From a virus: DNA of 40,973 nucleotides. Under the pieces are notes generated by a model, which worked only from the letters and a program-made list of their open reading frames with translations, did no database searches and was not told where the DNA came from. The position numbers and the translations under genes are program-made. Positions 1 through 40,973 of the stretch are shown here, one piece after another (positions within the stretch are counted from its first letter, which is position 1; each line of letters opens with the position of its first letter). The stretch lies in IMG/VR virus record IMGVR_UViG_3300005265_000013, positions 1-40,973 of that record. One strand, 5' to 3'.

Positions 1-24
1 CGCCTATATTTTTTCATTTATACG

Positions 25-198
25 TCATTCAAACAAACTCCTACCTAAAAATATCGCTGTTATCCAGCAAAACAACAAGGTAAGAGATATGTCTCTTGTA
101 AAAGAGACTTTTCCCGCTAACCTATTAGCCGCCCACTGGATATTGAGCCAAGTGGTTATAAAAGCAAACGCTATAAAAAGTTTAGTGTTCTTCCTCAT
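25..198 (-). CDS. Small two-helix membrane protein
   Basis: A 57-residue protein of unknown function. Two hydrophobic stretches, about residues 7-23 and 37-52, are long enough to cross a membrane, with a short basic loop between them. The ATG at 198 is preferred over the ATG at 231 because it has a purine-rich AAAGGAAG site 6-7 nt upstream and overlaps the TGA of the gene before it (ATGA). It is the last gene of the minus-strand early operon visible here. No family was recognised; a small phage membrane effector is possible but unsupported. Confidence 0.6.
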   Translation of the reverse strand: MRKNTKLFIAFAFITTWLNIQWAANRLAGKVSFTRDISLTLLFCWITAIFLGRSLFE

Positions 199-287
199 TT
201 TTCTTCCTTTCTCTTTATAGTCCAATACCATTCTCCATAAACATTGCCAAAGATGTCTTTAATTGTCTTTTGGTTTTTCTTGGTCAT
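195..287 (-). CDS. 30-residue protein with KKNQKTI N-terminus
   Basis: A 30-residue reading frame linked by ATGA overlaps to the genes on both sides (start in the TGA of 284..484, stop in the ATG of 25..198). It begins MTKKNQKTIKDIF, the same opening as three neighbouring genes, followed by an aromatic tail (GEWYWTIKRKEEK). The shared opening and exact coupling at both ends argue that it is translated despite its size. Function is unknown. It could be a remnant left after a swap of the downstream part of a longer gene. Confidence 0.5.
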   Translation of the reverse strand: MTKKNQKTIKDIFGNVYGEWYWTIKRKEEK

Positions 288-484
288 AATATTCCAAGTT
301 TTTTTGCTCTTTCTTTCGGGTTTGGACTATTTATAACTTCCCGAATGATGTCAGAGAGGAGAGATTTAATCCCTCTTCTAAATGCTTCTGTATAAGAGAG
401 TGGACAATCTCTTTTTATCACCATCAAGTCATGAGCAAGTAGTCGTATCCTTTCCTCAATCGTTTTTTGATTTTTGGGTTTCAT
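284..484 (-). CDS. Small hypothetical protein with KNQKTIEERI N-terminus
   Basis: A 66-residue basic protein, probably mostly helical. Its first 14 residues (MKPKNQKTIEERI) match the N-termini of the genes at 195..287, 481..633 and 702..965, but the rest is unrelated to them. The start ATG overlaps the TGA of 481..633 (ATGA), so translation is probably coupled. No catalytic motif is visible and no function can be given. Confidence 0.65.
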   Translation of the reverse strand: MKPKNQKTIEERIRLLAHDLMVIKRDCPLSYTEAFRRGIKSLLSDIIREVINSPNPKERAKKLGIL

Positions 485-633
485 GCTGTATCAGTTACAA
501 CCTTCCTACAAAACTTACAGTAAAATTTAAGTATCCAGCATTCATCATCGTCTGAATACCAATAGTCAAATAAGACCCACTCATGCTTACACCTCTTTTT
601 TTCCTCAATTGTTTTCTCCTTTTTCTTTTTCAT
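481..633 (-). CDS. Zinc-ribbon microprotein
   Basis: A 50-residue protein preceded by an AAAGGAGG site 5 nt before the ATG. It opens with MKKKKEKTIEEKK, a variant of the KKNQKTIEE module of its neighbours, and then carries Cys15/His17 (CKH) and Cys39/Cys42 (CKFC), the four-ligand pattern of a small zinc ribbon. The middle is acidic and aromatic. It ends in an ATGA overlap with the next gene. A nucleic-acid or protein-binding role is usual for such folds, but the target is unknown. Confidence 0.65.
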   Translation of the reverse strand: MKKKKEKTIEEKKRCKHEWVLFDYWYSDDDECWILKFYCKFCRKVVTDTA

Positions 634-701
634 TTTTCCTCCTTTAACTTTTTTCCTAATCCCTCAATTTTTCCTCTTTAGGTTTTTTAGTCATTTTTAA
701 G

Positions 702-965
702 TTAATCACAAAAAAACTCCAATAACTCTTTAAGCCATGCTATTTTTTCTAAAGTTCTACAATACATAAAATCATATGGTTCTACTAAATCAGGTCCACA
801 ACTAAACATACTTTCATTCCATTCCTTTTGTTGTCTCCATGCTTTACTTCGTTCTTCGGTAATATACTCTAAGTCTTTCTCCAATTCTTTTATTTTCTTT
901 TGTATCTTTTTCTTTATTATTTCCTCTATCCTTTCCTCAATGGTTTTTTGGTTTTTCTTCCTCAT
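702..965 (-). CDS. Coiled-coil-like protein with KKNQKTIEERI N-terminus
   Basis: An 87-residue, very Lys/Glu-rich protein. After the shared opening MRKKNQKTIEERI, residues about 12-50 have a heptad-like pattern (EEIIKKKIQKKIKELEKDL) typical of a coiled coil. The C-terminal part has aromatic residues and cysteines (MFSCGPD, YCRTLEK). The ATG overlaps the TGA of 962..1243 and has AAAGGAG upstream. Function is unknown; oligomerisation is likely from the heptads. Confidence 0.65.
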   Translation of the reverse strand: MRKKNQKTIEERIEEIIKKKIQKKIKELEKDLEYITEERSKAWRQQKEWNESMFSCGPDLVEPYDFMYCRTLEKIAWLKELLEFFCD

Positions 966-1243
966 CCTTTCTCCTTTCTTTTTTTCTTTGGATACTCACT
1001 AATATCAATCTTGTTGTAATAAAATCTGCCACAGTGAAAACAACTCAACACCCAACCACCCCATTCTCCCTCTAGAAAATAGTAATGAGCGGGGTTGCAT
1101 TGCCAACAACTTCTAAAAGCCAGATTCCTCGCATCTTTTTTAATTAACTTTTTTGCTTTTTCCCGTGCTTCCTCTAATTCTTTTTTAGTTGCTGGTCTGG
1201 ACTTAATTTTTCCGTTTTCCAGCCAGAATTTATGGTTTTTCAT
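962..1243 (-). CDS. Zinc-ribbon protein
   Basis: A 93-residue protein with two CxxC knuckles, CWQC and CFHC, separated by about 20 residues rich in Tyr, Trp and Gly. This is a classic zinc-ribbon arrangement. A Lys/Glu-rich helix precedes it and a basic tail follows (KKKRKEKG). The start at 1243 is chosen over 1270 because GAAAGGAGG lies 5 nt upstream and because the ATG overlaps the TGA of 1240..1398. The fold suggests nucleic-acid or protein binding; no specific family was recognised. Confidence 0.7.
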   Translation of the reverse strand: MKNHKFWLENGKIKSRPATKKELEEAREKAKKLIKKDARNLAFRSCWQCNPAHYYFLEGEWGGWVLSCFHCGRFYYNKIDISEYPKKKRKEKG

Positions 1244-1398
1244 TTTTCCTCCTTTCTTTCTAATATCCATAGTTTCAAATTTTCTAAAGCATCAATCCAT
1301 CCTTTTTTATAATCTCCCTGTTGCCAATCAAAAAACTGCTCTTTTTTTCTTCGTTCAATTTCCTTAATGATTTCTTGTAAGTCTATCTTCTTAGTCAT
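1240..1398 (-). CDS. Small hypothetical protein
   Basis: A 52-residue protein starting MTKKIDLQEII, basic/acidic with several tryptophans (FDWQQGDYKKGW) and probably helical. It is held between two ATGA overlaps: its start lies in the stop of 1395..1592 and its stop in the start of 962..1243. It has no good ribosome binding site of its own, so translation probably depends on the gene upstream. Function is unknown. Confidence 0.6.
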   Translation of the reverse strand: MTKKIDLQEIIKEIERRKKEQFFDWQQGDYKKGWIDALENLKLWILERKEEK

Positions 1399-1592
1399 TT
1401 TAATTCCAGAATAATTCTTTTACTTTTTATCTGAGGTTCTAAATTTTCCCAATTTTGAATACATCTTTCTAATTTTTTCTCTGCAACTTCCTTTTCTAAA
1501 ATCACAGTTTTCAATTTCCAAAAAGTCAACAGGATAGTTGCTATGCTCATCAACAACAATACCCATCCTATTTTCCAGGCCGTGGTTTCCAT
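1395..1592 (-). CDS. Single-pass membrane protein with coiled coil
   Basis: A 65-residue protein with one hydrophobic segment at about residues 9-25 (WVLLLMSIATILLTFW), followed by a Lys/Glu-rich stretch with heptad spacing (KTVILEKEVAEKKLERC). This layout, a short outside N-terminus, one helix and a cytoplasmic coiled coil, is common in phage spanin- or Rz-like and superinfection proteins, but neither is demonstrated. A GGAGGG site sits 8 nt before the ATG, inside the end of the preceding gene (25-nt overlap). Confidence 0.6.
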   Translation of the reverse strand: METTAWKIGWVLLLMSIATILLTFWKLKTVILEKEVAEKKLERCIQNWENLEPQIKSKRIILELK

Positions 1593-1798
1593 CTACCAAT
1601 CCCTCCTGGTGAAAAGGCTCTTACTATTTCTTTAATATCTCTTTCTGTAAATCTTCTCCTTCCAGTAACAGGGTCTTTAGGACAAATCAGAACTCCTTTC
1701 TTTTCACGATAAGTAATCCATCGCAAGGGATGGCTATCAGAGGTTAACCCCGCTTCTCTAACTGCTTTCATTAAATCTGATGATGTTTTGTATTCCAT
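1568..1798 (-). CDS. MerR/excisionase-like winged-helix DNA-binding protein
   Basis: A 76-residue protein with the arrangement of a MerR or excisionase-type winged helix: a helix-turn-helix candidate near residues 6-20 (SDLMKAVREAGLT), then ITYREKKGVLICPKDPVTGRRRFTERDIKEI, where a MerR protein has its turn, the wing with the arginine-rich hairpin, and the next helix. It could be a transcription regulator of this operon or a recombination directionality factor; the sequence does not decide. An AGGAG site lies 7-8 nt before the ATG. Confidence 0.6.
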   Translation of the reverse strand: MEYKTSSDLMKAVREAGLTSDSHPLRWITYREKKGVLICPKDPVTGRRRFTERDIKEIVRAFSPGGIGRWKPRPGK

Positions 1799-1932
1799 GT
1801 TAATCTCCTAAGAAAAGAAACTCTTTTGCCACATTTTTTACATTCAAAATAAAATGGTATTTCTTCTTTCTTTAACTCAAACTGATGATGACAAAACAAC
1901 TGTTTAATTTTTTTAAAAAAGTTGTAAATCAT
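1771..1932 (-). CDS. Zinc-ribbon microprotein
   Basis: A 53-residue protein with a basic aromatic N-terminus (MIYNFFKKIKQLF), then CHH and ECKKCGKR. The Cys/His pair plus CxxC makes a likely zinc ribbon similar in layout to 481..633. The start at 1932 is chosen over 1953 because GGAGG lies 6 nt before it. It overlaps the genes on both sides by about 20-28 nt. Function is unknown; nucleic-acid binding is a reasonable guess. Confidence 0.6.
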   Translation of the reverse strand: MIYNFFKKIKQLFCHHQFELKKEEIPFYFECKKCGKRVSFLRRLTWNTKHHQI

Positions 1933-2155
1933 TTGGCCTCCATTCAAAGTCAATTAAATCATAAGTTTTGCCTCCCCATTTACTTTGTAACTTTAGATTA
2001 TTTTTCTTGCCCTGCTTCAACCGTTCGGGTGTCAGAATCATCCTCTTATCTTTAAAGCAAACAACAATGTTTTCTTTCTTTTCAATAGCCTGCTTTACCA
2101 AATAATCTCTAATTGACACACAATTGTTAAATAATTTCTTAACTCTAATTCTCAT
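1913..2155 (-). CDS. Small basic hypothetical protein
   Basis: An 80-residue protein, basic, beginning MRIRVKKLFNNC and ending with an aromatic/acidic tail. No known motif was recognised. It is the first gene downstream of the 2156-2483 gene-free block. The ATG at 2155 has no Shine-Dalgarno site; instead a strong 11-bp hairpin ends 10 nt upstream, which may matter for its translation. It overlaps the next gene by 20 nt. Confidence 0.55.
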   Translation of the reverse strand: MRIRVKKLFNNCVSIRDYLVKQAIEKKENIVVCFKDKRMILTPERLKQGKKNNLKLQSKWGGKTYDLIDFEWRPNDLQLF

Positions 2156-2165
2156 GATTTTGGCA

Positions 2166-2205
2166 AGCGGGCTAAGACGAGGCTGAGGCGTGTGCTTAGC
2201 CCGCT
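2166..2205 (-). other. 11-bp perfect hairpin upstream of an SD-less gene
   Basis: Perfect inverted repeat AGCGGGCTAAG / CTTAGCCCGCT with an 18-nt loop. It would form in minus-strand RNA 10 nt before the ATG at 2155. It could also act as a terminator for upstream minus-strand transcription, but no T-run follows. Intergenic hairpins recur in this operon at 5771-5812, 6212-6252 and 6599-6629. Confidence 0.6.
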
Positions 2206-2223
2206 CCCCTTACTACTCGTAAG

Positions 2224-2394
2224 AATTCCCGCACTTTTCCCGCAATTAACAACAATCTGTATCATATTATCTCAATAATTCCCGCAAGTTTGTGCCTATA
2301 ATTCCCGCATTTAGAAACAAACCATATCAATTTTCTTAAATAATTCCCGCAAGAAATCGAGTTTAGAGCTTTCTTATCATCCATAATTCCCGCA
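2224..2394 (+). repeat. Iteron-like array, six copies of AATTCCCGCA
   Basis: Direct repeats at 2224, 2235 (variant TTTTCCCGCA), 2277, 2300, 2342 and 2385, all in the same orientation; the best copies read ATAATTCCCGCAA. Start-to-start distances are 11, 42, 23, 42 and 43 bp, mostly close to whole helical turns. They lie in the 328-bp gap between two minus-strand genes, next to an AT-rich stretch and a promoter. Either a replication origin (iterons for an initiator) or a multi-site operator would fit. Confidence 0.65.
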
Positions 2395-2409
2395 AATTAT
2401 TATAGGCTC

Positions 2410-2438
2410 TTGACAAAATTTCGTTTATATATTATATA
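2410..2438 (+). promoter_or_regulatory. Sigma70-like promoter with no gene downstream
   Basis: TTGACA at 2410-2415, a 17-bp spacer and TATATA at 2433-2438, reading to the right. No plus-strand gene follows; the next genes are convergent on the minus strand. It may produce an antisense RNA or a replication primer. The same AT tract also contains a minus-strand TATAAT without a good -35 box. Confidence 0.5.
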
Positions 2439-2483
2439 TACCACTAACAAGGAAAGGAAACACAAGCACAAAGATATCACCAG

Positions 2484-2693
2484 CTAAAGCAATTTCAATT
2501 GTTTAGCTCCCCAGATAATCTTAGCTTCTAATTCACCAGCAGCTGTTCTTAGTTCTTGGCTAGGATTATTTAAACGACAAAATCTTAAAAGTTGTAAAAG
2601 ATCACAAAGTTCTTCTTTACTTAATTCTCTTAGTAATTTCTTCAAGTTCTTTTTCTCCAACTTTTTCTTTTTCGCCGACTTTTGAAAGCTCAT
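2484..2693 (-). CDS. Small Lys/Leu-rich hypothetical protein
   Basis: A 69-residue protein with a Lys-rich N-terminus (KKKKLEKKNLKKLL) followed by leucine-rich helices. AAAAGGAGAT precedes the ATG at 2693. It overlaps the end of 2617..2961 by 77 nt in another frame, unusually long for this operon, so one of the two ends may be mis-called, although the ribosome binding site supports this start. No family was recognised. A short inverted repeat (2482-2508) covers its stop codon. Confidence 0.5.
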   Translation of the reverse strand: MSFQKSAKKKKLEKKNLKKLLRELSKEELCDLLQLLRFCRLNNPSQELRTAAGELEAKIIWGAKQLKLL

Positions 2694-2961
2694 ATCTCCT
2701 TTTTAAACCCTCTCCAGTTGCTTTGATTTTGACTCTTTCGCCTTCTTTTACCTTGTCAAAGAAAAACGCTACTCTTCCACTTCTGTTGTTCCAGTATTTC
2801 CTAACACCATCTATATCAAGCATATATTGTACTCTTTCTTGGTCAGGATTAAAGGGGTCAGGAGAGATTTTGTAACCAAGATAAGTAGCTTCAATTTCTT
2901 CGCCGTCTTCTAATTTTAAAAACGGTGACTGCTTTTTTGCCCAATCAGCCAGTTTTCCCAT
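2617..2961 (-). CDS. OB-fold-like phage protein, possibly single-stranded DNA binding
   Basis: A 114-residue protein. The pattern (MGKLADWAKKQSPFLKLEDGE, then EATYLGY, YMLDIDGVRKYW, RVAFFFDKV, EGERVKIKATGEGLKRRYEL) looks like a small five-stranded OB-type barrel, of a kind common in uncharacterised phage genes; function is inferred only from this. The C-terminal tail is Lys/Glu-rich. The start at 2961 has AAAGGAGGT 5-6 nt upstream. Near-neighbours include DNA ligase, so a role in DNA metabolism is reasonable but unproven. Confidence 0.6.
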   Translation of the reverse strand: MGKLADWAKKQSPFLKLEDGEEIEATYLGYKISPDPFNPDQERVQYMLDIDGVRKYWNNRSGRVAFFFDKVKEGERVKIKATGEGLKRRYELSKVGEKEKVGEKELEEITKRIK

Positions 2962-3166
2962 CTTCCACCTCCTTTCTAACCCAGCTGGGATCGATTTCAC
3001 ATTCTCTTTGAGCTTCTTGATGAACCCATTTTTTAATTTCTTCAATTTCTTTTTCGGCGGGCAGGCCTTCGATTGTAACGCTGAAAAACGATTGAACTGA
3101 GCCATACTTTGGCAATCCTCTTTTAAAAGCCTTTGAGATTGTAATCTCTTTTATTTTCTTAATCAT
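2945..3166 (-). CDS. Small hypothetical protein
   Basis: A 73-residue protein with alternating strands and helices (ITISKAFKRGLPKYGSVQSFFSVTIEGLP, then an EIEEIKKWVHQEAQ helix). The start overlaps the stop of 3159..3362 by 8 nt without a strong ribosome binding site, which suggests coupled translation. It overlaps the next start by 17 nt. No known family was recognised; it sits directly before the OB-fold-like gene and is probably co-expressed with it. Confidence 0.65.
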   Translation of the reverse strand: MIKKIKEITISKAFKRGLPKYGSVQSFFSVTIEGLPAEKEIEEIKKWVHQEAQRECEIDPSWVRKEVEDGKTG

Positions 3167-3362
3167 TTTTCTTCTCTACTTTCTTTACAGCTTTTGTAAT
3201 TATTTCAACCATTTTTAGGAGATATTTTCCGTTTTCTATATTGTTGAAAGTTTCTTTCGCTAATTCTTCAGCTGGTATCTTGGCAAGACGAGCAAGAGCA
3301 ATAAGATGAGCAAGTAACGCTGAGGCTGTTATTTCCTTTTTCTTTCTTTTGAAGAATAACAT
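3159..3362 (-). CDS. Small helical hypothetical protein
   Basis: A 67-residue, Ala/Leu/Lys-rich protein, probably two or three helices (MLFFKRKKKEITASALLAHLIALARLAKI). The first half is moderately hydrophobic but interrupted by charges, so it is probably soluble or membrane-associated rather than spanning. CAGGAGGT lies 5-6 nt before the ATG, which shares its first base with the end of the preceding gene. Function is unknown. Confidence 0.65.
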   Translation of the reverse strand: MLFFKRKKKEITASALLAHLIALARLAKIPAEELAKETFNNIENGKYLLKMVEIITKAVKKVEKKND

Positions 3363-3562
3363 TATGACCTCCTGATTCTAAAATACTTTTGAGCTACTCT
3401 TAAAACGAATCTCACGAACGAGAAGGCGTAAACCTTGTTAAGAGAAAGACTTTTTATTTGGCCTGTCTCTTTTTCTCGTGCATAAAGTAAAAATTCTCTT
3501 TGGTCAGGGTCATAAACCCAAGTTCCGTATTTTAATTCCTTTATTATTGGTTCTTTCCTCAT
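3362..3562 (-). CDS. Small basic hypothetical protein, first gene of an internal transcription unit
   Basis: A 66-residue basic protein (KELKYGTWVYDPDQREFLLYAREKETGQ, then a hydrophobic/basic end). No family was recognised. It lies behind the consensus promoter at 3571-3599 with its ATG only 8 nt after the -10 box and no room for a ribosome binding site, so its mRNA is predicted to be leaderless. It starts the lower half of the early operon, which includes the OB-fold-like protein. Confidence 0.65.
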   Translation of the reverse strand: MRKEPIIKELKYGTWVYDPDQREFLLYAREKETGQIKSLSLNKVYAFSFVRFVLRVAQKYFRIRRS

Positions 3563-3570
3563 TTGACGTT

Positions 3571-3599
3571 ATTATACCACAATTTACTTAAAAAGTCAA
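3571..3599 (-). promoter_or_regulatory. Sigma70-like promoter for leaderless gene 3362..3562
   Basis: On the minus strand: TTGACT (3594-3599), 17-bp spacer, TATAAT (3571-3576) preceded by TGG (extended -10). The ATG follows after 8 nt, so the transcript should begin within about 2 nt of the start codon. It overlaps the last codons of 3588..3839. Confidence 0.75.
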
Positions 3600-3839
3600 G
3601 CGTCTTCTTCTTCGTCTTCTCGGCATAGGGAAGATTTCTTCTTCCTCTTTTGTTGAACAAAAGATATATGGGAGCAGGTCTTTCCAGTACCATACATCAT
3701 CCATTATTACTACATTTGAGGAGGTATTTATTCTTTCCGCAAAAAACTTTGCCGCTTCTTCTTTGCTCTCAGCAATGCACCAATCTTCATAATCGGGAGC
3801 TTCGCAATGAGATTTTATGTAAAGATGATAGGTTTTCAT
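3588..3839 (-). CDS. Hypothetical protein with poly-arginine tail
   Basis: An 83-residue protein, mixed alpha/beta (MKTYHLYIKSHCEAPDYEDW, then a helix SKEEAAKFFAERI). Near the C-terminus it has an EEEEIF acidic run followed by eight basic residues, seven of them a continuous arginine run. The start at 3839 overlaps the TGA of the DNA ligase gene (ATGA); the upstream ATG at 3854 lies inside the ligase gene. Function is unknown. The arginine run could bind nucleic acid. Confidence 0.6.
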   Translation of the reverse strand: MKTYHLYIKSHCEAPDYEDWCIAESKEEAAKFFAERINTSSNVVIMDDVWYWKDLLPYIFCSTKEEEEIFPMPRRRRRRRLTF

Positions 3840-4708
3840 TCTTCTAAATGCCAATCTTCAGGAGCTTTATCCCATCTAAAAGCTCTAAAGATAGGATGCC
3901 GCAAGGAATGAACCTTGCCATCAATTTTAATAATTCCTTGGTGAGCAACTTCTACGACAAGGCGGGGCTCTACAAGATAAGCATCTTTAGTTTCTCCAAT
4001 TACATGTTTTGAAAGGACATCACGGAGTATTTGTTTTTCTGTTAAAGAGAAGCCACCACCGACAAAGCAAAGAGGTTGCCAATTTTCTCCTACTTTATGC
4101 CCTAATAGCAAGCTAAGGAGCTTGGCTCTCTTTGCAAAGCCAATTACTGGTAACTCGGCAGTGGCTTCTCTCTTTATTTTATACCATTTGGTTGTTTGTC
4201 CGTCAAACCATAAATCTGGGTCTTTTTTTAAGACAAGTCCCTCATATCCCAACTTAAAAACTTTCTTTTTTAATTTCCCTAACTCCTCTTTGTTTTTGAC
4301 CTTCCATCTCGGAATCCTTGTCAAGGGAGGATTTTGGTGGGGAGTATTAAGGTGAAAGCGGGGTAATAAAGATAAATCCTTTTTGCTCCAAAAGATTGAG
4401 AGCTTTAAGTTATCATCTACTTTGTGCCTTAAGAGCTCATATACATCTTTTCCGTCGCCATAATAAAGCTCGCCAATGTATAATCCATCGTCAAGCAACA
4501 GCTCGGCTTGTTTTGTAATCTCACAATCCCATCTTTTTCTCCCATATTTTGGTTTATTGTAAAGCATTGCCTTGCCATTTTTAATTTCTAAAAAGCAAAG
4601 CTCGCCATCCAATTTCAGGTCGGCCCAAATGGGAAACTTGATTTCGGCCAAATCGCCCCGAATTTTTAAAACAGGGAAGTGATAGTCTTTTTCAATTGTT
4701 GTTTTCAT
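3836..4708 (-). CDS. ATP-dependent DNA ligase
   Basis: A 290-residue protein. It seals nicks in DNA by transferring AMP from ATP to its lysine, then to the 5' phosphate. Motif I is KLDG, with the nucleophile Lys32; motif III is in YIGELYYG; motif IV is EGLVLKK; motif V is WYKIKR. A C-terminal OB domain ends with a motif-VI-like segment near FRAFRWDKAPED. Length fits the compact viral/bacterial LigD-like ATP ligases with only adenylation and OB domains. The start at 4708 is set by an ATGA overlap with the zinc-ribbon gene upstream. Other replication genes are absent from the window. Confidence 0.9.
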   Translation of the reverse strand: MKTTIEKDYHFPVLKIRGDLAEIKFPIWADLKLDGELCFLEIKNGKAMLYNKPKYGRKRWDCEITKQAELLLDDGLYIGELYYGDGKDVYELLRHKVDDNLKLSIFWSKKDLSLLPRFHLNTPHQNPPLTRIPRWKVKNKEELGKLKKKVFKLGYEGLVLKKDPDLWFDGQTTKWYKIKREATAELPVIGFAKRAKLLSLLLGHKVGENWQPLCFVGGGFSLTEKQILRDVLSKHVIGETKDAYLVEPRLVVEVAHQGIIKIDGKVHSLRHPIFRAFRWDKAPEDWHLEE

Positions 4709-4878
4709 TTTTCCGTATAAGTAGAACCGCAAATTTTACAATAACCGACTAACTCCTTTTGATTTCCTTCTCGTTCTTCCCATTTCCAGATAATCGGCCC
4801 GCCACAATCCCTACAAAAGACCTCTTCTTCGTCCCAATCTATTAAGTCTTTCCAGCTTATATACTTATTATTTAGCAT
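4705..4878 (-). CDS. Zinc-ribbon microprotein before DNA ligase
   Basis: A 57-residue acidic protein with two CxxC knuckles, CRDC and CKIC, spaced by about 25 residues: a zinc ribbon. It is translationally coupled to the ligase gene by an ATGA overlap and overlaps the gene before it by 11 nt. Such ribbons often bind DNA or partner proteins; a role as a ligase or replication accessory is suggested only by position. Confidence 0.65.
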   Translation of the reverse strand: MLNNKYISWKDLIDWDEEEVFCRDCGGPIIWKWEEREGNQKELVGYCKICGSTYTEK

Positions 4879-5032
4879 TCTCAGCCTCCATTTCTGCCAA
4901 AAGCCTTTCCCCTTTCAGCCAATGGTCAAAATCCTTTTCAGGAATTTTGCCAGTGACCTTAAAGGTTATAAACATTAAATTGTGAAAACTCTCAACCGCC
5001 AATCTTAAAAGGTCTAACTCTATTTTTTCCAT
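4868..5032 (-). CDS. Small helical hypothetical protein
   Basis: A 54-residue protein (MEKIELDLLRLAVESFHNLMF...), probably two helices joined by a short turn (TGKIPEKDF). It has a near-perfect AAAGGAGGT ribosome binding site 5-6 nt before the ATG. Its end overlaps the start of the zinc-ribbon gene. No family was recognised. Confidence 0.6.
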   Translation of the reverse strand: MEKIELDLLRLAVESFHNLMFITFKVTGKIPEKDFDHWLKGERLLAEMEAENAK

Positions 5033-5050
5033 TTTTACCTCCTTTCTATT

Positions 5051-5269
5051 TTAACTACTTATTTTTTTAACTTCCGTTCCCCAGTCTTCCTTTCCGTTTT
5101 CAAACCTAACTTTATATCCTTTAATTGCGCGATGGTGACTAATAGACCATACAGGGAAAATATCAATGACTGTTCCTTTACTTCCAGCTTTAGCAACCAG
5201 CGTTCCGTCAGGAACTAACCAATCGTAGGGAAGTATTACTTTATCTCCTCTTTTGATCATATTTCTCAC
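5051..5269 (-). CDS. Small beta-barrel-like hypothetical protein
   Basis: A 72-residue protein with a repeated beta pattern (KRGDKVILPYDWLV, AKAGSKGTVIDIFP, YKVRFENGKEDWGTEV) resembling an SH3/KOW-like small barrel; the DKV...GTV...V.F order is typical. AAAGGAGGTGAG lies just before the ATG at 5269. Function is unknown; such domains bind RNA, DNA or proteins. Confidence 0.65.
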   Translation of the reverse strand: MRNMIKRGDKVILPYDWLVPDGTLVAKAGSKGTVIDIFPVWSISHHRAIKGYKVRFENGKEDWGTEVKKISS

Positions 5270-5287
5270 CTCCTTTCTATCTTATTT

Positions 5288-5470
5288 TCAATTATGTTCT
5301 CTTCTCTTTTTAAACGCTCTAAGCGCCTTATCATCGTTGACTTCTTCTCCCTTATCATCATAAATTATGACATCTTCACAATCTGGATTAGCCTGCCAAG
5401 TTTCTATAGCGACATAGTCTTTACCCCGATAGGTAAACCGCCAAGTTTTCTGGATTTGGACCAGTTCCAT
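5288..5470 (-). CDS. Small hypothetical protein
   Basis: A 60-residue protein, beta-rich at first (QKTWRFTYRGKDYVAIETWQ) with a basic helical end (KALRAFKKRREHN). It has a consensus AAAGGAGGTGAG ribosome binding site, one copy of the cassette repeated through this operon. No family was recognised. Confidence 0.6.
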   Translation of the reverse strand: MELVQIQKTWRFTYRGKDYVAIETWQANPDCEDVIIYDDKGEEVNDDKALRAFKKRREHN

Positions 5471-5487
5471 AATTTCTCACCTCCTTT

Positions 5488-5736
5488 CTATTTTAACAAT
5501 CTATTTTGCTGATTAGCTCTTAAATTTATGGCTTGTTGCACCGCATTATTTACCTGTGAGAACTTTATTTCCTTGCCCCATTTTTGGTTTTTACAATCTA
5601 CTTCTCTACCCAAATATTGATTAACACCTTGAGGGGATAAAGGGTCATAGCTCATAGTAAAGACTGCTCCATCAAGGATGACGGTATAGCGGTCAATGGT
5701 TTTTCCGCCATTGTCATAAATTTTTAAACCTTTCAT
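5488..5736 (-). CDS. Hypothetical phage protein of the KIYDNGGKTIDRYTV type
   Basis: An 82-residue protein. The opening MKGLKIYDNGGKTIDRYTVILDG followed by MSYDPLSPQGVNQYLG recalls a short, well-conserved type of uncharacterised protein in phages and mobile elements; this match is from memory. No catalytic residues can be assigned. GAGGTGAG precedes the ATG. It lies downstream of the hairpin at 5771-5812. Confidence 0.7.
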   Translation of the reverse strand: MKGLKIYDNGGKTIDRYTVILDGAVFTMSYDPLSPQGVNQYLGREVDCKNQKWGKEIKFSQVNNAVQQAINLRANQQNRLLK

Positions 5737-5770
5737 TTTCTCACCTCTCTATTTTAACTTCTTGGCTTAT

Positions 5771-5812
5771 GCTTGCTCCTCTTGTTTGCCGTCGGGCAAC
5801 TGGGGGGCAAGC
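5771..5812 (-). other. Intergenic hairpin with two alternative 3' arms
   Basis: GCTTGCTCC (5771-5779) can pair with GGGGCAAGC (5804-5812), with an inner TTGCC/GGCAA hairpin at 5786-5799. A second GCAAGCTA copy at 5820-5827 could compete for the same arm. The block lies between two early genes, right after the stop codon of 5825..6196. Confidence 0.5.
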
Positions 5813-5824
5813 TAAACCAGCAAG

Positions 5825-6196
5825 CTACTTATATAAATTCTCCAGCTTATATCTAATTCCCAATTCCTCCGCTCTTTGATATTTCTTTGTTCTCATTAGA
5901 CTGCCAATCCATTCTCCCCTTTTAATTTTGGGATGAGAAGTCTTAAAAGCATTCTTCCAAGAGTAGCCCAAGTATTTTTCGGCCACTCTATTTATTCTCT
6001 CTTGAGCTTCTGGGTATCTGTGCCAATAAAAGCCAACTGCCAAGGGTCTCATCTTTGCGGCCATCGCATTTTTAATTTCGGCCAAACTAAATCCTTCGGC
6101 CAGCCAGTTTTTCTCATTCTCTTTAATCTGAGCCAACATTTCGGCCTCGGTCATTGTGGCTTTTAAATTTATAGGTCTTCCTCTTAATGTGTTCAT
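5825..6196 (-). CDS. Hypothetical protein, helical
   Basis: A 123-residue protein, largely helical, with an Ala/Glu-rich first half (TEAEMLAQIKENEKNWLAEGF) and a basic second half with RINRVAEKYLGYSW. It may be a small DNA-binding or regulatory protein but no motif proves it. The ATG at 6196 has no Shine-Dalgarno site; a strong hairpin ends 15 nt upstream instead. An internal ATG at 6151 is possible but also lacks a site. Confidence 0.6.
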   Translation of the reverse strand: MNTLRGRPINLKATMTEAEMLAQIKENEKNWLAEGFSLAEIKNAMAAKMRPLAVGFYWHRYPEAQERINRVAEKYLGYSWKNAFKTSHPKIKRGEWIGSLMRTKKYQRAEELGIRYKLENLYK

Positions 6197-6211
6197 AGTT
6201 TAAGGCCTCAT

Positions 6212-6252
6212 CCGTGGGGGCTTGGAGGCTTTGCCAAGCCAAACCCACACGG
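6212..6252 (-). other. Intergenic hairpin with conserved flanks, copy 1
   Basis: A 14-bp interrupted stem: CCGTG/CACGG, GGG/CCC and GCTTGG/CCAAGC. On the minus strand it starts just after the stop codon of 6260..6550, whose end reads TTGAGGCTT, and is followed by GAGGCCTTAAAC. The same flanking words surround the hairpin at 6599-6629. Confidence 0.6.
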
Positions 6253-6259
6253 TCAAGCC

Positions 6260-6550
6260 TCAATAAGCAATTATGACTTGCTCTCCCGCCTTGCCTAACC
6301 AGCAATCATCCCGAAGCTCTATAGCATAAACTTGCCGTCCACCAAGAGTGTCTGATAAAAATTGTCTTAATGGCAATCTTTCCCTAAACCAAACAAACAG
6401 AGCGTTCCTTCCGTGCTTTTTCCATTCCCAGCCTTGAGTTACGCCATAGCCTCTTTTAACAATACGATGTTGGTAAGTGCTGGGGTCAGTTAGCCATAAG
6501 GCAATTTTAATTAACTCGGTGTTATCATTTACTAAAAAGATTTTTTTCAT
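6260..6550 (-). CDS. Hypothetical early protein
   Basis: A 96-residue protein, rather basic and aromatic (GVTQGWEWKKHGRNALFVWFRERL), ending GGRQVYAIELRDDCWLGKAGEQVIIAY. Mixed alpha/beta is likely. A consensus AAAGGAGGTG site lies about 8 nt before the ATG. It is the third gene of the operon and lies between two hairpins. Function is unknown. Confidence 0.65.
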   Translation of the reverse strand: MKKIFLVNDNTELIKIALWLTDPSTYQHRIVKRGYGVTQGWEWKKHGRNALFVWFRERLPLRQFLSDTLGGRQVYAIELRDDCWLGKAGEQVIIAY

Positions 6551-6598
6551 TCTTTTTTCACCTCCTTTCTTTTTGGTTTTTGATGTTTAAAGCCTTAT

Positions 6599-6629
6599 CT
6601 CTATCCCCGAGTTTTGCTCAGGGATAGAG
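6599..6629 (-). other. Intergenic hairpin with conserved flanks, copy 2
   Basis: CTCTATCCC (6599-6607) pairs with GGGATAGAG (6621-6629), extended after one mismatch by GAG/CTC with a TTTTG loop. On the minus strand it follows the stop codon of 6637..6798 (TTGAGGCTT) and precedes AAGGCTTTAAAC. No T-run follows, so it is not an obvious intrinsic terminator. Confidence 0.65.
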
Positions 6630-6636
6630 TAAAGCC

Positions 6637-6798
6637 TCAATGATTCGGGACAAGTTCATTGTCTATCAAGGTACTGATAGTCTCAAACTTGCCCGTCTGG
6701 ATGATAGCTTTTGTGGCTATCTCCTCACATTTCCTCAAGAGTGCCTCTGTCATTCGCTGACCGTCAGTTCGTTTAATACGAATAGCGATGACTTTCAT
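6637..6798 (-). CDS. Small hypothetical early protein
   Basis: A 53-residue protein (MKVIAIRIKRTDGQR, then a helical MTEALLRKCEEIATKAI segment). The beta-strand-then-helices pattern is reminiscent of small ribbon-helix-helix-type regulators but too short and divergent to call. GGAGGTGAG precedes the ATG at 6798. It is the second gene of the operon and would be expressed immediately after the leaderless first gene. Confidence 0.6.
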   Translation of the reverse strand: MKVIAIRIKRTDGQRMTEALLRKCEEIATKAIIQTGKFETISTLIDNELVPNH

Positions 6799-6825
6799 AT
6801 TTTCTCACCTCCTCTCTTTTTGGTT

Positions 6826-6984
6826 TTAAAGTGCTATAATTTTGCCGTGTTTTCTTATCTCTTCTTGAAGATAAATATCGTTCTCCTCTGCTCTTATTCT
6901 TTCCTCTTCTTCAATCTCTCTGAGTAGCCGATCAAGTCTGTGGGGTTGACTATAAAGCGTGTAGCTTCTTTCCTTCTCTCTCAT
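6826..6984 (-). CDS. First early gene, small Glu/Arg-rich protein, leaderless
   Basis: A 52-residue, highly charged protein (MREKERSYTLY, then LLREIEEEERIRAEE), probably one long helix or coiled coil. The ATG lies 9 nt after the -10 box of the promoter at 6994-7022, so there is no room for a ribosome binding site and the mRNA should be leaderless. As the promoter-proximal gene of the early operon it is a candidate regulator or host-interaction factor, but this is only by position. Confidence 0.6.
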   Translation of the reverse strand: MREKERSYTLYSQPHRLDRLLREIEEEERIRAEENDIYLQEEIRKHGKIIAL

Positions 6985-6993
6985 GTTGACCTA

Positions 6994-7022
6994 ACTATAC
7001 CATACTTTACGTAGTTTGTCAA
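6994..7022 (-). promoter_or_regulatory. Early promoter, minus strand
   Basis: TTGACA (7017-7022), 17-bp spacer, TATAGT (6994-6999) preceded by TGG. The ATG of 6826..6984 is 9 nt downstream. It is back-to-back with the rightward promoter at 7074-7102, with operator-like repeats between the two. Confidence 0.75.
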
Positions 7023-7033
7023 GGGGGGTTATT

Positions 7034-7072
7034 TAGTGTTTGGCCTTTTATATCAACACTATCTGTAGTGTT
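7034..7072. promoter_or_regulatory. Operator-like repeats TAGTGTT in the divergent control region
   Basis: TAGTGTT at 7034-7040, AACACTA at 7055-7061 and TAGTGTT at 7066-7072. The last two form a perfect 7-bp inverted repeat with a 4-bp spacer that ends one base before the -35 box of the rightward promoter. This is the usual place for a repressor or activator controlling a switch between left and right transcription. Confidence 0.55.
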
Positions 7073-7073
7073 C

Positions 7074-7102
7074 TTGACAATTTTCTCAAAGAATGTTAAT
7101 TT
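7074..7102 (+). promoter_or_regulatory. Rightward promoter before terminase small subunit
   Basis: TTGACA (7074-7079), 17-bp spacer, TAATTT (7097-7102). The ATG at 7110 is 7 nt downstream, so the mRNA is predicted to be leaderless. The -10 box is weaker than that of the opposing early promoter, in keeping with a regulated late promoter. Confidence 0.65.
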
Positions 7103-7109
7103 TAAAGCA

Positions 7110-7538
7110 ATGAAAAAGGGTAAAAAACTAACATTAAGACAAAAAAGATTTTTAAAAGCCTTGCCAAGTGCAAAAAGCGCTACAGAGGCCGCTATATTAG
7201 CTGGTTATTCCCCTAAATCAGCAAGAGAGACAGCATCAAGGTTATTAAACAAAAATCAACTAATTAAAGAAGAGCTAAAGAAATCCCTAAAAAAAGCTAA
7301 CATAACTTTAGATAACTTAGCTAAAGATTTAAGAATAGCTATAAGTAGTGGATTAGGTAAAAGGTCAACTAATACTGATAGTATAAGAGCTATAGAATTA
7401 GCTTATAAACTATTAGGAGCTATAGATAAAGCTAAAGATAACTATAGCTATAGTTATACTCTACAACTACATAGTAAATCTACAGAAGAGCTTAAGTATA
7501 TGTTAAAAGAGTTAAGAAATATTAAATATAATAAATAA
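7110..7538 (+). CDS. terS: Terminase small subunit
   Basis: A 142-residue protein. The N-terminal part (KKLTLRQKRFLKALP, ATEAAILAGYSPKSARETASRLL) is the helix-turn-helix DNA-recognition domain of the terminase_2-type small subunit, which marks packaging sites and hands DNA to the large subunit. A Lys/Glu-rich oligomerisation region follows. The ATG at 7110 is chosen over the one at 7068, which lies upstream of the promoter's -35 box. The last codons run into a 94-bp stretch of only A and T; removing the insert between its flanking repeats would extend the protein by 24 Lys-rich residues. Confidence 0.85.
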   Translation: MKKGKKLTLRQKRFLKALPSAKSATEAAILAGYSPKSARETASRLLNKNQLIKEELKKSLKKANITLDNLAKDLRIAISSGLGKRSTNTDSIRAIELAYKLLGAIDKAKDNYSYSYTLQLHSKSTEELKYMLKELRNIKYNK

Positions 7539-7620
7539 TTATATTATATATTATATATTATATTATATATTATATATAATATATTATATAATAAATTATA
7601 AGAGTTAAGACAAAAGCAAA
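7507..7620. repeat. 94-bp pure A/T run between 11-bp direct repeats
   Basis: Bases 7517-7610 contain no G or C and are built of TATA/ATAT palindromic units. AAGAGTTAAGA occurs at both edges (7507-7517 and 7610-7620), 103 bp apart. It overlaps the end of the small terminase gene. It could be an insertion, an easily melted element, or part of a packaging or replication site. Confidence 0.6.
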
Positions 7621-7885
7621 AGATAAGAGCAAAAGTTTTAAAAAAAAGTAAAAAAGCATTTTTGAAAATTGAAGCTAAAACTTGATAAATAGGGGTAGGG
7701 ATGTGTAGGTATACATCTAAGGGTTAGAAAAGCCGTTAGAGAGGGTCTAAGAAGCCTTAGCGTTCATTTTTCCAAAGGGTTGGCAAAAGAATAAATGATA
7801 CCACCCGCTGGGAAATTTTGAAATTAAAGGCTACACCTCTCTCTAATCGCTAATATATTTTTAAAACTTTATATCCTATAGCATT
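7539..7885. other. Gene-free interval after terS
   Basis: No coding region was found in these 347 bases. The first 70 bases belong to the A/T run; the rest has normal composition. TTAGAGAGGG at about 7736 can pair at long range with CCTCTCTCTAA near 7838. Its place between small and large terminase genes would fit a cos or pac site, but no site can be identified by sequence alone. Confidence 0.4.
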
Positions 7886-8206
7886 ATGGAGAGAATTAGC
7901 ATTACTGAGTTTTTAAGAAACTATACTAGATACATTCCTTTGCCTAAAGAGGGGTTGGTCATTACTAGGGTTATGGGGAAGAATAAGTTTGCTAAGCCCG
8001 AGGATTGGGCTCTTTTGATACCCTGTCCTGCTGATATAGAGCTAGCAAAATCCGCTTATCGTTTTGAAAAAAGAGTGGAGAAAGGAGAAATACCAAAAGC
8101 TGAGGCTATCCCTTATGAAGACTATAACACCTTTGAAGAGTTTTTTGTGAAAGACAATAAAGATTTTTTCCCTGAAGAGAAAAGAGAGGAAGTGGGTGAA
8201 ATCTAA
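7886..8206 (+). CDS. Hypothetical protein between terminase subunits
   Basis: A 106-residue acidic protein. Its start (MERISITEFLRNYTRYIPLPKEGLVITRV) faintly resembles the Phd/antitoxin opening, in which a short strand and helix precede a strand ending ITR; the resemblance is too weak for a call. The C-terminus is rich in Asp/Glu/Phe. A weak TATCCT box ends 8 nt before the ATG, with no clear -35 box or Shine-Dalgarno site. It shares one base with the next start. Confidence 0.65.
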   Translation: MERISITEFLRNYTRYIPLPKEGLVITRVMGKNKFAKPEDWALLIPCPADIELAKSAYRFEKRVEKGEIPKAEAIPYEDYNTFEEFFVKDNKDFFPEEKREEVGEI

Positions 8207-8736
8207 TGGCGGTAGGCAAAACAAAACTTGAGCAAGAAAAGTTAAGAAAAAGAAAATTGGCTGAAACCTTGGAGGTAATTGAGGCTACTGGTCAAGAAAG
8301 CGAGAAAAAGGCAGCCAAATGGGTTATTGAAGTTGAAAAAGAAAGAGAAAAGAAAGAAGAAAAGGCAAAAGCAGAGTTAAAAGAAAAACTTTGGGGCTCA
8401 AGAAGAAAAAAGATTTTCTACAATAAAACGCTTTTAAATTTTTTCAAAAAACGGCTTAGGACTATTGACTGGCCGCTTCTTTACAAGTATAAAGTTTCCT
8501 CTAACGAAAAGGGGATTGAAATAGAGGTTATCACTCCGCAGGGAGTTAAATATGCTAAAGGCATTAAAACAGTTGGAGAGCCTGAATATGACCTCTATGG
8601 GGCTTTCATTTTAGCCCTTCAGACAGAAAACCTTTTGGATAAGCTCGAACACCGCCTTGCTTATCAGAGGACAAAAAGCGGAATTATTTTGCCCAACAAG
8701 AAAGAATCAGAAAAATGGACGAAAAAGAGGCTCTAA
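8206..8736 (+). CDS. Hypothetical coiled-coil protein before large terminase
   Basis: A 176-residue protein. Residues about 5-65 are almost all Lys/Glu/Ala/Leu, forming a long helix or coiled coil. The remainder looks like a small mixed domain (FFKKRLRTIDWPLLYKYKVSS, IEIEVITPQGVKYAKG). It overlaps the large-terminase start by 22 nt. A packaging or head-assembly accessory role is suggested by location only. Confidence 0.65.
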   Translation: MAVGKTKLEQEKLRKRKLAETLEVIEATGQESEKKAAKWVIEVEKEREKKEEKAKAELKEKLWGSRRKKIFYNKTLLNFFKKRLRTIDWPLLYKYKVSSNEKGIEIEVITPQGVKYAKGIKTVGEPEYDLYGAFILALQTENLLDKLEHRLAYQRTKSGIILPNKKESEKWTKKRL

Positions 8737-11700
8737 TTAAAGAACTTTTGATTTTAAAAGAACTAAAGGCAAGAGAGTGTCTTGATGACCTTTACCTTTT
8801 CAACAAGTATGTGATGAAGTGGCCTGACATTTCTTGGATTCCCCATAAAAAACTTTGCGACTTTGTCTGTTATCATAAGAAACAAAAACAGCTTATCCTT
8901 CTCCCACGGGGACATTTAAAGACCTCAATGATTACAATCGGCTACACCTGTCAGCAGATTGCCAAAAATCCCCATATTCGTGTTCTTTTGGCAAATGCCA
9001 CTCACGAAATGGCCTGCTCCTTTTTAAGGCAAATTAAGGCAATTTTTCAAAAAAACGAAGCCTTTAGATTTTTCTATGGAGACTTTGCTCAAAACGCAGA
9101 AAAATGGACAGAGACCATGGTTACGATTTCAAAGGGCGAAAGGTCTTTTGAAAAAAAAGAGCCAACAGTAACCGCTTATGGAATTGGAGGAAACCTTGTT
9201 TCTCAGCACTATGACTTAATTATCCTTGATGACGTTGTCAATAGAGAAAATTCCTCCACCAAAGAGCAGATTGATAAAGTAATTCTGCTTTACAAAGACA
9301 TTTTAGACCTTTTAGAGCCAGATGGCCACCTAATTGTGATCGGCTGTTTAGTTGCGGGGACGAAGATTTTAATGGCTGATGGAACGTTAAAAGATATAGA
9401 GAAAATTAAAGTTGGTGAGAAGGTGGTTTCCTACGGGTCAATAGAGACAGTTGAGGCGGTTATTCCCCAAGGCAAGGCAAAAGTTTATGAGCTGAAAACA
9501 AGAAATCATACAATCAGGGCAACTGCTAATCATCCCTTTTTGACTAAAGACGGGTTTAAGAGGCTTGATAATCTAAAAAGGGGAGATAAAGTAAGGATTT
9601 ATCGTTACAGCTCTTTAAGGAAATTAAGAGGTAAATTTTCGGAAGATGATATGTGGATATTAGGATTTATGCTCGGTGATGGGTGGATAACAGAAAATCC
9701 TGATAAAAAATATGGCTCTATGCGGCTGATTACCTGCTTTGCTAAAGGGGTTCATAAGGAGACTAACGAAACTGCCCTAAGAATTTTAGGAAGATTTGGC
9801 AAATTCAAAGAAACAAAAGGAGGGTATTATCGGACAGAAAATATTGCTGTTGGAAGATATTTAAGAAGATTGGGATTTAAGGGAAAGGCAAAGACAAAAA
9901 GAATTCCTAAATATGTTTTCGGATTGTCTGCCCGTTTAAGAGAGGCTTTTCTTAAAGGATTTTTGGCAGCAGATGGATATGAAAGTAATGGTCTGAGATG
10001 TGTGGAGTTAACAAATAGAGAATTGGTAAGGGATTTAAAGAATTTAGCTGAGTTGTGTGGTTATAAAGTTTCAAATATTCATTCAAGGACAAGACTTATT
10101 CAAGCTCCTTGTAGTCCAAAGCCAGTTCTATCAACAACTTATCAGATTAGCATTGGCAATCGAAAAAAGAGGATTAAATGGGATTGGGAAACGGTTGTTT
10201 CTATTAAATACGTAGGGAAAAAGGAAGTTTATGATTTGACTGTTTCTAACACTCATAACTTTGTTGCGGAGGGAATGGTTGTCCATAATACTCGCTGGCA
10301 CTTTAATGACCTGTATGGATGGATTTTAGACCCCCTTAATGGTGTAAGAGACGACTTTGAAATTTTAATTGGAAGGGCCTATTACGGAGAGTTTGGAAAA
10401 TCCGACAAAATTCTTTTTCCCAAAAAATTCAATTGGGATATCTTGAGAGAACTAAAAAGACAGAAGGGAAACTATGAATTCAATTGTACGCCTGCTGGCA
10501 CTCCAATTTTGATGGCCGATTGGTCTTTTAAGCCAATAGAGAAAGTAAAGAAAGGTGATTATGTTGTAGGATTTGTGAAGGGAAATTTAGAGCACAAACA
10601 CAGGTTGGTAAAAAGTAAAGTGTTACATACGATGAAAAGAAAAAATGATATTGTGTATGATTTGAAAATGGAGTCGGGAAGAAAAGTGGCTTGTACGTCA
10701 GACCATCGTTGGTATTCAGGAAGAGAAGACGGGACACATCGTTTGTATGTTGAACCGAAAAAGGGAAGAAAGTTAATGTTTGTTTGTCCGACAACAAATT
10801 CTGTTTCTCAAGAAGAGGAGAAACTTTGGGCTTATTTAGCAGGATTATTTGATGCTGATGGTTCTACAAAAAGCGGAGGTTGTTTCAACATTTCTCAAGG
10901 GATGGGAAATGAGGAAGTAGTCAATCGAATAAGGGAAGTTCTAAGAAAATTAAATATTCCTTTTACTGAAAAAGTAAGAAAAAGGAGAGTTAAAAAACCA
11001 GTTTTAACTTTTCATTTAAGGGGAGGGTTCGAGACTAAACTGAAACTATTGCGTTTGGGTAATCCTGCTAAAAAGAGCCAAATTATTAAAGACCTTTTTC
11101 GGAAAAGTAGTCGCTTTATAAAGAGCAAGGATAGGATTGTTGATATGAGGGCGAGAGAAAAGCCTGAAGTCACTTATGCTTTGGAAACAGAAACAGGGAA
11201 CTATATTGCTTGGGGCTATGCTTCCTCAAATTGTCAATATCTTAACAGGCCAGTAGACCCAGAGACAGCTGCTTTTAAGAGAAAATGGTTTAAATATTGG
11301 GATGAAGATATGATTAAGGGAAGACTTCTCCATAATTTTGTTACCATAGACCCTGCGATTGGTCTTACAAGAGAGTCTGATTATACTGTAATTCTTACAG
11401 TTTCTGTGGATATTTTTAACAACTGGTACATAAGAGAAATTGACAGAGGTCGTTATAATCCAAGACAACTAATTGAGAGAATTTTCTTAGCCGATGATAA
11501 ATGGAAGCCCCTAAAGATTGGTTTGGAACAGGTTGCTTTTCAGAAAACTTTGCAATATACTATAAACGACGAGATGAGGAGAAGAAATCATTTTCTTCCC
11601 ATCTTGGAGTTAAAACCTGGTACACAGAAATCTAAAGAAGATAGAATTAGGGGCTTGCAACCCCGTTATGAAACTGGTACAATCTATCACAACAAGTTTA

Positions 11701-11861
11701 TTGAGAACAATGATTGGTTAGAAGAAGAATTGACAAGATTTCCAAAAGGCAAGCATGATGATATAATAGATGCGTTATCATACATGCTACAAGTTGCTTT
11801 TCCGCCTAAGAGGAAAAAGCCAATAAGGGAAGGAAGAAAGAGTCGCCCTTATTTATACTAA
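8715..11861 (+). CDS. terL: Terminase large subunit interrupted by two inteins
   Basis: The 1048-residue precursor should splice to a 484-residue packaging motor (exteins 1-210, 526-590 and 840-1048). The ATPase has Walker A PRGHLKTS (residues 64-71) and Walker B LIILDD (168-173). The GTRWH coupling motif is restored only after removal of intein 1. The C-terminal RNase H-like nuclease has VTIDPA, the GLEQV glutamate and KHDDIIDALSY, which would cut DNA at packaging start and end. No frameshift is needed; the whole gene is one open frame. The spliced size is normal for the family. Confidence 0.95.
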   Translation: MDEKEALIKELLILKELKARECLDDLYLFNKYVMKWPDISWIPHKKLCDFVCYHKKQKQLILLPRGHLKTSMITIGYTCQQIAKNPHIRVLLANATHEMACSFLRQIKAIFQKNEAFRFFYGDFAQNAEKWTETMVTISKGERSFEKKEPTVTAYGIGGNLVSQHYDLIILDDVVNRENSSTKEQIDKVILLYKDILDLLEPDGHLIVIGCLVAGTKILMADGTLKDIEKIKVGEKVVSYGSIETVEAVIPQGKAKVYELKTRNHTIRATANHPFLTKDGFKRLDNLKRGDKVRIYRYSSLRKLRGKFSEDDMWILGFMLGDGWITENPDKKYGSMRLITCFAKGVHKETNETALRILGRFGKFKETKGGYYRTENIAVGRYLRRLGFKGKAKTKRIPKYVFGLSARLREAFLKGFLAADGYESNGLRCVELTNRELVRDLKNLAELCGYKVSNIHSRTRLIQAPCSPKPVLSTTYQISIGNRKKRIKWDWETVVSIKYVGKKEVYDLTVSNTHNFVAEGMVVHNTRWHFNDLYGWILDPLNGVRDDFEILIGRAYYGEFGKSDKILFPKKFNWDILRELKRQKGNYEFNCTPAGTPILMADWSFKPIEKVKKGDYVVGFVKGNLEHKHRLVKSKVLHTMKRKNDIVYDLKMESGRKVACTSDHRWYSGREDGTHRLYVEPKKGRKLMFVCPTTNSVSQEEEKLWAYLAGLFDADGSTKSGGCFNISQGMGNEEVVNRIREVLRKLNIPFTEKVRKRRVKKPVLTFHLRGGFETKLKLLRLGNPAKKSQIIKDLFRKSSRFIKSKDRIVDMRAREKPEVTYALETETGNYIAWGYASSNCQYLNRPVDPETAAFKRKWFKYWDEDMIKGRLLHNFVTIDPAIGLTRESDYTVILTVSVDIFNNWYIREIDRGRYNPRQLIERIFLADDKWKPLKIGLEQVAFQKTLQYTINDEMRRRNHFLPILELKPGTQKSKEDRIRGLQPRYETGTIYHNKFIENNDWLEEELTRFPKGKHDDIIDALSYMLQVAFPPKRKKPIREGRKSRPYLY
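9345..10289 (+). mobile_element. Intein 1 in TerL with LAGLIDADG homing endonuclease
   Basis: A 315-residue intein (residues 211-525 of the precursor). Block A is CLVAGTKILMADGT with the Cys1 nucleophile; block B is TANH; the endonuclease has two LAGLIDADG motifs (LGFMLGDGW and LKGFLAADGY); blocks F/G are VYDLTVSNTHNFVAEGMVVHN with the standard terminal His-Asn. The +1 residue is Thr. It sits between Gly and Thr of the conserved IGTRWH motor motif, so splicing is essential for function. Confidence 0.93.
10485..11231 (+). mobile_element. Intein 2 in TerL with single LAGLIDADG motif
   Basis: A 249-residue intein (precursor residues 591-839). It starts CTPAGTPILMADWSF, has block B TSDH, one clear LAGLIDADG motif (LAGLFDADGS) and the C-terminal block LETETGNYIAWGYASSN. 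The +1 residue is Cys. The penultimate residue is Ser, not the usual His. It interrupts the NYEFN-CQYLNRPVDPE junction, a conserved spot between motor and nuclease. Confidence 0.9.
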
Positions 11862-11862
11862 A

Positions 11863-14094
11863 ATGGCAAAGAAGAAATATGGCATCAGAGAAAAATATTC
11901 CCCAGGACGAGACGAGTACTCCAAGTTAAAGCACGTCTATCAGCGCTACAACGCAATGAAGTACTGCGAACACCGCCAGCAAGCGGCAAAGAATTGGGAT
12001 AAGTGGGAAAAGCAATGGGAAGCCTACAGAAAAGAGAAGGACAAAGATGATTGGCAGTCAAATCATGTTGTTCCCCTCACAACTTCAATTGTTGAGGCTG
12101 CTTTAGCAGAAATTATTGACCAAAATTGGCGTCCTCAGATTCTTGCTCGTGGAGAAGAAGATAAACCCAAAGTCGCTGTTGTAAGACATGCTTTTGATTA
12201 TTCTTGGGAGATTGCCAATGGTGATTTAGAGCTTTACACAATTTTAAAAGACGCTTTCATTAAGGGAACTGGAATTGGTCAAGAATATAAATGGTCGGAG
12301 AGAAGGAGAGTTCAGTTTTTAAAAACCAAAGCAGGGGAAAGGGGTCCTGAGCAGTTTACTGAAGAACAGGAGGTAACAGATTTCGATGACCCCTATTTGG
12401 AGGCGGTAAAACTGGAGGATTTCTTTCCCGATGACAGAGGACGATATTTCCGTGTTGGTCCCTATTCTTGTAGAGATGCAATCAGACGATATGTAATGGA
12501 CATTGATGATTTTAGAGAATTTTTTAAGGGACCAATCTGGGACCCGTTAGGAAATGCTAAATACGTAACTCCAGGCGGTGATACTTCTTATTGGGAATTT
12601 TATAAACCCCCAGAAGGATTTGATAAGTCAAGGGATGTTGAAGTTTTGTGGTATTGGGCGAAAAGACCGTGGGATGCTCTCTTTATAGTTGCCAATGATG
12701 TGATGATAAGGATGGGTCCCAATCCTTATAATCACAAGCGGCTTCCTTTTGCTCGCTGTGTTGATATTTATCGCACTCATAGGTTTTGGGGAAAAGGAGA
12801 AGCGGAACTTTTGGAGAGCATACAAGATGAACTGAATACTATTAGAAGACAGAGGTTAGACAGAGCCCATCTTGGTCTTGACCCGATGTATTTGATTTCA
12901 AATAGAGAGGATATTGATGAAACAGAGTTAATTGCTCGTCCTCATGGATTTATAAGGGTAGAAGACCCCGCAACATCGGCACGGGAGTTGAGGACTTCAG
13001 ATACTCCTCCTTCCTCCTATATGGAGGAGGACAGGCTTAAAGATGATGCTCGGCGAGTAACGGGAATTGATGAGAGACTTCAGAGTGTTAGTTCTCCTCG
13101 TAGCGAAACAGCGACAGAAGCAGCTATTTTGAAGGAAGCAACGCTTAAAAGATTGAGGGCAAAACTTTGGCTTTTATCAAGAACATTTTTGATTGAAATT
13201 GGTAGATTAAGAGTAGCAAATATCCTCCAATTTTATTCTCAGCCAAAACTTGAGAAGATTATTGGCGAAAAGAGGACTAAAGCATATAGGGAATTGGTCA
13301 AAAAAGCAAGAGCTCAAGGACTTTTGAAAAGAATAAATGGCGAGGAGTATATCCAGAGATATAGAACAATACGCATCAAGAACAGAAAGTTAGAAGTTAC
13401 CGAGGATGGGAAAATTGTCGAAGAAAAAGCAAGAGGAATTCATTTCTTTGAAGTAAGACCAGAATATCTCCTTCCCATATATGGAAGTTATGATATTGTT
13501 TACGGAGCAACGCCGACAATTCCAATTTCTAAGCCATTACAACAGCAGAGAATTGAAAGCGTTTTGAAACATCCCCTAATACAGGCAGCTATTTCTTCGG
13601 GAGTATATGATTTGGCAAGAATTTCAGATGCTCTTTTAGAGGCTTATGATTTTGACCCAGAAGAATTTAAAGCTCCTTCTGTAATGCCAGAAGAGCTTAT
13701 TTCTCCAGAGAAAGCAGTCGCTTTGGCAGAAGAGGAAAATGAAAGAATAATGGCTGGTGAAGATATTGGTCCAACTCCTTATGCTACTATTGAGCATACA
13801 AGGACTCATATTGACTTTATTCGAAGCAAAAGATTTAAAGAAGTTCCTATGGACTCTCCAATTACAAGGGTAATGCTCCGCCACGTTGTTGGTGAAGTTA
13901 TTGCTATTCAAAATCGTCAAGGAATTTCGGCACAAACACGAGGACCAGGACGACCAGGGGAAGAAACCCGTCCTCCTGGTCAAAGGTTAGCGGAAGCGGC
14001 CAATATTGTTCCAAGGATGTATGGGGGTGGGGAGACCCCTCCAGTAGTTCCTTCTCCGACTGAGGAGGAAGGACCAGCGATTACAGGAAAATGA
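11863..14094 (+). CDS. Portal protein
   Basis: A 743-residue protein forming the ring at the head vertex through which DNA passes. Recognisable pieces are the N-terminal helical part with NHVVPLTTSIVEAALAEI, the KGTGIGQEYKW stem-like segment, the MGPNPYNHKRLPFARCVD strand-loop and the LESIQDELNTIRRQRLD helix, as in large P22-like portals. The C-terminus is Pro/Gly-rich. It starts 1 nt after the TerL stop (TAAAATGGC) with no Shine-Dalgarno site, so reinitiation is likely. The position after TerL is standard. Confidence 0.88.
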   Translation: MAKKKYGIREKYSPGRDEYSKLKHVYQRYNAMKYCEHRQQAAKNWDKWEKQWEAYRKEKDKDDWQSNHVVPLTTSIVEAALAEIIDQNWRPQILARGEEDKPKVAVVRHAFDYSWEIANGDLELYTILKDAFIKGTGIGQEYKWSERRRVQFLKTKAGERGPEQFTEEQEVTDFDDPYLEAVKLEDFFPDDRGRYFRVGPYSCRDAIRRYVMDIDDFREFFKGPIWDPLGNAKYVTPGGDTSYWEFYKPPEGFDKSRDVEVLWYWAKRPWDALFIVANDVMIRMGPNPYNHKRLPFARCVDIYRTHRFWGKGEAELLESIQDELNTIRRQRLDRAHLGLDPMYLISNREDIDETELIARPHGFIRVEDPATSARELRTSDTPPSSYMEEDRLKDDARRVTGIDERLQSVSSPRSETATEAAILKEATLKRLRAKLWLLSRTFLIEIGRLRVANILQFYSQPKLEKIIGEKRTKAYRELVKKARAQGLLKRINGEEYIQRYRTIRIKNRKLEVTEDGKIVEEKARGIHFFEVRPEYLLPIYGSYDIVYGATPTIPISKPLQQQRIESVLKHPLIQAAISSGVYDLARISDALLEAYDFDPEEFKAPSVMPEELISPEKAVALAEEENERIMAGEDIGPTPYATIEHTRTHIDFIRSKRFKEVPMDSPITRVMLRHVVGEVIAIQNRQGISAQTRGPGRPGEETRPPGQRLAEAANIVPRMYGGGETPPVVPSPTEEEGPAITGK

Positions 14095-14357
14095 GAGAAC
14101 CAAAGTTAAATCCTAAACATCTAAAAGCTCTTGCTAAATTAGCCTCGACTGAGGAGTATAAAATTCTGAAGTTCTTATGTGAAAACATGATTTTTAATTG
14201 TATGGTGGACGCAATGAAAGTTCCTCCTAACAATCCTAATTTCTTGATAGCGAAGACATCAGAGTATAAAGGTGCTATAATAGCCCTTAAAAGGGTGATA
14301 AAACAAATAGAAAACGCAAGTAAAAGATTAGAGAAATTGGAGGAGAAAAATGATTAG
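14091..14357 (+). CDS. Small hypothetical protein after portal
   Basis: An 88-residue, Lys-rich helical protein (LNPKHLKALAKLASTEEYKILKFL, then IIALKRVIKQIENASKRLEKLEEK). It overlaps the portal stop (ATGA) and the next start by 8 nt, so the three are translated as a chain. No family was recognised; small helical proteins at this position are common in phage head modules. Confidence 0.7.
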   Translation: MREPKLNPKHLKALAKLASTEEYKILKFLCENMIFNCMVDAMKVPPNNPNFLIAKTSEYKGAIIALKRVIKQIENASKRLEKLEEKND

Positions 14358-14994
14358 TCCTATTCCTTCAGTAAAACCTTCTTTATGGGAGAGAGTTTTA
14401 AATAGAATTTATGAGTATTTTTCCCCAATGGTTTCTCCTCTTGCCGAAGACACATATGAGGTTATTTGGAAAAAGCCTTCTTCTACTCCATTGCAACAAT
14501 ATGCTTCAGCGCCTACTTCTACTCCCACTCCTACTTCTACTCCTACTCCGACGCCAATTCCTCTGCCAACGCCTACGATTATTCCTCAGTTCCAAGGAGT
14601 TAGTCCAGCATATCAGAAGATGATAAGGCAAACTTTTCCTGATGTTCCAGTTCAGGCAATAAATGTGTTTGCCAGAGAAAGTAGCCTTGACCCAAGATTG
14701 GTTCACATAAATCTTCCTGGAGGAGAGGGATTTCATCGTAGAGTTACTTCCCCTGAAGAACTTTCCTCTTTATTAGCTCAATATCCAAGCATTGATATTG
14801 GGCTAACGCAGTTAAATGCTGCTCAAGAGGCATTGGCAGACTATATAAGGGGGCAAGGACTTACGTGGTATGACTTATTAGACCCCCTTACTAACTTGAG
14901 AATTGCTCGTGATATCTATCTTGGTAAAGTGCCAGAGATGCCGTCGGGGTGGTGGCCTTGGGCGGCAACAGCCCGACCTCTTGGCTATTTGTAA
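14350..14994 (+). CDS. Lytic transglycosylase with Pro/Thr-rich linker
   Basis: A 214-residue protein. Residues about 85-205 form a transglycosylase SLT domain: INVFARESSLDP with catalytic Glu110, DIGLTQLN, and LLDPLTNLRIARDIYLG. It cleaves the glycan strand of peptidoglycan. It has no signal peptide and lies among head genes, so it is probably a virion enzyme that opens the wall during infection. Residues about 53-77 are a Pro/Thr/Ser linker (TPTPTSTPT type), an early sign of the low-complexity linkers that dominate later genes. GGAGGAG precedes the ATG. Confidence 0.85.
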   Translation: MISPIPSVKPSLWERVLNRIYEYFSPMVSPLAEDTYEVIWKKPSSTPLQQYASAPTSTPTPTSTPTPTPIPLPTPTIIPQFQGVSPAYQKMIRQTFPDVPVQAINVFARESSLDPRLVHINLPGGEGFHRRVTSPEELSSLLAQYPSIDIGLTQLNAAQEALADYIRGQGLTWYDLLDPLTNLRIARDIYLGKVPEMPSGWWPWAATARPLGYL

Positions 14995-14995
14995 A

Positions 14996-15187
14996 ATGCC
15001 GTTAACTGCGACTGGAAGAAAAGTATTAGCATCAATGAGAAAACAATATGGTGCTAAAAGGGGCACTAGAGTCTTTTATGCCTCTATTAAAAAGGGAGTG
15101 CCAGGAAGCTCTAAATGGCACAAAGTAAGCGTTAGAAAACGAAGGGGGCGAAAGAGGAAAAGGAGAAAGAGAAAAAGTAGGACTTGA
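14996..15187 (+). CDS. Small basic phage protein
   Basis: A 63-residue protein (MPLTATGRKVLASMRKQYGAKRGTRVFYASIKKG) of a kind often seen in phage head regions, with a helix and the FYAS.KKG turn; the last 18 residues are almost all Arg/Lys. The ATG follows the previous stop directly (TAAAATG) with no Shine-Dalgarno site. A longer reading from 14903 lies inside the transglycosylase gene and is rejected. The basic tail suggests DNA binding in the head. Confidence 0.75.
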   Translation: MPLTATGRKVLASMRKQYGAKRGTRVFYASIKKGVPGSSKWHKVSVRKRRGRKRKRRKRKSRT

Positions 15188-15212
15188 CAACCGATGATAT
15201 AATTTGTATTTT
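15184..15212 (+). promoter_or_regulatory. Promoter for scaffold/capsid genes
   Basis: TTGACA (15184-15189), 17-bp spacer, TATTTT (15207-15212), overlapping the stop codon of the small basic gene. Unlike the other promoters here it has a real 5' leader of about 45 nt with an AAAGGAGGTGA site, fitting strong translation of head proteins. Confidence 0.65.
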
Positions 15213-15265
15213 TAAATTAGGAGAACCTCTTAGCCATGGAGGCCCAACTCAGAAAGGAGGTGAAA

Positions 15266-16114
15266 ATGGCTGACAATAAACAGGCCCCTTCGGGAGAACC
15301 TGTGACTGGCCCTGGTCAGACTCAATCAGGACAACCAGATATGAGTCGTCAACAGCTTTCTGGAGAGGGAATTCCAGAAAAATTCCGAGGCAAGTCTCCA
15401 GAAGAGATCGTCAAGATGTATTTAGACCTTGAGCGGTCTTTTCATCAGCGAGACAAAGAAATAGAGGAGTGGAAAAAATTTGGCGAGAATTCTGCTCCAG
15501 TTTGGAGGGCAATTCTCCGAAATCCTGACCTCTATAAGGCGATAGAAGAAGAAGTTGCTAAGGAAGCTGGGGTACTTCCCTCTCAGCAGACCACCACATC
15601 TGCTAAAAAGGGAAGCCAAGAGACAAAGAAGGGACAAGTCCAGATCTCTGAAAAGCCCTCTGAAGCAGACGATGTTCTGAGGAATCAGATCATCGAGCAG
15701 TTTGAAGATAGAGTGGGAATCTCCAAACTGTCGAGGGATAAACAGAGGGAATTGAGGGAACAGTTAGCAACTTTAATGGCCGAGAAAAGGTTGCTGCGTC
15801 AGGGTGAAACCTTGGCAACTGTCTCTCTAAGAGACCTTCCCGAAATTCTTGATACAGCCTGGAAACTTTATAATGTTGACAGGCTAAAAGAAGAAGGGAA
15901 ACTTGAAGGACTTGCAAGTGCCCTGGTTGAAAAACAGGCTTCAATTGGCAGTTTGCCATCTTCTGAGAAGAAAGAGCCCGCATTACCAGAGCTCTCGGAA
16001 GAGGAGAAGAAGGTGGCATCTCGGATGGGATTGTCCGAGGAGGATTATGCCAAGATGAAGCAGAGAATTAAAAAAGGTCAGTTTACAGTTACAAAGAAGG
16101 AGGTGAAAAAGTAA
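15266..16114 (+). CDS. Scaffolding protein
   Basis: A 282-residue, Glu/Lys/Gln-rich protein expected to guide procapsid assembly and then leave the head. The N-terminus is disordered; GIPEKFRGKSPEEIVKMYLDLER and the terminal LSEEEKKVASRMGLSEEDYAKMKQ are patterns repeatedly seen in scaffolds preceding HK97-fold capsid genes. The middle is coiled-coil-like. The start at 15266 has AAAGGAGGTGA 4 nt upstream; an in-frame ATG at 15236 with a more distant AGGAG is the alternative. Confidence 0.8.
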   Translation: MADNKQAPSGEPVTGPGQTQSGQPDMSRQQLSGEGIPEKFRGKSPEEIVKMYLDLERSFHQRDKEIEEWKKFGENSAPVWRAILRNPDLYKAIEEEVAKEAGVLPSQQTTTSAKKGSQETKKGQVQISEKPSEADDVLRNQIIEQFEDRVGISKLSRDKQRELREQLATLMAEKRLLRQGETLATVSLRDLPEILDTAWKLYNVDRLKEEGKLEGLASALVEKQASIGSLPSSEKKEPALPELSEEEKKVASRMGLSEEDYAKMKQRIKKGQFTVTKKEVKK

Positions 16115-16117
16115 AAC

Positions 16118-16666
16118 ATGGCTTTAAGCTCAGGGACTAAGGGTTTCTGGTTCAGAGGAACCATGTCGGGCAACAAAGCCGCAGCTGATGTACGGGAGTA
16201 CATCATTGGGAACAGCAAGACCATTACTTTAGGCGATGCTGTAACCTTTGATGGCTCTGGGTATTTACAGCTTGCTGGTGCTGGCAACAAAATTGCTGGT
16301 ATTGTTGTGGGTATTGTTGACAAAGACGGAATTCCTGTCTTCTCCAAGAATTTCTCTGGGAGCGGTTCTGTCAGCGGAGATGATACCTATACTACAGCAA
16401 GCGACAATACCACTGTAGATCAGGTTAAGGCTCAAATTGCTTGCTCGACGGACAACCTTTGGTATAATGAGGCAGACTCTACTCTGAGCCAAGCAGAGGT
16501 CGGAGAATACTTTGACCTAACTGCTGCTTCGGACCAAGTCACTGGTACTGGTGATACTGCAGTTGCTCAAATGCAGCTGGTAAAGTTAATCAGCACCAAT
16601 GGAGGTCCGAATAGCAATGGAGAGGGTCTCTTCAAAATCGCTGAGTCTTGGTGGACAACACCATAA
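16118..16666 (+). CDS. Capsid decoration-like structural protein
   Basis: A 182-residue, Gly/Ser/Thr-rich beta protein. The part ITLGDAVTFDGSGYLQLAGAGNKIAGIVVGIVDKDG resembles small head-decoration/DUF2190-type domains that sit on the capsid surface. It lies between the scaffold and major capsid genes, the usual place for such proteins. The AAGGAGGTG site is about 14 nt upstream. The exact family is uncertain. Confidence 0.65.
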   Translation: MALSSGTKGFWFRGTMSGNKAAADVREYIIGNSKTITLGDAVTFDGSGYLQLAGAGNKIAGIVVGIVDKDGIPVFSKNFSGSGSVSGDDTYTTASDNTTVDQVKAQIACSTDNLWYNEADSTLSQAEVGEYFDLTAASDQVTGTGDTAVAQMQLVKLISTNGGPNSNGEGLFKIAESWWTTP

Positions 16667-16682
16667 AGCCTAGGAGACTAAC

Positions 16683-17591
16683 ATGGCACTGCGAGCAAAT
16701 TTTGGTGACATTTTAGAGCCAGGGTTGTACAAAATCTTTGATGATAAGTACAACGAGCTCGAGGAGGTCTTTCCTAGAATCTTTCACGTCTATAAGTCGG
16801 AGAAAGATGAGGAGAGAATGTCTGCAGTCTCTGGCTTTGGTTATCTTCAGCAAACTGGAGAAGGTGAGTCCATCCAGTATGAAGACCCAGTTCAGATGTA
16901 TGATGTTACCTTCAGACATCTGAAATATGCCAAAGGCTTCAAGGTTTCCGAAGAGCTTTATGAAGATGACCTGTACAATGTCATCGCCAGAAAACCCGCA
17001 GCTCTAGCCCGCTCTGCTAGAAGAACAAGAGAGTATTATGCAGCAACTGTCTTCAATAATGCTTTCTCTTCTGGAACGGGTGGAGACGGCAAGTATCTTT
17101 GTTCTACTGCCCATCCAAGAGCTGATGGTGGAGGTTCTCAGTCCAATGCTTCATCTTCTGGTATTACTCTTACTGAAGCAAATCTGGAAACAGCTTTGCT
17201 TGCGATGAGAAGCCAGACAGATGATAAGGGAATGAAGATTATGGCGAAAGCCAGACTTCTTCTTGTTCCCCCAGCATTGGAGAAGGAAGCCTCAATTCTT
17301 GTGAACTCCCGATTAAGACCAGGTAGTTATAACAATGATTATAACTACTATGAGGGAATGTTAGATGTCCTTTCTTGGGACTATCTGACCTCCTCAACAG
17401 CCTGGTTCTTAATTGACACTCAGCTCCATGAGCTAACCTGGTTCGATAGAGTTCTTCCTGAATTCAAACAGGATAACTCCTTTGATACTGGTTATGCTCT
17501 CTTCAAATGCCGAACTCGTTTCTCAAAGGGTTGGGCAGATTGGAGAGGAGTCTGGGGTTCCAAGGGCGATGGACAGGCATACTCTTCATAA
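16683..17591 (+). CDS. Major capsid protein
   Basis: A 302-residue protein of HK97 fold type, similar to the Mu-like gpT/major head subunit group. Recognised segments are KYAKGFKVSEELYEDDLYNVI, ALARSARRTREYYAATVFNNAFS, GDGKYLCSTAHP and LLLVPPALEKEA. There is no large N-terminal delta domain; the separate scaffold gene does that job. AGGAG precedes the ATG by 6-7 nt. It is followed by the 17611-17688 structured spacer. Confidence 0.88.
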   Translation: MALRANFGDILEPGLYKIFDDKYNELEEVFPRIFHVYKSEKDEERMSAVSGFGYLQQTGEGESIQYEDPVQMYDVTFRHLKYAKGFKVSEELYEDDLYNVIARKPAALARSARRTREYYAATVFNNAFSSGTGGDGKYLCSTAHPRADGGGSQSNASSSGITLTEANLETALLAMRSQTDDKGMKIMAKARLLLVPPALEKEASILVNSRLRPGSYNNDYNYYEGMLDVLSWDYLTSSTAWFLIDTQLHELTWFDRVLPEFKQDNSFDTGYALFKCRTRFSKGWADWRGVWGSKGDGQAYSS

Positions 17592-17610
17592 ACCTGGACT
17601 AGGAAGATGA

Positions 17611-17688
17611 TGGTTGCGGAGGACAGCCTGAGTGGTGACTGAAGCAGAACACATAAGCGTAGGAATACCATATCCTCCGAATCAGCCA
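17611..17688 (+). other. Strong stem-loop with tRNA-Ser-like features after the capsid gene
   Basis: A 13-bp stem: TGGTTG (17611-17616) with CAGCCA (17683-17688), a 3-nt bulge, then CGGAGGA (17617-17623) with TCCTCCG (17673-17679), closing a 49-nt loop. GGAGGA/TCCTCC plus CCTGAGTGGTGA recall the acceptor and D-arm of tRNA-Ser, but no anticodon stem or TTCGA T-loop is present. It ends 5 nt before the ATG of the next gene, which lacks a Shine-Dalgarno site. Confidence 0.5.
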
Positions 17689-17693
17689 AAAAT

Positions 17694-18083
17694 ATGAGAG
17701 TTTTAAATAATCCTACTAATAACGATATAAGAGGATTTCTTTATAAGCGAATTTTTTATAATCTTGCTTCTAAGGATACAAGACTATTTCCTGATGAGGT
17801 TGCAGAAGAATTAAAAAAAGTGTATCCTTGGTTAAAAGAGATAAAAATGACCAAAGCCTTAGAGGGCAAGATTAAAGAAGCAGAGCAGAGAAAAGTTAGA
17901 GTTAGAACAGAGAGAGAAGTAAGATTAGCAAGAAGCAAGGGAAGTGATTTTGGGGGTGCGGATGTTGGACCTGAAGGATTTGTGGAAATGGAAGAAGTTA
18001 GAACAGGTGTTGACAAAGACGGTGTAGAGTGGTATGGTGGTATAGAAGAAGAATTCTTTGGACCATCAAAACCAACTTTCTAA
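17694..18083 (+). CDS. Hypothetical head-region protein
   Basis: A 129-residue protein. The first half is basic and helical (NDIRGFLYKRIFYNLASKD, EEVKRVRVRTE-like Arg/Glu pattern); the last 45 residues are acidic and Gly-rich (GGADVGPEGFVEMEEV). No family was recognised. The position right after the capsid gene would fit a head completion or cement protein. The ATG has no Shine-Dalgarno site and follows a strong hairpin. Confidence 0.65.
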   Translation: MRVLNNPTNNDIRGFLYKRIFYNLASKDTRLFPDEVAEELKKVYPWLKEIKMTKALEGKIKEAEQRKVRVRTEREVRLARSKGSDFGGADVGPEGFVEMEEVRTGVDKDGVEWYGGIEEEFFGPSKPTF

Positions 18084-18084
18084 A

Positions 18085-18741
18085 ATGGCACAATCTTATC
18101 GTTCAACAGAAGCAATATTAAACGCAGAATGGTTCGGAGATACCAGAACTATTGAATTGACGGGTCCTCAAACCGATTACAATATTCTTACTCCTCCCTC
18201 TGGTGAAAGAATTAAAGTTACAGGGATTTATGTTGCTACTGATGATACAACCTCCACTATTAACATTGAGTTTTCTGCTTCGGGAACAGAGCTTTTAAGA
18301 GCCTACAATGTCTCTGAGCCAGTTCACCTTTATCCCATTAGAAAAACAGGTGGAAAAGATGAAAGTATTAGAGTAACTACTGACCAAGGAGCGACCAACA
18401 AACTATTTATCGCCATAAACTATGCCTTCGTGGCAGATATGGGCTTTCAGGAGGGGACAACTACTTCTACGTCTACGTCAACTACTACTACTTCTACATC
18501 TACTACTACAACTTCTACGTCGACAACTACTACATCGACTTCAACAACAACTACTTCGACCTCAACAACTACTTCAACTTCAACAAGTAGTTCAACATCT
18601 ACGACTACAACAAGTACTTCGACAAGCAGTAGTACAAGTACAAGTTCTTCGACATCAACGAGTACTACAACAACAAGTACTTCTACATCAAGTACTACTT
18701 CAACAAGCTCAAGCACGAGCTCTACTACCACCACATTCTAA
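18085..18741 (+). CDS. Virion surface protein with 93-residue Ser/Thr tail
   Basis: A 218-residue protein. Residues 1-124 look like a beta-sandwich domain (AEWFGDTRTIELTGPQTDYNIL, SGERIKVTGIYVATDD, KLFIAINYAFVA), as in small phage surface or decoration proteins. Residues 125-217 are only Thr and Ser in patterns such as TTTTSTST. Such tracts are extended and are classic O-glycosylation substrates. The nine-enzyme sugar cassette begins 41 bp downstream. It starts with TAAAATGGC, 1 nt after the previous stop. Confidence 0.75.
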   Translation: MAQSYRSTEAILNAEWFGDTRTIELTGPQTDYNILTPPSGERIKVTGIYVATDDTTSTINIEFSASGTELLRAYNVSEPVHLYPIRKTGGKDESIRVTTDQGATNKLFIAINYAFVADMGFQEGTTTSTSTSTTTTSTSTTTTSTSTTTTSTSTTTTSTSTTTSTSTSSSTSTTTTSTSTSSSTSTSSSTSTSTTTTSTSTSSTTSTSSSTSSTTTTF

Positions 18742-18744
18742 GGC

Positions 18745-18773
18745 TTGACTTTTGACGTCATTTGTGGTATAAT
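18745..18773 (+). promoter_or_regulatory. Promoter of the sugar cassette
   Basis: TTGACT (18745-18750), 17-bp spacer, TATAAT (18768-18773) preceded by TGG. The GTG start of the first glycosyltransferase is 9 nt downstream, so the mRNA is predicted to be leaderless. The -10 to start segment (GTCATT before GTG) resembles that at 3562 (GTCAA before ATG). Confidence 0.8.
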
Positions 18774-18782
18774 GCCGTCATT

Positions 18783-20093
18783 GTGAAGAAGATTGCTATT
18801 CAAACTACTTTTACTGGATTTGATGAAGCCTACTCACTCTGTAACGTAGTCTCCGACCAAATTAAAGCCCTTGTTACTCACGGTTACGAACCAGTTGTTA
18901 TTGTGGCCGAGGGCTTTAAGCCTGTTCACTGGTTTGCCAATGGGAAAGTAACTCTAAAATATATTCCTTCTGTTCCTTGTTACAACGAAGTAAGAAAAGA
19001 TAAAACTTTTGATGAGGATGTTGAGAAATTGAAAAATGCTTTTAGGGAGGCTTTAAAGGGAGTTGACATTGTTATAACCCATGATTTGATTTATCAGAAT
19101 GCCTCTTTGAAACACAATATCGCCTGTCGGGCAATTGCTTCTGAGTTTCCAAAGTTAAGATGGCTTCATTGGATACATTCTGCTACTTCTCCCTTTACAA
19201 TAAATCAAATCAGACCAATTTTTCAAGATATATACATTTCTCTTTTAGCACAGAAATTTCCAAATAGTAATCCTGTTTTCTTCAATGATTATTCTAAAAG
19301 AAGAATTGCCAAAAACTTTGGCTACGAGATTTACGAGGTAAAAATAGTTCACCACCCTACTGACATCTGTTATCGATTAGGAATGGATGAAGTAACAGAA
19401 CGATTTGTCTTAGAAAATGATATTTTATCCGCTGATGTAATTGATGTTTATCCAATCAGACTTGATAGAGGAAAACAGGTGGAAATTGTAATTAAGACTT
19501 TAGCTTGTCTTAAAGAGAAGGGATATTCTGTTAGAGGTATTATTGTTGATTTTCATTCTAATTCCAAAAATCCAAATGACCCAAAATTTCGGTATAGAGA
19601 GGAATTAAAAAATATCGCTATTGATTGGGGACTTTCTCCGCCAGAAATTCTTTTTACCTCCCAGTATGACCCAAAGTGGGATTTAAGTGTTGGTCATAAA
19701 ACTTTGATGCAACTTTTGAATTTATCAAATCTCTTTATTATGCCTTCTGTATCTGAAAGTTACTCGCTTGTAACTCAAGAGGCTTCTTTGTTTGGAAAAG
19801 CCCTTCTTGTTCTTAATCAAGATTTTCCTCCTTTTAGGGATATTTATGGTCCTAAAGCAGTCTATCGCAAGTATTCTTCTGCGATTGATACTTTAACAGG
19901 CATGGATGGAAGAACTACTACTACTTACGACCAAGGAGAACATTTCTATCATATGGAAACAGCAAATATAATTGCCTGGCATTTAGAGAATGATTATTCT
20001 TTGGCAATGAATAGAAAATTAAGAAAAGAGAGAAACTTAAATAAAATTTTTGAGACAGAGCTTGAACCGCTTTTTTATGAGGCTAAAAGTTAA
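18783..20093 (+). CDS. Glycosyltransferase, GT-B fold (GT4-like)
   Basis: A 436-residue protein. It has an N-terminal Rossmann half (KKIAIQTTFTGFDEAYSLCNVVSDQIKALVTHGYE) and a donor-binding half with the GT4 EX7E motif in VSESYSLVTQEASLFGK. It would move an activated sugar to an acceptor using a retaining mechanism. The GTG at 18783 is used because the promoter places it 9 nt after the -10 box; the earlier ATG at 18772 overlaps the -10 box itself. It is the first gene of the sugar cassette. Confidence 0.85.
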   Translation: MKKIAIQTTFTGFDEAYSLCNVVSDQIKALVTHGYEPVVIVAEGFKPVHWFANGKVTLKYIPSVPCYNEVRKDKTFDEDVEKLKNAFREALKGVDIVITHDLIYQNASLKHNIACRAIASEFPKLRWLHWIHSATSPFTINQIRPIFQDIYISLLAQKFPNSNPVFFNDYSKRRIAKNFGYEIYEVKIVHHPTDICYRLGMDEVTERFVLENDILSADVIDVYPIRLDRGKQVEIVIKTLACLKEKGYSVRGIIVDFHSNSKNPNDPKFRYREELKNIAIDWGLSPPEILFTSQYDPKWDLSVGHKTLMQLLNLSNLFIMPSVSESYSLVTQEASLFGKALLVLNQDFPPFRDIYGPKAVYRKYSSAIDTLTGMDGRTTTTYDQGEHFYHMETANIIAWHLENDYSLAMNRKLRKERNLNKIFETELEPLFYEAKS

Positions 20094-20226
20094 AGTAGAA
20101 TTCAAAGAATTTGTCCCACCAAAGAAAAGAAGCGAAATTGAGCAGTTTATAACGTATGGATTGAATGAGGGAAAGATAGACTATTATAGAGTTTCTTTTT
20201 CTTGGAAAAAAAGAAAACATGAGTAA
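20077..20226 (+). CDS. Small basic protein inside the sugar cassette
   Basis: A 49-residue basic protein (MRLKVKVEFKEFVPPKKRSE, then YYRVSFSWKKRKHE). It overlaps the end of the first glycosyltransferase gene by 17 nt and the next start by 8 nt, as expected for a coupled gene, but has no clear ribosome binding site. No family was recognised; it may be spurious. Confidence 0.45.
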   Translation: MRLKVKVEFKEFVPPKKRSEIEQFITYGLNEGKIDYYRVSFSWKKRKHE

Positions 20227-20962
20227 ACATAATCTTGCTGTGATTGGTTGGGGAGTAGTTGGAAAGGCAACTGCCCTGGCTTTAGGGATAGATAACTATT
20301 GGAGTAGAAGTTCATCTACTCAGGAATTTGAGGAGTTGATTGCTAAAAATGATGTGATTTTTATTTGCCTTCCTACACCAACAAAGAAGAGAAAACAAGA
20401 TTTAAGTGCTATTGAAAATGTCTTGGAAAGAGCCTCTGGAATTCCCAGCAATCCTCTGTATGTTGTCCGCTCAACTGTTTTGCCAGGAGTTACGCAGTAT
20501 CTCTCCAAAAAATACAAATTAAGAATGGCACATATTCCTGAGTTTTTAACAGAAGCCACCGCTTATGAGGATGCTCTTAACCCTGATTTAATTGTGATTG
20601 GCTGTGATGATGCAAGAGATGCCCATATTTTAAGAGAAATCTATATAGACTTTCCTAAAGTTCTTATGACAGACAGCAAGACAGCAGAGATGATTAAATA
20701 TGCTGTGAATTGTTTTTATGCTACTAAAGTCATTTATGGTAACCAGATTTGGGAGCTTTGCGATAAGGAAGGAATTTGCTATGAGACTGTAAGAGATGCG
20801 ATGTATCAGATGAAGTGGATTGGTAAAAATCATCTTACAATTCCTTTTAGAGGTAGAAGGAAATTGGGAGGAAAATGTCTTCCAAAAGACCTAAGGGCAT
20901 TTGCGACGTTTTCTAAGTTACCTTTGCTTGAAAAAGTGGTAGAAATTGATAACTCGCTATGA
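20219..20962 (+). CDS. Short UDP-glucose/GDP-mannose dehydrogenase relative
   Basis: A 247-residue protein. It has NAD-binding IGWGVVG, LPTPTK, RSTVLPG, PEFLTEATAYEDALNPDLIVIG, EMIKYAVNCFYATK and catalytic GGKCLPKD (Cys220). This family oxidises a nucleotide sugar at C6 to a uronic acid with NAD. Full-length members have a further ~100-residue UDP-binding C-terminal domain, which is absent here, so substrate binding must differ or the enzyme pairs with another protein. It is translated as part of the glyco-operon (4-nt overlap with the next gene). Confidence 0.8.
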   Translation: MSKHNLAVIGWGVVGKATALALGIDNYWSRSSSTQEFEELIAKNDVIFICLPTPTKKRKQDLSAIENVLERASGIPSNPLYVVRSTVLPGVTQYLSKKYKLRMAHIPEFLTEATAYEDALNPDLIVIGCDDARDAHILREIYIDFPKVLMTDSKTAEMIKYAVNCFYATKVIYGNQIWELCDKEGICYETVRDAMYQMKWIGKNHLTIPFRGRRKLGGKCLPKDLRAFATFSKLPLLEKVVEIDNSL

Positions 20963-21693
20963 GATTCTCAATTTGTCTTTTGACACACAAAAGGTTTCCT
21001 GATGATAATAAAAATATTTATTTCCTTAGGAGGGCAATAAATTCCGTTTTAACTCAGACCTTTCAAGATTGGGAGTTGGTTCTCCTGATAGATGGAAAAG
21101 ATAAGGCAAAAGCGAAGTTCCTTGAGACAATCAAAGACAAAAGAGTTAATTGGTATGAGCACATTCATAGAGGAAGATATATTGCAAGAAATGAAGCAAT
21201 GTTGCTCTCCAATGGTGAATGGATTACTTGGATGGACGATGATGACTTTTTAATGCCAATTTATCTTGAGGCAATTGATAAGGCAATTAAAAAATATCCT
21301 AACTATAAAGTATTTCATTTTGGAGCAACGATAATTCACGACGACTATGGAATTTCAGTAAGAGAAGTAGGACATTTTGAGGAAGACAAGATTGGATTTA
21401 AACCCTTTTCTTCAGGGAGAATATCAACAGGTTCTTTTGTTTTTCATAGGTCTGTTTATGAAGACATAGGAGAAATGCCGAACAGGCAATCTTGTTGGGA
21501 TTTTGCCGAAGCGATGAAGCAGAGATATCCTGAGCTCAGGAAATTCTTTCCAGGGACAAAAGAATTAGGGAATCCTTATGGTGATGATTTTGCCTATTTC
21601 TATATGATTACGAGGAAATATAAAAGCAAGGAATTAAAAACCGCTCTTTATATAGTCTGCGGTTCAAAAGGAAGGGAGCAACAATGGAAGTAA
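20959..21693 (+). CDS. Glycosyltransferase family 2
   Basis: A 244-residue GT-A fold protein. The opening FSICLLTHKRF, the AINSVLTQTFQDWELVLLIDG segment and the WITWMDDDDFL metal site (DXD) are those of inverting GT2 enzymes, which use a divalent metal and a nucleotide sugar. It overlaps its neighbours by 4 and 10 nt. The acceptor is unknown; from context a virion Ser/Thr glycan or a cell-surface glycan. Confidence 0.88.
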   Translation: MRFSICLLTHKRFPDDNKNIYFLRRAINSVLTQTFQDWELVLLIDGKDKAKAKFLETIKDKRVNWYEHIHRGRYIARNEAMLLSNGEWITWMDDDDFLMPIYLEAIDKAIKKYPNYKVFHFGATIIHDDYGISVREVGHFEEDKIGFKPFSSGRISTGSFVFHRSVYEDIGEMPNRQSCWDFAEAMKQRYPELRKFFPGTKELGNPYGDDFAYFYMITRKYKSKELKTALYIVCGSKGREQQWK

Positions 21694-22421
21694 GCAAATA
21701 TGATATTGTGATGGTTTCTTATCAAAGGTGGGAATATACCCGCAAAACCCTTGAGTATTTAAAAGAGAGAACAAAAACTCCTTATCGTCTTATCTTGGTT
21801 GATAACTGTTCTGACCCTCAAACTCAAAGATGGCTTCTGAAATACAAGGAGATGGGATTTATTGACCATTTGATAATTCTTGAAAGAAATTATGGAATTC
21901 ATATGGCTAAAAATTATGGTCTTGCTTTTGTAAGAACTACCTTTAGATATTATATTGATACTGATAATGATATTTTAGTTCCCGACCTTGAGCCAGATTG
22001 GTTGTCAAGGCTGGTTACGTTAATGGATAATAATCCTGAATACGGGGCAATTGCCCTTCAGCCACAAATCATGGTAGGGAGGGGACCTGTTCCTGAAACT
22101 GCTCCTGAAGTTTGCCCTATTTCTCATATTGGAGCATATATGAGGATTATGAGGATAGATTTGGTTAAAAAGGTGGGGGGATGGAAGAAGATTTACAATG
22201 CTAAAAGGAATGATGAGGAAAAGACTATTTGTTCTAAAATCTACAAAGAAGGATTTAAGGTTGGAGTAGCAAGAGATTTAAGGTGCTGGCATTTGTTTGG
22301 TAAGAATTGGGGCTATCCAGAAGATTTGAAACCAGAAGACCATGGACATCGTCCTGTATGGCCTCCGCCAGAACATTACGATAAGGTTAGAGTTGACCCT
22401 AAAACTTGGCAACCATTATGA
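21684..22421 (+). CDS. Glycosyltransferase family 2
   Basis: A 245-residue GT-A protein with DIVMVSYQRWEYTRKTLEYLKERT, PYRLILVDNCSD, NYGIHMAKNYGLA and the YYIDTDNDILVPD metal-binding segment. It is similar in layout to 20959..21693 but not a close copy, so the two probably add different sugars. The start lies 10 nt inside the end of the previous gene. The C-terminus is Pro/His-rich (GHRPVWPPPEHYDK). Confidence 0.85.
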   Translation: MEVSKYDIVMVSYQRWEYTRKTLEYLKERTKTPYRLILVDNCSDPQTQRWLLKYKEMGFIDHLIILERNYGIHMAKNYGLAFVRTTFRYYIDTDNDILVPDLEPDWLSRLVTLMDNNPEYGAIALQPQIMVGRGPVPETAPEVCPISHIGAYMRIMRIDLVKKVGGWKKIYNAKRNDEEKTICSKIYKEGFKVGVARDLRCWHLFGKNWGYPEDLKPEDHGHRPVWPPPEHYDKVRVDPKTWQPL

Positions 22422-22921
22422 AAAAATTAAATTTGGGCAGCGGTAAAAATCCAGTTAAAGGTTACATAAATATAGATATTCGTCCCGAAGCAAAAGACGT
22501 TGATATGATATTGAATTGCGAAAAACTGCCTTTTGCTGAGAAGAGCATTGATGAGGTCTTTGCTAAAGACCTTTTAGAACATTTCGGTTGGCGAAAATGG
22601 AAGAAAGTTTTAAGAGAATGGGTAAGAGTTTTGAAAGATGGTGGAGTAATAAAGTTAAGATTTCCTGACTTATCGAGAATAATTGATGAGTTTAAAGACA
22701 ACAGGATGAGCTTTGAAAGGATGGTTCAGCTAATTTTTGGAGACCAAGATTATTTACAAAATTTTCACAAAACAGGGCTAACATTAGAGTTGGTAGCAAC
22801 AGAGTTAGAGCAGTTGAATTGTACCATTCTACAAGCTTGGTATGATGGTGGAAGAGATGCCAGAATTACAGCAGTTAAGGGAAATAAAAAACCATTGGTT
22901 GATTTGAAACATCCATTATGA
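22418..22921 (+). CDS. SAM-dependent methyltransferase
   Basis: A 167-residue class I methyltransferase. Motif I is LNLGSGKNPVKGYINIDI, the acidic cofactor end follows, then LPFAEKSIDEVFAKDLLEHF and LREWVRVLKDGGVIKLRFPDLSRI, as in Methyltransf_11-type proteins that modify sugars or small molecules. The start at 22418 overlaps the previous stop (ATGA). Within a sugar cassette it is likely to O-methylate a sugar or glycan end. Confidence 0.83.
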   Translation: MKKLNLGSGKNPVKGYINIDIRPEAKDVDMILNCEKLPFAEKSIDEVFAKDLLEHFGWRKWKKVLREWVRVLKDGGVIKLRFPDLSRIIDEFKDNRMSFERMVQLIFGDQDYLQNFHKTGLTLELVATELEQLNCTILQAWYDGGRDARITAVKGNKKPLVDLKHPL

Positions 22922-23757
22922 AAAGAAAACTCTTAATTTTGTTAGCGTGGGAAAATTTTAGCAGGTATTACTCTGAACAGATAGCGGAGACTATTGAAGA
23001 ATTTTATGAGACCGACATTACTGCCGACCCTTCTGTAGATTTCTCAAAATATGATGTTGTGATGTCGTTTTTTCCTCACCGTCATCCTGATTGTCAAGAA
23101 AAGTTAGTTAAACTATTTTTTGAGCCTCACGAGATGGGTTTTAAGCTCGGTAGGGTGAATGTAGCTTGCTCTACCTATTCTTATCGTTTGCTTTTAAGAA
23201 AAGACTCCAATGCTCAGTTTGTTCCTCTTGGTGTTAATACTGAGCATTTTTATCCTCAGACTTCCTCTCATACTAAGGTGAGAATTGGTTGGTGTGGAGA
23301 ATATAAAAATCCACGCAAACAATTTAATAAACTTCAAGAAATGTTGTCTACAATTCCCGACATAGAATTTTACCCTAATCGCACAGAGAATTTTGGAGGA
23401 AAAGTTAAGGGTCCCTATGAGAAAGTAAGTGATATGGTGAACTATTATAAAGAGATTGATATCTATGTTTGCTCATCAGCAAGTGAGGGATTTGGTCTGC
23501 CTCTTCTTGAAGCATCTGCCTGCGGCAGACCAATAATTACTTTTGATGTGGGGATAGCAAGGGAGTTGAAACAGGATGGCGCAGGCGTAATGATTGTTAA
23601 TGATTTTCCTGAAATGAAAAGAAAAATCATTGAGTTAGCTCACGACAAGGAAGAAATAAAGAAATTGGGAGAAAAGAGTTATAGAGCAGTTCTTCGATAT
23701 TGGCGATGGAGTTCATTGAGAAAAAGATGGCTTCACGTTTTTAACTTAATAAAATGA
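22918..23757 (+). CDS. Glycosyltransferase, GT4-like
   Basis: A 279-residue GT-B protein, shorter than most GT4 enzymes. The C-terminal half has IGWCGEYKNPRKQFNKLQEML, IDIYVCSSASEGFGLPLLEASACGRPII (EX7E-type donor site) and a closing helix. The N-terminal half is reduced. It overlaps both neighbours by 4 nt (ATGA). Confidence 0.83.
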   Translation: MKRKLLILLAWENFSRYYSEQIAETIEEFYETDITADPSVDFSKYDVVMSFFPHRHPDCQEKLVKLFFEPHEMGFKLGRVNVACSTYSYRLLLRKDSNAQFVPLGVNTEHFYPQTSSHTKVRIGWCGEYKNPRKQFNKLQEMLSTIPDIEFYPNRTENFGGKVKGPYEKVSDMVNYYKEIDIYVCSSASEGFGLPLLEASACGRPIITFDVGIARELKQDGAGVMIVNDFPEMKRKIIELAHDKEEIKKLGEKSYRAVLRYWRWSSLRKRWLHVFNLIK

Positions 23758-24689
23758 AACTTCTAATAACTGACCATTTAGGGCAACATAAAACTACAAA
23801 AGAGTTAGAGAAATGGTTTAGGAACAAAGGACACGAGGTTAAGTGGAGTATGTATTATGACCCAAAACTTATGACTTGGTGCGATATTGCCCTATTTGAG
23901 TGGTGTGAGGGAATGGTGAATTTAGCGATAAAGGATGGATGGTGTAAGAAAAAACCCGTTTTTTGCCGAGCAATGGATATTGAAATATGGGCAAGGCAAT
24001 ATAACGGAATTGATTTGGGACAATTAAAAGGACTGGCTTATACTTCAAGAGCATTATTCTCTGTTATGAATGAAGATTTACATTTTCGTGAAAAATGGCC
24101 CGACCTAAATATTATCCATATTCCTTTATCTATTGATTTGAAGGAATGGACTTTTAAAGAAAGAAAGCCTGGAAGGAGAGTGGCTATAATTGGTCATATG
24201 TGGGGGTCGAAAGGAGCGGTAATGATACCTCAGTTTGTTGACCAATTGATTAAAAAAACAAAAGACGATTCTTGGCAGTTTTATCTTCAAGGACATTGGA
24301 GGCACGATGTTTGGCGATGGTATTTCCATTATTTTAAGCATATAATAAGAGAACTTAAACTTGAGAAAAACATTTTTATAAACGAGAAAAGAGTTCCTTC
24401 TATTGATGAGTTCTTAGAGGACAAAAATTATTTAATTACCTTTTCAATGAAGGATGCCTTTTCCCTAATAGTGGCGGAGGCAATGGCTAAGGGAATTAAG
24501 GCTCTTCCTCATAATTTTATAGGAGCAAAAGATATTTGGAAAAAATATGTCTGGAGCAGTTTTGATGAATTGTTTTATAGACTTTTGGAAGAAGAATACA
24601 ATTCTAAAGAATATCGCAGTTTTGTTGAAAGAAATTACTCCAATAAAGTTATTATGCCAAAATGGGAAAAGTTTTTAGGAGTAAAATGA
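23754..24689 (+). CDS. Glycosyltransferase-like protein, GT-B
   Basis: A 311-residue protein with a GT-B layout: an N-terminal domain (LLITDHLGQHKTTKELEKWFRNKGHEV), a linker, RRVAIIGHMWGSKGAVMIPQFVDQL, and FSMKDAFSLIVAEAMAKGIKALPHNFIGAKDIW in place of the GT4 donor site. It is more diverged than its neighbour, but the context and E-rich donor segment support a glycosyltransferase. It is coupled by 4-nt overlaps on both sides. Confidence 0.75.
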   Translation: MKLLITDHLGQHKTTKELEKWFRNKGHEVKWSMYYDPKLMTWCDIALFEWCEGMVNLAIKDGWCKKKPVFCRAMDIEIWARQYNGIDLGQLKGLAYTSRALFSVMNEDLHFREKWPDLNIIHIPLSIDLKEWTFKERKPGRRVAIIGHMWGSKGAVMIPQFVDQLIKKTKDDSWQFYLQGHWRHDVWRWYFHYFKHIIRELKLEKNIFINEKRVPSIDEFLEDKNYLITFSMKDAFSLIVAEAMAKGIKALPHNFIGAKDIWKKYVWSSFDELFYRLLEEEYNSKEYRSFVERNYSNKVIMPKWEKFLGVK

Positions 24690-25651
24690 AAAAAAGAATT
24701 CTTATTACTGGTATCACGGGATTTTTGGGGGAGGAGATGGCAAGACATTTAAATCCTAAGGAATTTGATATCTTTGGTCTTGCCAGAATGTCAGTTAACA
24801 CAAGGAGCAGTATAGGGATACTGCCTCCTCATATAAAAGTCCTCTACGGCGACCTAATGAGCTCGTTGAGCGTAAAAAAAATAGTAAAAGAGGTAAAGCC
24901 TCACATTATTATTCATTATGCCGCCTTGTCGCAGGTTAATTATTCTTTCTTTCATCCAGAGGAAGTAATTGATACTAATTTCTTAGGAACTGTAAGATTG
25001 GCAGAGGCAGCAAGGGAATGCCAAAATTTTGAAAAGTTTGTTTTTGCTTCTACTATTGAGGTTTATGGAGACCAAGACAAAAGAGAGCCTTACACTGAGG
25101 AACTCAAATCAAGACCAAATTGTCCTTATGCGGTTTCCAAAGTAGCCTGCGAGAAATATCTCCAATATCTTCATCGTGCTTTTGGTTTTCCTTGCGTGAT
25201 AGTTCGTCAGTCAAACGTTTATGGGAGAAAAAAAGACCCCTATTTTATTGTTGAGAAGATTATCTCAGAAATAATCAAGAATGAAGACTTAATATATTTA
25301 GGAAGTCCTGAGCCAGTAAGAAGTTTTATTTATATTAAAGATTTACTTTCTTTAGAAGAAAAAATCATTAAAAGCGATAAAAAAGAAATCTTGGGAGAAA
25401 TCTTTAATACAGGACCCGCTAACGGAATTTCAATTCGTGAGCTCTATGAATTGATAAAGAGACTTATGGGTTGGGAAGGAGGCGTAGTCTGGCAACAGAC
25501 CGAAGTAAGACCAGGAAAAGGAGAAGTTTGGTATTTAAATGTTTCCAACGAAAAAGCAAAAAGAATGTTGAATTGGCAACCAAAATATACTTTAGAAGAA
25601 GGATTGAAAGAGACAATAAGATTTTGGAAAATTAAATATGGAGAAATATAA
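24686..25651 (+). CDS. Nucleotide-sugar epimerase/dehydratase (extended SDR)
   Basis: A 321-residue protein with NAD-binding TGITGFLG, HYAALSQV, FASTIEVYG (catalytic Ser/Thr) and YAVSK (Tyr/Lys pair), then RQSNVYG and RSFIYIKDL, as in GDP-mannose 4,6-dehydratase and UDP-sugar epimerases. The exact substrate cannot be read. Together with the dehydrogenase relative it suggests the phage makes its own sugar donor. The start at 24686 overlaps the previous stop (ATGA). Confidence 0.85.
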   Translation: MKKRILITGITGFLGEEMARHLNPKEFDIFGLARMSVNTRSSIGILPPHIKVLYGDLMSSLSVKKIVKEVKPHIIIHYAALSQVNYSFFHPEEVIDTNFLGTVRLAEAARECQNFEKFVFASTIEVYGDQDKREPYTEELKSRPNCPYAVSKVACEKYLQYLHRAFGFPCVIVRQSNVYGRKKDPYFIVEKIISEIIKNEDLIYLGSPEPVRSFIYIKDLLSLEEKIIKSDKKEILGEIFNTGPANGISIRELYELIKRLMGWEGGVVWQQTEVRPGKGEVWYLNVSNEKAKRMLNWQPKYTLEEGLKETIRFWKIKYGEI

Positions 25652-26546
25652 TACATTTGTTTTCCCTATAATAAGAACCGATTTTATAGAAAGGGCTCTT
25701 GAAACGCTTTATGAATATACAGAGCCTAATTTTTATGTATATGTTATTGACCAATCTCCAAGTGGTATTTATAATAAAATCAAAGAGAGGACACACTTGT
25801 ATATAAGACCATATCGTAATTTAGGATTCGCAAAGGCTGCCAATACAGGAATAAGATTAGCAGACACCAAGTACATTACAGTCTGCAACGATGATGTAGA
25901 GTTCATAAATAAGAAATGGTGGTCTGGTATTTTGGAGACCTTTAAAAAGTATGGAGAGAAAGTTTTGGCAGTCAATCCAATGTCACCTAAGATAGCTGCA
26001 TGGGGCTATGGATATCCAGACCACTACCACAAAGAATTTATAGAGCTTTTGCCATATAAAAGAAAATATACAGAGAAGGATTATGAGTTTTTACTTAAAG
26101 GAGATTTCTCAAATATCAAAGATTTACCAACAACTTTCCCCCGTCACCAAAGTGGAGTTATTGATGCTTTTGCTGCTTGGTGTTCTGTTTTTAAGAGAAC
26201 TTCGTTTGAGAAGATAGGATATTTTCACGAGAGATTTTATCCTGGTGGAGGAGAAGATTATGACTTAAATGCTCGTGCTTATTCCAAGGGCTATCGTTTT
26301 CTTTGTACTCCTTTATCTTGGGTTTATCATCATTGGTCTAAAAGTAAGGGACCTGGTAGAGGAGAAAATACACCAAAAGAAGTTAGAGACCTAATTGATC
26401 CTAAAAGATGTTGGAATAAACTTGGAGAATTATGGCCAAAAGAATTAAACGAAGGACATGAGTTTGATGTCTGGGGATTTTATACTCATAAAGGAGTTAG
26501 AAAGCCTTTAAAAAGAGCAAAAGTAGAAGATTTTGTTCCTCTTTAA
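25638..26546 (+). CDS. Glycosyltransferase family 2 (rhamnosyltransferase-like)
   Basis: A 302-residue GT-A enzyme with VYVIDQSPSG, YRNLGFAKAANTGIRLA, the VCNDDVEFI metal site and GGGEDYDLNARAYSKGYRF, as in GT2 proteins that build bacterial surface polysaccharides. It is the last gene of the sugar cassette. A new promoter follows after only 7 bp. Confidence 0.88.
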   Translation: MEKYNTFVFPIIRTDFIERALETLYEYTEPNFYVYVIDQSPSGIYNKIKERTHLYIRPYRNLGFAKAANTGIRLADTKYITVCNDDVEFINKKWWSGILETFKKYGEKVLAVNPMSPKIAAWGYGYPDHYHKEFIELLPYKRKYTEKDYEFLLKGDFSNIKDLPTTFPRHQSGVIDAFAAWCSVFKRTSFEKIGYFHERFYPGGGEDYDLNARAYSKGYRFLCTPLSWVYHHWSKSKGPGRGENTPKEVRDLIDPKRCWNKLGELWPKELNEGHEFDVWGFYTHKGVRKPLKRAKVEDFVPL

Positions 26547-26553
26547 TTTCCTA

Positions 26554-26582
26554 TTGACAATAGAAAATAATTGTTTTAAGAT
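26554..26582 (+). promoter_or_regulatory. Promoter of tail gene 26592
   Basis: TTGACA (26554-26559), 17-bp spacer, TAAGAT (26577-26582). The ATG lies 9 nt downstream, matching the leaderless pattern. It uncouples the tail genes from the sugar cassette. Confidence 0.7.
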
Positions 26583-26591
26583 TATCTTACT

Positions 26592-27287
26592 ATGGCTTTT
26601 GATGATCACAAAAACTTTGCCTATTCTACAGTAGCAACAGCACCTTCTCCTGCTGATTCAGGAACTTCTTTAGATGTTCAATCTGGCGATGGTTCTAAAT
26701 TTCCTACACCTCCTTTTAATGCTACAGTTTGGCCTGCTAATCAGCAACCAACAACTTCAAATGCTGAAATTGTAAGAGTTACTGCTATTTCTACCGACAC
26801 CTTTACTATTACTCGTGCTCAGGAAGGCTCTAGTGCTCGTTCAATTCAAGTAGGAGACCAAATAGCAGCAACAATTACAGCTAAAAGTTTAACTGATATT
26901 GAGAATAGTATGGTTAAAGCTTATGTATCATCAGAAAACAATGCTCCTTTTGCTACTGATACAGTCGGTTCTTGGGTAGATATTACTGATGTTAGCATCA
27001 ATATTACATTAAGTAGCACACGAGACGTCTATTGTCTCTTTGATTGTCATGTTTATCACACTACTGCAGGCAAGGATATTCACTTGCGAATTTTAAGAAA
27101 TTCTACTGTTATTAGCCATGAAAGAAGAGTTCATTGTGATTCTGCGGTAGCACAATATCCTGTGGTCGTCGCTGCATTAGATAAAAATGTATCTGCGGGG
27201 AGTTATACCTATAAAGTTCAGGCTTACACAGATACAGCAAAGTTGCGAGTTAACAGTGTTAAGGGCTTGAAAGTTTTAGTAATATAA
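26592..27287 (+). CDS. Tail protein
   Basis: A 231-residue protein. The N-terminal part (FAYSTVATAPSPADSGTSLDVQSGDGSKFPTPPFNATVWP, EIVRVTAI, TITRAQEGSSARSIQVGDQIAATITAKSL) is a small beta domain often found at the base of phage tail spikes, fibres or baseplate parts. The second part is a beta-sandwich (VGSWVDITDVSINITL, AGSYTYKVQAY) of the kind that ends receptor-binding or collar proteins. No enzymatic site is visible. Leaderless start. Confidence 0.75.
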   Translation: MAFDDHKNFAYSTVATAPSPADSGTSLDVQSGDGSKFPTPPFNATVWPANQQPTTSNAEIVRVTAISTDTFTITRAQEGSSARSIQVGDQIAATITAKSLTDIENSMVKAYVSSENNAPFATDTVGSWVDITDVSINITLSSTRDVYCLFDCHVYHTTAGKDIHLRILRNSTVISHERRVHCDSAVAQYPVVVAALDKNVSAGSYTYKVQAYTDTAKLRVNSVKGLKVLVI

Positions 27288-27297
27288 CTTTGTCCTC

Positions 27298-27326
27298 TTT
27301 AATTTTTTCCTCTTTTTGGTTATACT
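27298..27326 (+). promoter_or_regulatory. Probable promoter of the giant Ser/Thr gene
   Basis: TATACT (27321-27326) lies 9 nt before the ATG at 27336, as in the other leaderless units. The -35 region at 17 bp is only TTTAAT, so it may be weak or depend on an activator. Confidence 0.5.
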
Positions 27327-27335
27327 GTAGTCACC

Positions 27336-30116
27336 ATGGCTGCAGTTGATTATTTTGCTCACCCTTATCCAGCTCAATATCATGCAATAGTCTATACAAC
27401 AACAAGTACTACAACAAGTACAACTACTTCTACTTCTTCAACAACAAGTACATCTACATCAACATCAACAACCACAACTTCTACAAGTACAACAACATCT
27501 TCTTCAACTAGTACAACGACTACAAGTACATCAACTTCATCTACTACTTCTACTAGTACAACAATAACGTCAACTAGTACTTCTAGCTCAACGTCTTCAA
27601 GTACTTCTACAACAACAACTTCTACAAGTAGTAGTACTAGTACTTCTTCTTCGACAACTACAACAAGCTCCTCAACTTCGACTACAACTTCTAGTAGCAC
27701 AAGTACTACAACCACTTCGACATCCTCTACAACTTCTACTTCGACTAGTACTACTACTACATCATCAAGTACATCGAGTTCTACATCGTCTAGTACATCT
27801 ACGAGCTCGTCTACATCTAGCTCAACAAGTTCTACAACTACTAGTAGCTCTACTACGACGTCTTCGTCTACGAGCACAACAACTACTTCTACCAGCTCGA
27901 CAACCTCTACAAGTACTTCTTCAAGTACTACAACTACTAGTACATCAAGTACTACCTCAACTTCTACATCAACGACGACAACTTCTACATCAACTAGTAG
28001 TTCTACTAGTACCAGCAGTTCTACGTCTACCTCTTCCTCAACGTCTACGACCACTACGAGTACTTCTTCGTCAACTTCAACATCGAGTAGCACTTCTACG
28101 TCTTCATCAACAAGCTCTACAACTACTTCTTCTTCAACTTCTAGTTCAACTAGTACATCAAGTAGTACTTCGTCAACGACTTCTACATCTTCTACGACTA
28201 CAAGTACTACTACTACATCAACAAGCAGTTCAACAAGTAGCTCAACTTCTACTACTACAACTGTTCCTTATACAGGAAGTACGGCTGATGGAGAGTTGGG
28301 TCGTCTTAATGAGAGTACGTGGAGTGCTGCAAGAGATGCAACTACCTCTGATGTAGTTTGGGATATTTATGCAAATGTAACGGTTTCAGCTGATTATTCA
28401 ACAGAGTATAACTATGAATGCAAAAGGGTATTTCTATATTTTGATACCTCAGATATCCCCGATGATGCAATTGTAGATGCAGCTTACTTGAACTTAAAAA
28501 TTGGGCCTGTTAGTGGAAATGGGGAAATAGAAGTTTTTGCAGGAACTCAGGGAGATACTCTAGATACATCTGACTTTACAGCTTTTGGAACGACATTGTT
28601 TGGAAGTGCTACATGTTCAGACAACGAGGGCTGGAAAAGAATTACTCTTAATGATGATGGCGTAAATCATATAAATGTCTACGGGACGACTAAATTCTGT
28701 ATTAGACATAAGTATGATGTAGATAATACTGAACCTACTACCACAAATAATGTAGCTTTCAGCAGTGCCAATGATACAGGAAATGAGCCTTATCTTGAGA
28801 TTCAGTATCACTTAACGGGAACTACGACATCAACGTCAAGCTCCACTACTACTACAAGTACGTCTACGACCACTTCAACTTCTACTTCGTCTTCAACAAC
28901 AACTACTAGTACTTCTACATCAAGTTCGACTTCATCAACAACATCTTCCTCTACTTCTAGCTCTACTTCATCGTCTACTTCGTCAACTACTACTAGTTCT
29001 TCGACTTCATCAAGCACTTCGTCAACTACGACAAGTAGTTCTACCAGTAGTTCTACAAGTTCAACCACCACCAGTTCTTCTACCTCATCATCTACAAGTT
29101 CAACAACAACTTCAAGTTCAACCTCAAGTTCGACCAGTACTAGTTCAACTACTACTTCTAGTAGTACGTCATCGACTACAAGCACTTCTACAACAACTAC
29201 TTCTACTTCTACATCAAGCTCTACTTCGTCTAGTACGAGTTCTACTACTACAAGTTCATCTACTTCTAGTTCAACCTCATCAACTACGACATCAACCTCG
29301 ACTTCCAGTTCTACTTCTACATCAAGTACTACTACCAGTAGTTCAACTAGTAGCTCTACGTCATCAACGACAACAAGTAGCTCTACTAGTTCTTCAACCT
29401 CATCTTCGACAAGTTCTACAACAACATCGAGCTCAACAAGTAGCACGACTACTTCTTCTTCTACTTCTTCCTCAACTTCTTCAACAACTACTAGTAGTTC
29501 TACCAGCTCAAGCACGAGCAGTTCAACTTCATCTACGACGACTTCTAGTAGTACTTCCTCCAGTACTTCTTCAACTACTACATCAAGCTCTACTAGCTCA
29601 ACTACGACTAGTAGCTCGACCAGTTCGTCTACAAGTTCAACTACTACCAGTTCTTCTACTTCGTCAACGACAACTAGTTCGTCAACTTCTTCATCGACTA
29701 GTTCAACTACAACTTCTTCATCTACTAGTTCCAGTACTTCAAGCAGTACGTCATCAACAACGACTTCTACGTCTACTAGTAGTTCTACTTCCTCAACTAC
29801 AACAAGTAGCTCTACCTCTACTAGTTCTTCTACTTCGTCTACGACGACGAGTACCTCTACTACAAGCTCAACCTCATCTTCAACAAGTAGTAGTACTTCT
29901 TCAAGTACAAGCAGTTCTACTTCAACAAGTACAACTACTACTTCTACTTCGTCTTCTACAACTAGTAGTACTTCTTCATCTACTACGTCGAGTACTTCTT
30001 CAAGCACAACAACAACATCAACAAGTTCTTCAACTTCGACTACGACCCTATATGCTGTTGCAGAAGCAGAGGAGTTATCTCAAATTGTTCCTGAGGTAGA
30101 AAGTATTACTTATTAA
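27336..30116 (+). CDS. Giant mucin-like virion protein with two Ser/Thr stalks
   Basis: A 926-residue protein. Layout: a 20-residue head (MAAVDYFAHPYPAQYHAIVY), Ser/Thr stalk to residue about 308, a globular beta domain about 309-496 (KRVFLYFDTSDIPDDAIVDAAYLNLKI, the DNRLRE/jelly-roll-like pattern found in surface adhesins), a second stalk to about 903, and a 23-residue acidic end. About three quarters is only Ser and Thr. Unglycosylated it would be disordered; glycosylated it would be a stiff brush. The head and end are shared with 30168..30410. A fibre or coat protein is likely; function is inferred. Confidence 0.8.
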   Translation: MAAVDYFAHPYPAQYHAIVYTTTSTTTSTTTSTSSTTSTSTSTSTTTTSTSTTTSSSTSTTTTSTSTSSTTSTSTTITSTSTSSSTSSSTSTTTTSTSSSTSTSSSTTTTSSSTSTTTSSSTSTTTTSTSSTTSTSTSTTTTSSSTSSSTSSSTSTSSSTSSSTSSTTTSSSTTTSSSTSTTTTSTSSTTSTSTSSSTTTTSTSSTTSTSTSTTTTSTSTSSSTSTSSSTSTSSSTSTTTTSTSSSTSTSSSTSTSSSTSSTTTSSSTSSSTSTSSSTSSTTSTSSTTTSTTTTSTSSSTSSSTSTTTTVPYTGSTADGELGRLNESTWSAARDATTSDVVWDIYANVTVSADYSTEYNYECKRVFLYFDTSDIPDDAIVDAAYLNLKIGPVSGNGEIEVFAGTQGDTLDTSDFTAFGTTLFGSATCSDNEGWKRITLNDDGVNHINVYGTTKFCIRHKYDVDNTEPTTTNNVAFSSANDTGNEPYLEIQYHLTGTTTSTSSSTTTTSTSTTTSTSTSSSTTTTSTSTSSSTSSTTSSSTSSSTSSSTSSTTTSSSTSSSTSSTTTSSSTSSSTSSTTTSSSTSSSTSSTTTSSSTSSSTSTSSTTTSSSTSSTTSTSTTTTSTSTSSSTSSSTSSTTTSSSTSSSTSSTTTSTSTSSSTSTSSTTTSSSTSSSTSSTTTSSSTSSSTSSSTSSTTTSSSTSSTTTSSSTSSSTSSTTTSSSTSSSTSSSTSSTTTSSSTSSSTSSTTTSSSTSSTTTSSSTSSSTSSTTTSSSTSSTTTSSSTSSSTSSTTTSSSTSSSTSSSTSSTTTSTSTSSSTSSTTTSSSTSTSSSTSSTTTSTSTTSSTSSSTSSSTSSSTSSSTSTSTTTTSTSSSTTSSTSSSTTSSTSSSTTTTSTSSSTSTTTLYAVAEAEELSQIVPEVESITY
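27396..28260 (+). repeat. Ser/Thr tract, first stalk
   Basis: About 288 codons of almost only Thr (ACN) and Ser (TCN, AGY). The protein pattern is repetitive (TSTSTTTTS), but synonymous codons are mixed, so long exact DNA repeats are few. Confidence 0.85.
28823..30044 (+). repeat. Ser/Thr tract, second stalk
   Basis: About 407 codons of Thr and Ser with a clear higher-order unit such as SSTSSTTTSSST, again written with mixed codons. It is the longest low-complexity tract in the window. Confidence 0.85.
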
Positions 30117-30129
30117 GCGGTGTTGACTA

Positions 30130-30158
30130 TTAACTTTTTTTTCTAAATAGGTTATACT
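30130..30158 (+). promoter_or_regulatory. Promoter of 30168..30410
   Basis: TTAACT (30130-30135), 17-bp spacer, TATACT (30153-30158), with the ATG 9 nt downstream. A better TTGACT at 30123 would give a 24-bp spacer and is less likely. Confidence 0.5.
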
Positions 30159-30167
30159 TGTAATACT

Positions 30168-30410
30168 ATGTCAGCTAGTGATTATTTTGCTAGACCTTAT
30201 CCTGCTCAATATCATGGGCAAGTTTACACAACTACAAGTACTACAACTACGAGTACTAGTACTACTAGTACTTCTACTACGACGACTTCTACATCAACAA
30301 CCACTACCAGCACAAGCACTACTGCTACTACCCTTTACTTTAAGCCCGAAATAGATGATGTTCTTGCTGTTCAGGGTAAAGTGGGAGAGATTGTTCCTCA
30401 TACCCAGTGA
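30168..30410 (+). CDS. Short mucin-like paralogue of the giant Ser/Thr protein
   Basis: An 80-residue protein. Its head (MSASDYFARPYPAQYHGQVY) closely matches that of 27336..30116, and its end (LYFKPEIDDVLAVQGKVGEIVPHTQ) matches the other's acidic end in form. Only about 36 Ser/Thr residues lie between and the globular domain is missing. It could be a truncated copy or a working short version that shares the same attachment point on the particle. Confidence 0.65.
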   Translation: MSASDYFARPYPAQYHGQVYTTTSTTTTSTSTTSTSTTTTSTSTTTTSTSTTATTLYFKPEIDDVLAVQGKVGEIVPHTQ

Positions 30411-30439
30411 TTGACAAATTAAAAGATTTATATTATTTT
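30411..30439 (+). promoter_or_regulatory. Promoter of 30449..31663
   Basis: TTGACA (30411-30416) directly after the preceding stop codon, 17-bp spacer, TATTTT (30434-30439), with the ATG 9 nt downstream. The mRNA is predicted to be leaderless. Confidence 0.6.
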
Positions 30440-30448
30440 TGAATTAAG

Positions 30449-31663
30449 ATGATACTTCGTTCAAAAAATCCAGACTTATCCAAAAATCCCAAGACTTGGT
30501 TAGGAGCTAGTTATTCCTCTGGAACTACATTAACAGTTATTTCTTCTGTTGGTTTTTCAAATGATGATATTATTGTAATAGGAGAACCAGGAGAAGAAAA
30601 AACAGAAGCCGCCACCATCAACGGAAATCCATCTATAAATCAGATTACCATTGATTCTGCTCTAAAGTTTTCTCATCCTAAAGATACTCCCGTTTATCTT
30701 TCAAGAGTAAATAAGGTCTCTTGGGAGTATAAGACTTCAAAAACTGGTGATGCGAATGTAATTGTAGGAATGCCCATAAATATCCAATGGGATAAGAACT
30801 TTACAGAGTATTCTTGGACTTTAGGGCAGGCTTCTTATTATTATCGCTTTAGGTTTTACAATTCTCAGACAGGAGATTATACAAGTTATTCTGATTGGAT
30901 TTTGGGAAGCGGCTTCACCTTAAATTCTGGAGGATATATGCTCCAGAATGTTAGGAGAATTACAAAAGATTTAGACGGCAAAACAGCATCAGATGACCAA
31001 ATCTTCAGATGGTTCACAGAAGCTCAAGAGATTATACAAGCTCAACCTATTAGATGGTGGTTTCTTTTGAAGGAGGCTTCTTTTACTACAGTTGCTTCTC
31101 AATTCAAGTATGGAATAACCTCCAGCATTGGCAGCGATTTTTTGAGAATGGAATCGCTCCGTTATCGCTATAATCCTTCCTCAAGCAGCGATGTAACCTA
31201 TCGTCTTAAATATTATCCTCTTTCAGAGTTTGAGGCAGAGATTCAAGATGAGAACAGAACCGATGATGATAAGCTGACAATTTGGACTTTATATCCTCCA
31301 GATTCTTCAGATTCTCTGGGATACATTGGAGTTGGTGCTCCTCGTCCTGCTTCCTCAGGAAAATATCTTTACGCAAGATACTGGAAGAAAATGTCGGCGA
31401 TTGATTCAAGAGGAGATACTACCGATGTTCCTCTGCCATTCATTTTGGAAGACTTTGCTATTGACCAAATTGAAAGATTACGGGGCAATAGAAGTTATGA
31501 TGAAATGATGAGAAGGCTTTACGCCAACATTACTCTTCTAAAGCAACTAAACAGAAGACAAATGGGGCAACCAATGGACTTAAGATGGAGGGGAAGAAGG
31601 GCAATGACAAGGCTTTTTGGCAAAAGAGCGGTAACTTTAGCTGACAAAGAAAATTATTGGTAA
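30449..31663 (+). CDS. Tail connector / adaptor-like protein
   Basis: A 404-residue protein. The first 150 residues are beta-rich (a small bind-and-turn domain SSGTTLTVISSVGFSNDDIIVIG, then a sandwich). From about 165 on, ITKDLDGKTASDDQIFRWFTEAQEIIQAQP followed by SSIGSDFLRMESLRYRY and LPFILEDFAIDQIERLRGN resembles P22 gp4-type head-to-tail adaptors of short-tailed phages. The N-terminal fusion to a surface-type domain is unusual. Function is inferred from this similarity and position. Confidence 0.6.
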   Translation: MILRSKNPDLSKNPKTWLGASYSSGTTLTVISSVGFSNDDIIVIGEPGEEKTEAATINGNPSINQITIDSALKFSHPKDTPVYLSRVNKVSWEYKTSKTGDANVIVGMPINIQWDKNFTEYSWTLGQASYYYRFRFYNSQTGDYTSYSDWILGSGFTLNSGGYMLQNVRRITKDLDGKTASDDQIFRWFTEAQEIIQAQPIRWWFLLKEASFTTVASQFKYGITSSIGSDFLRMESLRYRYNPSSSSDVTYRLKYYPLSEFEAEIQDENRTDDDKLTIWTLYPPDSSDSLGYIGVGAPRPASSGKYLYARYWKKMSAIDSRGDTTDVPLPFILEDFAIDQIERLRGNRSYDEMMRRLYANITLLKQLNRRQMGQPMDLRWRGRRAMTRLFGKRAVTLADKENYW

Positions 31664-31673
31664 AAAAAGAAAA

Positions 31674-31728
31674 GCTAGAGAGTTTAAACACGCCTAAAGC
31701 GAGTTGTTTTTCACCAATTCTCTCTAGC
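31674..31728 (-). terminator. Inverted repeat with T-rich side on the minus strand
   Basis: GCTAGAGAG (31674-31682) and CTCTCTAGC (31720-31728), a perfect 9-bp stem with a 37-nt loop that has its own CGC/GCG mini-stem. On the minus strand the stem is followed by TTTTCTTTTTTT, as for an intrinsic terminator; on the plus strand no T-run follows. All nearby genes are on the plus strand. Confidence 0.4.
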
Positions 31729-31769
31729 CTGACCATATTATACTATATTTTGTCAATTGTGCGACGTTT

Positions 31770-32084
31770 ATGGCAGAAAAAAGATTACAGATTTTTGACT
31801 TCTCTGGAGGAGTTCAGACTAAAACAACTAAATTTTTAAGGAGAGTTAGTGAAGTTGAACATGCAGTAAATGTAGACTTAGAAACTATTGGGGGCATTTC
31901 AAAAAGGAAAGGATATACTCAAAAAGGACCTACCTTTACTTCAACAACAACTTCAACAACAACTACTACTTCAACTTCATCATCAACAACAACTACAAGC
32001 ACATCTACAACAACAACTTCTACCTCAACAACAACGACAAGCACGTCAACGACTACAACATCAACTAGCACATCAACACCATAA
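31770..32084 (+). CDS. N-terminal half of a split propeller-type protein, ending in a Ser/Thr tail
   Basis: A 104-residue protein. Residues 1-54 (LQIFDFSGGVQTKTTKFLRR, NVDLETIGGISKRKGYTQKG) are the typical beginning of large P22 gp10-like/propeller proteins of phage tails. Residues 55-104 are only Thr/Ser plus a final Pro. The continuation of the usual protein is found 3 nt later in 32087..33583. The gene therefore seems divided at a loop where a Ser/Thr tail and stop codon were added. No ribosome binding site is evident. Confidence 0.7.
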   Translation: MAEKRLQIFDFSGGVQTKTTKFLRRVSEVEHAVNVDLETIGGISKRKGYTQKGPTFTSTTTSTTTTTSTSSSTTTTSTSTTTTSTSTTTTSTSTTTTSTSTSTP

Positions 32085-32086
32085 TT

Positions 32087-33583
32087 ATGAAAGACATCTT
32101 GGGTCTTGGACATTTTAATAAAACAGATGGAACCTCAAAGCTCTTAGCAGTTTTCGGAGGTGATGTCTTTATTTACAATGAGGGAACTAACTTATGGGAA
32201 CCGCAGACTCAGGGATTAAGCACTACTGCTAAAGTAGAATGGGAAAATTTTTGTGACAAATGGTGGATGGTAAATTATGATGATGCCACCCGCTATTATG
32301 ATGGTTCTTCTTGGACACAACCTCCAGATGTACCTCAGGCACGGTATATAAAGAGATTTAATAACCGTTTGTATTTGGGGAACTGTAAATACCCAACCAT
32401 TTCTGGTTTTTCAGGAACAACAGAGTGGCCATCACGAATATTTTATTCAGACTTACCTGAGAACAAAGAGATAACATGGGGACTTGAGGCGGGAACAGAT
32501 TTGGTTCAAACAGCCAATTCGAGCGTTGTTACCTCAGCAAGTGCTTTATTTGAGACAAGAAACATAGAAACAGGCGACCCCTTTTTTATTACTTCTGGAG
32601 CGAATCAGGGCGTTTATACTGTTGACTCGGTTGATTCAGAAACACAAATTACTTTAGTCGAGACGTTGGACAATTCTGCTACAGGTTCTCATTATTGGGT
32701 TGGAGATAATTGGGCTGATATAAATACAGATGACGGAGATGTGATAATGGGACTGGGAGAGAACTCAAACCGTCTTTTAATCTTTAAGCAAGACTCTCTT
32801 TATAGATACTCAAGTTTCGTTTGGACAAAAGTTCCTGGTGGTGCGGGAACTGTATCTCATCGTTCAATTGCTAATTGGAGAGGAAATACTTATTATTTCC
32901 ATCGTGATGGTATTTACAAGTATGATGGGGTTAGCTCCACTCTGATTTCAAACGCAATTCAAGATTACATTGATGGAATTTCTGGGAGTTTCTTTTCTAA
33001 CATCTGTGGGACTACTAAAAGAAATCATTATTACGCAATTGTAGGGGACATAACAAATTCCGAAAAGGATATCTCTATCTCAAACGCTATGATTGATTAT
33101 GATATATCCCAAAAACATTTCTATTTCCATTCCTTAGCTGATGTTCCTCGTGTGTTCACAGGATTTTTAGAGAGTGGAATAAAAAATTTATATTTTGGAA
33201 CTAATGAAGAAAAGGTATTTAAATGGCTGGATGGCAATAGCGATGCAGGAGAGCCTATACACGTAGAGCTTGAGACAAGAACTTATTATCCAGTGGGACC
33301 AGAATATATAAACCAATTTCATCGCATCTTAATCTTTACTCAGAATGGAATGGGACTTAAAATACAATATAAAATAGTTGGAAATCCAGACAGAGACCAA
33401 GACGTTTGGGAGTCCATTGGCAACATCCACGGAGATTATTTTGAAAAAAGATTAGAGCCGAGTAAATCACGGGGGAGAGGAATTAAATTTAGAATCTCTG
33501 AATCATCAACACTTAAGCCCTTTCTTTTAGAAGGAATTACTGTGTTTTATACTCCTGTAGAAAAAGTAGAGGAGGAGAAATGA
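32087..33583 (+). CDS. Propeller-type tail hub/stabilisation protein (C-terminal part)
   Basis: A 498-residue protein built of repeated four-stranded blades: LLAVFGGDVFIYNEGTNLWEP, WWMVNYDDATRYYDGSSW, RLYLGNCKY, RLLIFKQDSLYRYS, TYYFHRDGIYKYDG, NLYFGTNEEKVFKWLDG. This is the beta-propeller pattern of gp10-like tail stabilisation proteins. It starts 2 nt after the stop of 31770..32084, which carries the expected N-terminus, so the two products probably associate. Confidence 0.7.
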   Translation: MKDILGLGHFNKTDGTSKLLAVFGGDVFIYNEGTNLWEPQTQGLSTTAKVEWENFCDKWWMVNYDDATRYYDGSSWTQPPDVPQARYIKRFNNRLYLGNCKYPTISGFSGTTEWPSRIFYSDLPENKEITWGLEAGTDLVQTANSSVVTSASALFETRNIETGDPFFITSGANQGVYTVDSVDSETQITLVETLDNSATGSHYWVGDNWADINTDDGDVIMGLGENSNRLLIFKQDSLYRYSSFVWTKVPGGAGTVSHRSIANWRGNTYYFHRDGIYKYDGVSSTLISNAIQDYIDGISGSFFSNICGTTKRNHYYAIVGDITNSEKDISISNAMIDYDISQKHFYFHSLADVPRVFTGFLESGIKNLYFGTNEEKVFKWLDGNSDAGEPIHVELETRTYYPVGPEYINQFHRILIFTQNGMGLKIQYKIVGNPDRDQDVWESIGNIHGDYFEKRLEPSKSRGRGIKFRISESSTLKPFLLEGITVFYTPVEKVEEEK

Positions 33584-34293
33584 TGATTGACTATACTCAA
33601 TCGGGTTTTAACAGCTTTTTAATAAGAGAGAGGGAAGAAAAGACAAAGCTGTCTTCTTCTGATATTGAGGCTTTGTTAGAAGATGCTTCGATAGATGATA
33701 GAAAAATTCAGGGAACTATGATTGATGGAGCGAACCAGAGAATCTGCCTAAGCGATAAGACGGGAACGCCCAGAATCTTGTTAGACGGCAATAAGGGAAT
33801 CATCAAGGTCTCAAGGGCTGGTTACAATGTTACTACTACACCAGACGAAAATCTTTTATTGAGTTCTGATTTTCCTCTGGCTAAGGAACAACAAATGTGT
33901 GTAACTGTTCAACAAAGATGGACTGATACCAACCAATGGGATTATCGGCCTGATTATGGTAAGCCATATTGGATGAGAGAAACCCAGTTTAAGTTAGATT
34001 CTGATGACTGGAAAGTAATGAAAGTTTATTTTGAGGCAGTAATCACTTCGGGGCCAGGTTATACCTGCGAGGCTTGTATTTATGATGATTTAGCAGATGC
34101 ACCTTTAGCTGGGTCTGTTATTTCAACTACAGCTACAGACGCTACTACTGCTGGAGCTACCCGTAGTTCTGAAGTCACTCTGAACAGCGGGGAAAGAGCC
34201 TATTGGGTTTCCTTACGGGAGCAAGGAAGACCCTCTGAAAGCGGTTATTATGTGAATTGTTACATAGCTCGAATAGTTTTTAGGAGAGATTAA
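33580..34293 (+). CDS. Tail fibre/collar-like protein
   Basis: A 237-residue protein. The middle segment RICLSDKTGTPRILLDGNKGIIKVSRAGYNV is a short beta motif frequent near the start of phage tail fibre and baseplate proteins. The C-terminal 130 residues (QFKLDSDDWKVMKVYFEAVITS, RAYWVSLREQG) look like a beta-sandwich. The start overlaps the previous stop (ATGA); the second ATG at 33583 is an alternative. A receptor-contact role is possible but not shown. Confidence 0.65.
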   Translation: MMIDYTQSGFNSFLIREREEKTKLSSSDIEALLEDASIDDRKIQGTMIDGANQRICLSDKTGTPRILLDGNKGIIKVSRAGYNVTTTPDENLLLSSDFPLAKEQQMCVTVQQRWTDTNQWDYRPDYGKPYWMRETQFKLDSDDWKVMKVYFEAVITSGPGYTCEACIYDDLADAPLAGSVISTTATDATTAGATRSSEVTLNSGERAYWVSLREQGRPSESGYYVNCYIARIVFRRD

Positions 34294-34719
34294 ATGAAAA
34301 AATATGTTAAAATCTTTAAACTGAAGGGGAAAGTAAATCCGCTTGAGTTAGCTAAAGAGTTAAAAGAACAAATCGGGATAAATCTTGCTCTCTTTGAAAA
34401 GGGAGGAGTACAGCAGGGGCATGTCAACTGTGCTTATACTGCAGATGGGAATACAATTGTAGAGCTGTGGTTTTATGATTTTGAAAAGGATACCACCTTT
34501 GGTAAATTAAGGAAAGCGAACCTTGATTTAGAGAAATATAAAAAAATCAAAAATCTTCTCAAGAAAAAGGGGGGAGAAACTATTGTAAGAGAGCATTTAA
34601 AAAGATTTATCCTGCATAGTAAAAATTTGCCAAAAAAATTAAAAAGGTTTAAGATTAAAAGAGGAGAAAAATATGGCCCTCACCCCACGAGATTTAAAGA
34701 TAAGAAGAGCTTATCGTAA
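34294..34719 (+). CDS. Hypothetical protein
   Basis: A 141-residue protein: a beta/alpha N-terminal part (KKYVKIFKLKG, TIVELWFYDFEKD) and a strongly basic C-terminal half (KKIKNLLKKKGGE, LPKKLKRFKIKRGEK). It begins immediately after the previous stop. Its last 47 nt overlap the next gene in another frame. No family was recognised. Confidence 0.6.
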   Translation: MKKYVKIFKLKGKVNPLELAKELKEQIGINLALFEKGGVQQGHVNCAYTADGNTIVELWFYDFEKDTTFGKLRKANLDLEKYKKIKNLLKKKGGETIVREHLKRFILHSKNLPKKLKRFKIKRGEKYGPHPTRFKDKKSLS

Positions 34720-35500
34720 GCTGTACGCAAAAGCATCTCCTAAAATCAAGAGGAGATATGCTCCTATTTGGGAGGAGGCGGTTAAACAATACACTCCTGT
34801 TGTTTCTTCTGTAATAAACAAGGTTCTTCCAACTACCACTACTGCTTCTGCTTCTACTTCATCTGCTGGTGGTGGAGTTGGGCCTGGAGGAATTACTCCA
34901 GGCAGTTATCCTGCACATGAGTTAACACAAGAACAGCGGAATTGGCTCTGGCATTATTTTGGTCATGAAGGAGAAGCTCCTGTTGGCTATGGCGGAGAAG
35001 GAGGAGGTGGAGGAGGGGCTGCAAAAGTAGAAGACCCTGCTCAAGTAGCACAAAGGCTATTAAATGAAATCGCTTCAGAATTTGAGAGGAGGCTTCGGCC
35101 AGTAAAAGAGTATTTAAAAACTCCTTTTACCTTTGATGAAGAATTGGCAAGGGAAGCGGTTGAAAAAGAGTATTCTCCATATTATACTAGATTACTAGAA
35201 GATTATATGAGGTCTTCCGAAAGACAGCTGAGGAGAAGTTTAAGAAGCACAGCAGAGGCTTGGGAGCAAGCGGGAGCTTATACATCAGGAAGAAGAATGA
35301 GGGCAATGGGGCTTTTGAAAGCAGAGACAGCAGAAGCAAGAAGATTAAAAGAAAGAGGAATTGAAGAAGAAAAAAGAGAAGCAATCGAAAGTGCGGTTTT
35401 AGGGAGAAAAAGGGAGAAACTGGAGGAATATGAAATTGGATTAAGACAGGCAGCGATGGCTGCGGGCTTTCCTGGATGGGGAGGGAGCTTCTATGGCTAA
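34673..35500 (+). CDS. Probable internal virion protein 1
   Basis: A 275-residue protein: a basic helix, a Thr/Ser and Gly-rich linker (residues about 52-115, including a run of seven glycines), then long Arg/Glu/Ala helices (VAQRLLNEIASEFERRL, YYTRLLEDYMRSSERQLRRSLRSTAEAW). Such helical, Ala/Arg-rich proteins near the end of a short-tailed phage structural block are usually ejected with the DNA. GAGGAG lies before the ATG. The assignment rests on composition and position. Confidence 0.55.
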   Translation: MALTPRDLKIRRAYRKLYAKASPKIKRRYAPIWEEAVKQYTPVVSSVINKVLPTTTTASASTSSAGGGVGPGGITPGSYPAHELTQEQRNWLWHYFGHEGEAPVGYGGEGGGGGGAAKVEDPAQVAQRLLNEIASEFERRLRPVKEYLKTPFTFDEELAREAVEKEYSPYYTRLLEDYMRSSERQLRRSLRSTAEAWEQAGAYTSGRRMRAMGLLKAETAEARRLKERGIEEEKREAIESAVLGRKREKLEEYEIGLRQAAMAAGFPGWGGSFYG

Positions 35501-36539
35501 TCAAACGGGAATTCAAGAATATGTAGCACCATTGAGAGAGAAAGCAAGGGCATTAAGAGAAAGAGCTTTGCAGTATACGGTTACTGGAGCAACTTTGCCT
35601 GATGAGTTAAAAAGAGCAATTCAGGAAAAGATTGAATATGCTCGACCAGTGAGAGAAAAACAGGCAGAAGCTCTTGCAGCTTATGTGGCAGCTCCTGCAC
35701 GAGCAAGAGAAAAGTATGGAACACCAGAGCTTCCTACATTTGTCTTTAATCCCTTTGCTCGTGAGAGATTAGTGGCTGAAGAAAGGGCTCAGGCTCTTGC
35801 TCCCTATGCTCTTTATTCTGGACTCTTGGGAACCATCAGAGGAGGGATTGGAGAGGCTGTAGGAGCAGGTCAAAGAGCATGGCAGGCTGCCTCTCAATAC
35901 GCTTCTGGACTTGCTCAAATGGCACAGGATGAATATGCCAGAGCACTTGAACAAGCATGGAGAGAGACTGAACTTGCTGCCCGAATGCAAATGCAACAGC
36001 AACAGTTAGCAACACAGCTTGCAATTGCCAAAATGAGAAGAGGAGGGGGAGGAATAGGATTGAGTGGAATACTGTCGTTAGCCAAGTTCTTACAACCTAC
36101 AGCAACGGAAGAGATGGCAGCTATAAATGCGAAGTCTGGATTAAGAGCAGCACAACAGATTCGTGATGTTCTGGAAAGAAATAAAGGAGCATTGTTCTGG
36201 GCAAGAGTTCCGCTTGTGGGAAGATTGATAGGAGGAGAAGACGCTCAAACTCTTCAGGATGCAGGGAGAGAGCTTGTAGATATTCTGGCAAGGTTGCGAA
36301 CAGGAGCAGTCCTTAATCCTCAAGAAATTAAAATATATAATGCTAACTTACCCAAATGGGGAACTGATAAACCAGCTACTATTTACAGAAAATTGCAAAG
36401 ACTTGAACAGATTTATACAGATGTCATCAATAGAGCACAACCCACTTCTAAATTACAGACTTTAGGATGGTTAGGAGGGGGCTCTTTGTTAAATCAATTA
36501 GGACTTCAACAAGCTCCTAGTTGGCAGAAGGAAGAATGA
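35493..36539 (+). CDS. Probable internal virion protein 2
   Basis: A 348-residue, Ala/Arg/Gln-rich helical protein. It has a long helical region (residues about 10-190), a Gly-rich hinge, and a C-terminal part (LRAAQQIRDVLERNKGALFWARVPLVGRLIGGEDAQ, RTGAVLNPQEIKIYNANLP, KLQRLEQIYTDVI) resembling the end of phage internal and DNA-transfer proteins. It overlaps the preceding gene by 8 nt and the next by 4. Exact role is inferred. Confidence 0.6.
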   Translation: MANQTGIQEYVAPLREKARALRERALQYTVTGATLPDELKRAIQEKIEYARPVREKQAEALAAYVAAPARAREKYGTPELPTFVFNPFARERLVAEERAQALAPYALYSGLLGTIRGGIGEAVGAGQRAWQAASQYASGLAQMAQDEYARALEQAWRETELAARMQMQQQQLATQLAIAKMRRGGGGIGLSGILSLAKFLQPTATEEMAAINAKSGLRAAQQIRDVLERNKGALFWARVPLVGRLIGGEDAQTLQDAGRELVDILARLRTGAVLNPQEIKIYNANLPKWGTDKPATIYRKLQRLEQIYTDVINRAQPTSKLQTLGWLGGGSLLNQLGLQQAPSWQKEE

Positions 36540-37483
36540 GAATCAAAGTAAAGGATATCATTACAAACGAGATAGGAACAATAGAGGAAGAGGACTTCAA
36601 TCCTTTAAGATATCAAAGAGTTGGAGAAACTGCTCCCTATGGTGAAGTTTCTACTGAACCCGAAACGAGGGCAGTTTCTGAAACTCCTTCCTCTTTAGGA
36701 ATAAGTCCATTTACCTATTATGCTGCTAAGCTACAGGCTTCACCTATTTTACCTACTATGGGAAGTATGTTATCAGCTGCTGTTCCCATACCAGGAGTGA
36801 GAGGAGCTGTGGGAGGAGGTATCTATCAATATTTGAGCAATCTCTTACAAAGAGGCGGAACTCAGGCTTTTGTTCCTACAAGAGAAGAAGTGGGTAGAAT
36901 TGGGGGAATGGCAGGAACAGGAGCTCTTACAGATATTGGAGTAACTGCTGCCCTTGCTACTCTGGCAAGGACTCCAAAACTGCTTTCTTGGTTGTTTTCT
37001 CCTTTAACCAAAACGAAGTCATTGGTTTACCGAAAATGGATAACTCCCACGGTTGCTTCAAAGGAAGTTGAAGTTCCTCTTGAAGGATTAGCAAGGAGAG
37101 TAAAAGAATTGATACATGGGAGTATTGGTCCTTCTCAGCCTGCTGAAGAAGTAGCTGGAGAGAGCTTTGCTCGCATAATGCAGAGACTTGGAATGAAAGC
37201 TCCAGCAGGAAAAATAGCAGGCAAGATTACTGGTCCTCAAATGTTAAAAATTAGAGGAGCTATTAGTAAAACGGCTTATGGCTCAGACTCTTTAAGAAAG
37301 CAGGTTGATAGGTTGATAGGAAGGGCTATTACTGAGACTCTACATACTAAGTATCCCAAGATGGTAAGACCTGACCAGATTTATCATGTAATTAGCAAAG
37401 TTCAGAATTGGATACAGTGGCCGTTCAGGGGATACATAACTTATCGTATATTAAATCAACTTTCAAAGCTCTTGAGAAGATGA
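36536..37483 (+). CDS. Probable internal virion protein 3
   Basis: A 315-residue protein. A hydrophobic Ala/Gly-rich middle (residues about 65-160, AAVPIPGVRGAVGGGIYQYL, GVTAALATLA) could enter a membrane, and a basic helical end follows. This composition fits proteins that help form a DNA channel across the cell envelope. The start at 36536 overlaps the previous stop (ATGA); an earlier start at 36521 is less likely. No direct homologue was recognised. Confidence 0.55.
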   Translation: MRIKVKDIITNEIGTIEEEDFNPLRYQRVGETAPYGEVSTEPETRAVSETPSSLGISPFTYYAAKLQASPILPTMGSMLSAAVPIPGVRGAVGGGIYQYLSNLLQRGGTQAFVPTREEVGRIGGMAGTGALTDIGVTAALATLARTPKLLSWLFSPLTKTKSLVYRKWITPTVASKEVEVPLEGLARRVKELIHGSIGPSQPAEEVAGESFARIMQRLGMKAPAGKIAGKITGPQMLKIRGAISKTAYGSDSLRKQVDRLIGRAITETLHTKYPKMVRPDQIYHVISKVQNWIQWPFRGYITYRILNQLSKLLRR

Positions 37484-37572
37484 TAGAATTTCTAATTGTT
37501 TTTACATTAGCAATATTAGGAATATATAAAGATTCTCAACAAATAGATTTTTGGGAGAAGGACTATGACTGA
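37480..37572 (+). CDS. 30-residue membrane peptide
   Basis: A 30-residue frame with one hydrophobic segment (IEFLIVFTLAILGIY) and a charged tail. It starts in the previous stop (ATGA) and overlaps the next start by 8 nt. Its end contains the GGGAGAAGG ribosome binding site of the next gene. It may be a small lysis or membrane component, or only a coupling frame. Confidence 0.5.
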   Translation: MIEFLIVFTLAILGIYKDSQQIDFWEKDYD

Positions 37573-37795
37573 CGCACTTGTTCAACTTTTAATACAATCT
37601 GGAGGATTAGGCATAGCTTTCTTTCTTATCTATACCCAAGAAAAGGAAAGAAAGAGAATTAGTAAGATAGTAGAAAATCATTTGAGGCACTCTACTAAAG
37701 TGATTGAGAAGAATACTAAAACTCAGATGAGACTAACCCATGCTATTGACAATTTAGCTGTTCTAATTAAAAATCATAATGAGGAGGGGAGGTGA
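37565..37795 (+). CDS. Small membrane protein, holin/BhlA-like
   Basis: A 76-residue protein: one hydrophobic segment at about residues 8-24 (LLIQSGGLGIAFFLIYT) followed by a charged helical tail (KERKRISKIVENHL). This is the shape of BhlA/UviB-type small phage membrane proteins linked to lysis. A second, two-helix holin candidate lies at 39525..39710, so which one acts in lysis is open. Confidence 0.6.
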   Translation: MTDALVQLLIQSGGLGIAFFLIYTQEKERKRISKIVENHLRHSTKVIEKNTKTQMRLTHAIDNLAVLIKNHNEEGR

Positions 37796-37799
37796 GAAT

Positions 37800-38102
37800 A
37801 TGGCCAGAAAAAGGAAAAAGAGACTTGCTCCTCGAACAAAGGCTCAAAGAGCATATCGTAAAGCAGTAGCCCGTGGTGGAAAAAGAATGAGACCAGGCGG
37901 TGGTGGCAGATTTGCTGCTTTGAAGAAAGCATTAGGCCGAGTTCCAGGGATTAGGACACCAGGAGCTTTAGCGGCATGGATTGGTAGAAGAAAATATGGT
38001 AAAAAGAGATTTCAAAAAATGGCAGTTGCTGGCCGTCGTCGAGCAGCAAGAGGAAGAAGGGGAGATGGAGCATTGGGTTACAGCCGACTGCCTGGGTTTT
38101 AA
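37800..38102 (+). CDS. Very basic small protein
   Basis: A 100-residue protein with about one third Arg/Lys and many glycines (MARKRKKRLAPRTKAQRAYRKAVARGG, then RFAALKKALGRVPGIRTPGALAAWIGRRKYG). The central part looks like a small helical domain; the ends are disordered. It starts similarly to 34673..35500 (RRAYRKL). It probably binds DNA or RNA, possibly in the particle. A strong GGAGGGGAGGTGAG site precedes it; the start at 37800 is preferred over 37779. Confidence 0.7.
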   Translation: MARKRKKRLAPRTKAQRAYRKAVARGGKRMRPGGGGRFAALKKALGRVPGIRTPGALAAWIGRRKYGKKRFQKMAVAGRRRAARGRRGDGALGYSRLPGF

Positions 38103-38125
38103 CCTAATAAAAGGAGGTGAAGAAA

Positions 38126-38287
38126 ATGAGAAATGGTAAACCGTCGATGGAGATAATATGCTCAGAATGTGGAAAAAGTTGTATAATAGTTCCGCATCCA
38201 ACGGCATGGAATTCTCTTGAAGGATATCCTGAGCCATTTGTTTGTGAAGAGTGTCTTAAGAAAAGAAAGAAAGGTGGTGAGAAATAA
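38126..38287 (+). CDS. Zinc-ribbon microprotein
   Basis: A 53-residue protein with CSEC and CEEC knuckles spaced by about 25 residues, a zinc ribbon, and a basic end (KKRKKGGEK). AAAGGAGGTGA lies 5 nt before the ATG. It is the only clear zinc ribbon on the plus strand. Function is unknown. Confidence 0.7.
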   Translation: MRNGKPSMEIICSECGKSCIIVPHPTAWNSLEGYPEPFVCEECLKKRKKGGEK

Positions 38288-38442
38288 TGGGGAAAGGACC
38301 TGCAAGTAAAATTGAACTTTTAGGTGAGAAACACAAGAAGCAACCTCGCTATACTGCTCTTATGATGAAAAGGAGACCTGGTCCTAAAGGTCGAGGTGCA
38401 GTTACTCAGAAAAAAGGTTTAGGAACTCAGGTTGTAAGGTAA
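38287..38442 (+). CDS. Small basic hypothetical protein
   Basis: A 51-residue protein (MGKGPASKIELLGEKHKK, then RRPGPKGRGAVTQKKG), basic and Gly-rich, probably disordered. Its ATG shares a base with the previous stop, and GGTGAG lies 6-7 nt upstream. No family was recognised. Confidence 0.6.
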   Translation: MGKGPASKIELLGEKHKKQPRYTALMMKRRPGPKGRGAVTQKKGLGTQVVR

Positions 38443-38446
38443 ATCT

Positions 38447-39442
38447 ATGAGAATCATAGATATTAGAAAAAAACTCCCTCGTAAGGGTGAATGGCAGAAA
38501 AAATGGGCTAAGTCCTCTCTTCTTGTCTTACATCACGACGCTGTCTTTCGCCCCAATCGCTATGACTCCTTGAAAAGATATATTTCTCAAGCAAATTACC
38601 ACATTAGCAAGGGCTGGCCTGGATTGGCTTACACATATCGCATAGATAATGTTGGTGATATTTTTTACTGTAATGATGAGGACACAATCCTTTGGCACTC
38701 AGGAACTGCTAAGGGAAACAACAATGGTATCGCTATTTGCCTTGATGGAAACTTTGAAAAACAAAACCCAACAGAAAAGCAACTGAAGGCTTTGGATTGG
38801 CTATTAAGAGAATTAATGAACCGCTATAACTTAACAAGAAATGATGTCCTTGGTCATCGGGAACTAAAACCAACTGCCTGCCCTGGCAAGAACCTTTACC
38901 AATGGCTTAATGATTGGAGAAAAAAACAAGAGCCGCAAGGAGCAGAGAAGATTTACACAGAAGAGCAGATGACAGAAATGAGACACCAGCGAGATAGAAA
39001 CTGGAATCTTTACCTTGAAGAGAAAGCAAAAAGGGAGGGATTAGAAAAACAAGTTGAAGACTACAAGCACTCAATTGAAGAGATTGCCAAACAGCTCCAA
39101 TGCTCGGTTGATGTAGCAGAGATAAGGGGCAAGATTGAGGAGCTTTTGGCAATAGAGGATAGAGCTTTAAGAGCAGAAGGGAAAGTGGCAGAACTACAAA
39201 AATTGGTGGATAAGTTAAATGTTGACCTTGATGCTTGCGAAGAAGCTAAAACGAAAGCACTTGAGCAGTATAGAGATACTGCCTCTGCTCTGAAAGAGGC
39301 TCAGAGAGCCGTTAAGAGGGTTACTGAACTTGAAAAAGAGGTAAAGAGACTTGAAAAAAGGAAAACCTTAGACCGATTTAAGACATCTGAATTGTTACCA
39401 GCAGTTTTAAGAGAACTTTGGAGGAGGATTTTTAAAAAATGA
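38447..39442 (+). CDS. N-acetylmuramoyl-L-alanine amidase (endolysin) with coiled-coil tail
   Basis: A 331-residue protein. Residues about 20-155 form a PGRP/Amidase_2 domain: LVLHHDA (His29/30), WHSGTAKGNNNGIAICLDGNF, and GHRELKPTACPGKNL with His137 and Cys145 as the other zinc ligands. It cuts the bond between N-acetylmuramic acid and the stem peptide. Residues about 165-310 are a long coiled coil where endolysins normally carry a wall-binding domain, and the end (LLPAVLRELWRRIFKK) is an amphipathic basic helix, as in endolysins that cross outer membranes. Holin-like genes follow. Confidence 0.88.
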   Translation: MRIIDIRKKLPRKGEWQKKWAKSSLLVLHHDAVFRPNRYDSLKRYISQANYHISKGWPGLAYTYRIDNVGDIFYCNDEDTILWHSGTAKGNNNGIAICLDGNFEKQNPTEKQLKALDWLLRELMNRYNLTRNDVLGHRELKPTACPGKNLYQWLNDWRKKQEPQGAEKIYTEEQMTEMRHQRDRNWNLYLEEKAKREGLEKQVEDYKHSIEEIAKQLQCSVDVAEIRGKIEELLAIEDRALRAEGKVAELQKLVDKLNVDLDACEEAKTKALEQYRDTASALKEAQRAVKRVTELEKEVKRLEKRKTLDRFKTSELLPAVLRELWRRIFKK

Positions 39443-39528
39443 TAGCTGACTTATTAGCAGCTTTTATCATCGCTTTTATCATCTACAAAATCTGGGAACA
39501 TTTAGAAGGAGGTGATAGGTTAGTATGA
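39439..39528 (+). CDS. 29-residue membrane peptide between amidase and holin
   Basis: A 29-residue frame: a hydrophobic helix (IADLLAAFIIAFIIYKIW) and a short charged end. It starts in the amidase stop and ends in the holin start (both ATGA), and it carries the GGAGGTGA ribosome binding site of the holin gene. It could be an antiholin-type peptide or only a translational link. Confidence 0.55.
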   Translation: MIADLLAAFIIAFIIYKIWEHLEGGDRLV

Positions 39529-39710
39529 AAGATTTTCTTAAGAGACTGTCGTCAAGGAAATTTATTTCTGCTTTTGTCATTGCTTTCATTGTCTTTGGCA
39601 ATAAGTATTGGAATTGGAACCTTGACCCCAAAGAAGTATTAGCAGCCGTTTTAGGCTTTCTTGCTTTTATTGGTGTTGAGGGGGCCGCAGATTACAGGAG
39701 GGCAAAATGA
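39525..39710 (+). CDS. Holin
   Basis: A 61-residue protein with two hydrophobic segments, about residues 12-25 (FISAFVIAFIVFGN) and 36-52 (EVLAAVLGFLAFIGVEG), and a basic start (MKDFLKRLSSRKF). The ending GVEGAADYRRAK is typical of a group of small phage holins. It would open the inner membrane to release the amidase. It directly follows the amidase and membrane peptide and overlaps the next gene (ATGA). Confidence 0.75.
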   Translation: MKDFLKRLSSRKFISAFVIAFIVFGNKYWNWNLDPKEVLAAVLGFLAFIGVEGAADYRRAK

Positions 39711-39844
39711 AAGAATACGAACAGTTTATCATTGGCCCCGATGGGGCGGGAAAACCTGATATAAAGCCGCTTGAGAAGTGGCAAAGAGAAAGCAAACCAA
39801 TTAGACCAAACCCGCAGGAGCAAAAAGGGGGAAAAAAGAAATAG
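39707..39844 (+). CDS. Small hydrophilic protein after holin
   Basis: A 45-residue hydrophilic protein (MKEYEQFIIGPDGAGKPDIKP, ending KGGKKK). It is coupled to the holin by ATGA, with CAGGAGGGC upstream. No family was recognised. Confidence 0.55.
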   Translation: MKEYEQFIIGPDGAGKPDIKPLEKWQRESKPIRPNPQEQKGGKKK

Positions 39845-39866
39845 GTTGGCTCCCCATGAGTTGATT

Positions 39867-39913
39867 GGTTGGGAAGGTAACAACCCAAGTCTTTATCCCC
39901 ACGAAAAAGTGGG
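39867..39913 (+). other. Two tandem hairpins before 39929
   Basis: GGTTG/CAACC (39867-39871, 39881-39885) and CCCAC/GTGGG (39898-39902, 39909-39913) in an 84-nt gap. The second ends just before the GGAAGGAG ribosome binding site of the next gene and could control its access. No T-run follows. Confidence 0.4.
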
Positions 39914-39928
39914 AGGAAGGAGTTGGCG

Positions 39929-40093
39929 ATGACAGAAAGATGGCAATGGATACCATTAGGAAAAGGGGGTTTTGTCCAAAACCTTGAGGAGGAAGAAGAG
40001 GCAAAAAGAAGAGTAAGGGAAGGCGAAGAAGAATTTGATAATTGGGAAACGGATACAGGTAAACCAAAAGAGGCAATCTTAGATGAAACATGA
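39929..40093 (+). CDS. Small acidic protein
   Basis: A 54-residue, Glu-rich protein (MTERWQWIPLGKGGFVQN, then EEEEEAKRRVREGEEEF). GGAAGGAG precedes the ATG by about 8 nt. It overlaps the metallophosphoesterase start by 11 nt. Function is unknown. Confidence 0.6.
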   Translation: MTERWQWIPLGKGGFVQNLEEEEEAKRRVREGEEEFDNWETDTGKPKEAILDET

Positions 40094-40973
40094 GAGGCTA
40101 CTTTACATTCCTCCTGACGCCCTCGGTTTAACTGAGGAGCAGGCGGCAACTGCAGAAGCACTAAAGGGGAAGGTCATTGGGAAAAAGGAATGGGAGCATT
40201 TTGTTCCTGAATTTGTTGGCACGAAAGCCCAGACTTTAGATGTAAAAGCTGTCTATAGAGAAATAAGGATGGCTCAGGAGAGATACCAAGAAGCAAGAAT
40301 CTCTCAGCCAGAAGGAAAAGTAAAATTTGAGACTGATTTACCAGTCTCAGTTTTTTTTATCGGTGATGTTCACTACGGCAGTGTTTATACTGATCACAAG
40401 CGGTTTCATAGAGAAATAGAGGAAATTGCGGAAACTCCCAATGCTTATATCATTTGGATGTCAAACCTAATAGATAATGCTATTCCCGCTCAGTATCCCT
40501 GGAATATGCTTGTTAATGCTATTCCGCCAGACAAGCAAGTGATTACAATGAGGAAGATAATTCAGGAGTTGGATGAGAAAGGAAAAGTCTTAGGAGCGGT
40601 TACTTCTCCGTGCCATGAGGGCTGGACATGGAAGCATGCAGGACAGGATGTTAATGCCCTTCTTTTTGGCTTTGAAGACAGGAGATTTCCTGTCTTAGAA
40701 AATGGAGGCAGGCTTTATCTTCAGTTTCCAAGGGCAAAATATCTAATTGTTCTTTATCACCAAATTGGGCCATTCCGCTCAAACTTTAACCGCCTGCACG
40801 GACTTCAGCAGATGAACCGCTTGAAATTGAAGATGGAGGCCGACATTGTCGTCGGAGCTCATTATCATGTCGCTGCTATTGAAATGAACTATAAAGGAGT
40901 GGGAGAAAAACACCGAGAACCAGCTATCTATATTCAATCTGGAACATATAAAGGGATAAGCAAAATTCACGAC
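40083..40973 (+). CDS. Metallophosphoesterase-like protein, partial (runs off right edge)
   Basis: 297 residues visible, no stop before the edge. Calcineurin-like motifs: FIGDVHYGS (motif I), WMSNLID where GDxxD is expected, SPCHEGW where GNHE is expected, and GAHYHVA for the terminal GHTH. Motif I and the histidines remain, but the metal-bridging Asp and the Asn are changed, so activity or metal use may be altered. The N-terminal 100 residues are a helical extension. The family cleaves phosphodiesters or phosphomonoesters of nucleotides or DNA ends. Confidence 0.75.
   Translation, partial: MKHERLLYIPPDALGLTEEQAATAEALKGKVIGKKEWEHFVPEFVGTKAQTLDVKAVYREIRMAQERYQEARISQPEGKVKFETDLPVSVFFIGDVHYGSVYTDHKRFHREIEEIAETPNAYIIWMSNLIDNAIPAQYPWNMLVNAIPPDKQVITMRKIIQELDEKGKVLGAVTSPCHEGWTWKHAGQDVNALLFGFEDRRFPVLENGGRLYLQFPRAKYLIVLYHQIGPFRSNFNRLHGLQQMNRLKLKMEADIVVGAHYHVAAIEMNYKGVGEKHREPAIYIQSGTYKGISKIHD

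Follow-up and report, generated by a model that had tools for sequence, protein, structure and literature searches.

Why would a virus encode long runs of almost nothing but serine and threonine on both sides of a block of sugar-handling enzymes? The window analyzed here is the whole 40,973-nucleotide stretch of IMG/VR record IMGVR_UViG_3300005265_000013. It encodes five pure Ser/Thr tracts spread over four genes (ST1 to ST4), and our count of 869-870 residues, with one interrupting Ile, agrees with the initial annotation, which had placed about 870 such residues in the genes at 18085, 27336, 30168 and 31770. The nine genes between ST1 and the other three were described there as six glycosyltransferases (GTs), two nucleotide-sugar enzymes and a methyltransferase, and family matches bear this description out. 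The features of the locus are as follows.

16683..17591, + strand: major capsid protein, used as context anchor
18085..18741, + strand: ST1, head-region protein after the capsid gene; N-terminal domain of ~125 residues, then a 93-residue Ser/Thr tail
18783..20093, + strand: GT4a, GT4-type glycosyltransferase and marker gene of the system; GTG start likely; PF00534 match below cut-off
20219..20962, + strand: UDP-glucose/GDP-mannose dehydrogenase-like protein lacking the C-terminal domain; GGKCLPKD kept
20959..21693, + strand: GT2a glycosyltransferase, DDD motif
21684..22421, + strand: GT2b glycosyltransferase, DTD motif
22418..22921, + strand: small SAM methyltransferase (Methyltransf_11)
22918..23757, + strand: GT4b glycosyltransferase, E(x7)E motif
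23754..24689, + strand: GT4c, weak GT4 match, kept in relatives
24662..25651, + strand: NAD-dependent nucleotide-sugar epimerase/4,6-dehydratase
25638..26546, + strand: GT2c glycosyltransferase
26592..27287, + strand: protein with no family match, between the cassette and ST2
27336..30116, + strand: ST2, two Ser/Thr tracts (289 and 409 residues) flanking a domain that resembles CBM96 below cut-off
30168..30410, + strand: ST3, short relative of ST2 with similar N-terminal ~20 residues and a 32-residue tract
31770..32084, + strand: ST4, N-terminal piece of a tail protein, with a 47-residue tract at its end
32087..33583, + strand: remainder of the ST4 tail protein

Ser/Thr proteins and cassette enzymes

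The longest Ser/Thr run has 409 residues, whereas first-order Markov simulations of the window (n = 50) reached 8 at most. The tracts use ACN, TCN and AGY codons (AGY accounts for 154 of 870), and within the 409-residue tract the amino acid sequence shows a 13-residue period (identity 0.72) that the codons do not share, their identity being flat at ~0.28. Since all three codon classes are used and codon identity is flat despite this periodicity, the tracts are not a simple DNA repeat. We refer to the ST genes as lying in a putative structural region, a label taken from their synteny with the genes for major capsid, portal and terminase. ST1 has no Pfam or PHROG match, and its N-terminal domain retrieved no relatives from IMG/VR. 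All four genes occur where they were originally placed, but ST4 is one piece of a protein: together with 32087..33583 it corresponds to a single tail-protein gene in most relatives, which the tract splits in the window, and in some relatives tracts are inserted at other sites of the same protein.

Among the six GTs, three match GT2 (PF00535) and one matches GT4 above cut-off, and the two GT4-like proteins encoded at 18783 and 23754 score below it. The dehydrogenase retains the catalytic GGxCxPKD motif without the usual C-terminal domain. None of the cassette enzymes has a membrane-spanning segment (the 19-residue hydropathy mean peaks at 1.74, within the dehydrogenase's Rossmann region), and family matches and hydropathy reveal no flippase or membrane enzyme among the nine genes. 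A set consisting only of soluble enzymes and positioned among virion genes fits glycosylation of the phage's own proteins.

The predicted structure of GT4a (pLDDT 89.5) places GT-B/GT4 chains at the top of the fold search, and the E(x7)E motif is present as ESYSLVTQE. GT4a is thus confidently modeled as a GT-B-fold GT4 enzyme, with a PF00534 score below the cut-off. MshA, BshA, PimA, TarM and SdgB align to the model with similar scores and large rmsd, and a predicted fold this generic gives no indication of the acceptor. No NCBIfam model matches GT4a, and GT4b scores at most 40 bits against TIGR02918, NF047880 and NF047881, whose cut-offs are 575-800. Neither GT4a nor GT2c has a tblastn match (E 1e-3) in 50,697 INPHARED phage records. 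In IMG/VR, GT4a occurs in at least 157 stretches; among sequenced genomes it was seen in four MAG contigs only.

Co-occurrence of Ser/Thr tracts and GT4a

The co-occurrence that the initial annotation proposed to look for extends to related phages. From the stretches encoding GT4a we kept 80 loci and compared them with 59 control loci. Only mixed Ser/Thr tracts were counted, because candidate Ser tracts recognized as TCN repeats turned out in most cases to be Asp/Glu (GAN) repeats read on the reverse strand, which contaminated that sample. A mixed tract is present near GT4a in 60 of the 80 loci and in none of the 59 controls (Fisher 3e-22), counts that are not independent, as the 80 loci share ancestry; by GT4a clusters at 60% identity, 21 of 28 have a tract (2e-14). 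The tract typically lies 0.5-2 kb upstream of GT4a. GT4a loci with a homologue of the window's capsid protein have a tract in all cases but one; the exception, L204, carries two tracts, each of 12-13 residues. The pairing also occurs in loci with no detectable capsid homologue, and scans of whole records recovered tracts in further GT4a records whose analyzed stretch had none.

The association holds in the opposite direction. Of 29 contigs picked by tract alone, nine have at least five AGY codons in the tract, and eight of these nine encode GT4a, compared with 0/20 low-AGY tract contigs and 0/21 controls (0/41 together); the AGY threshold is a split chosen post hoc, on codon counts that were obtained before these contigs were searched for GT4a.

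Cassettes commonly occurring without Ser/Thr proteins in relatives, the pattern named at the outset as damaging to the glycosylation reading, were looked for, and the reading withstood the search. Three GT4a records of 31 kb, 37 kb and 50 kb have no tract, and all of them may be fragments. One 43.7 kb record with codon-diverse tracts (L064) has no PF00534, PF00535 or GT4a match. In favor of the link, two capsid relatives (G007 and L025) that lack GT4a have Ser-Pro tails instead, with a different GT set. A functional link between the Ser/Thr proteins and the cassette is strongly supported in both directions by these gene distributions, and their pairing in related phages is not accidental.

Conservation of Ser/Thr order

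One tract has a length of exactly 41 residues in each of 11 relatives. Its Ser-versus-Thr identity among them is 89%, yet agreement at synonymous third bases is no better than chance, which indicates that selection tells Ser from Thr at each site. Patterned tracts have exact lengths of 39, 41 and 44 residues; their synonymous sites are saturated, but Ser versus Thr still agrees at 81-89%, and alternating T-S words dominate their vocabulary. Judged from these comparisons, the conservation of Ser/Thr order is residue-level selection, and DNA slippage is ruled out. An apparently featureless Ser/Thr tract therefore carries position-specific information, which makes the reading of Ser/Thr order by O-glycosyltransferases testable.

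A proposed virion O-glycosylation system

We consider it probable, at roughly 70%, that the phage attaches glycans to its own virion through an O-glycosylation system acting on patterned mucin-like tails, with GT4a probably initiating. ST1, encoded by the capsid genes, and ST2-ST4, encoded by the tail genes, would bear exposed mucin-like Ser/Thr tails, onto which the soluble cytoplasmic enzymes would build and transfer sugars stepwise, before or during assembly. GT4a would most likely attach the first sugar to Ser/Thr, GT2a, GT2b, GT4b, GT4c and GT2c would lengthen the glycan, and unusual sugars would be supplied or capped by the dehydrogenase, epimerase/dehydratase and methyltransferase. Conservation of the Ser/Thr order may mean that this order belongs to the acceptor signal or that it sets glycan density and shape. 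The earlier suggestion that the phage glycosylates its own fibres or coat is supported in part: it fits the two-way co-occurrence established here, the soluble enzymes and their position among virion genes, as well as the insertion of tracts at different places of one tail protein; the glycans, their presence on particles and the brush functions suggested for them (adhesion, hiding of the particle, protease resistance) are putative. The anatomy of the locus, its enzyme families and the selection on its tracts are likewise established, while the virion location of the tails, their glycan attachment, the acceptor and initiating role of GT4a, sugar identity and biological benefit are inferred.

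In a bolder version the tails are a written code: the dedicated GT4 and the cassette would read their Ser/Thr order and give the virion a glycan pattern defined residue by residue. This version is put forward only tentatively and is less likely than not; if true, glycan spacing would be genetically specified within a low-complexity tract.

The residue-level conservation could instead arise from packing, if patterned Ser/Thr strands form a fibre without glycans, perhaps a trimer, and the cassette serves another purpose. Exact tract lengths and Ser/Thr identity maintained at saturated synonymous sites are what packed repeats would be expected to show, and the predominance of alternating T-S words is also in its favor. 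This explanation is nevertheless unlikely, as it leaves the two-way link to GT4a unexplained; an AlphaFold model of the 41-residue tract, with no secondary structure in the tract and pLDDT of about 48-66, counts weakly against it, being a model of the monomer only. Less probable again is that the cassette alters the host surface, in seroconversion or superinfection exclusion, and that the tails are unrelated flexible linkers. GTs of serotype-converting phages are well known, according to work cited in PMC12619734, and GT2 and GT4 families are typical of surface polysaccharides, but the nine genes without membrane enzyme or flippase, their placement within the virion gene block, the linkage of GT4a to the tracts and the residue-level selection do not suit this explanation.

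Glycosylation of hypermodified phage DNA has a precedent in phage GTs that add diverse glycans to DNA (also cited in PMC12619734). We regard it as very improbable here, since no base-modification enzyme was recognized among the scanned window proteins (early genes scanned in part) and the link to the tracts is not predicted. It is scarcely credible that the tracts are DNA repeats of high mutability, subject to neutral expansion, whose position near GT genes is due to chance: Tandem Repeats Finder does report imperfect arrays within them, but amino acid order is kept while synonymous codons are randomized, which already contradicts this view, and microsatellite-like tracts elsewhere, with few AGY codons, have no link to GT4a (0/20).

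Comparison with known systems

Serine-rich repeat adhesins of Gram-positive bacteria (GtfA/GtfB; SdgA/SdgB) carry O-glycans on Ser-rich tracts of low complexity: GT4 enzymes in the cytoplasm begin these glycans, and additional GTs lengthen them step by step. The locus described here is similar in that a putative low-complexity Ser/Thr acceptor is encoded beside the GTs, at the short distance from GT4a given above. It differs from the GtfA, SdgA and SdgB families in that GT4a belongs to no NCBIfam family and GT4b falls far under the cut-offs, and from these systems as a whole in having no secretion system and in the location of its putative acceptors in a phage structural block. Unlike Gtr-type lysogenic conversion cassettes, it lacks the membrane-bound flippase and GT components. 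Mimivirus and chlorovirus also encode their own glycan synthesis genes, which vary between clades (PMC9614988); these are eukaryotic viruses with no shared acceptor shown, whereas the window belongs to a tailed phage whose putative acceptor is a patterned Ser/Thr tail.

The initial annotation knew of no comparable phage system. We found no description of the tract and cassette combination, or of a patterned mucin-like acceptor, in the literature searched, most subscription papers being outside it; virion glycosylation as such is known in phages. Virions of mycobacteriophages Che8, Corndog and Myrna are glycosylated (Freeman 2023, as cited by PMC12363180 and PMC12619734), and according to these papers phage-encoded GTs decorate the C-termini of capsid and tail-tube proteins. 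The GTs are likewise phage-encoded in the window, with six GT genes inside the virion block, but here GT4a has no homologue in the INPHARED records, and dedicated Ser/Thr proteins with tracts of up to 409 residues accompany a nine-gene cassette. Phage self-glycosylation is therefore already known, and a patterned mucin-like acceptor coupled to a whole cassette would be a variation on it. If our reading is right, many uncultured phages, represented by the at least 157 IMG/VR stretches with GT4a, would make mucin-like coats glycosylated by their own enzymes, and the cassette would offer a soluble toolkit for synthetic mucins. The tract together with GT4a provides a sequence signature by which such phages can be spotted.

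Gene content of the window and its relatives

The window, 40,973 bases long, is a complete IMG/VR virus record, possibly a genome fragment, and has a tailed-phage block encoding small terminase, large terminase, portal, a scaffold-like protein, the major capsid protein and tail genes. The four serine/threonine (Ser/Thr) genes and the block of nine enzymes claimed in the initial annotation are both present, placed as follows:

16683-17591, major capsid protein
18085-18741, Ser/Thr gene ST1
18783-26546, cassette of six glycosyltransferases, a UDP-sugar dehydrogenase, an epimerase/dehydratase and a methyltransferase; its first gene (18783-20093) encodes the GT4-type glycosyltransferase GT4a
27336-30116, Ser/Thr gene ST2
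30168-30410, Ser/Thr gene ST3
31770-32084, Ser/Thr gene ST4

The tracts in the four genes (93, 289 + 409, 32 and 47 residues) consist solely of Ser and Thr apart from one Ile. From 20219 to 26546, each cassette gene overlaps the next by 4-28 bases, so that these genes read as one operon, and the G+C content of the cassette (0.356) is below that of head (0.426) and tail (0.406) genes. The UDP-sugar dehydrogenase (20219-20962) is only 247 residues long, with NAD-binding and central domains and the catalytic Cys motif but without the C-terminal domain, and is of similar size in relatives (~252-261 residues). The large terminase (8715-11861) has 1048 residues and two inteins (Intein_splicing, Hint and LAGLIDADG matches), whereas terminases of relatives mostly have ~490-510.

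Using the capsid protein as query, we found 26 relatives (57-73% identity) and mapped whole records or stretches. They share a gene order that runs from terminase through portal, scaffold and capsid to one to three small Ser/Thr-tailed proteins, followed by GT4a, dehydrogenase, the glycosyltransferases GT2a and GT2b, a variable middle, GT4c, GT2c, large Ser/Thr proteins, a single one of which can hold as many as 745 tract residues, and finally the tail genes. The small proteins have an N-terminal part of ~50-60 residues with the motif GDxYYDTxxxxLYVYDGSxW, followed by the Ser/Thr tail. Every mapped record with GT4a contains a Ser/Thr tract, short in L012; this set includes near-duplicates (G005, G006 and L023). 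G007 and L025, the only mapped records that lack GT4a, have Ser-Pro tails (SPSASPS...) and other glycosyltransferases, so in these few genomes enzyme set and tail type change together. The Ser-Pro tails sit in the equivalent protein (12131-12823 in G007, alias L026; 9352-9954 in L025). By eye, two fusions were seen: ~128 Ser/Thr residues joined to an N-terminal half resembling a SET domain (NHSCNPN motif) in the reverse-oriented G002 (29995-30930), and a large tract protein with an apparent inserted methyltransferase domain in G004 (42657-45221).

Linkage of GT4a and Ser/Thr tracts

A profile of 13 GT4a proteins retrieved at least 157 IMG/VR stretches, of which 80 were kept. The same profile found just four MAG contigs among 84,980 sequenced genomes, and the window GT4a had no match in 50,697 deposited phages. 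Mixed Ser/Thr tracts were present in 60 of the 80 loci, related sequences counted separately, and in none of 59 control loci picked by an Asp/Glu repeat, which bears out the co-occurrence in related phages that the initial annotation had proposed as a check. After single-linkage clustering at 60% GT4a identity, 21 of 28 clusters had a tract. Whole-record scans of the 20 loci lacking one at the first threshold, possibly all fragments, revealed tracts in six (two via a single pattern match) and none in longer records of 31, 37 and 50 kb or in short fragments. Among GT4a loci also holding a capsid homologue, all had a tract except L204, in which two short stretches of 12 and 13 residues occur. 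In eight of the loci where GT4a accompanies a tract (L224, L227, L228, L230, L235, L242, L244 and L245), the fetched stretch contains no homologue of this capsid protein; the pairing thus probably extends beyond a single capsid lineage. One GT4a homologue (L098/G053, 20580-21857) contains a single TAG in frame, which may reflect recoding or gene damage.

In the reverse direction, a Ser/Thr codon pattern was searched over IMG/VR independently of glycosyltransferases. Most matches were strand shadows of GAN repeats and were rejected; 29 loci held true mixed tracts. GT4a was found in eight of the nine loci with at least five AGY codons (E 2e-34 to 2e-199), a cut-off not fixed in advance but chosen from the codon counts before those contigs were searched for GT4a, and in none of the remaining 20 or of 21 controls (Fisher 2e-6, related sequences counted separately). 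The same eight loci carry GT2 genes.

Selection on tract sequence

Simulations that preserved the dinucleotide composition of the window produced no Ser/Thr run longer than 8. Codons of all three types, ACN, TCN and AGY, occur along the whole length of the window tracts. The amino-acid sequence of the 409-residue tract repeats every 13 residues (0.72 identity) without codon recurrence, synonymous codon identity being 0.28 at lag 13 and 0.17-0.31 at every other lag. Within the window tracts, Ser runs do not exceed 3 and Thr runs 5, while shuffled tracts reach 12 and 10. Conservation therefore acts on the protein rather than the DNA.

The most surprising feature, absent from the initial annotation, is that Ser/Thr order is kept residue by residue. 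Many relatives have tracts of exactly 39 and 41 (or 44) residues directly upstream of GT4a. Mean pairwise Ser-versus-Thr identity among the 41-residue tracts (n=11) is 0.886; shuffling the order lowers it to 0.53, and offsetting the tracts by 1-6 positions gives 0.35-0.72. Third-base agreement at the same codons (0.33) equals that expected from composition (0.337), indicating saturation at synonymous sites. For the 39- and 44-residue sets, Ser-versus-Thr identities were 0.84 and 0.81, with third-base identities of 0.33 (expected 0.36) and 0.37 (expected 0.39). As Ser and Thr codons are a single base apart (TCN-ACN, AGY-ACY), this order would be lost without selection. One group (L186, L188, L195, L210, L211 and L007) has Ser-rich tracts of the 44-residue type, in contrast to the Thr-rich tracts of other relatives; the composition of the tracts may go with the GT4a clade.

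One structural protein has also gained tracts at different positions, as the insertion sites differ among genomes. The tail protein whose remainder lies at 32087-33583 is uninterrupted in G002, G003 and G008; the window copy has the 47-residue tract after its first ~57 residues, with a stop codon splitting the gene, and in a later region G005 and G004 have tracts of 14 and 130 residues.

Proposed mechanism and known systems

In serine-rich repeat adhesin systems, sugars are transferred stepwise in the cytoplasm directly onto protein. Because membrane-spanning segments are absent from all nine cassette proteins, the simplest view is that transfer here would proceed likewise. The structure of GT4a is predicted with confidence (pLDDT 89.5) and shows the GT-B fold typical of GT4 enzymes and an E(x7)E motif; by NCBIfam, GT4a falls outside the GtfA and Sdg families. 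We propose it as the initiator of glycosylation since it is the most constant member, adjoins a tract gene and tracks the tracts both ways, while the cassette middle varies among relatives. This initiating step, the sugars and the virion location are what we infer.

Two reports describe mycobacteriophages glycosylating capsid and tail-tube C-termini by their own glycosyltransferases (PMC12363180, PMC12619734), and the glycan machinery that giant viruses encode differs in gene set between clades (PMC9614988). Since such self-glycosylation is known and GT4a belongs to neither GtfA nor Sdg, what appears new is limited to putative acceptor proteins, dedicated and with patterned Ser/Thr, that are coupled to a complete cassette.

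Promoters

A strong sigma-70-like promoter (TTGACT-17-TATAAT, extended -10; 18745-18783) ends ~10 bases upstream of the probable GTG start codon of GT4a. Many relatives have comparable TTGACA-type boxes ahead of this gene (including L172, L181, L183, L191, L200, L201 and L239), and TATAAT lies within 60 bases of 18/80 GT4a genes versus 37/994 other genes. This suggests leaderless transcription of the cassette. Several tail-block genes (26592, 27336, 30168 and 30449) likewise have promoter-like TTGAC/TATACT boxes directly before the start codon and no clear Shine-Dalgarno sequence; the capsid gene differs.
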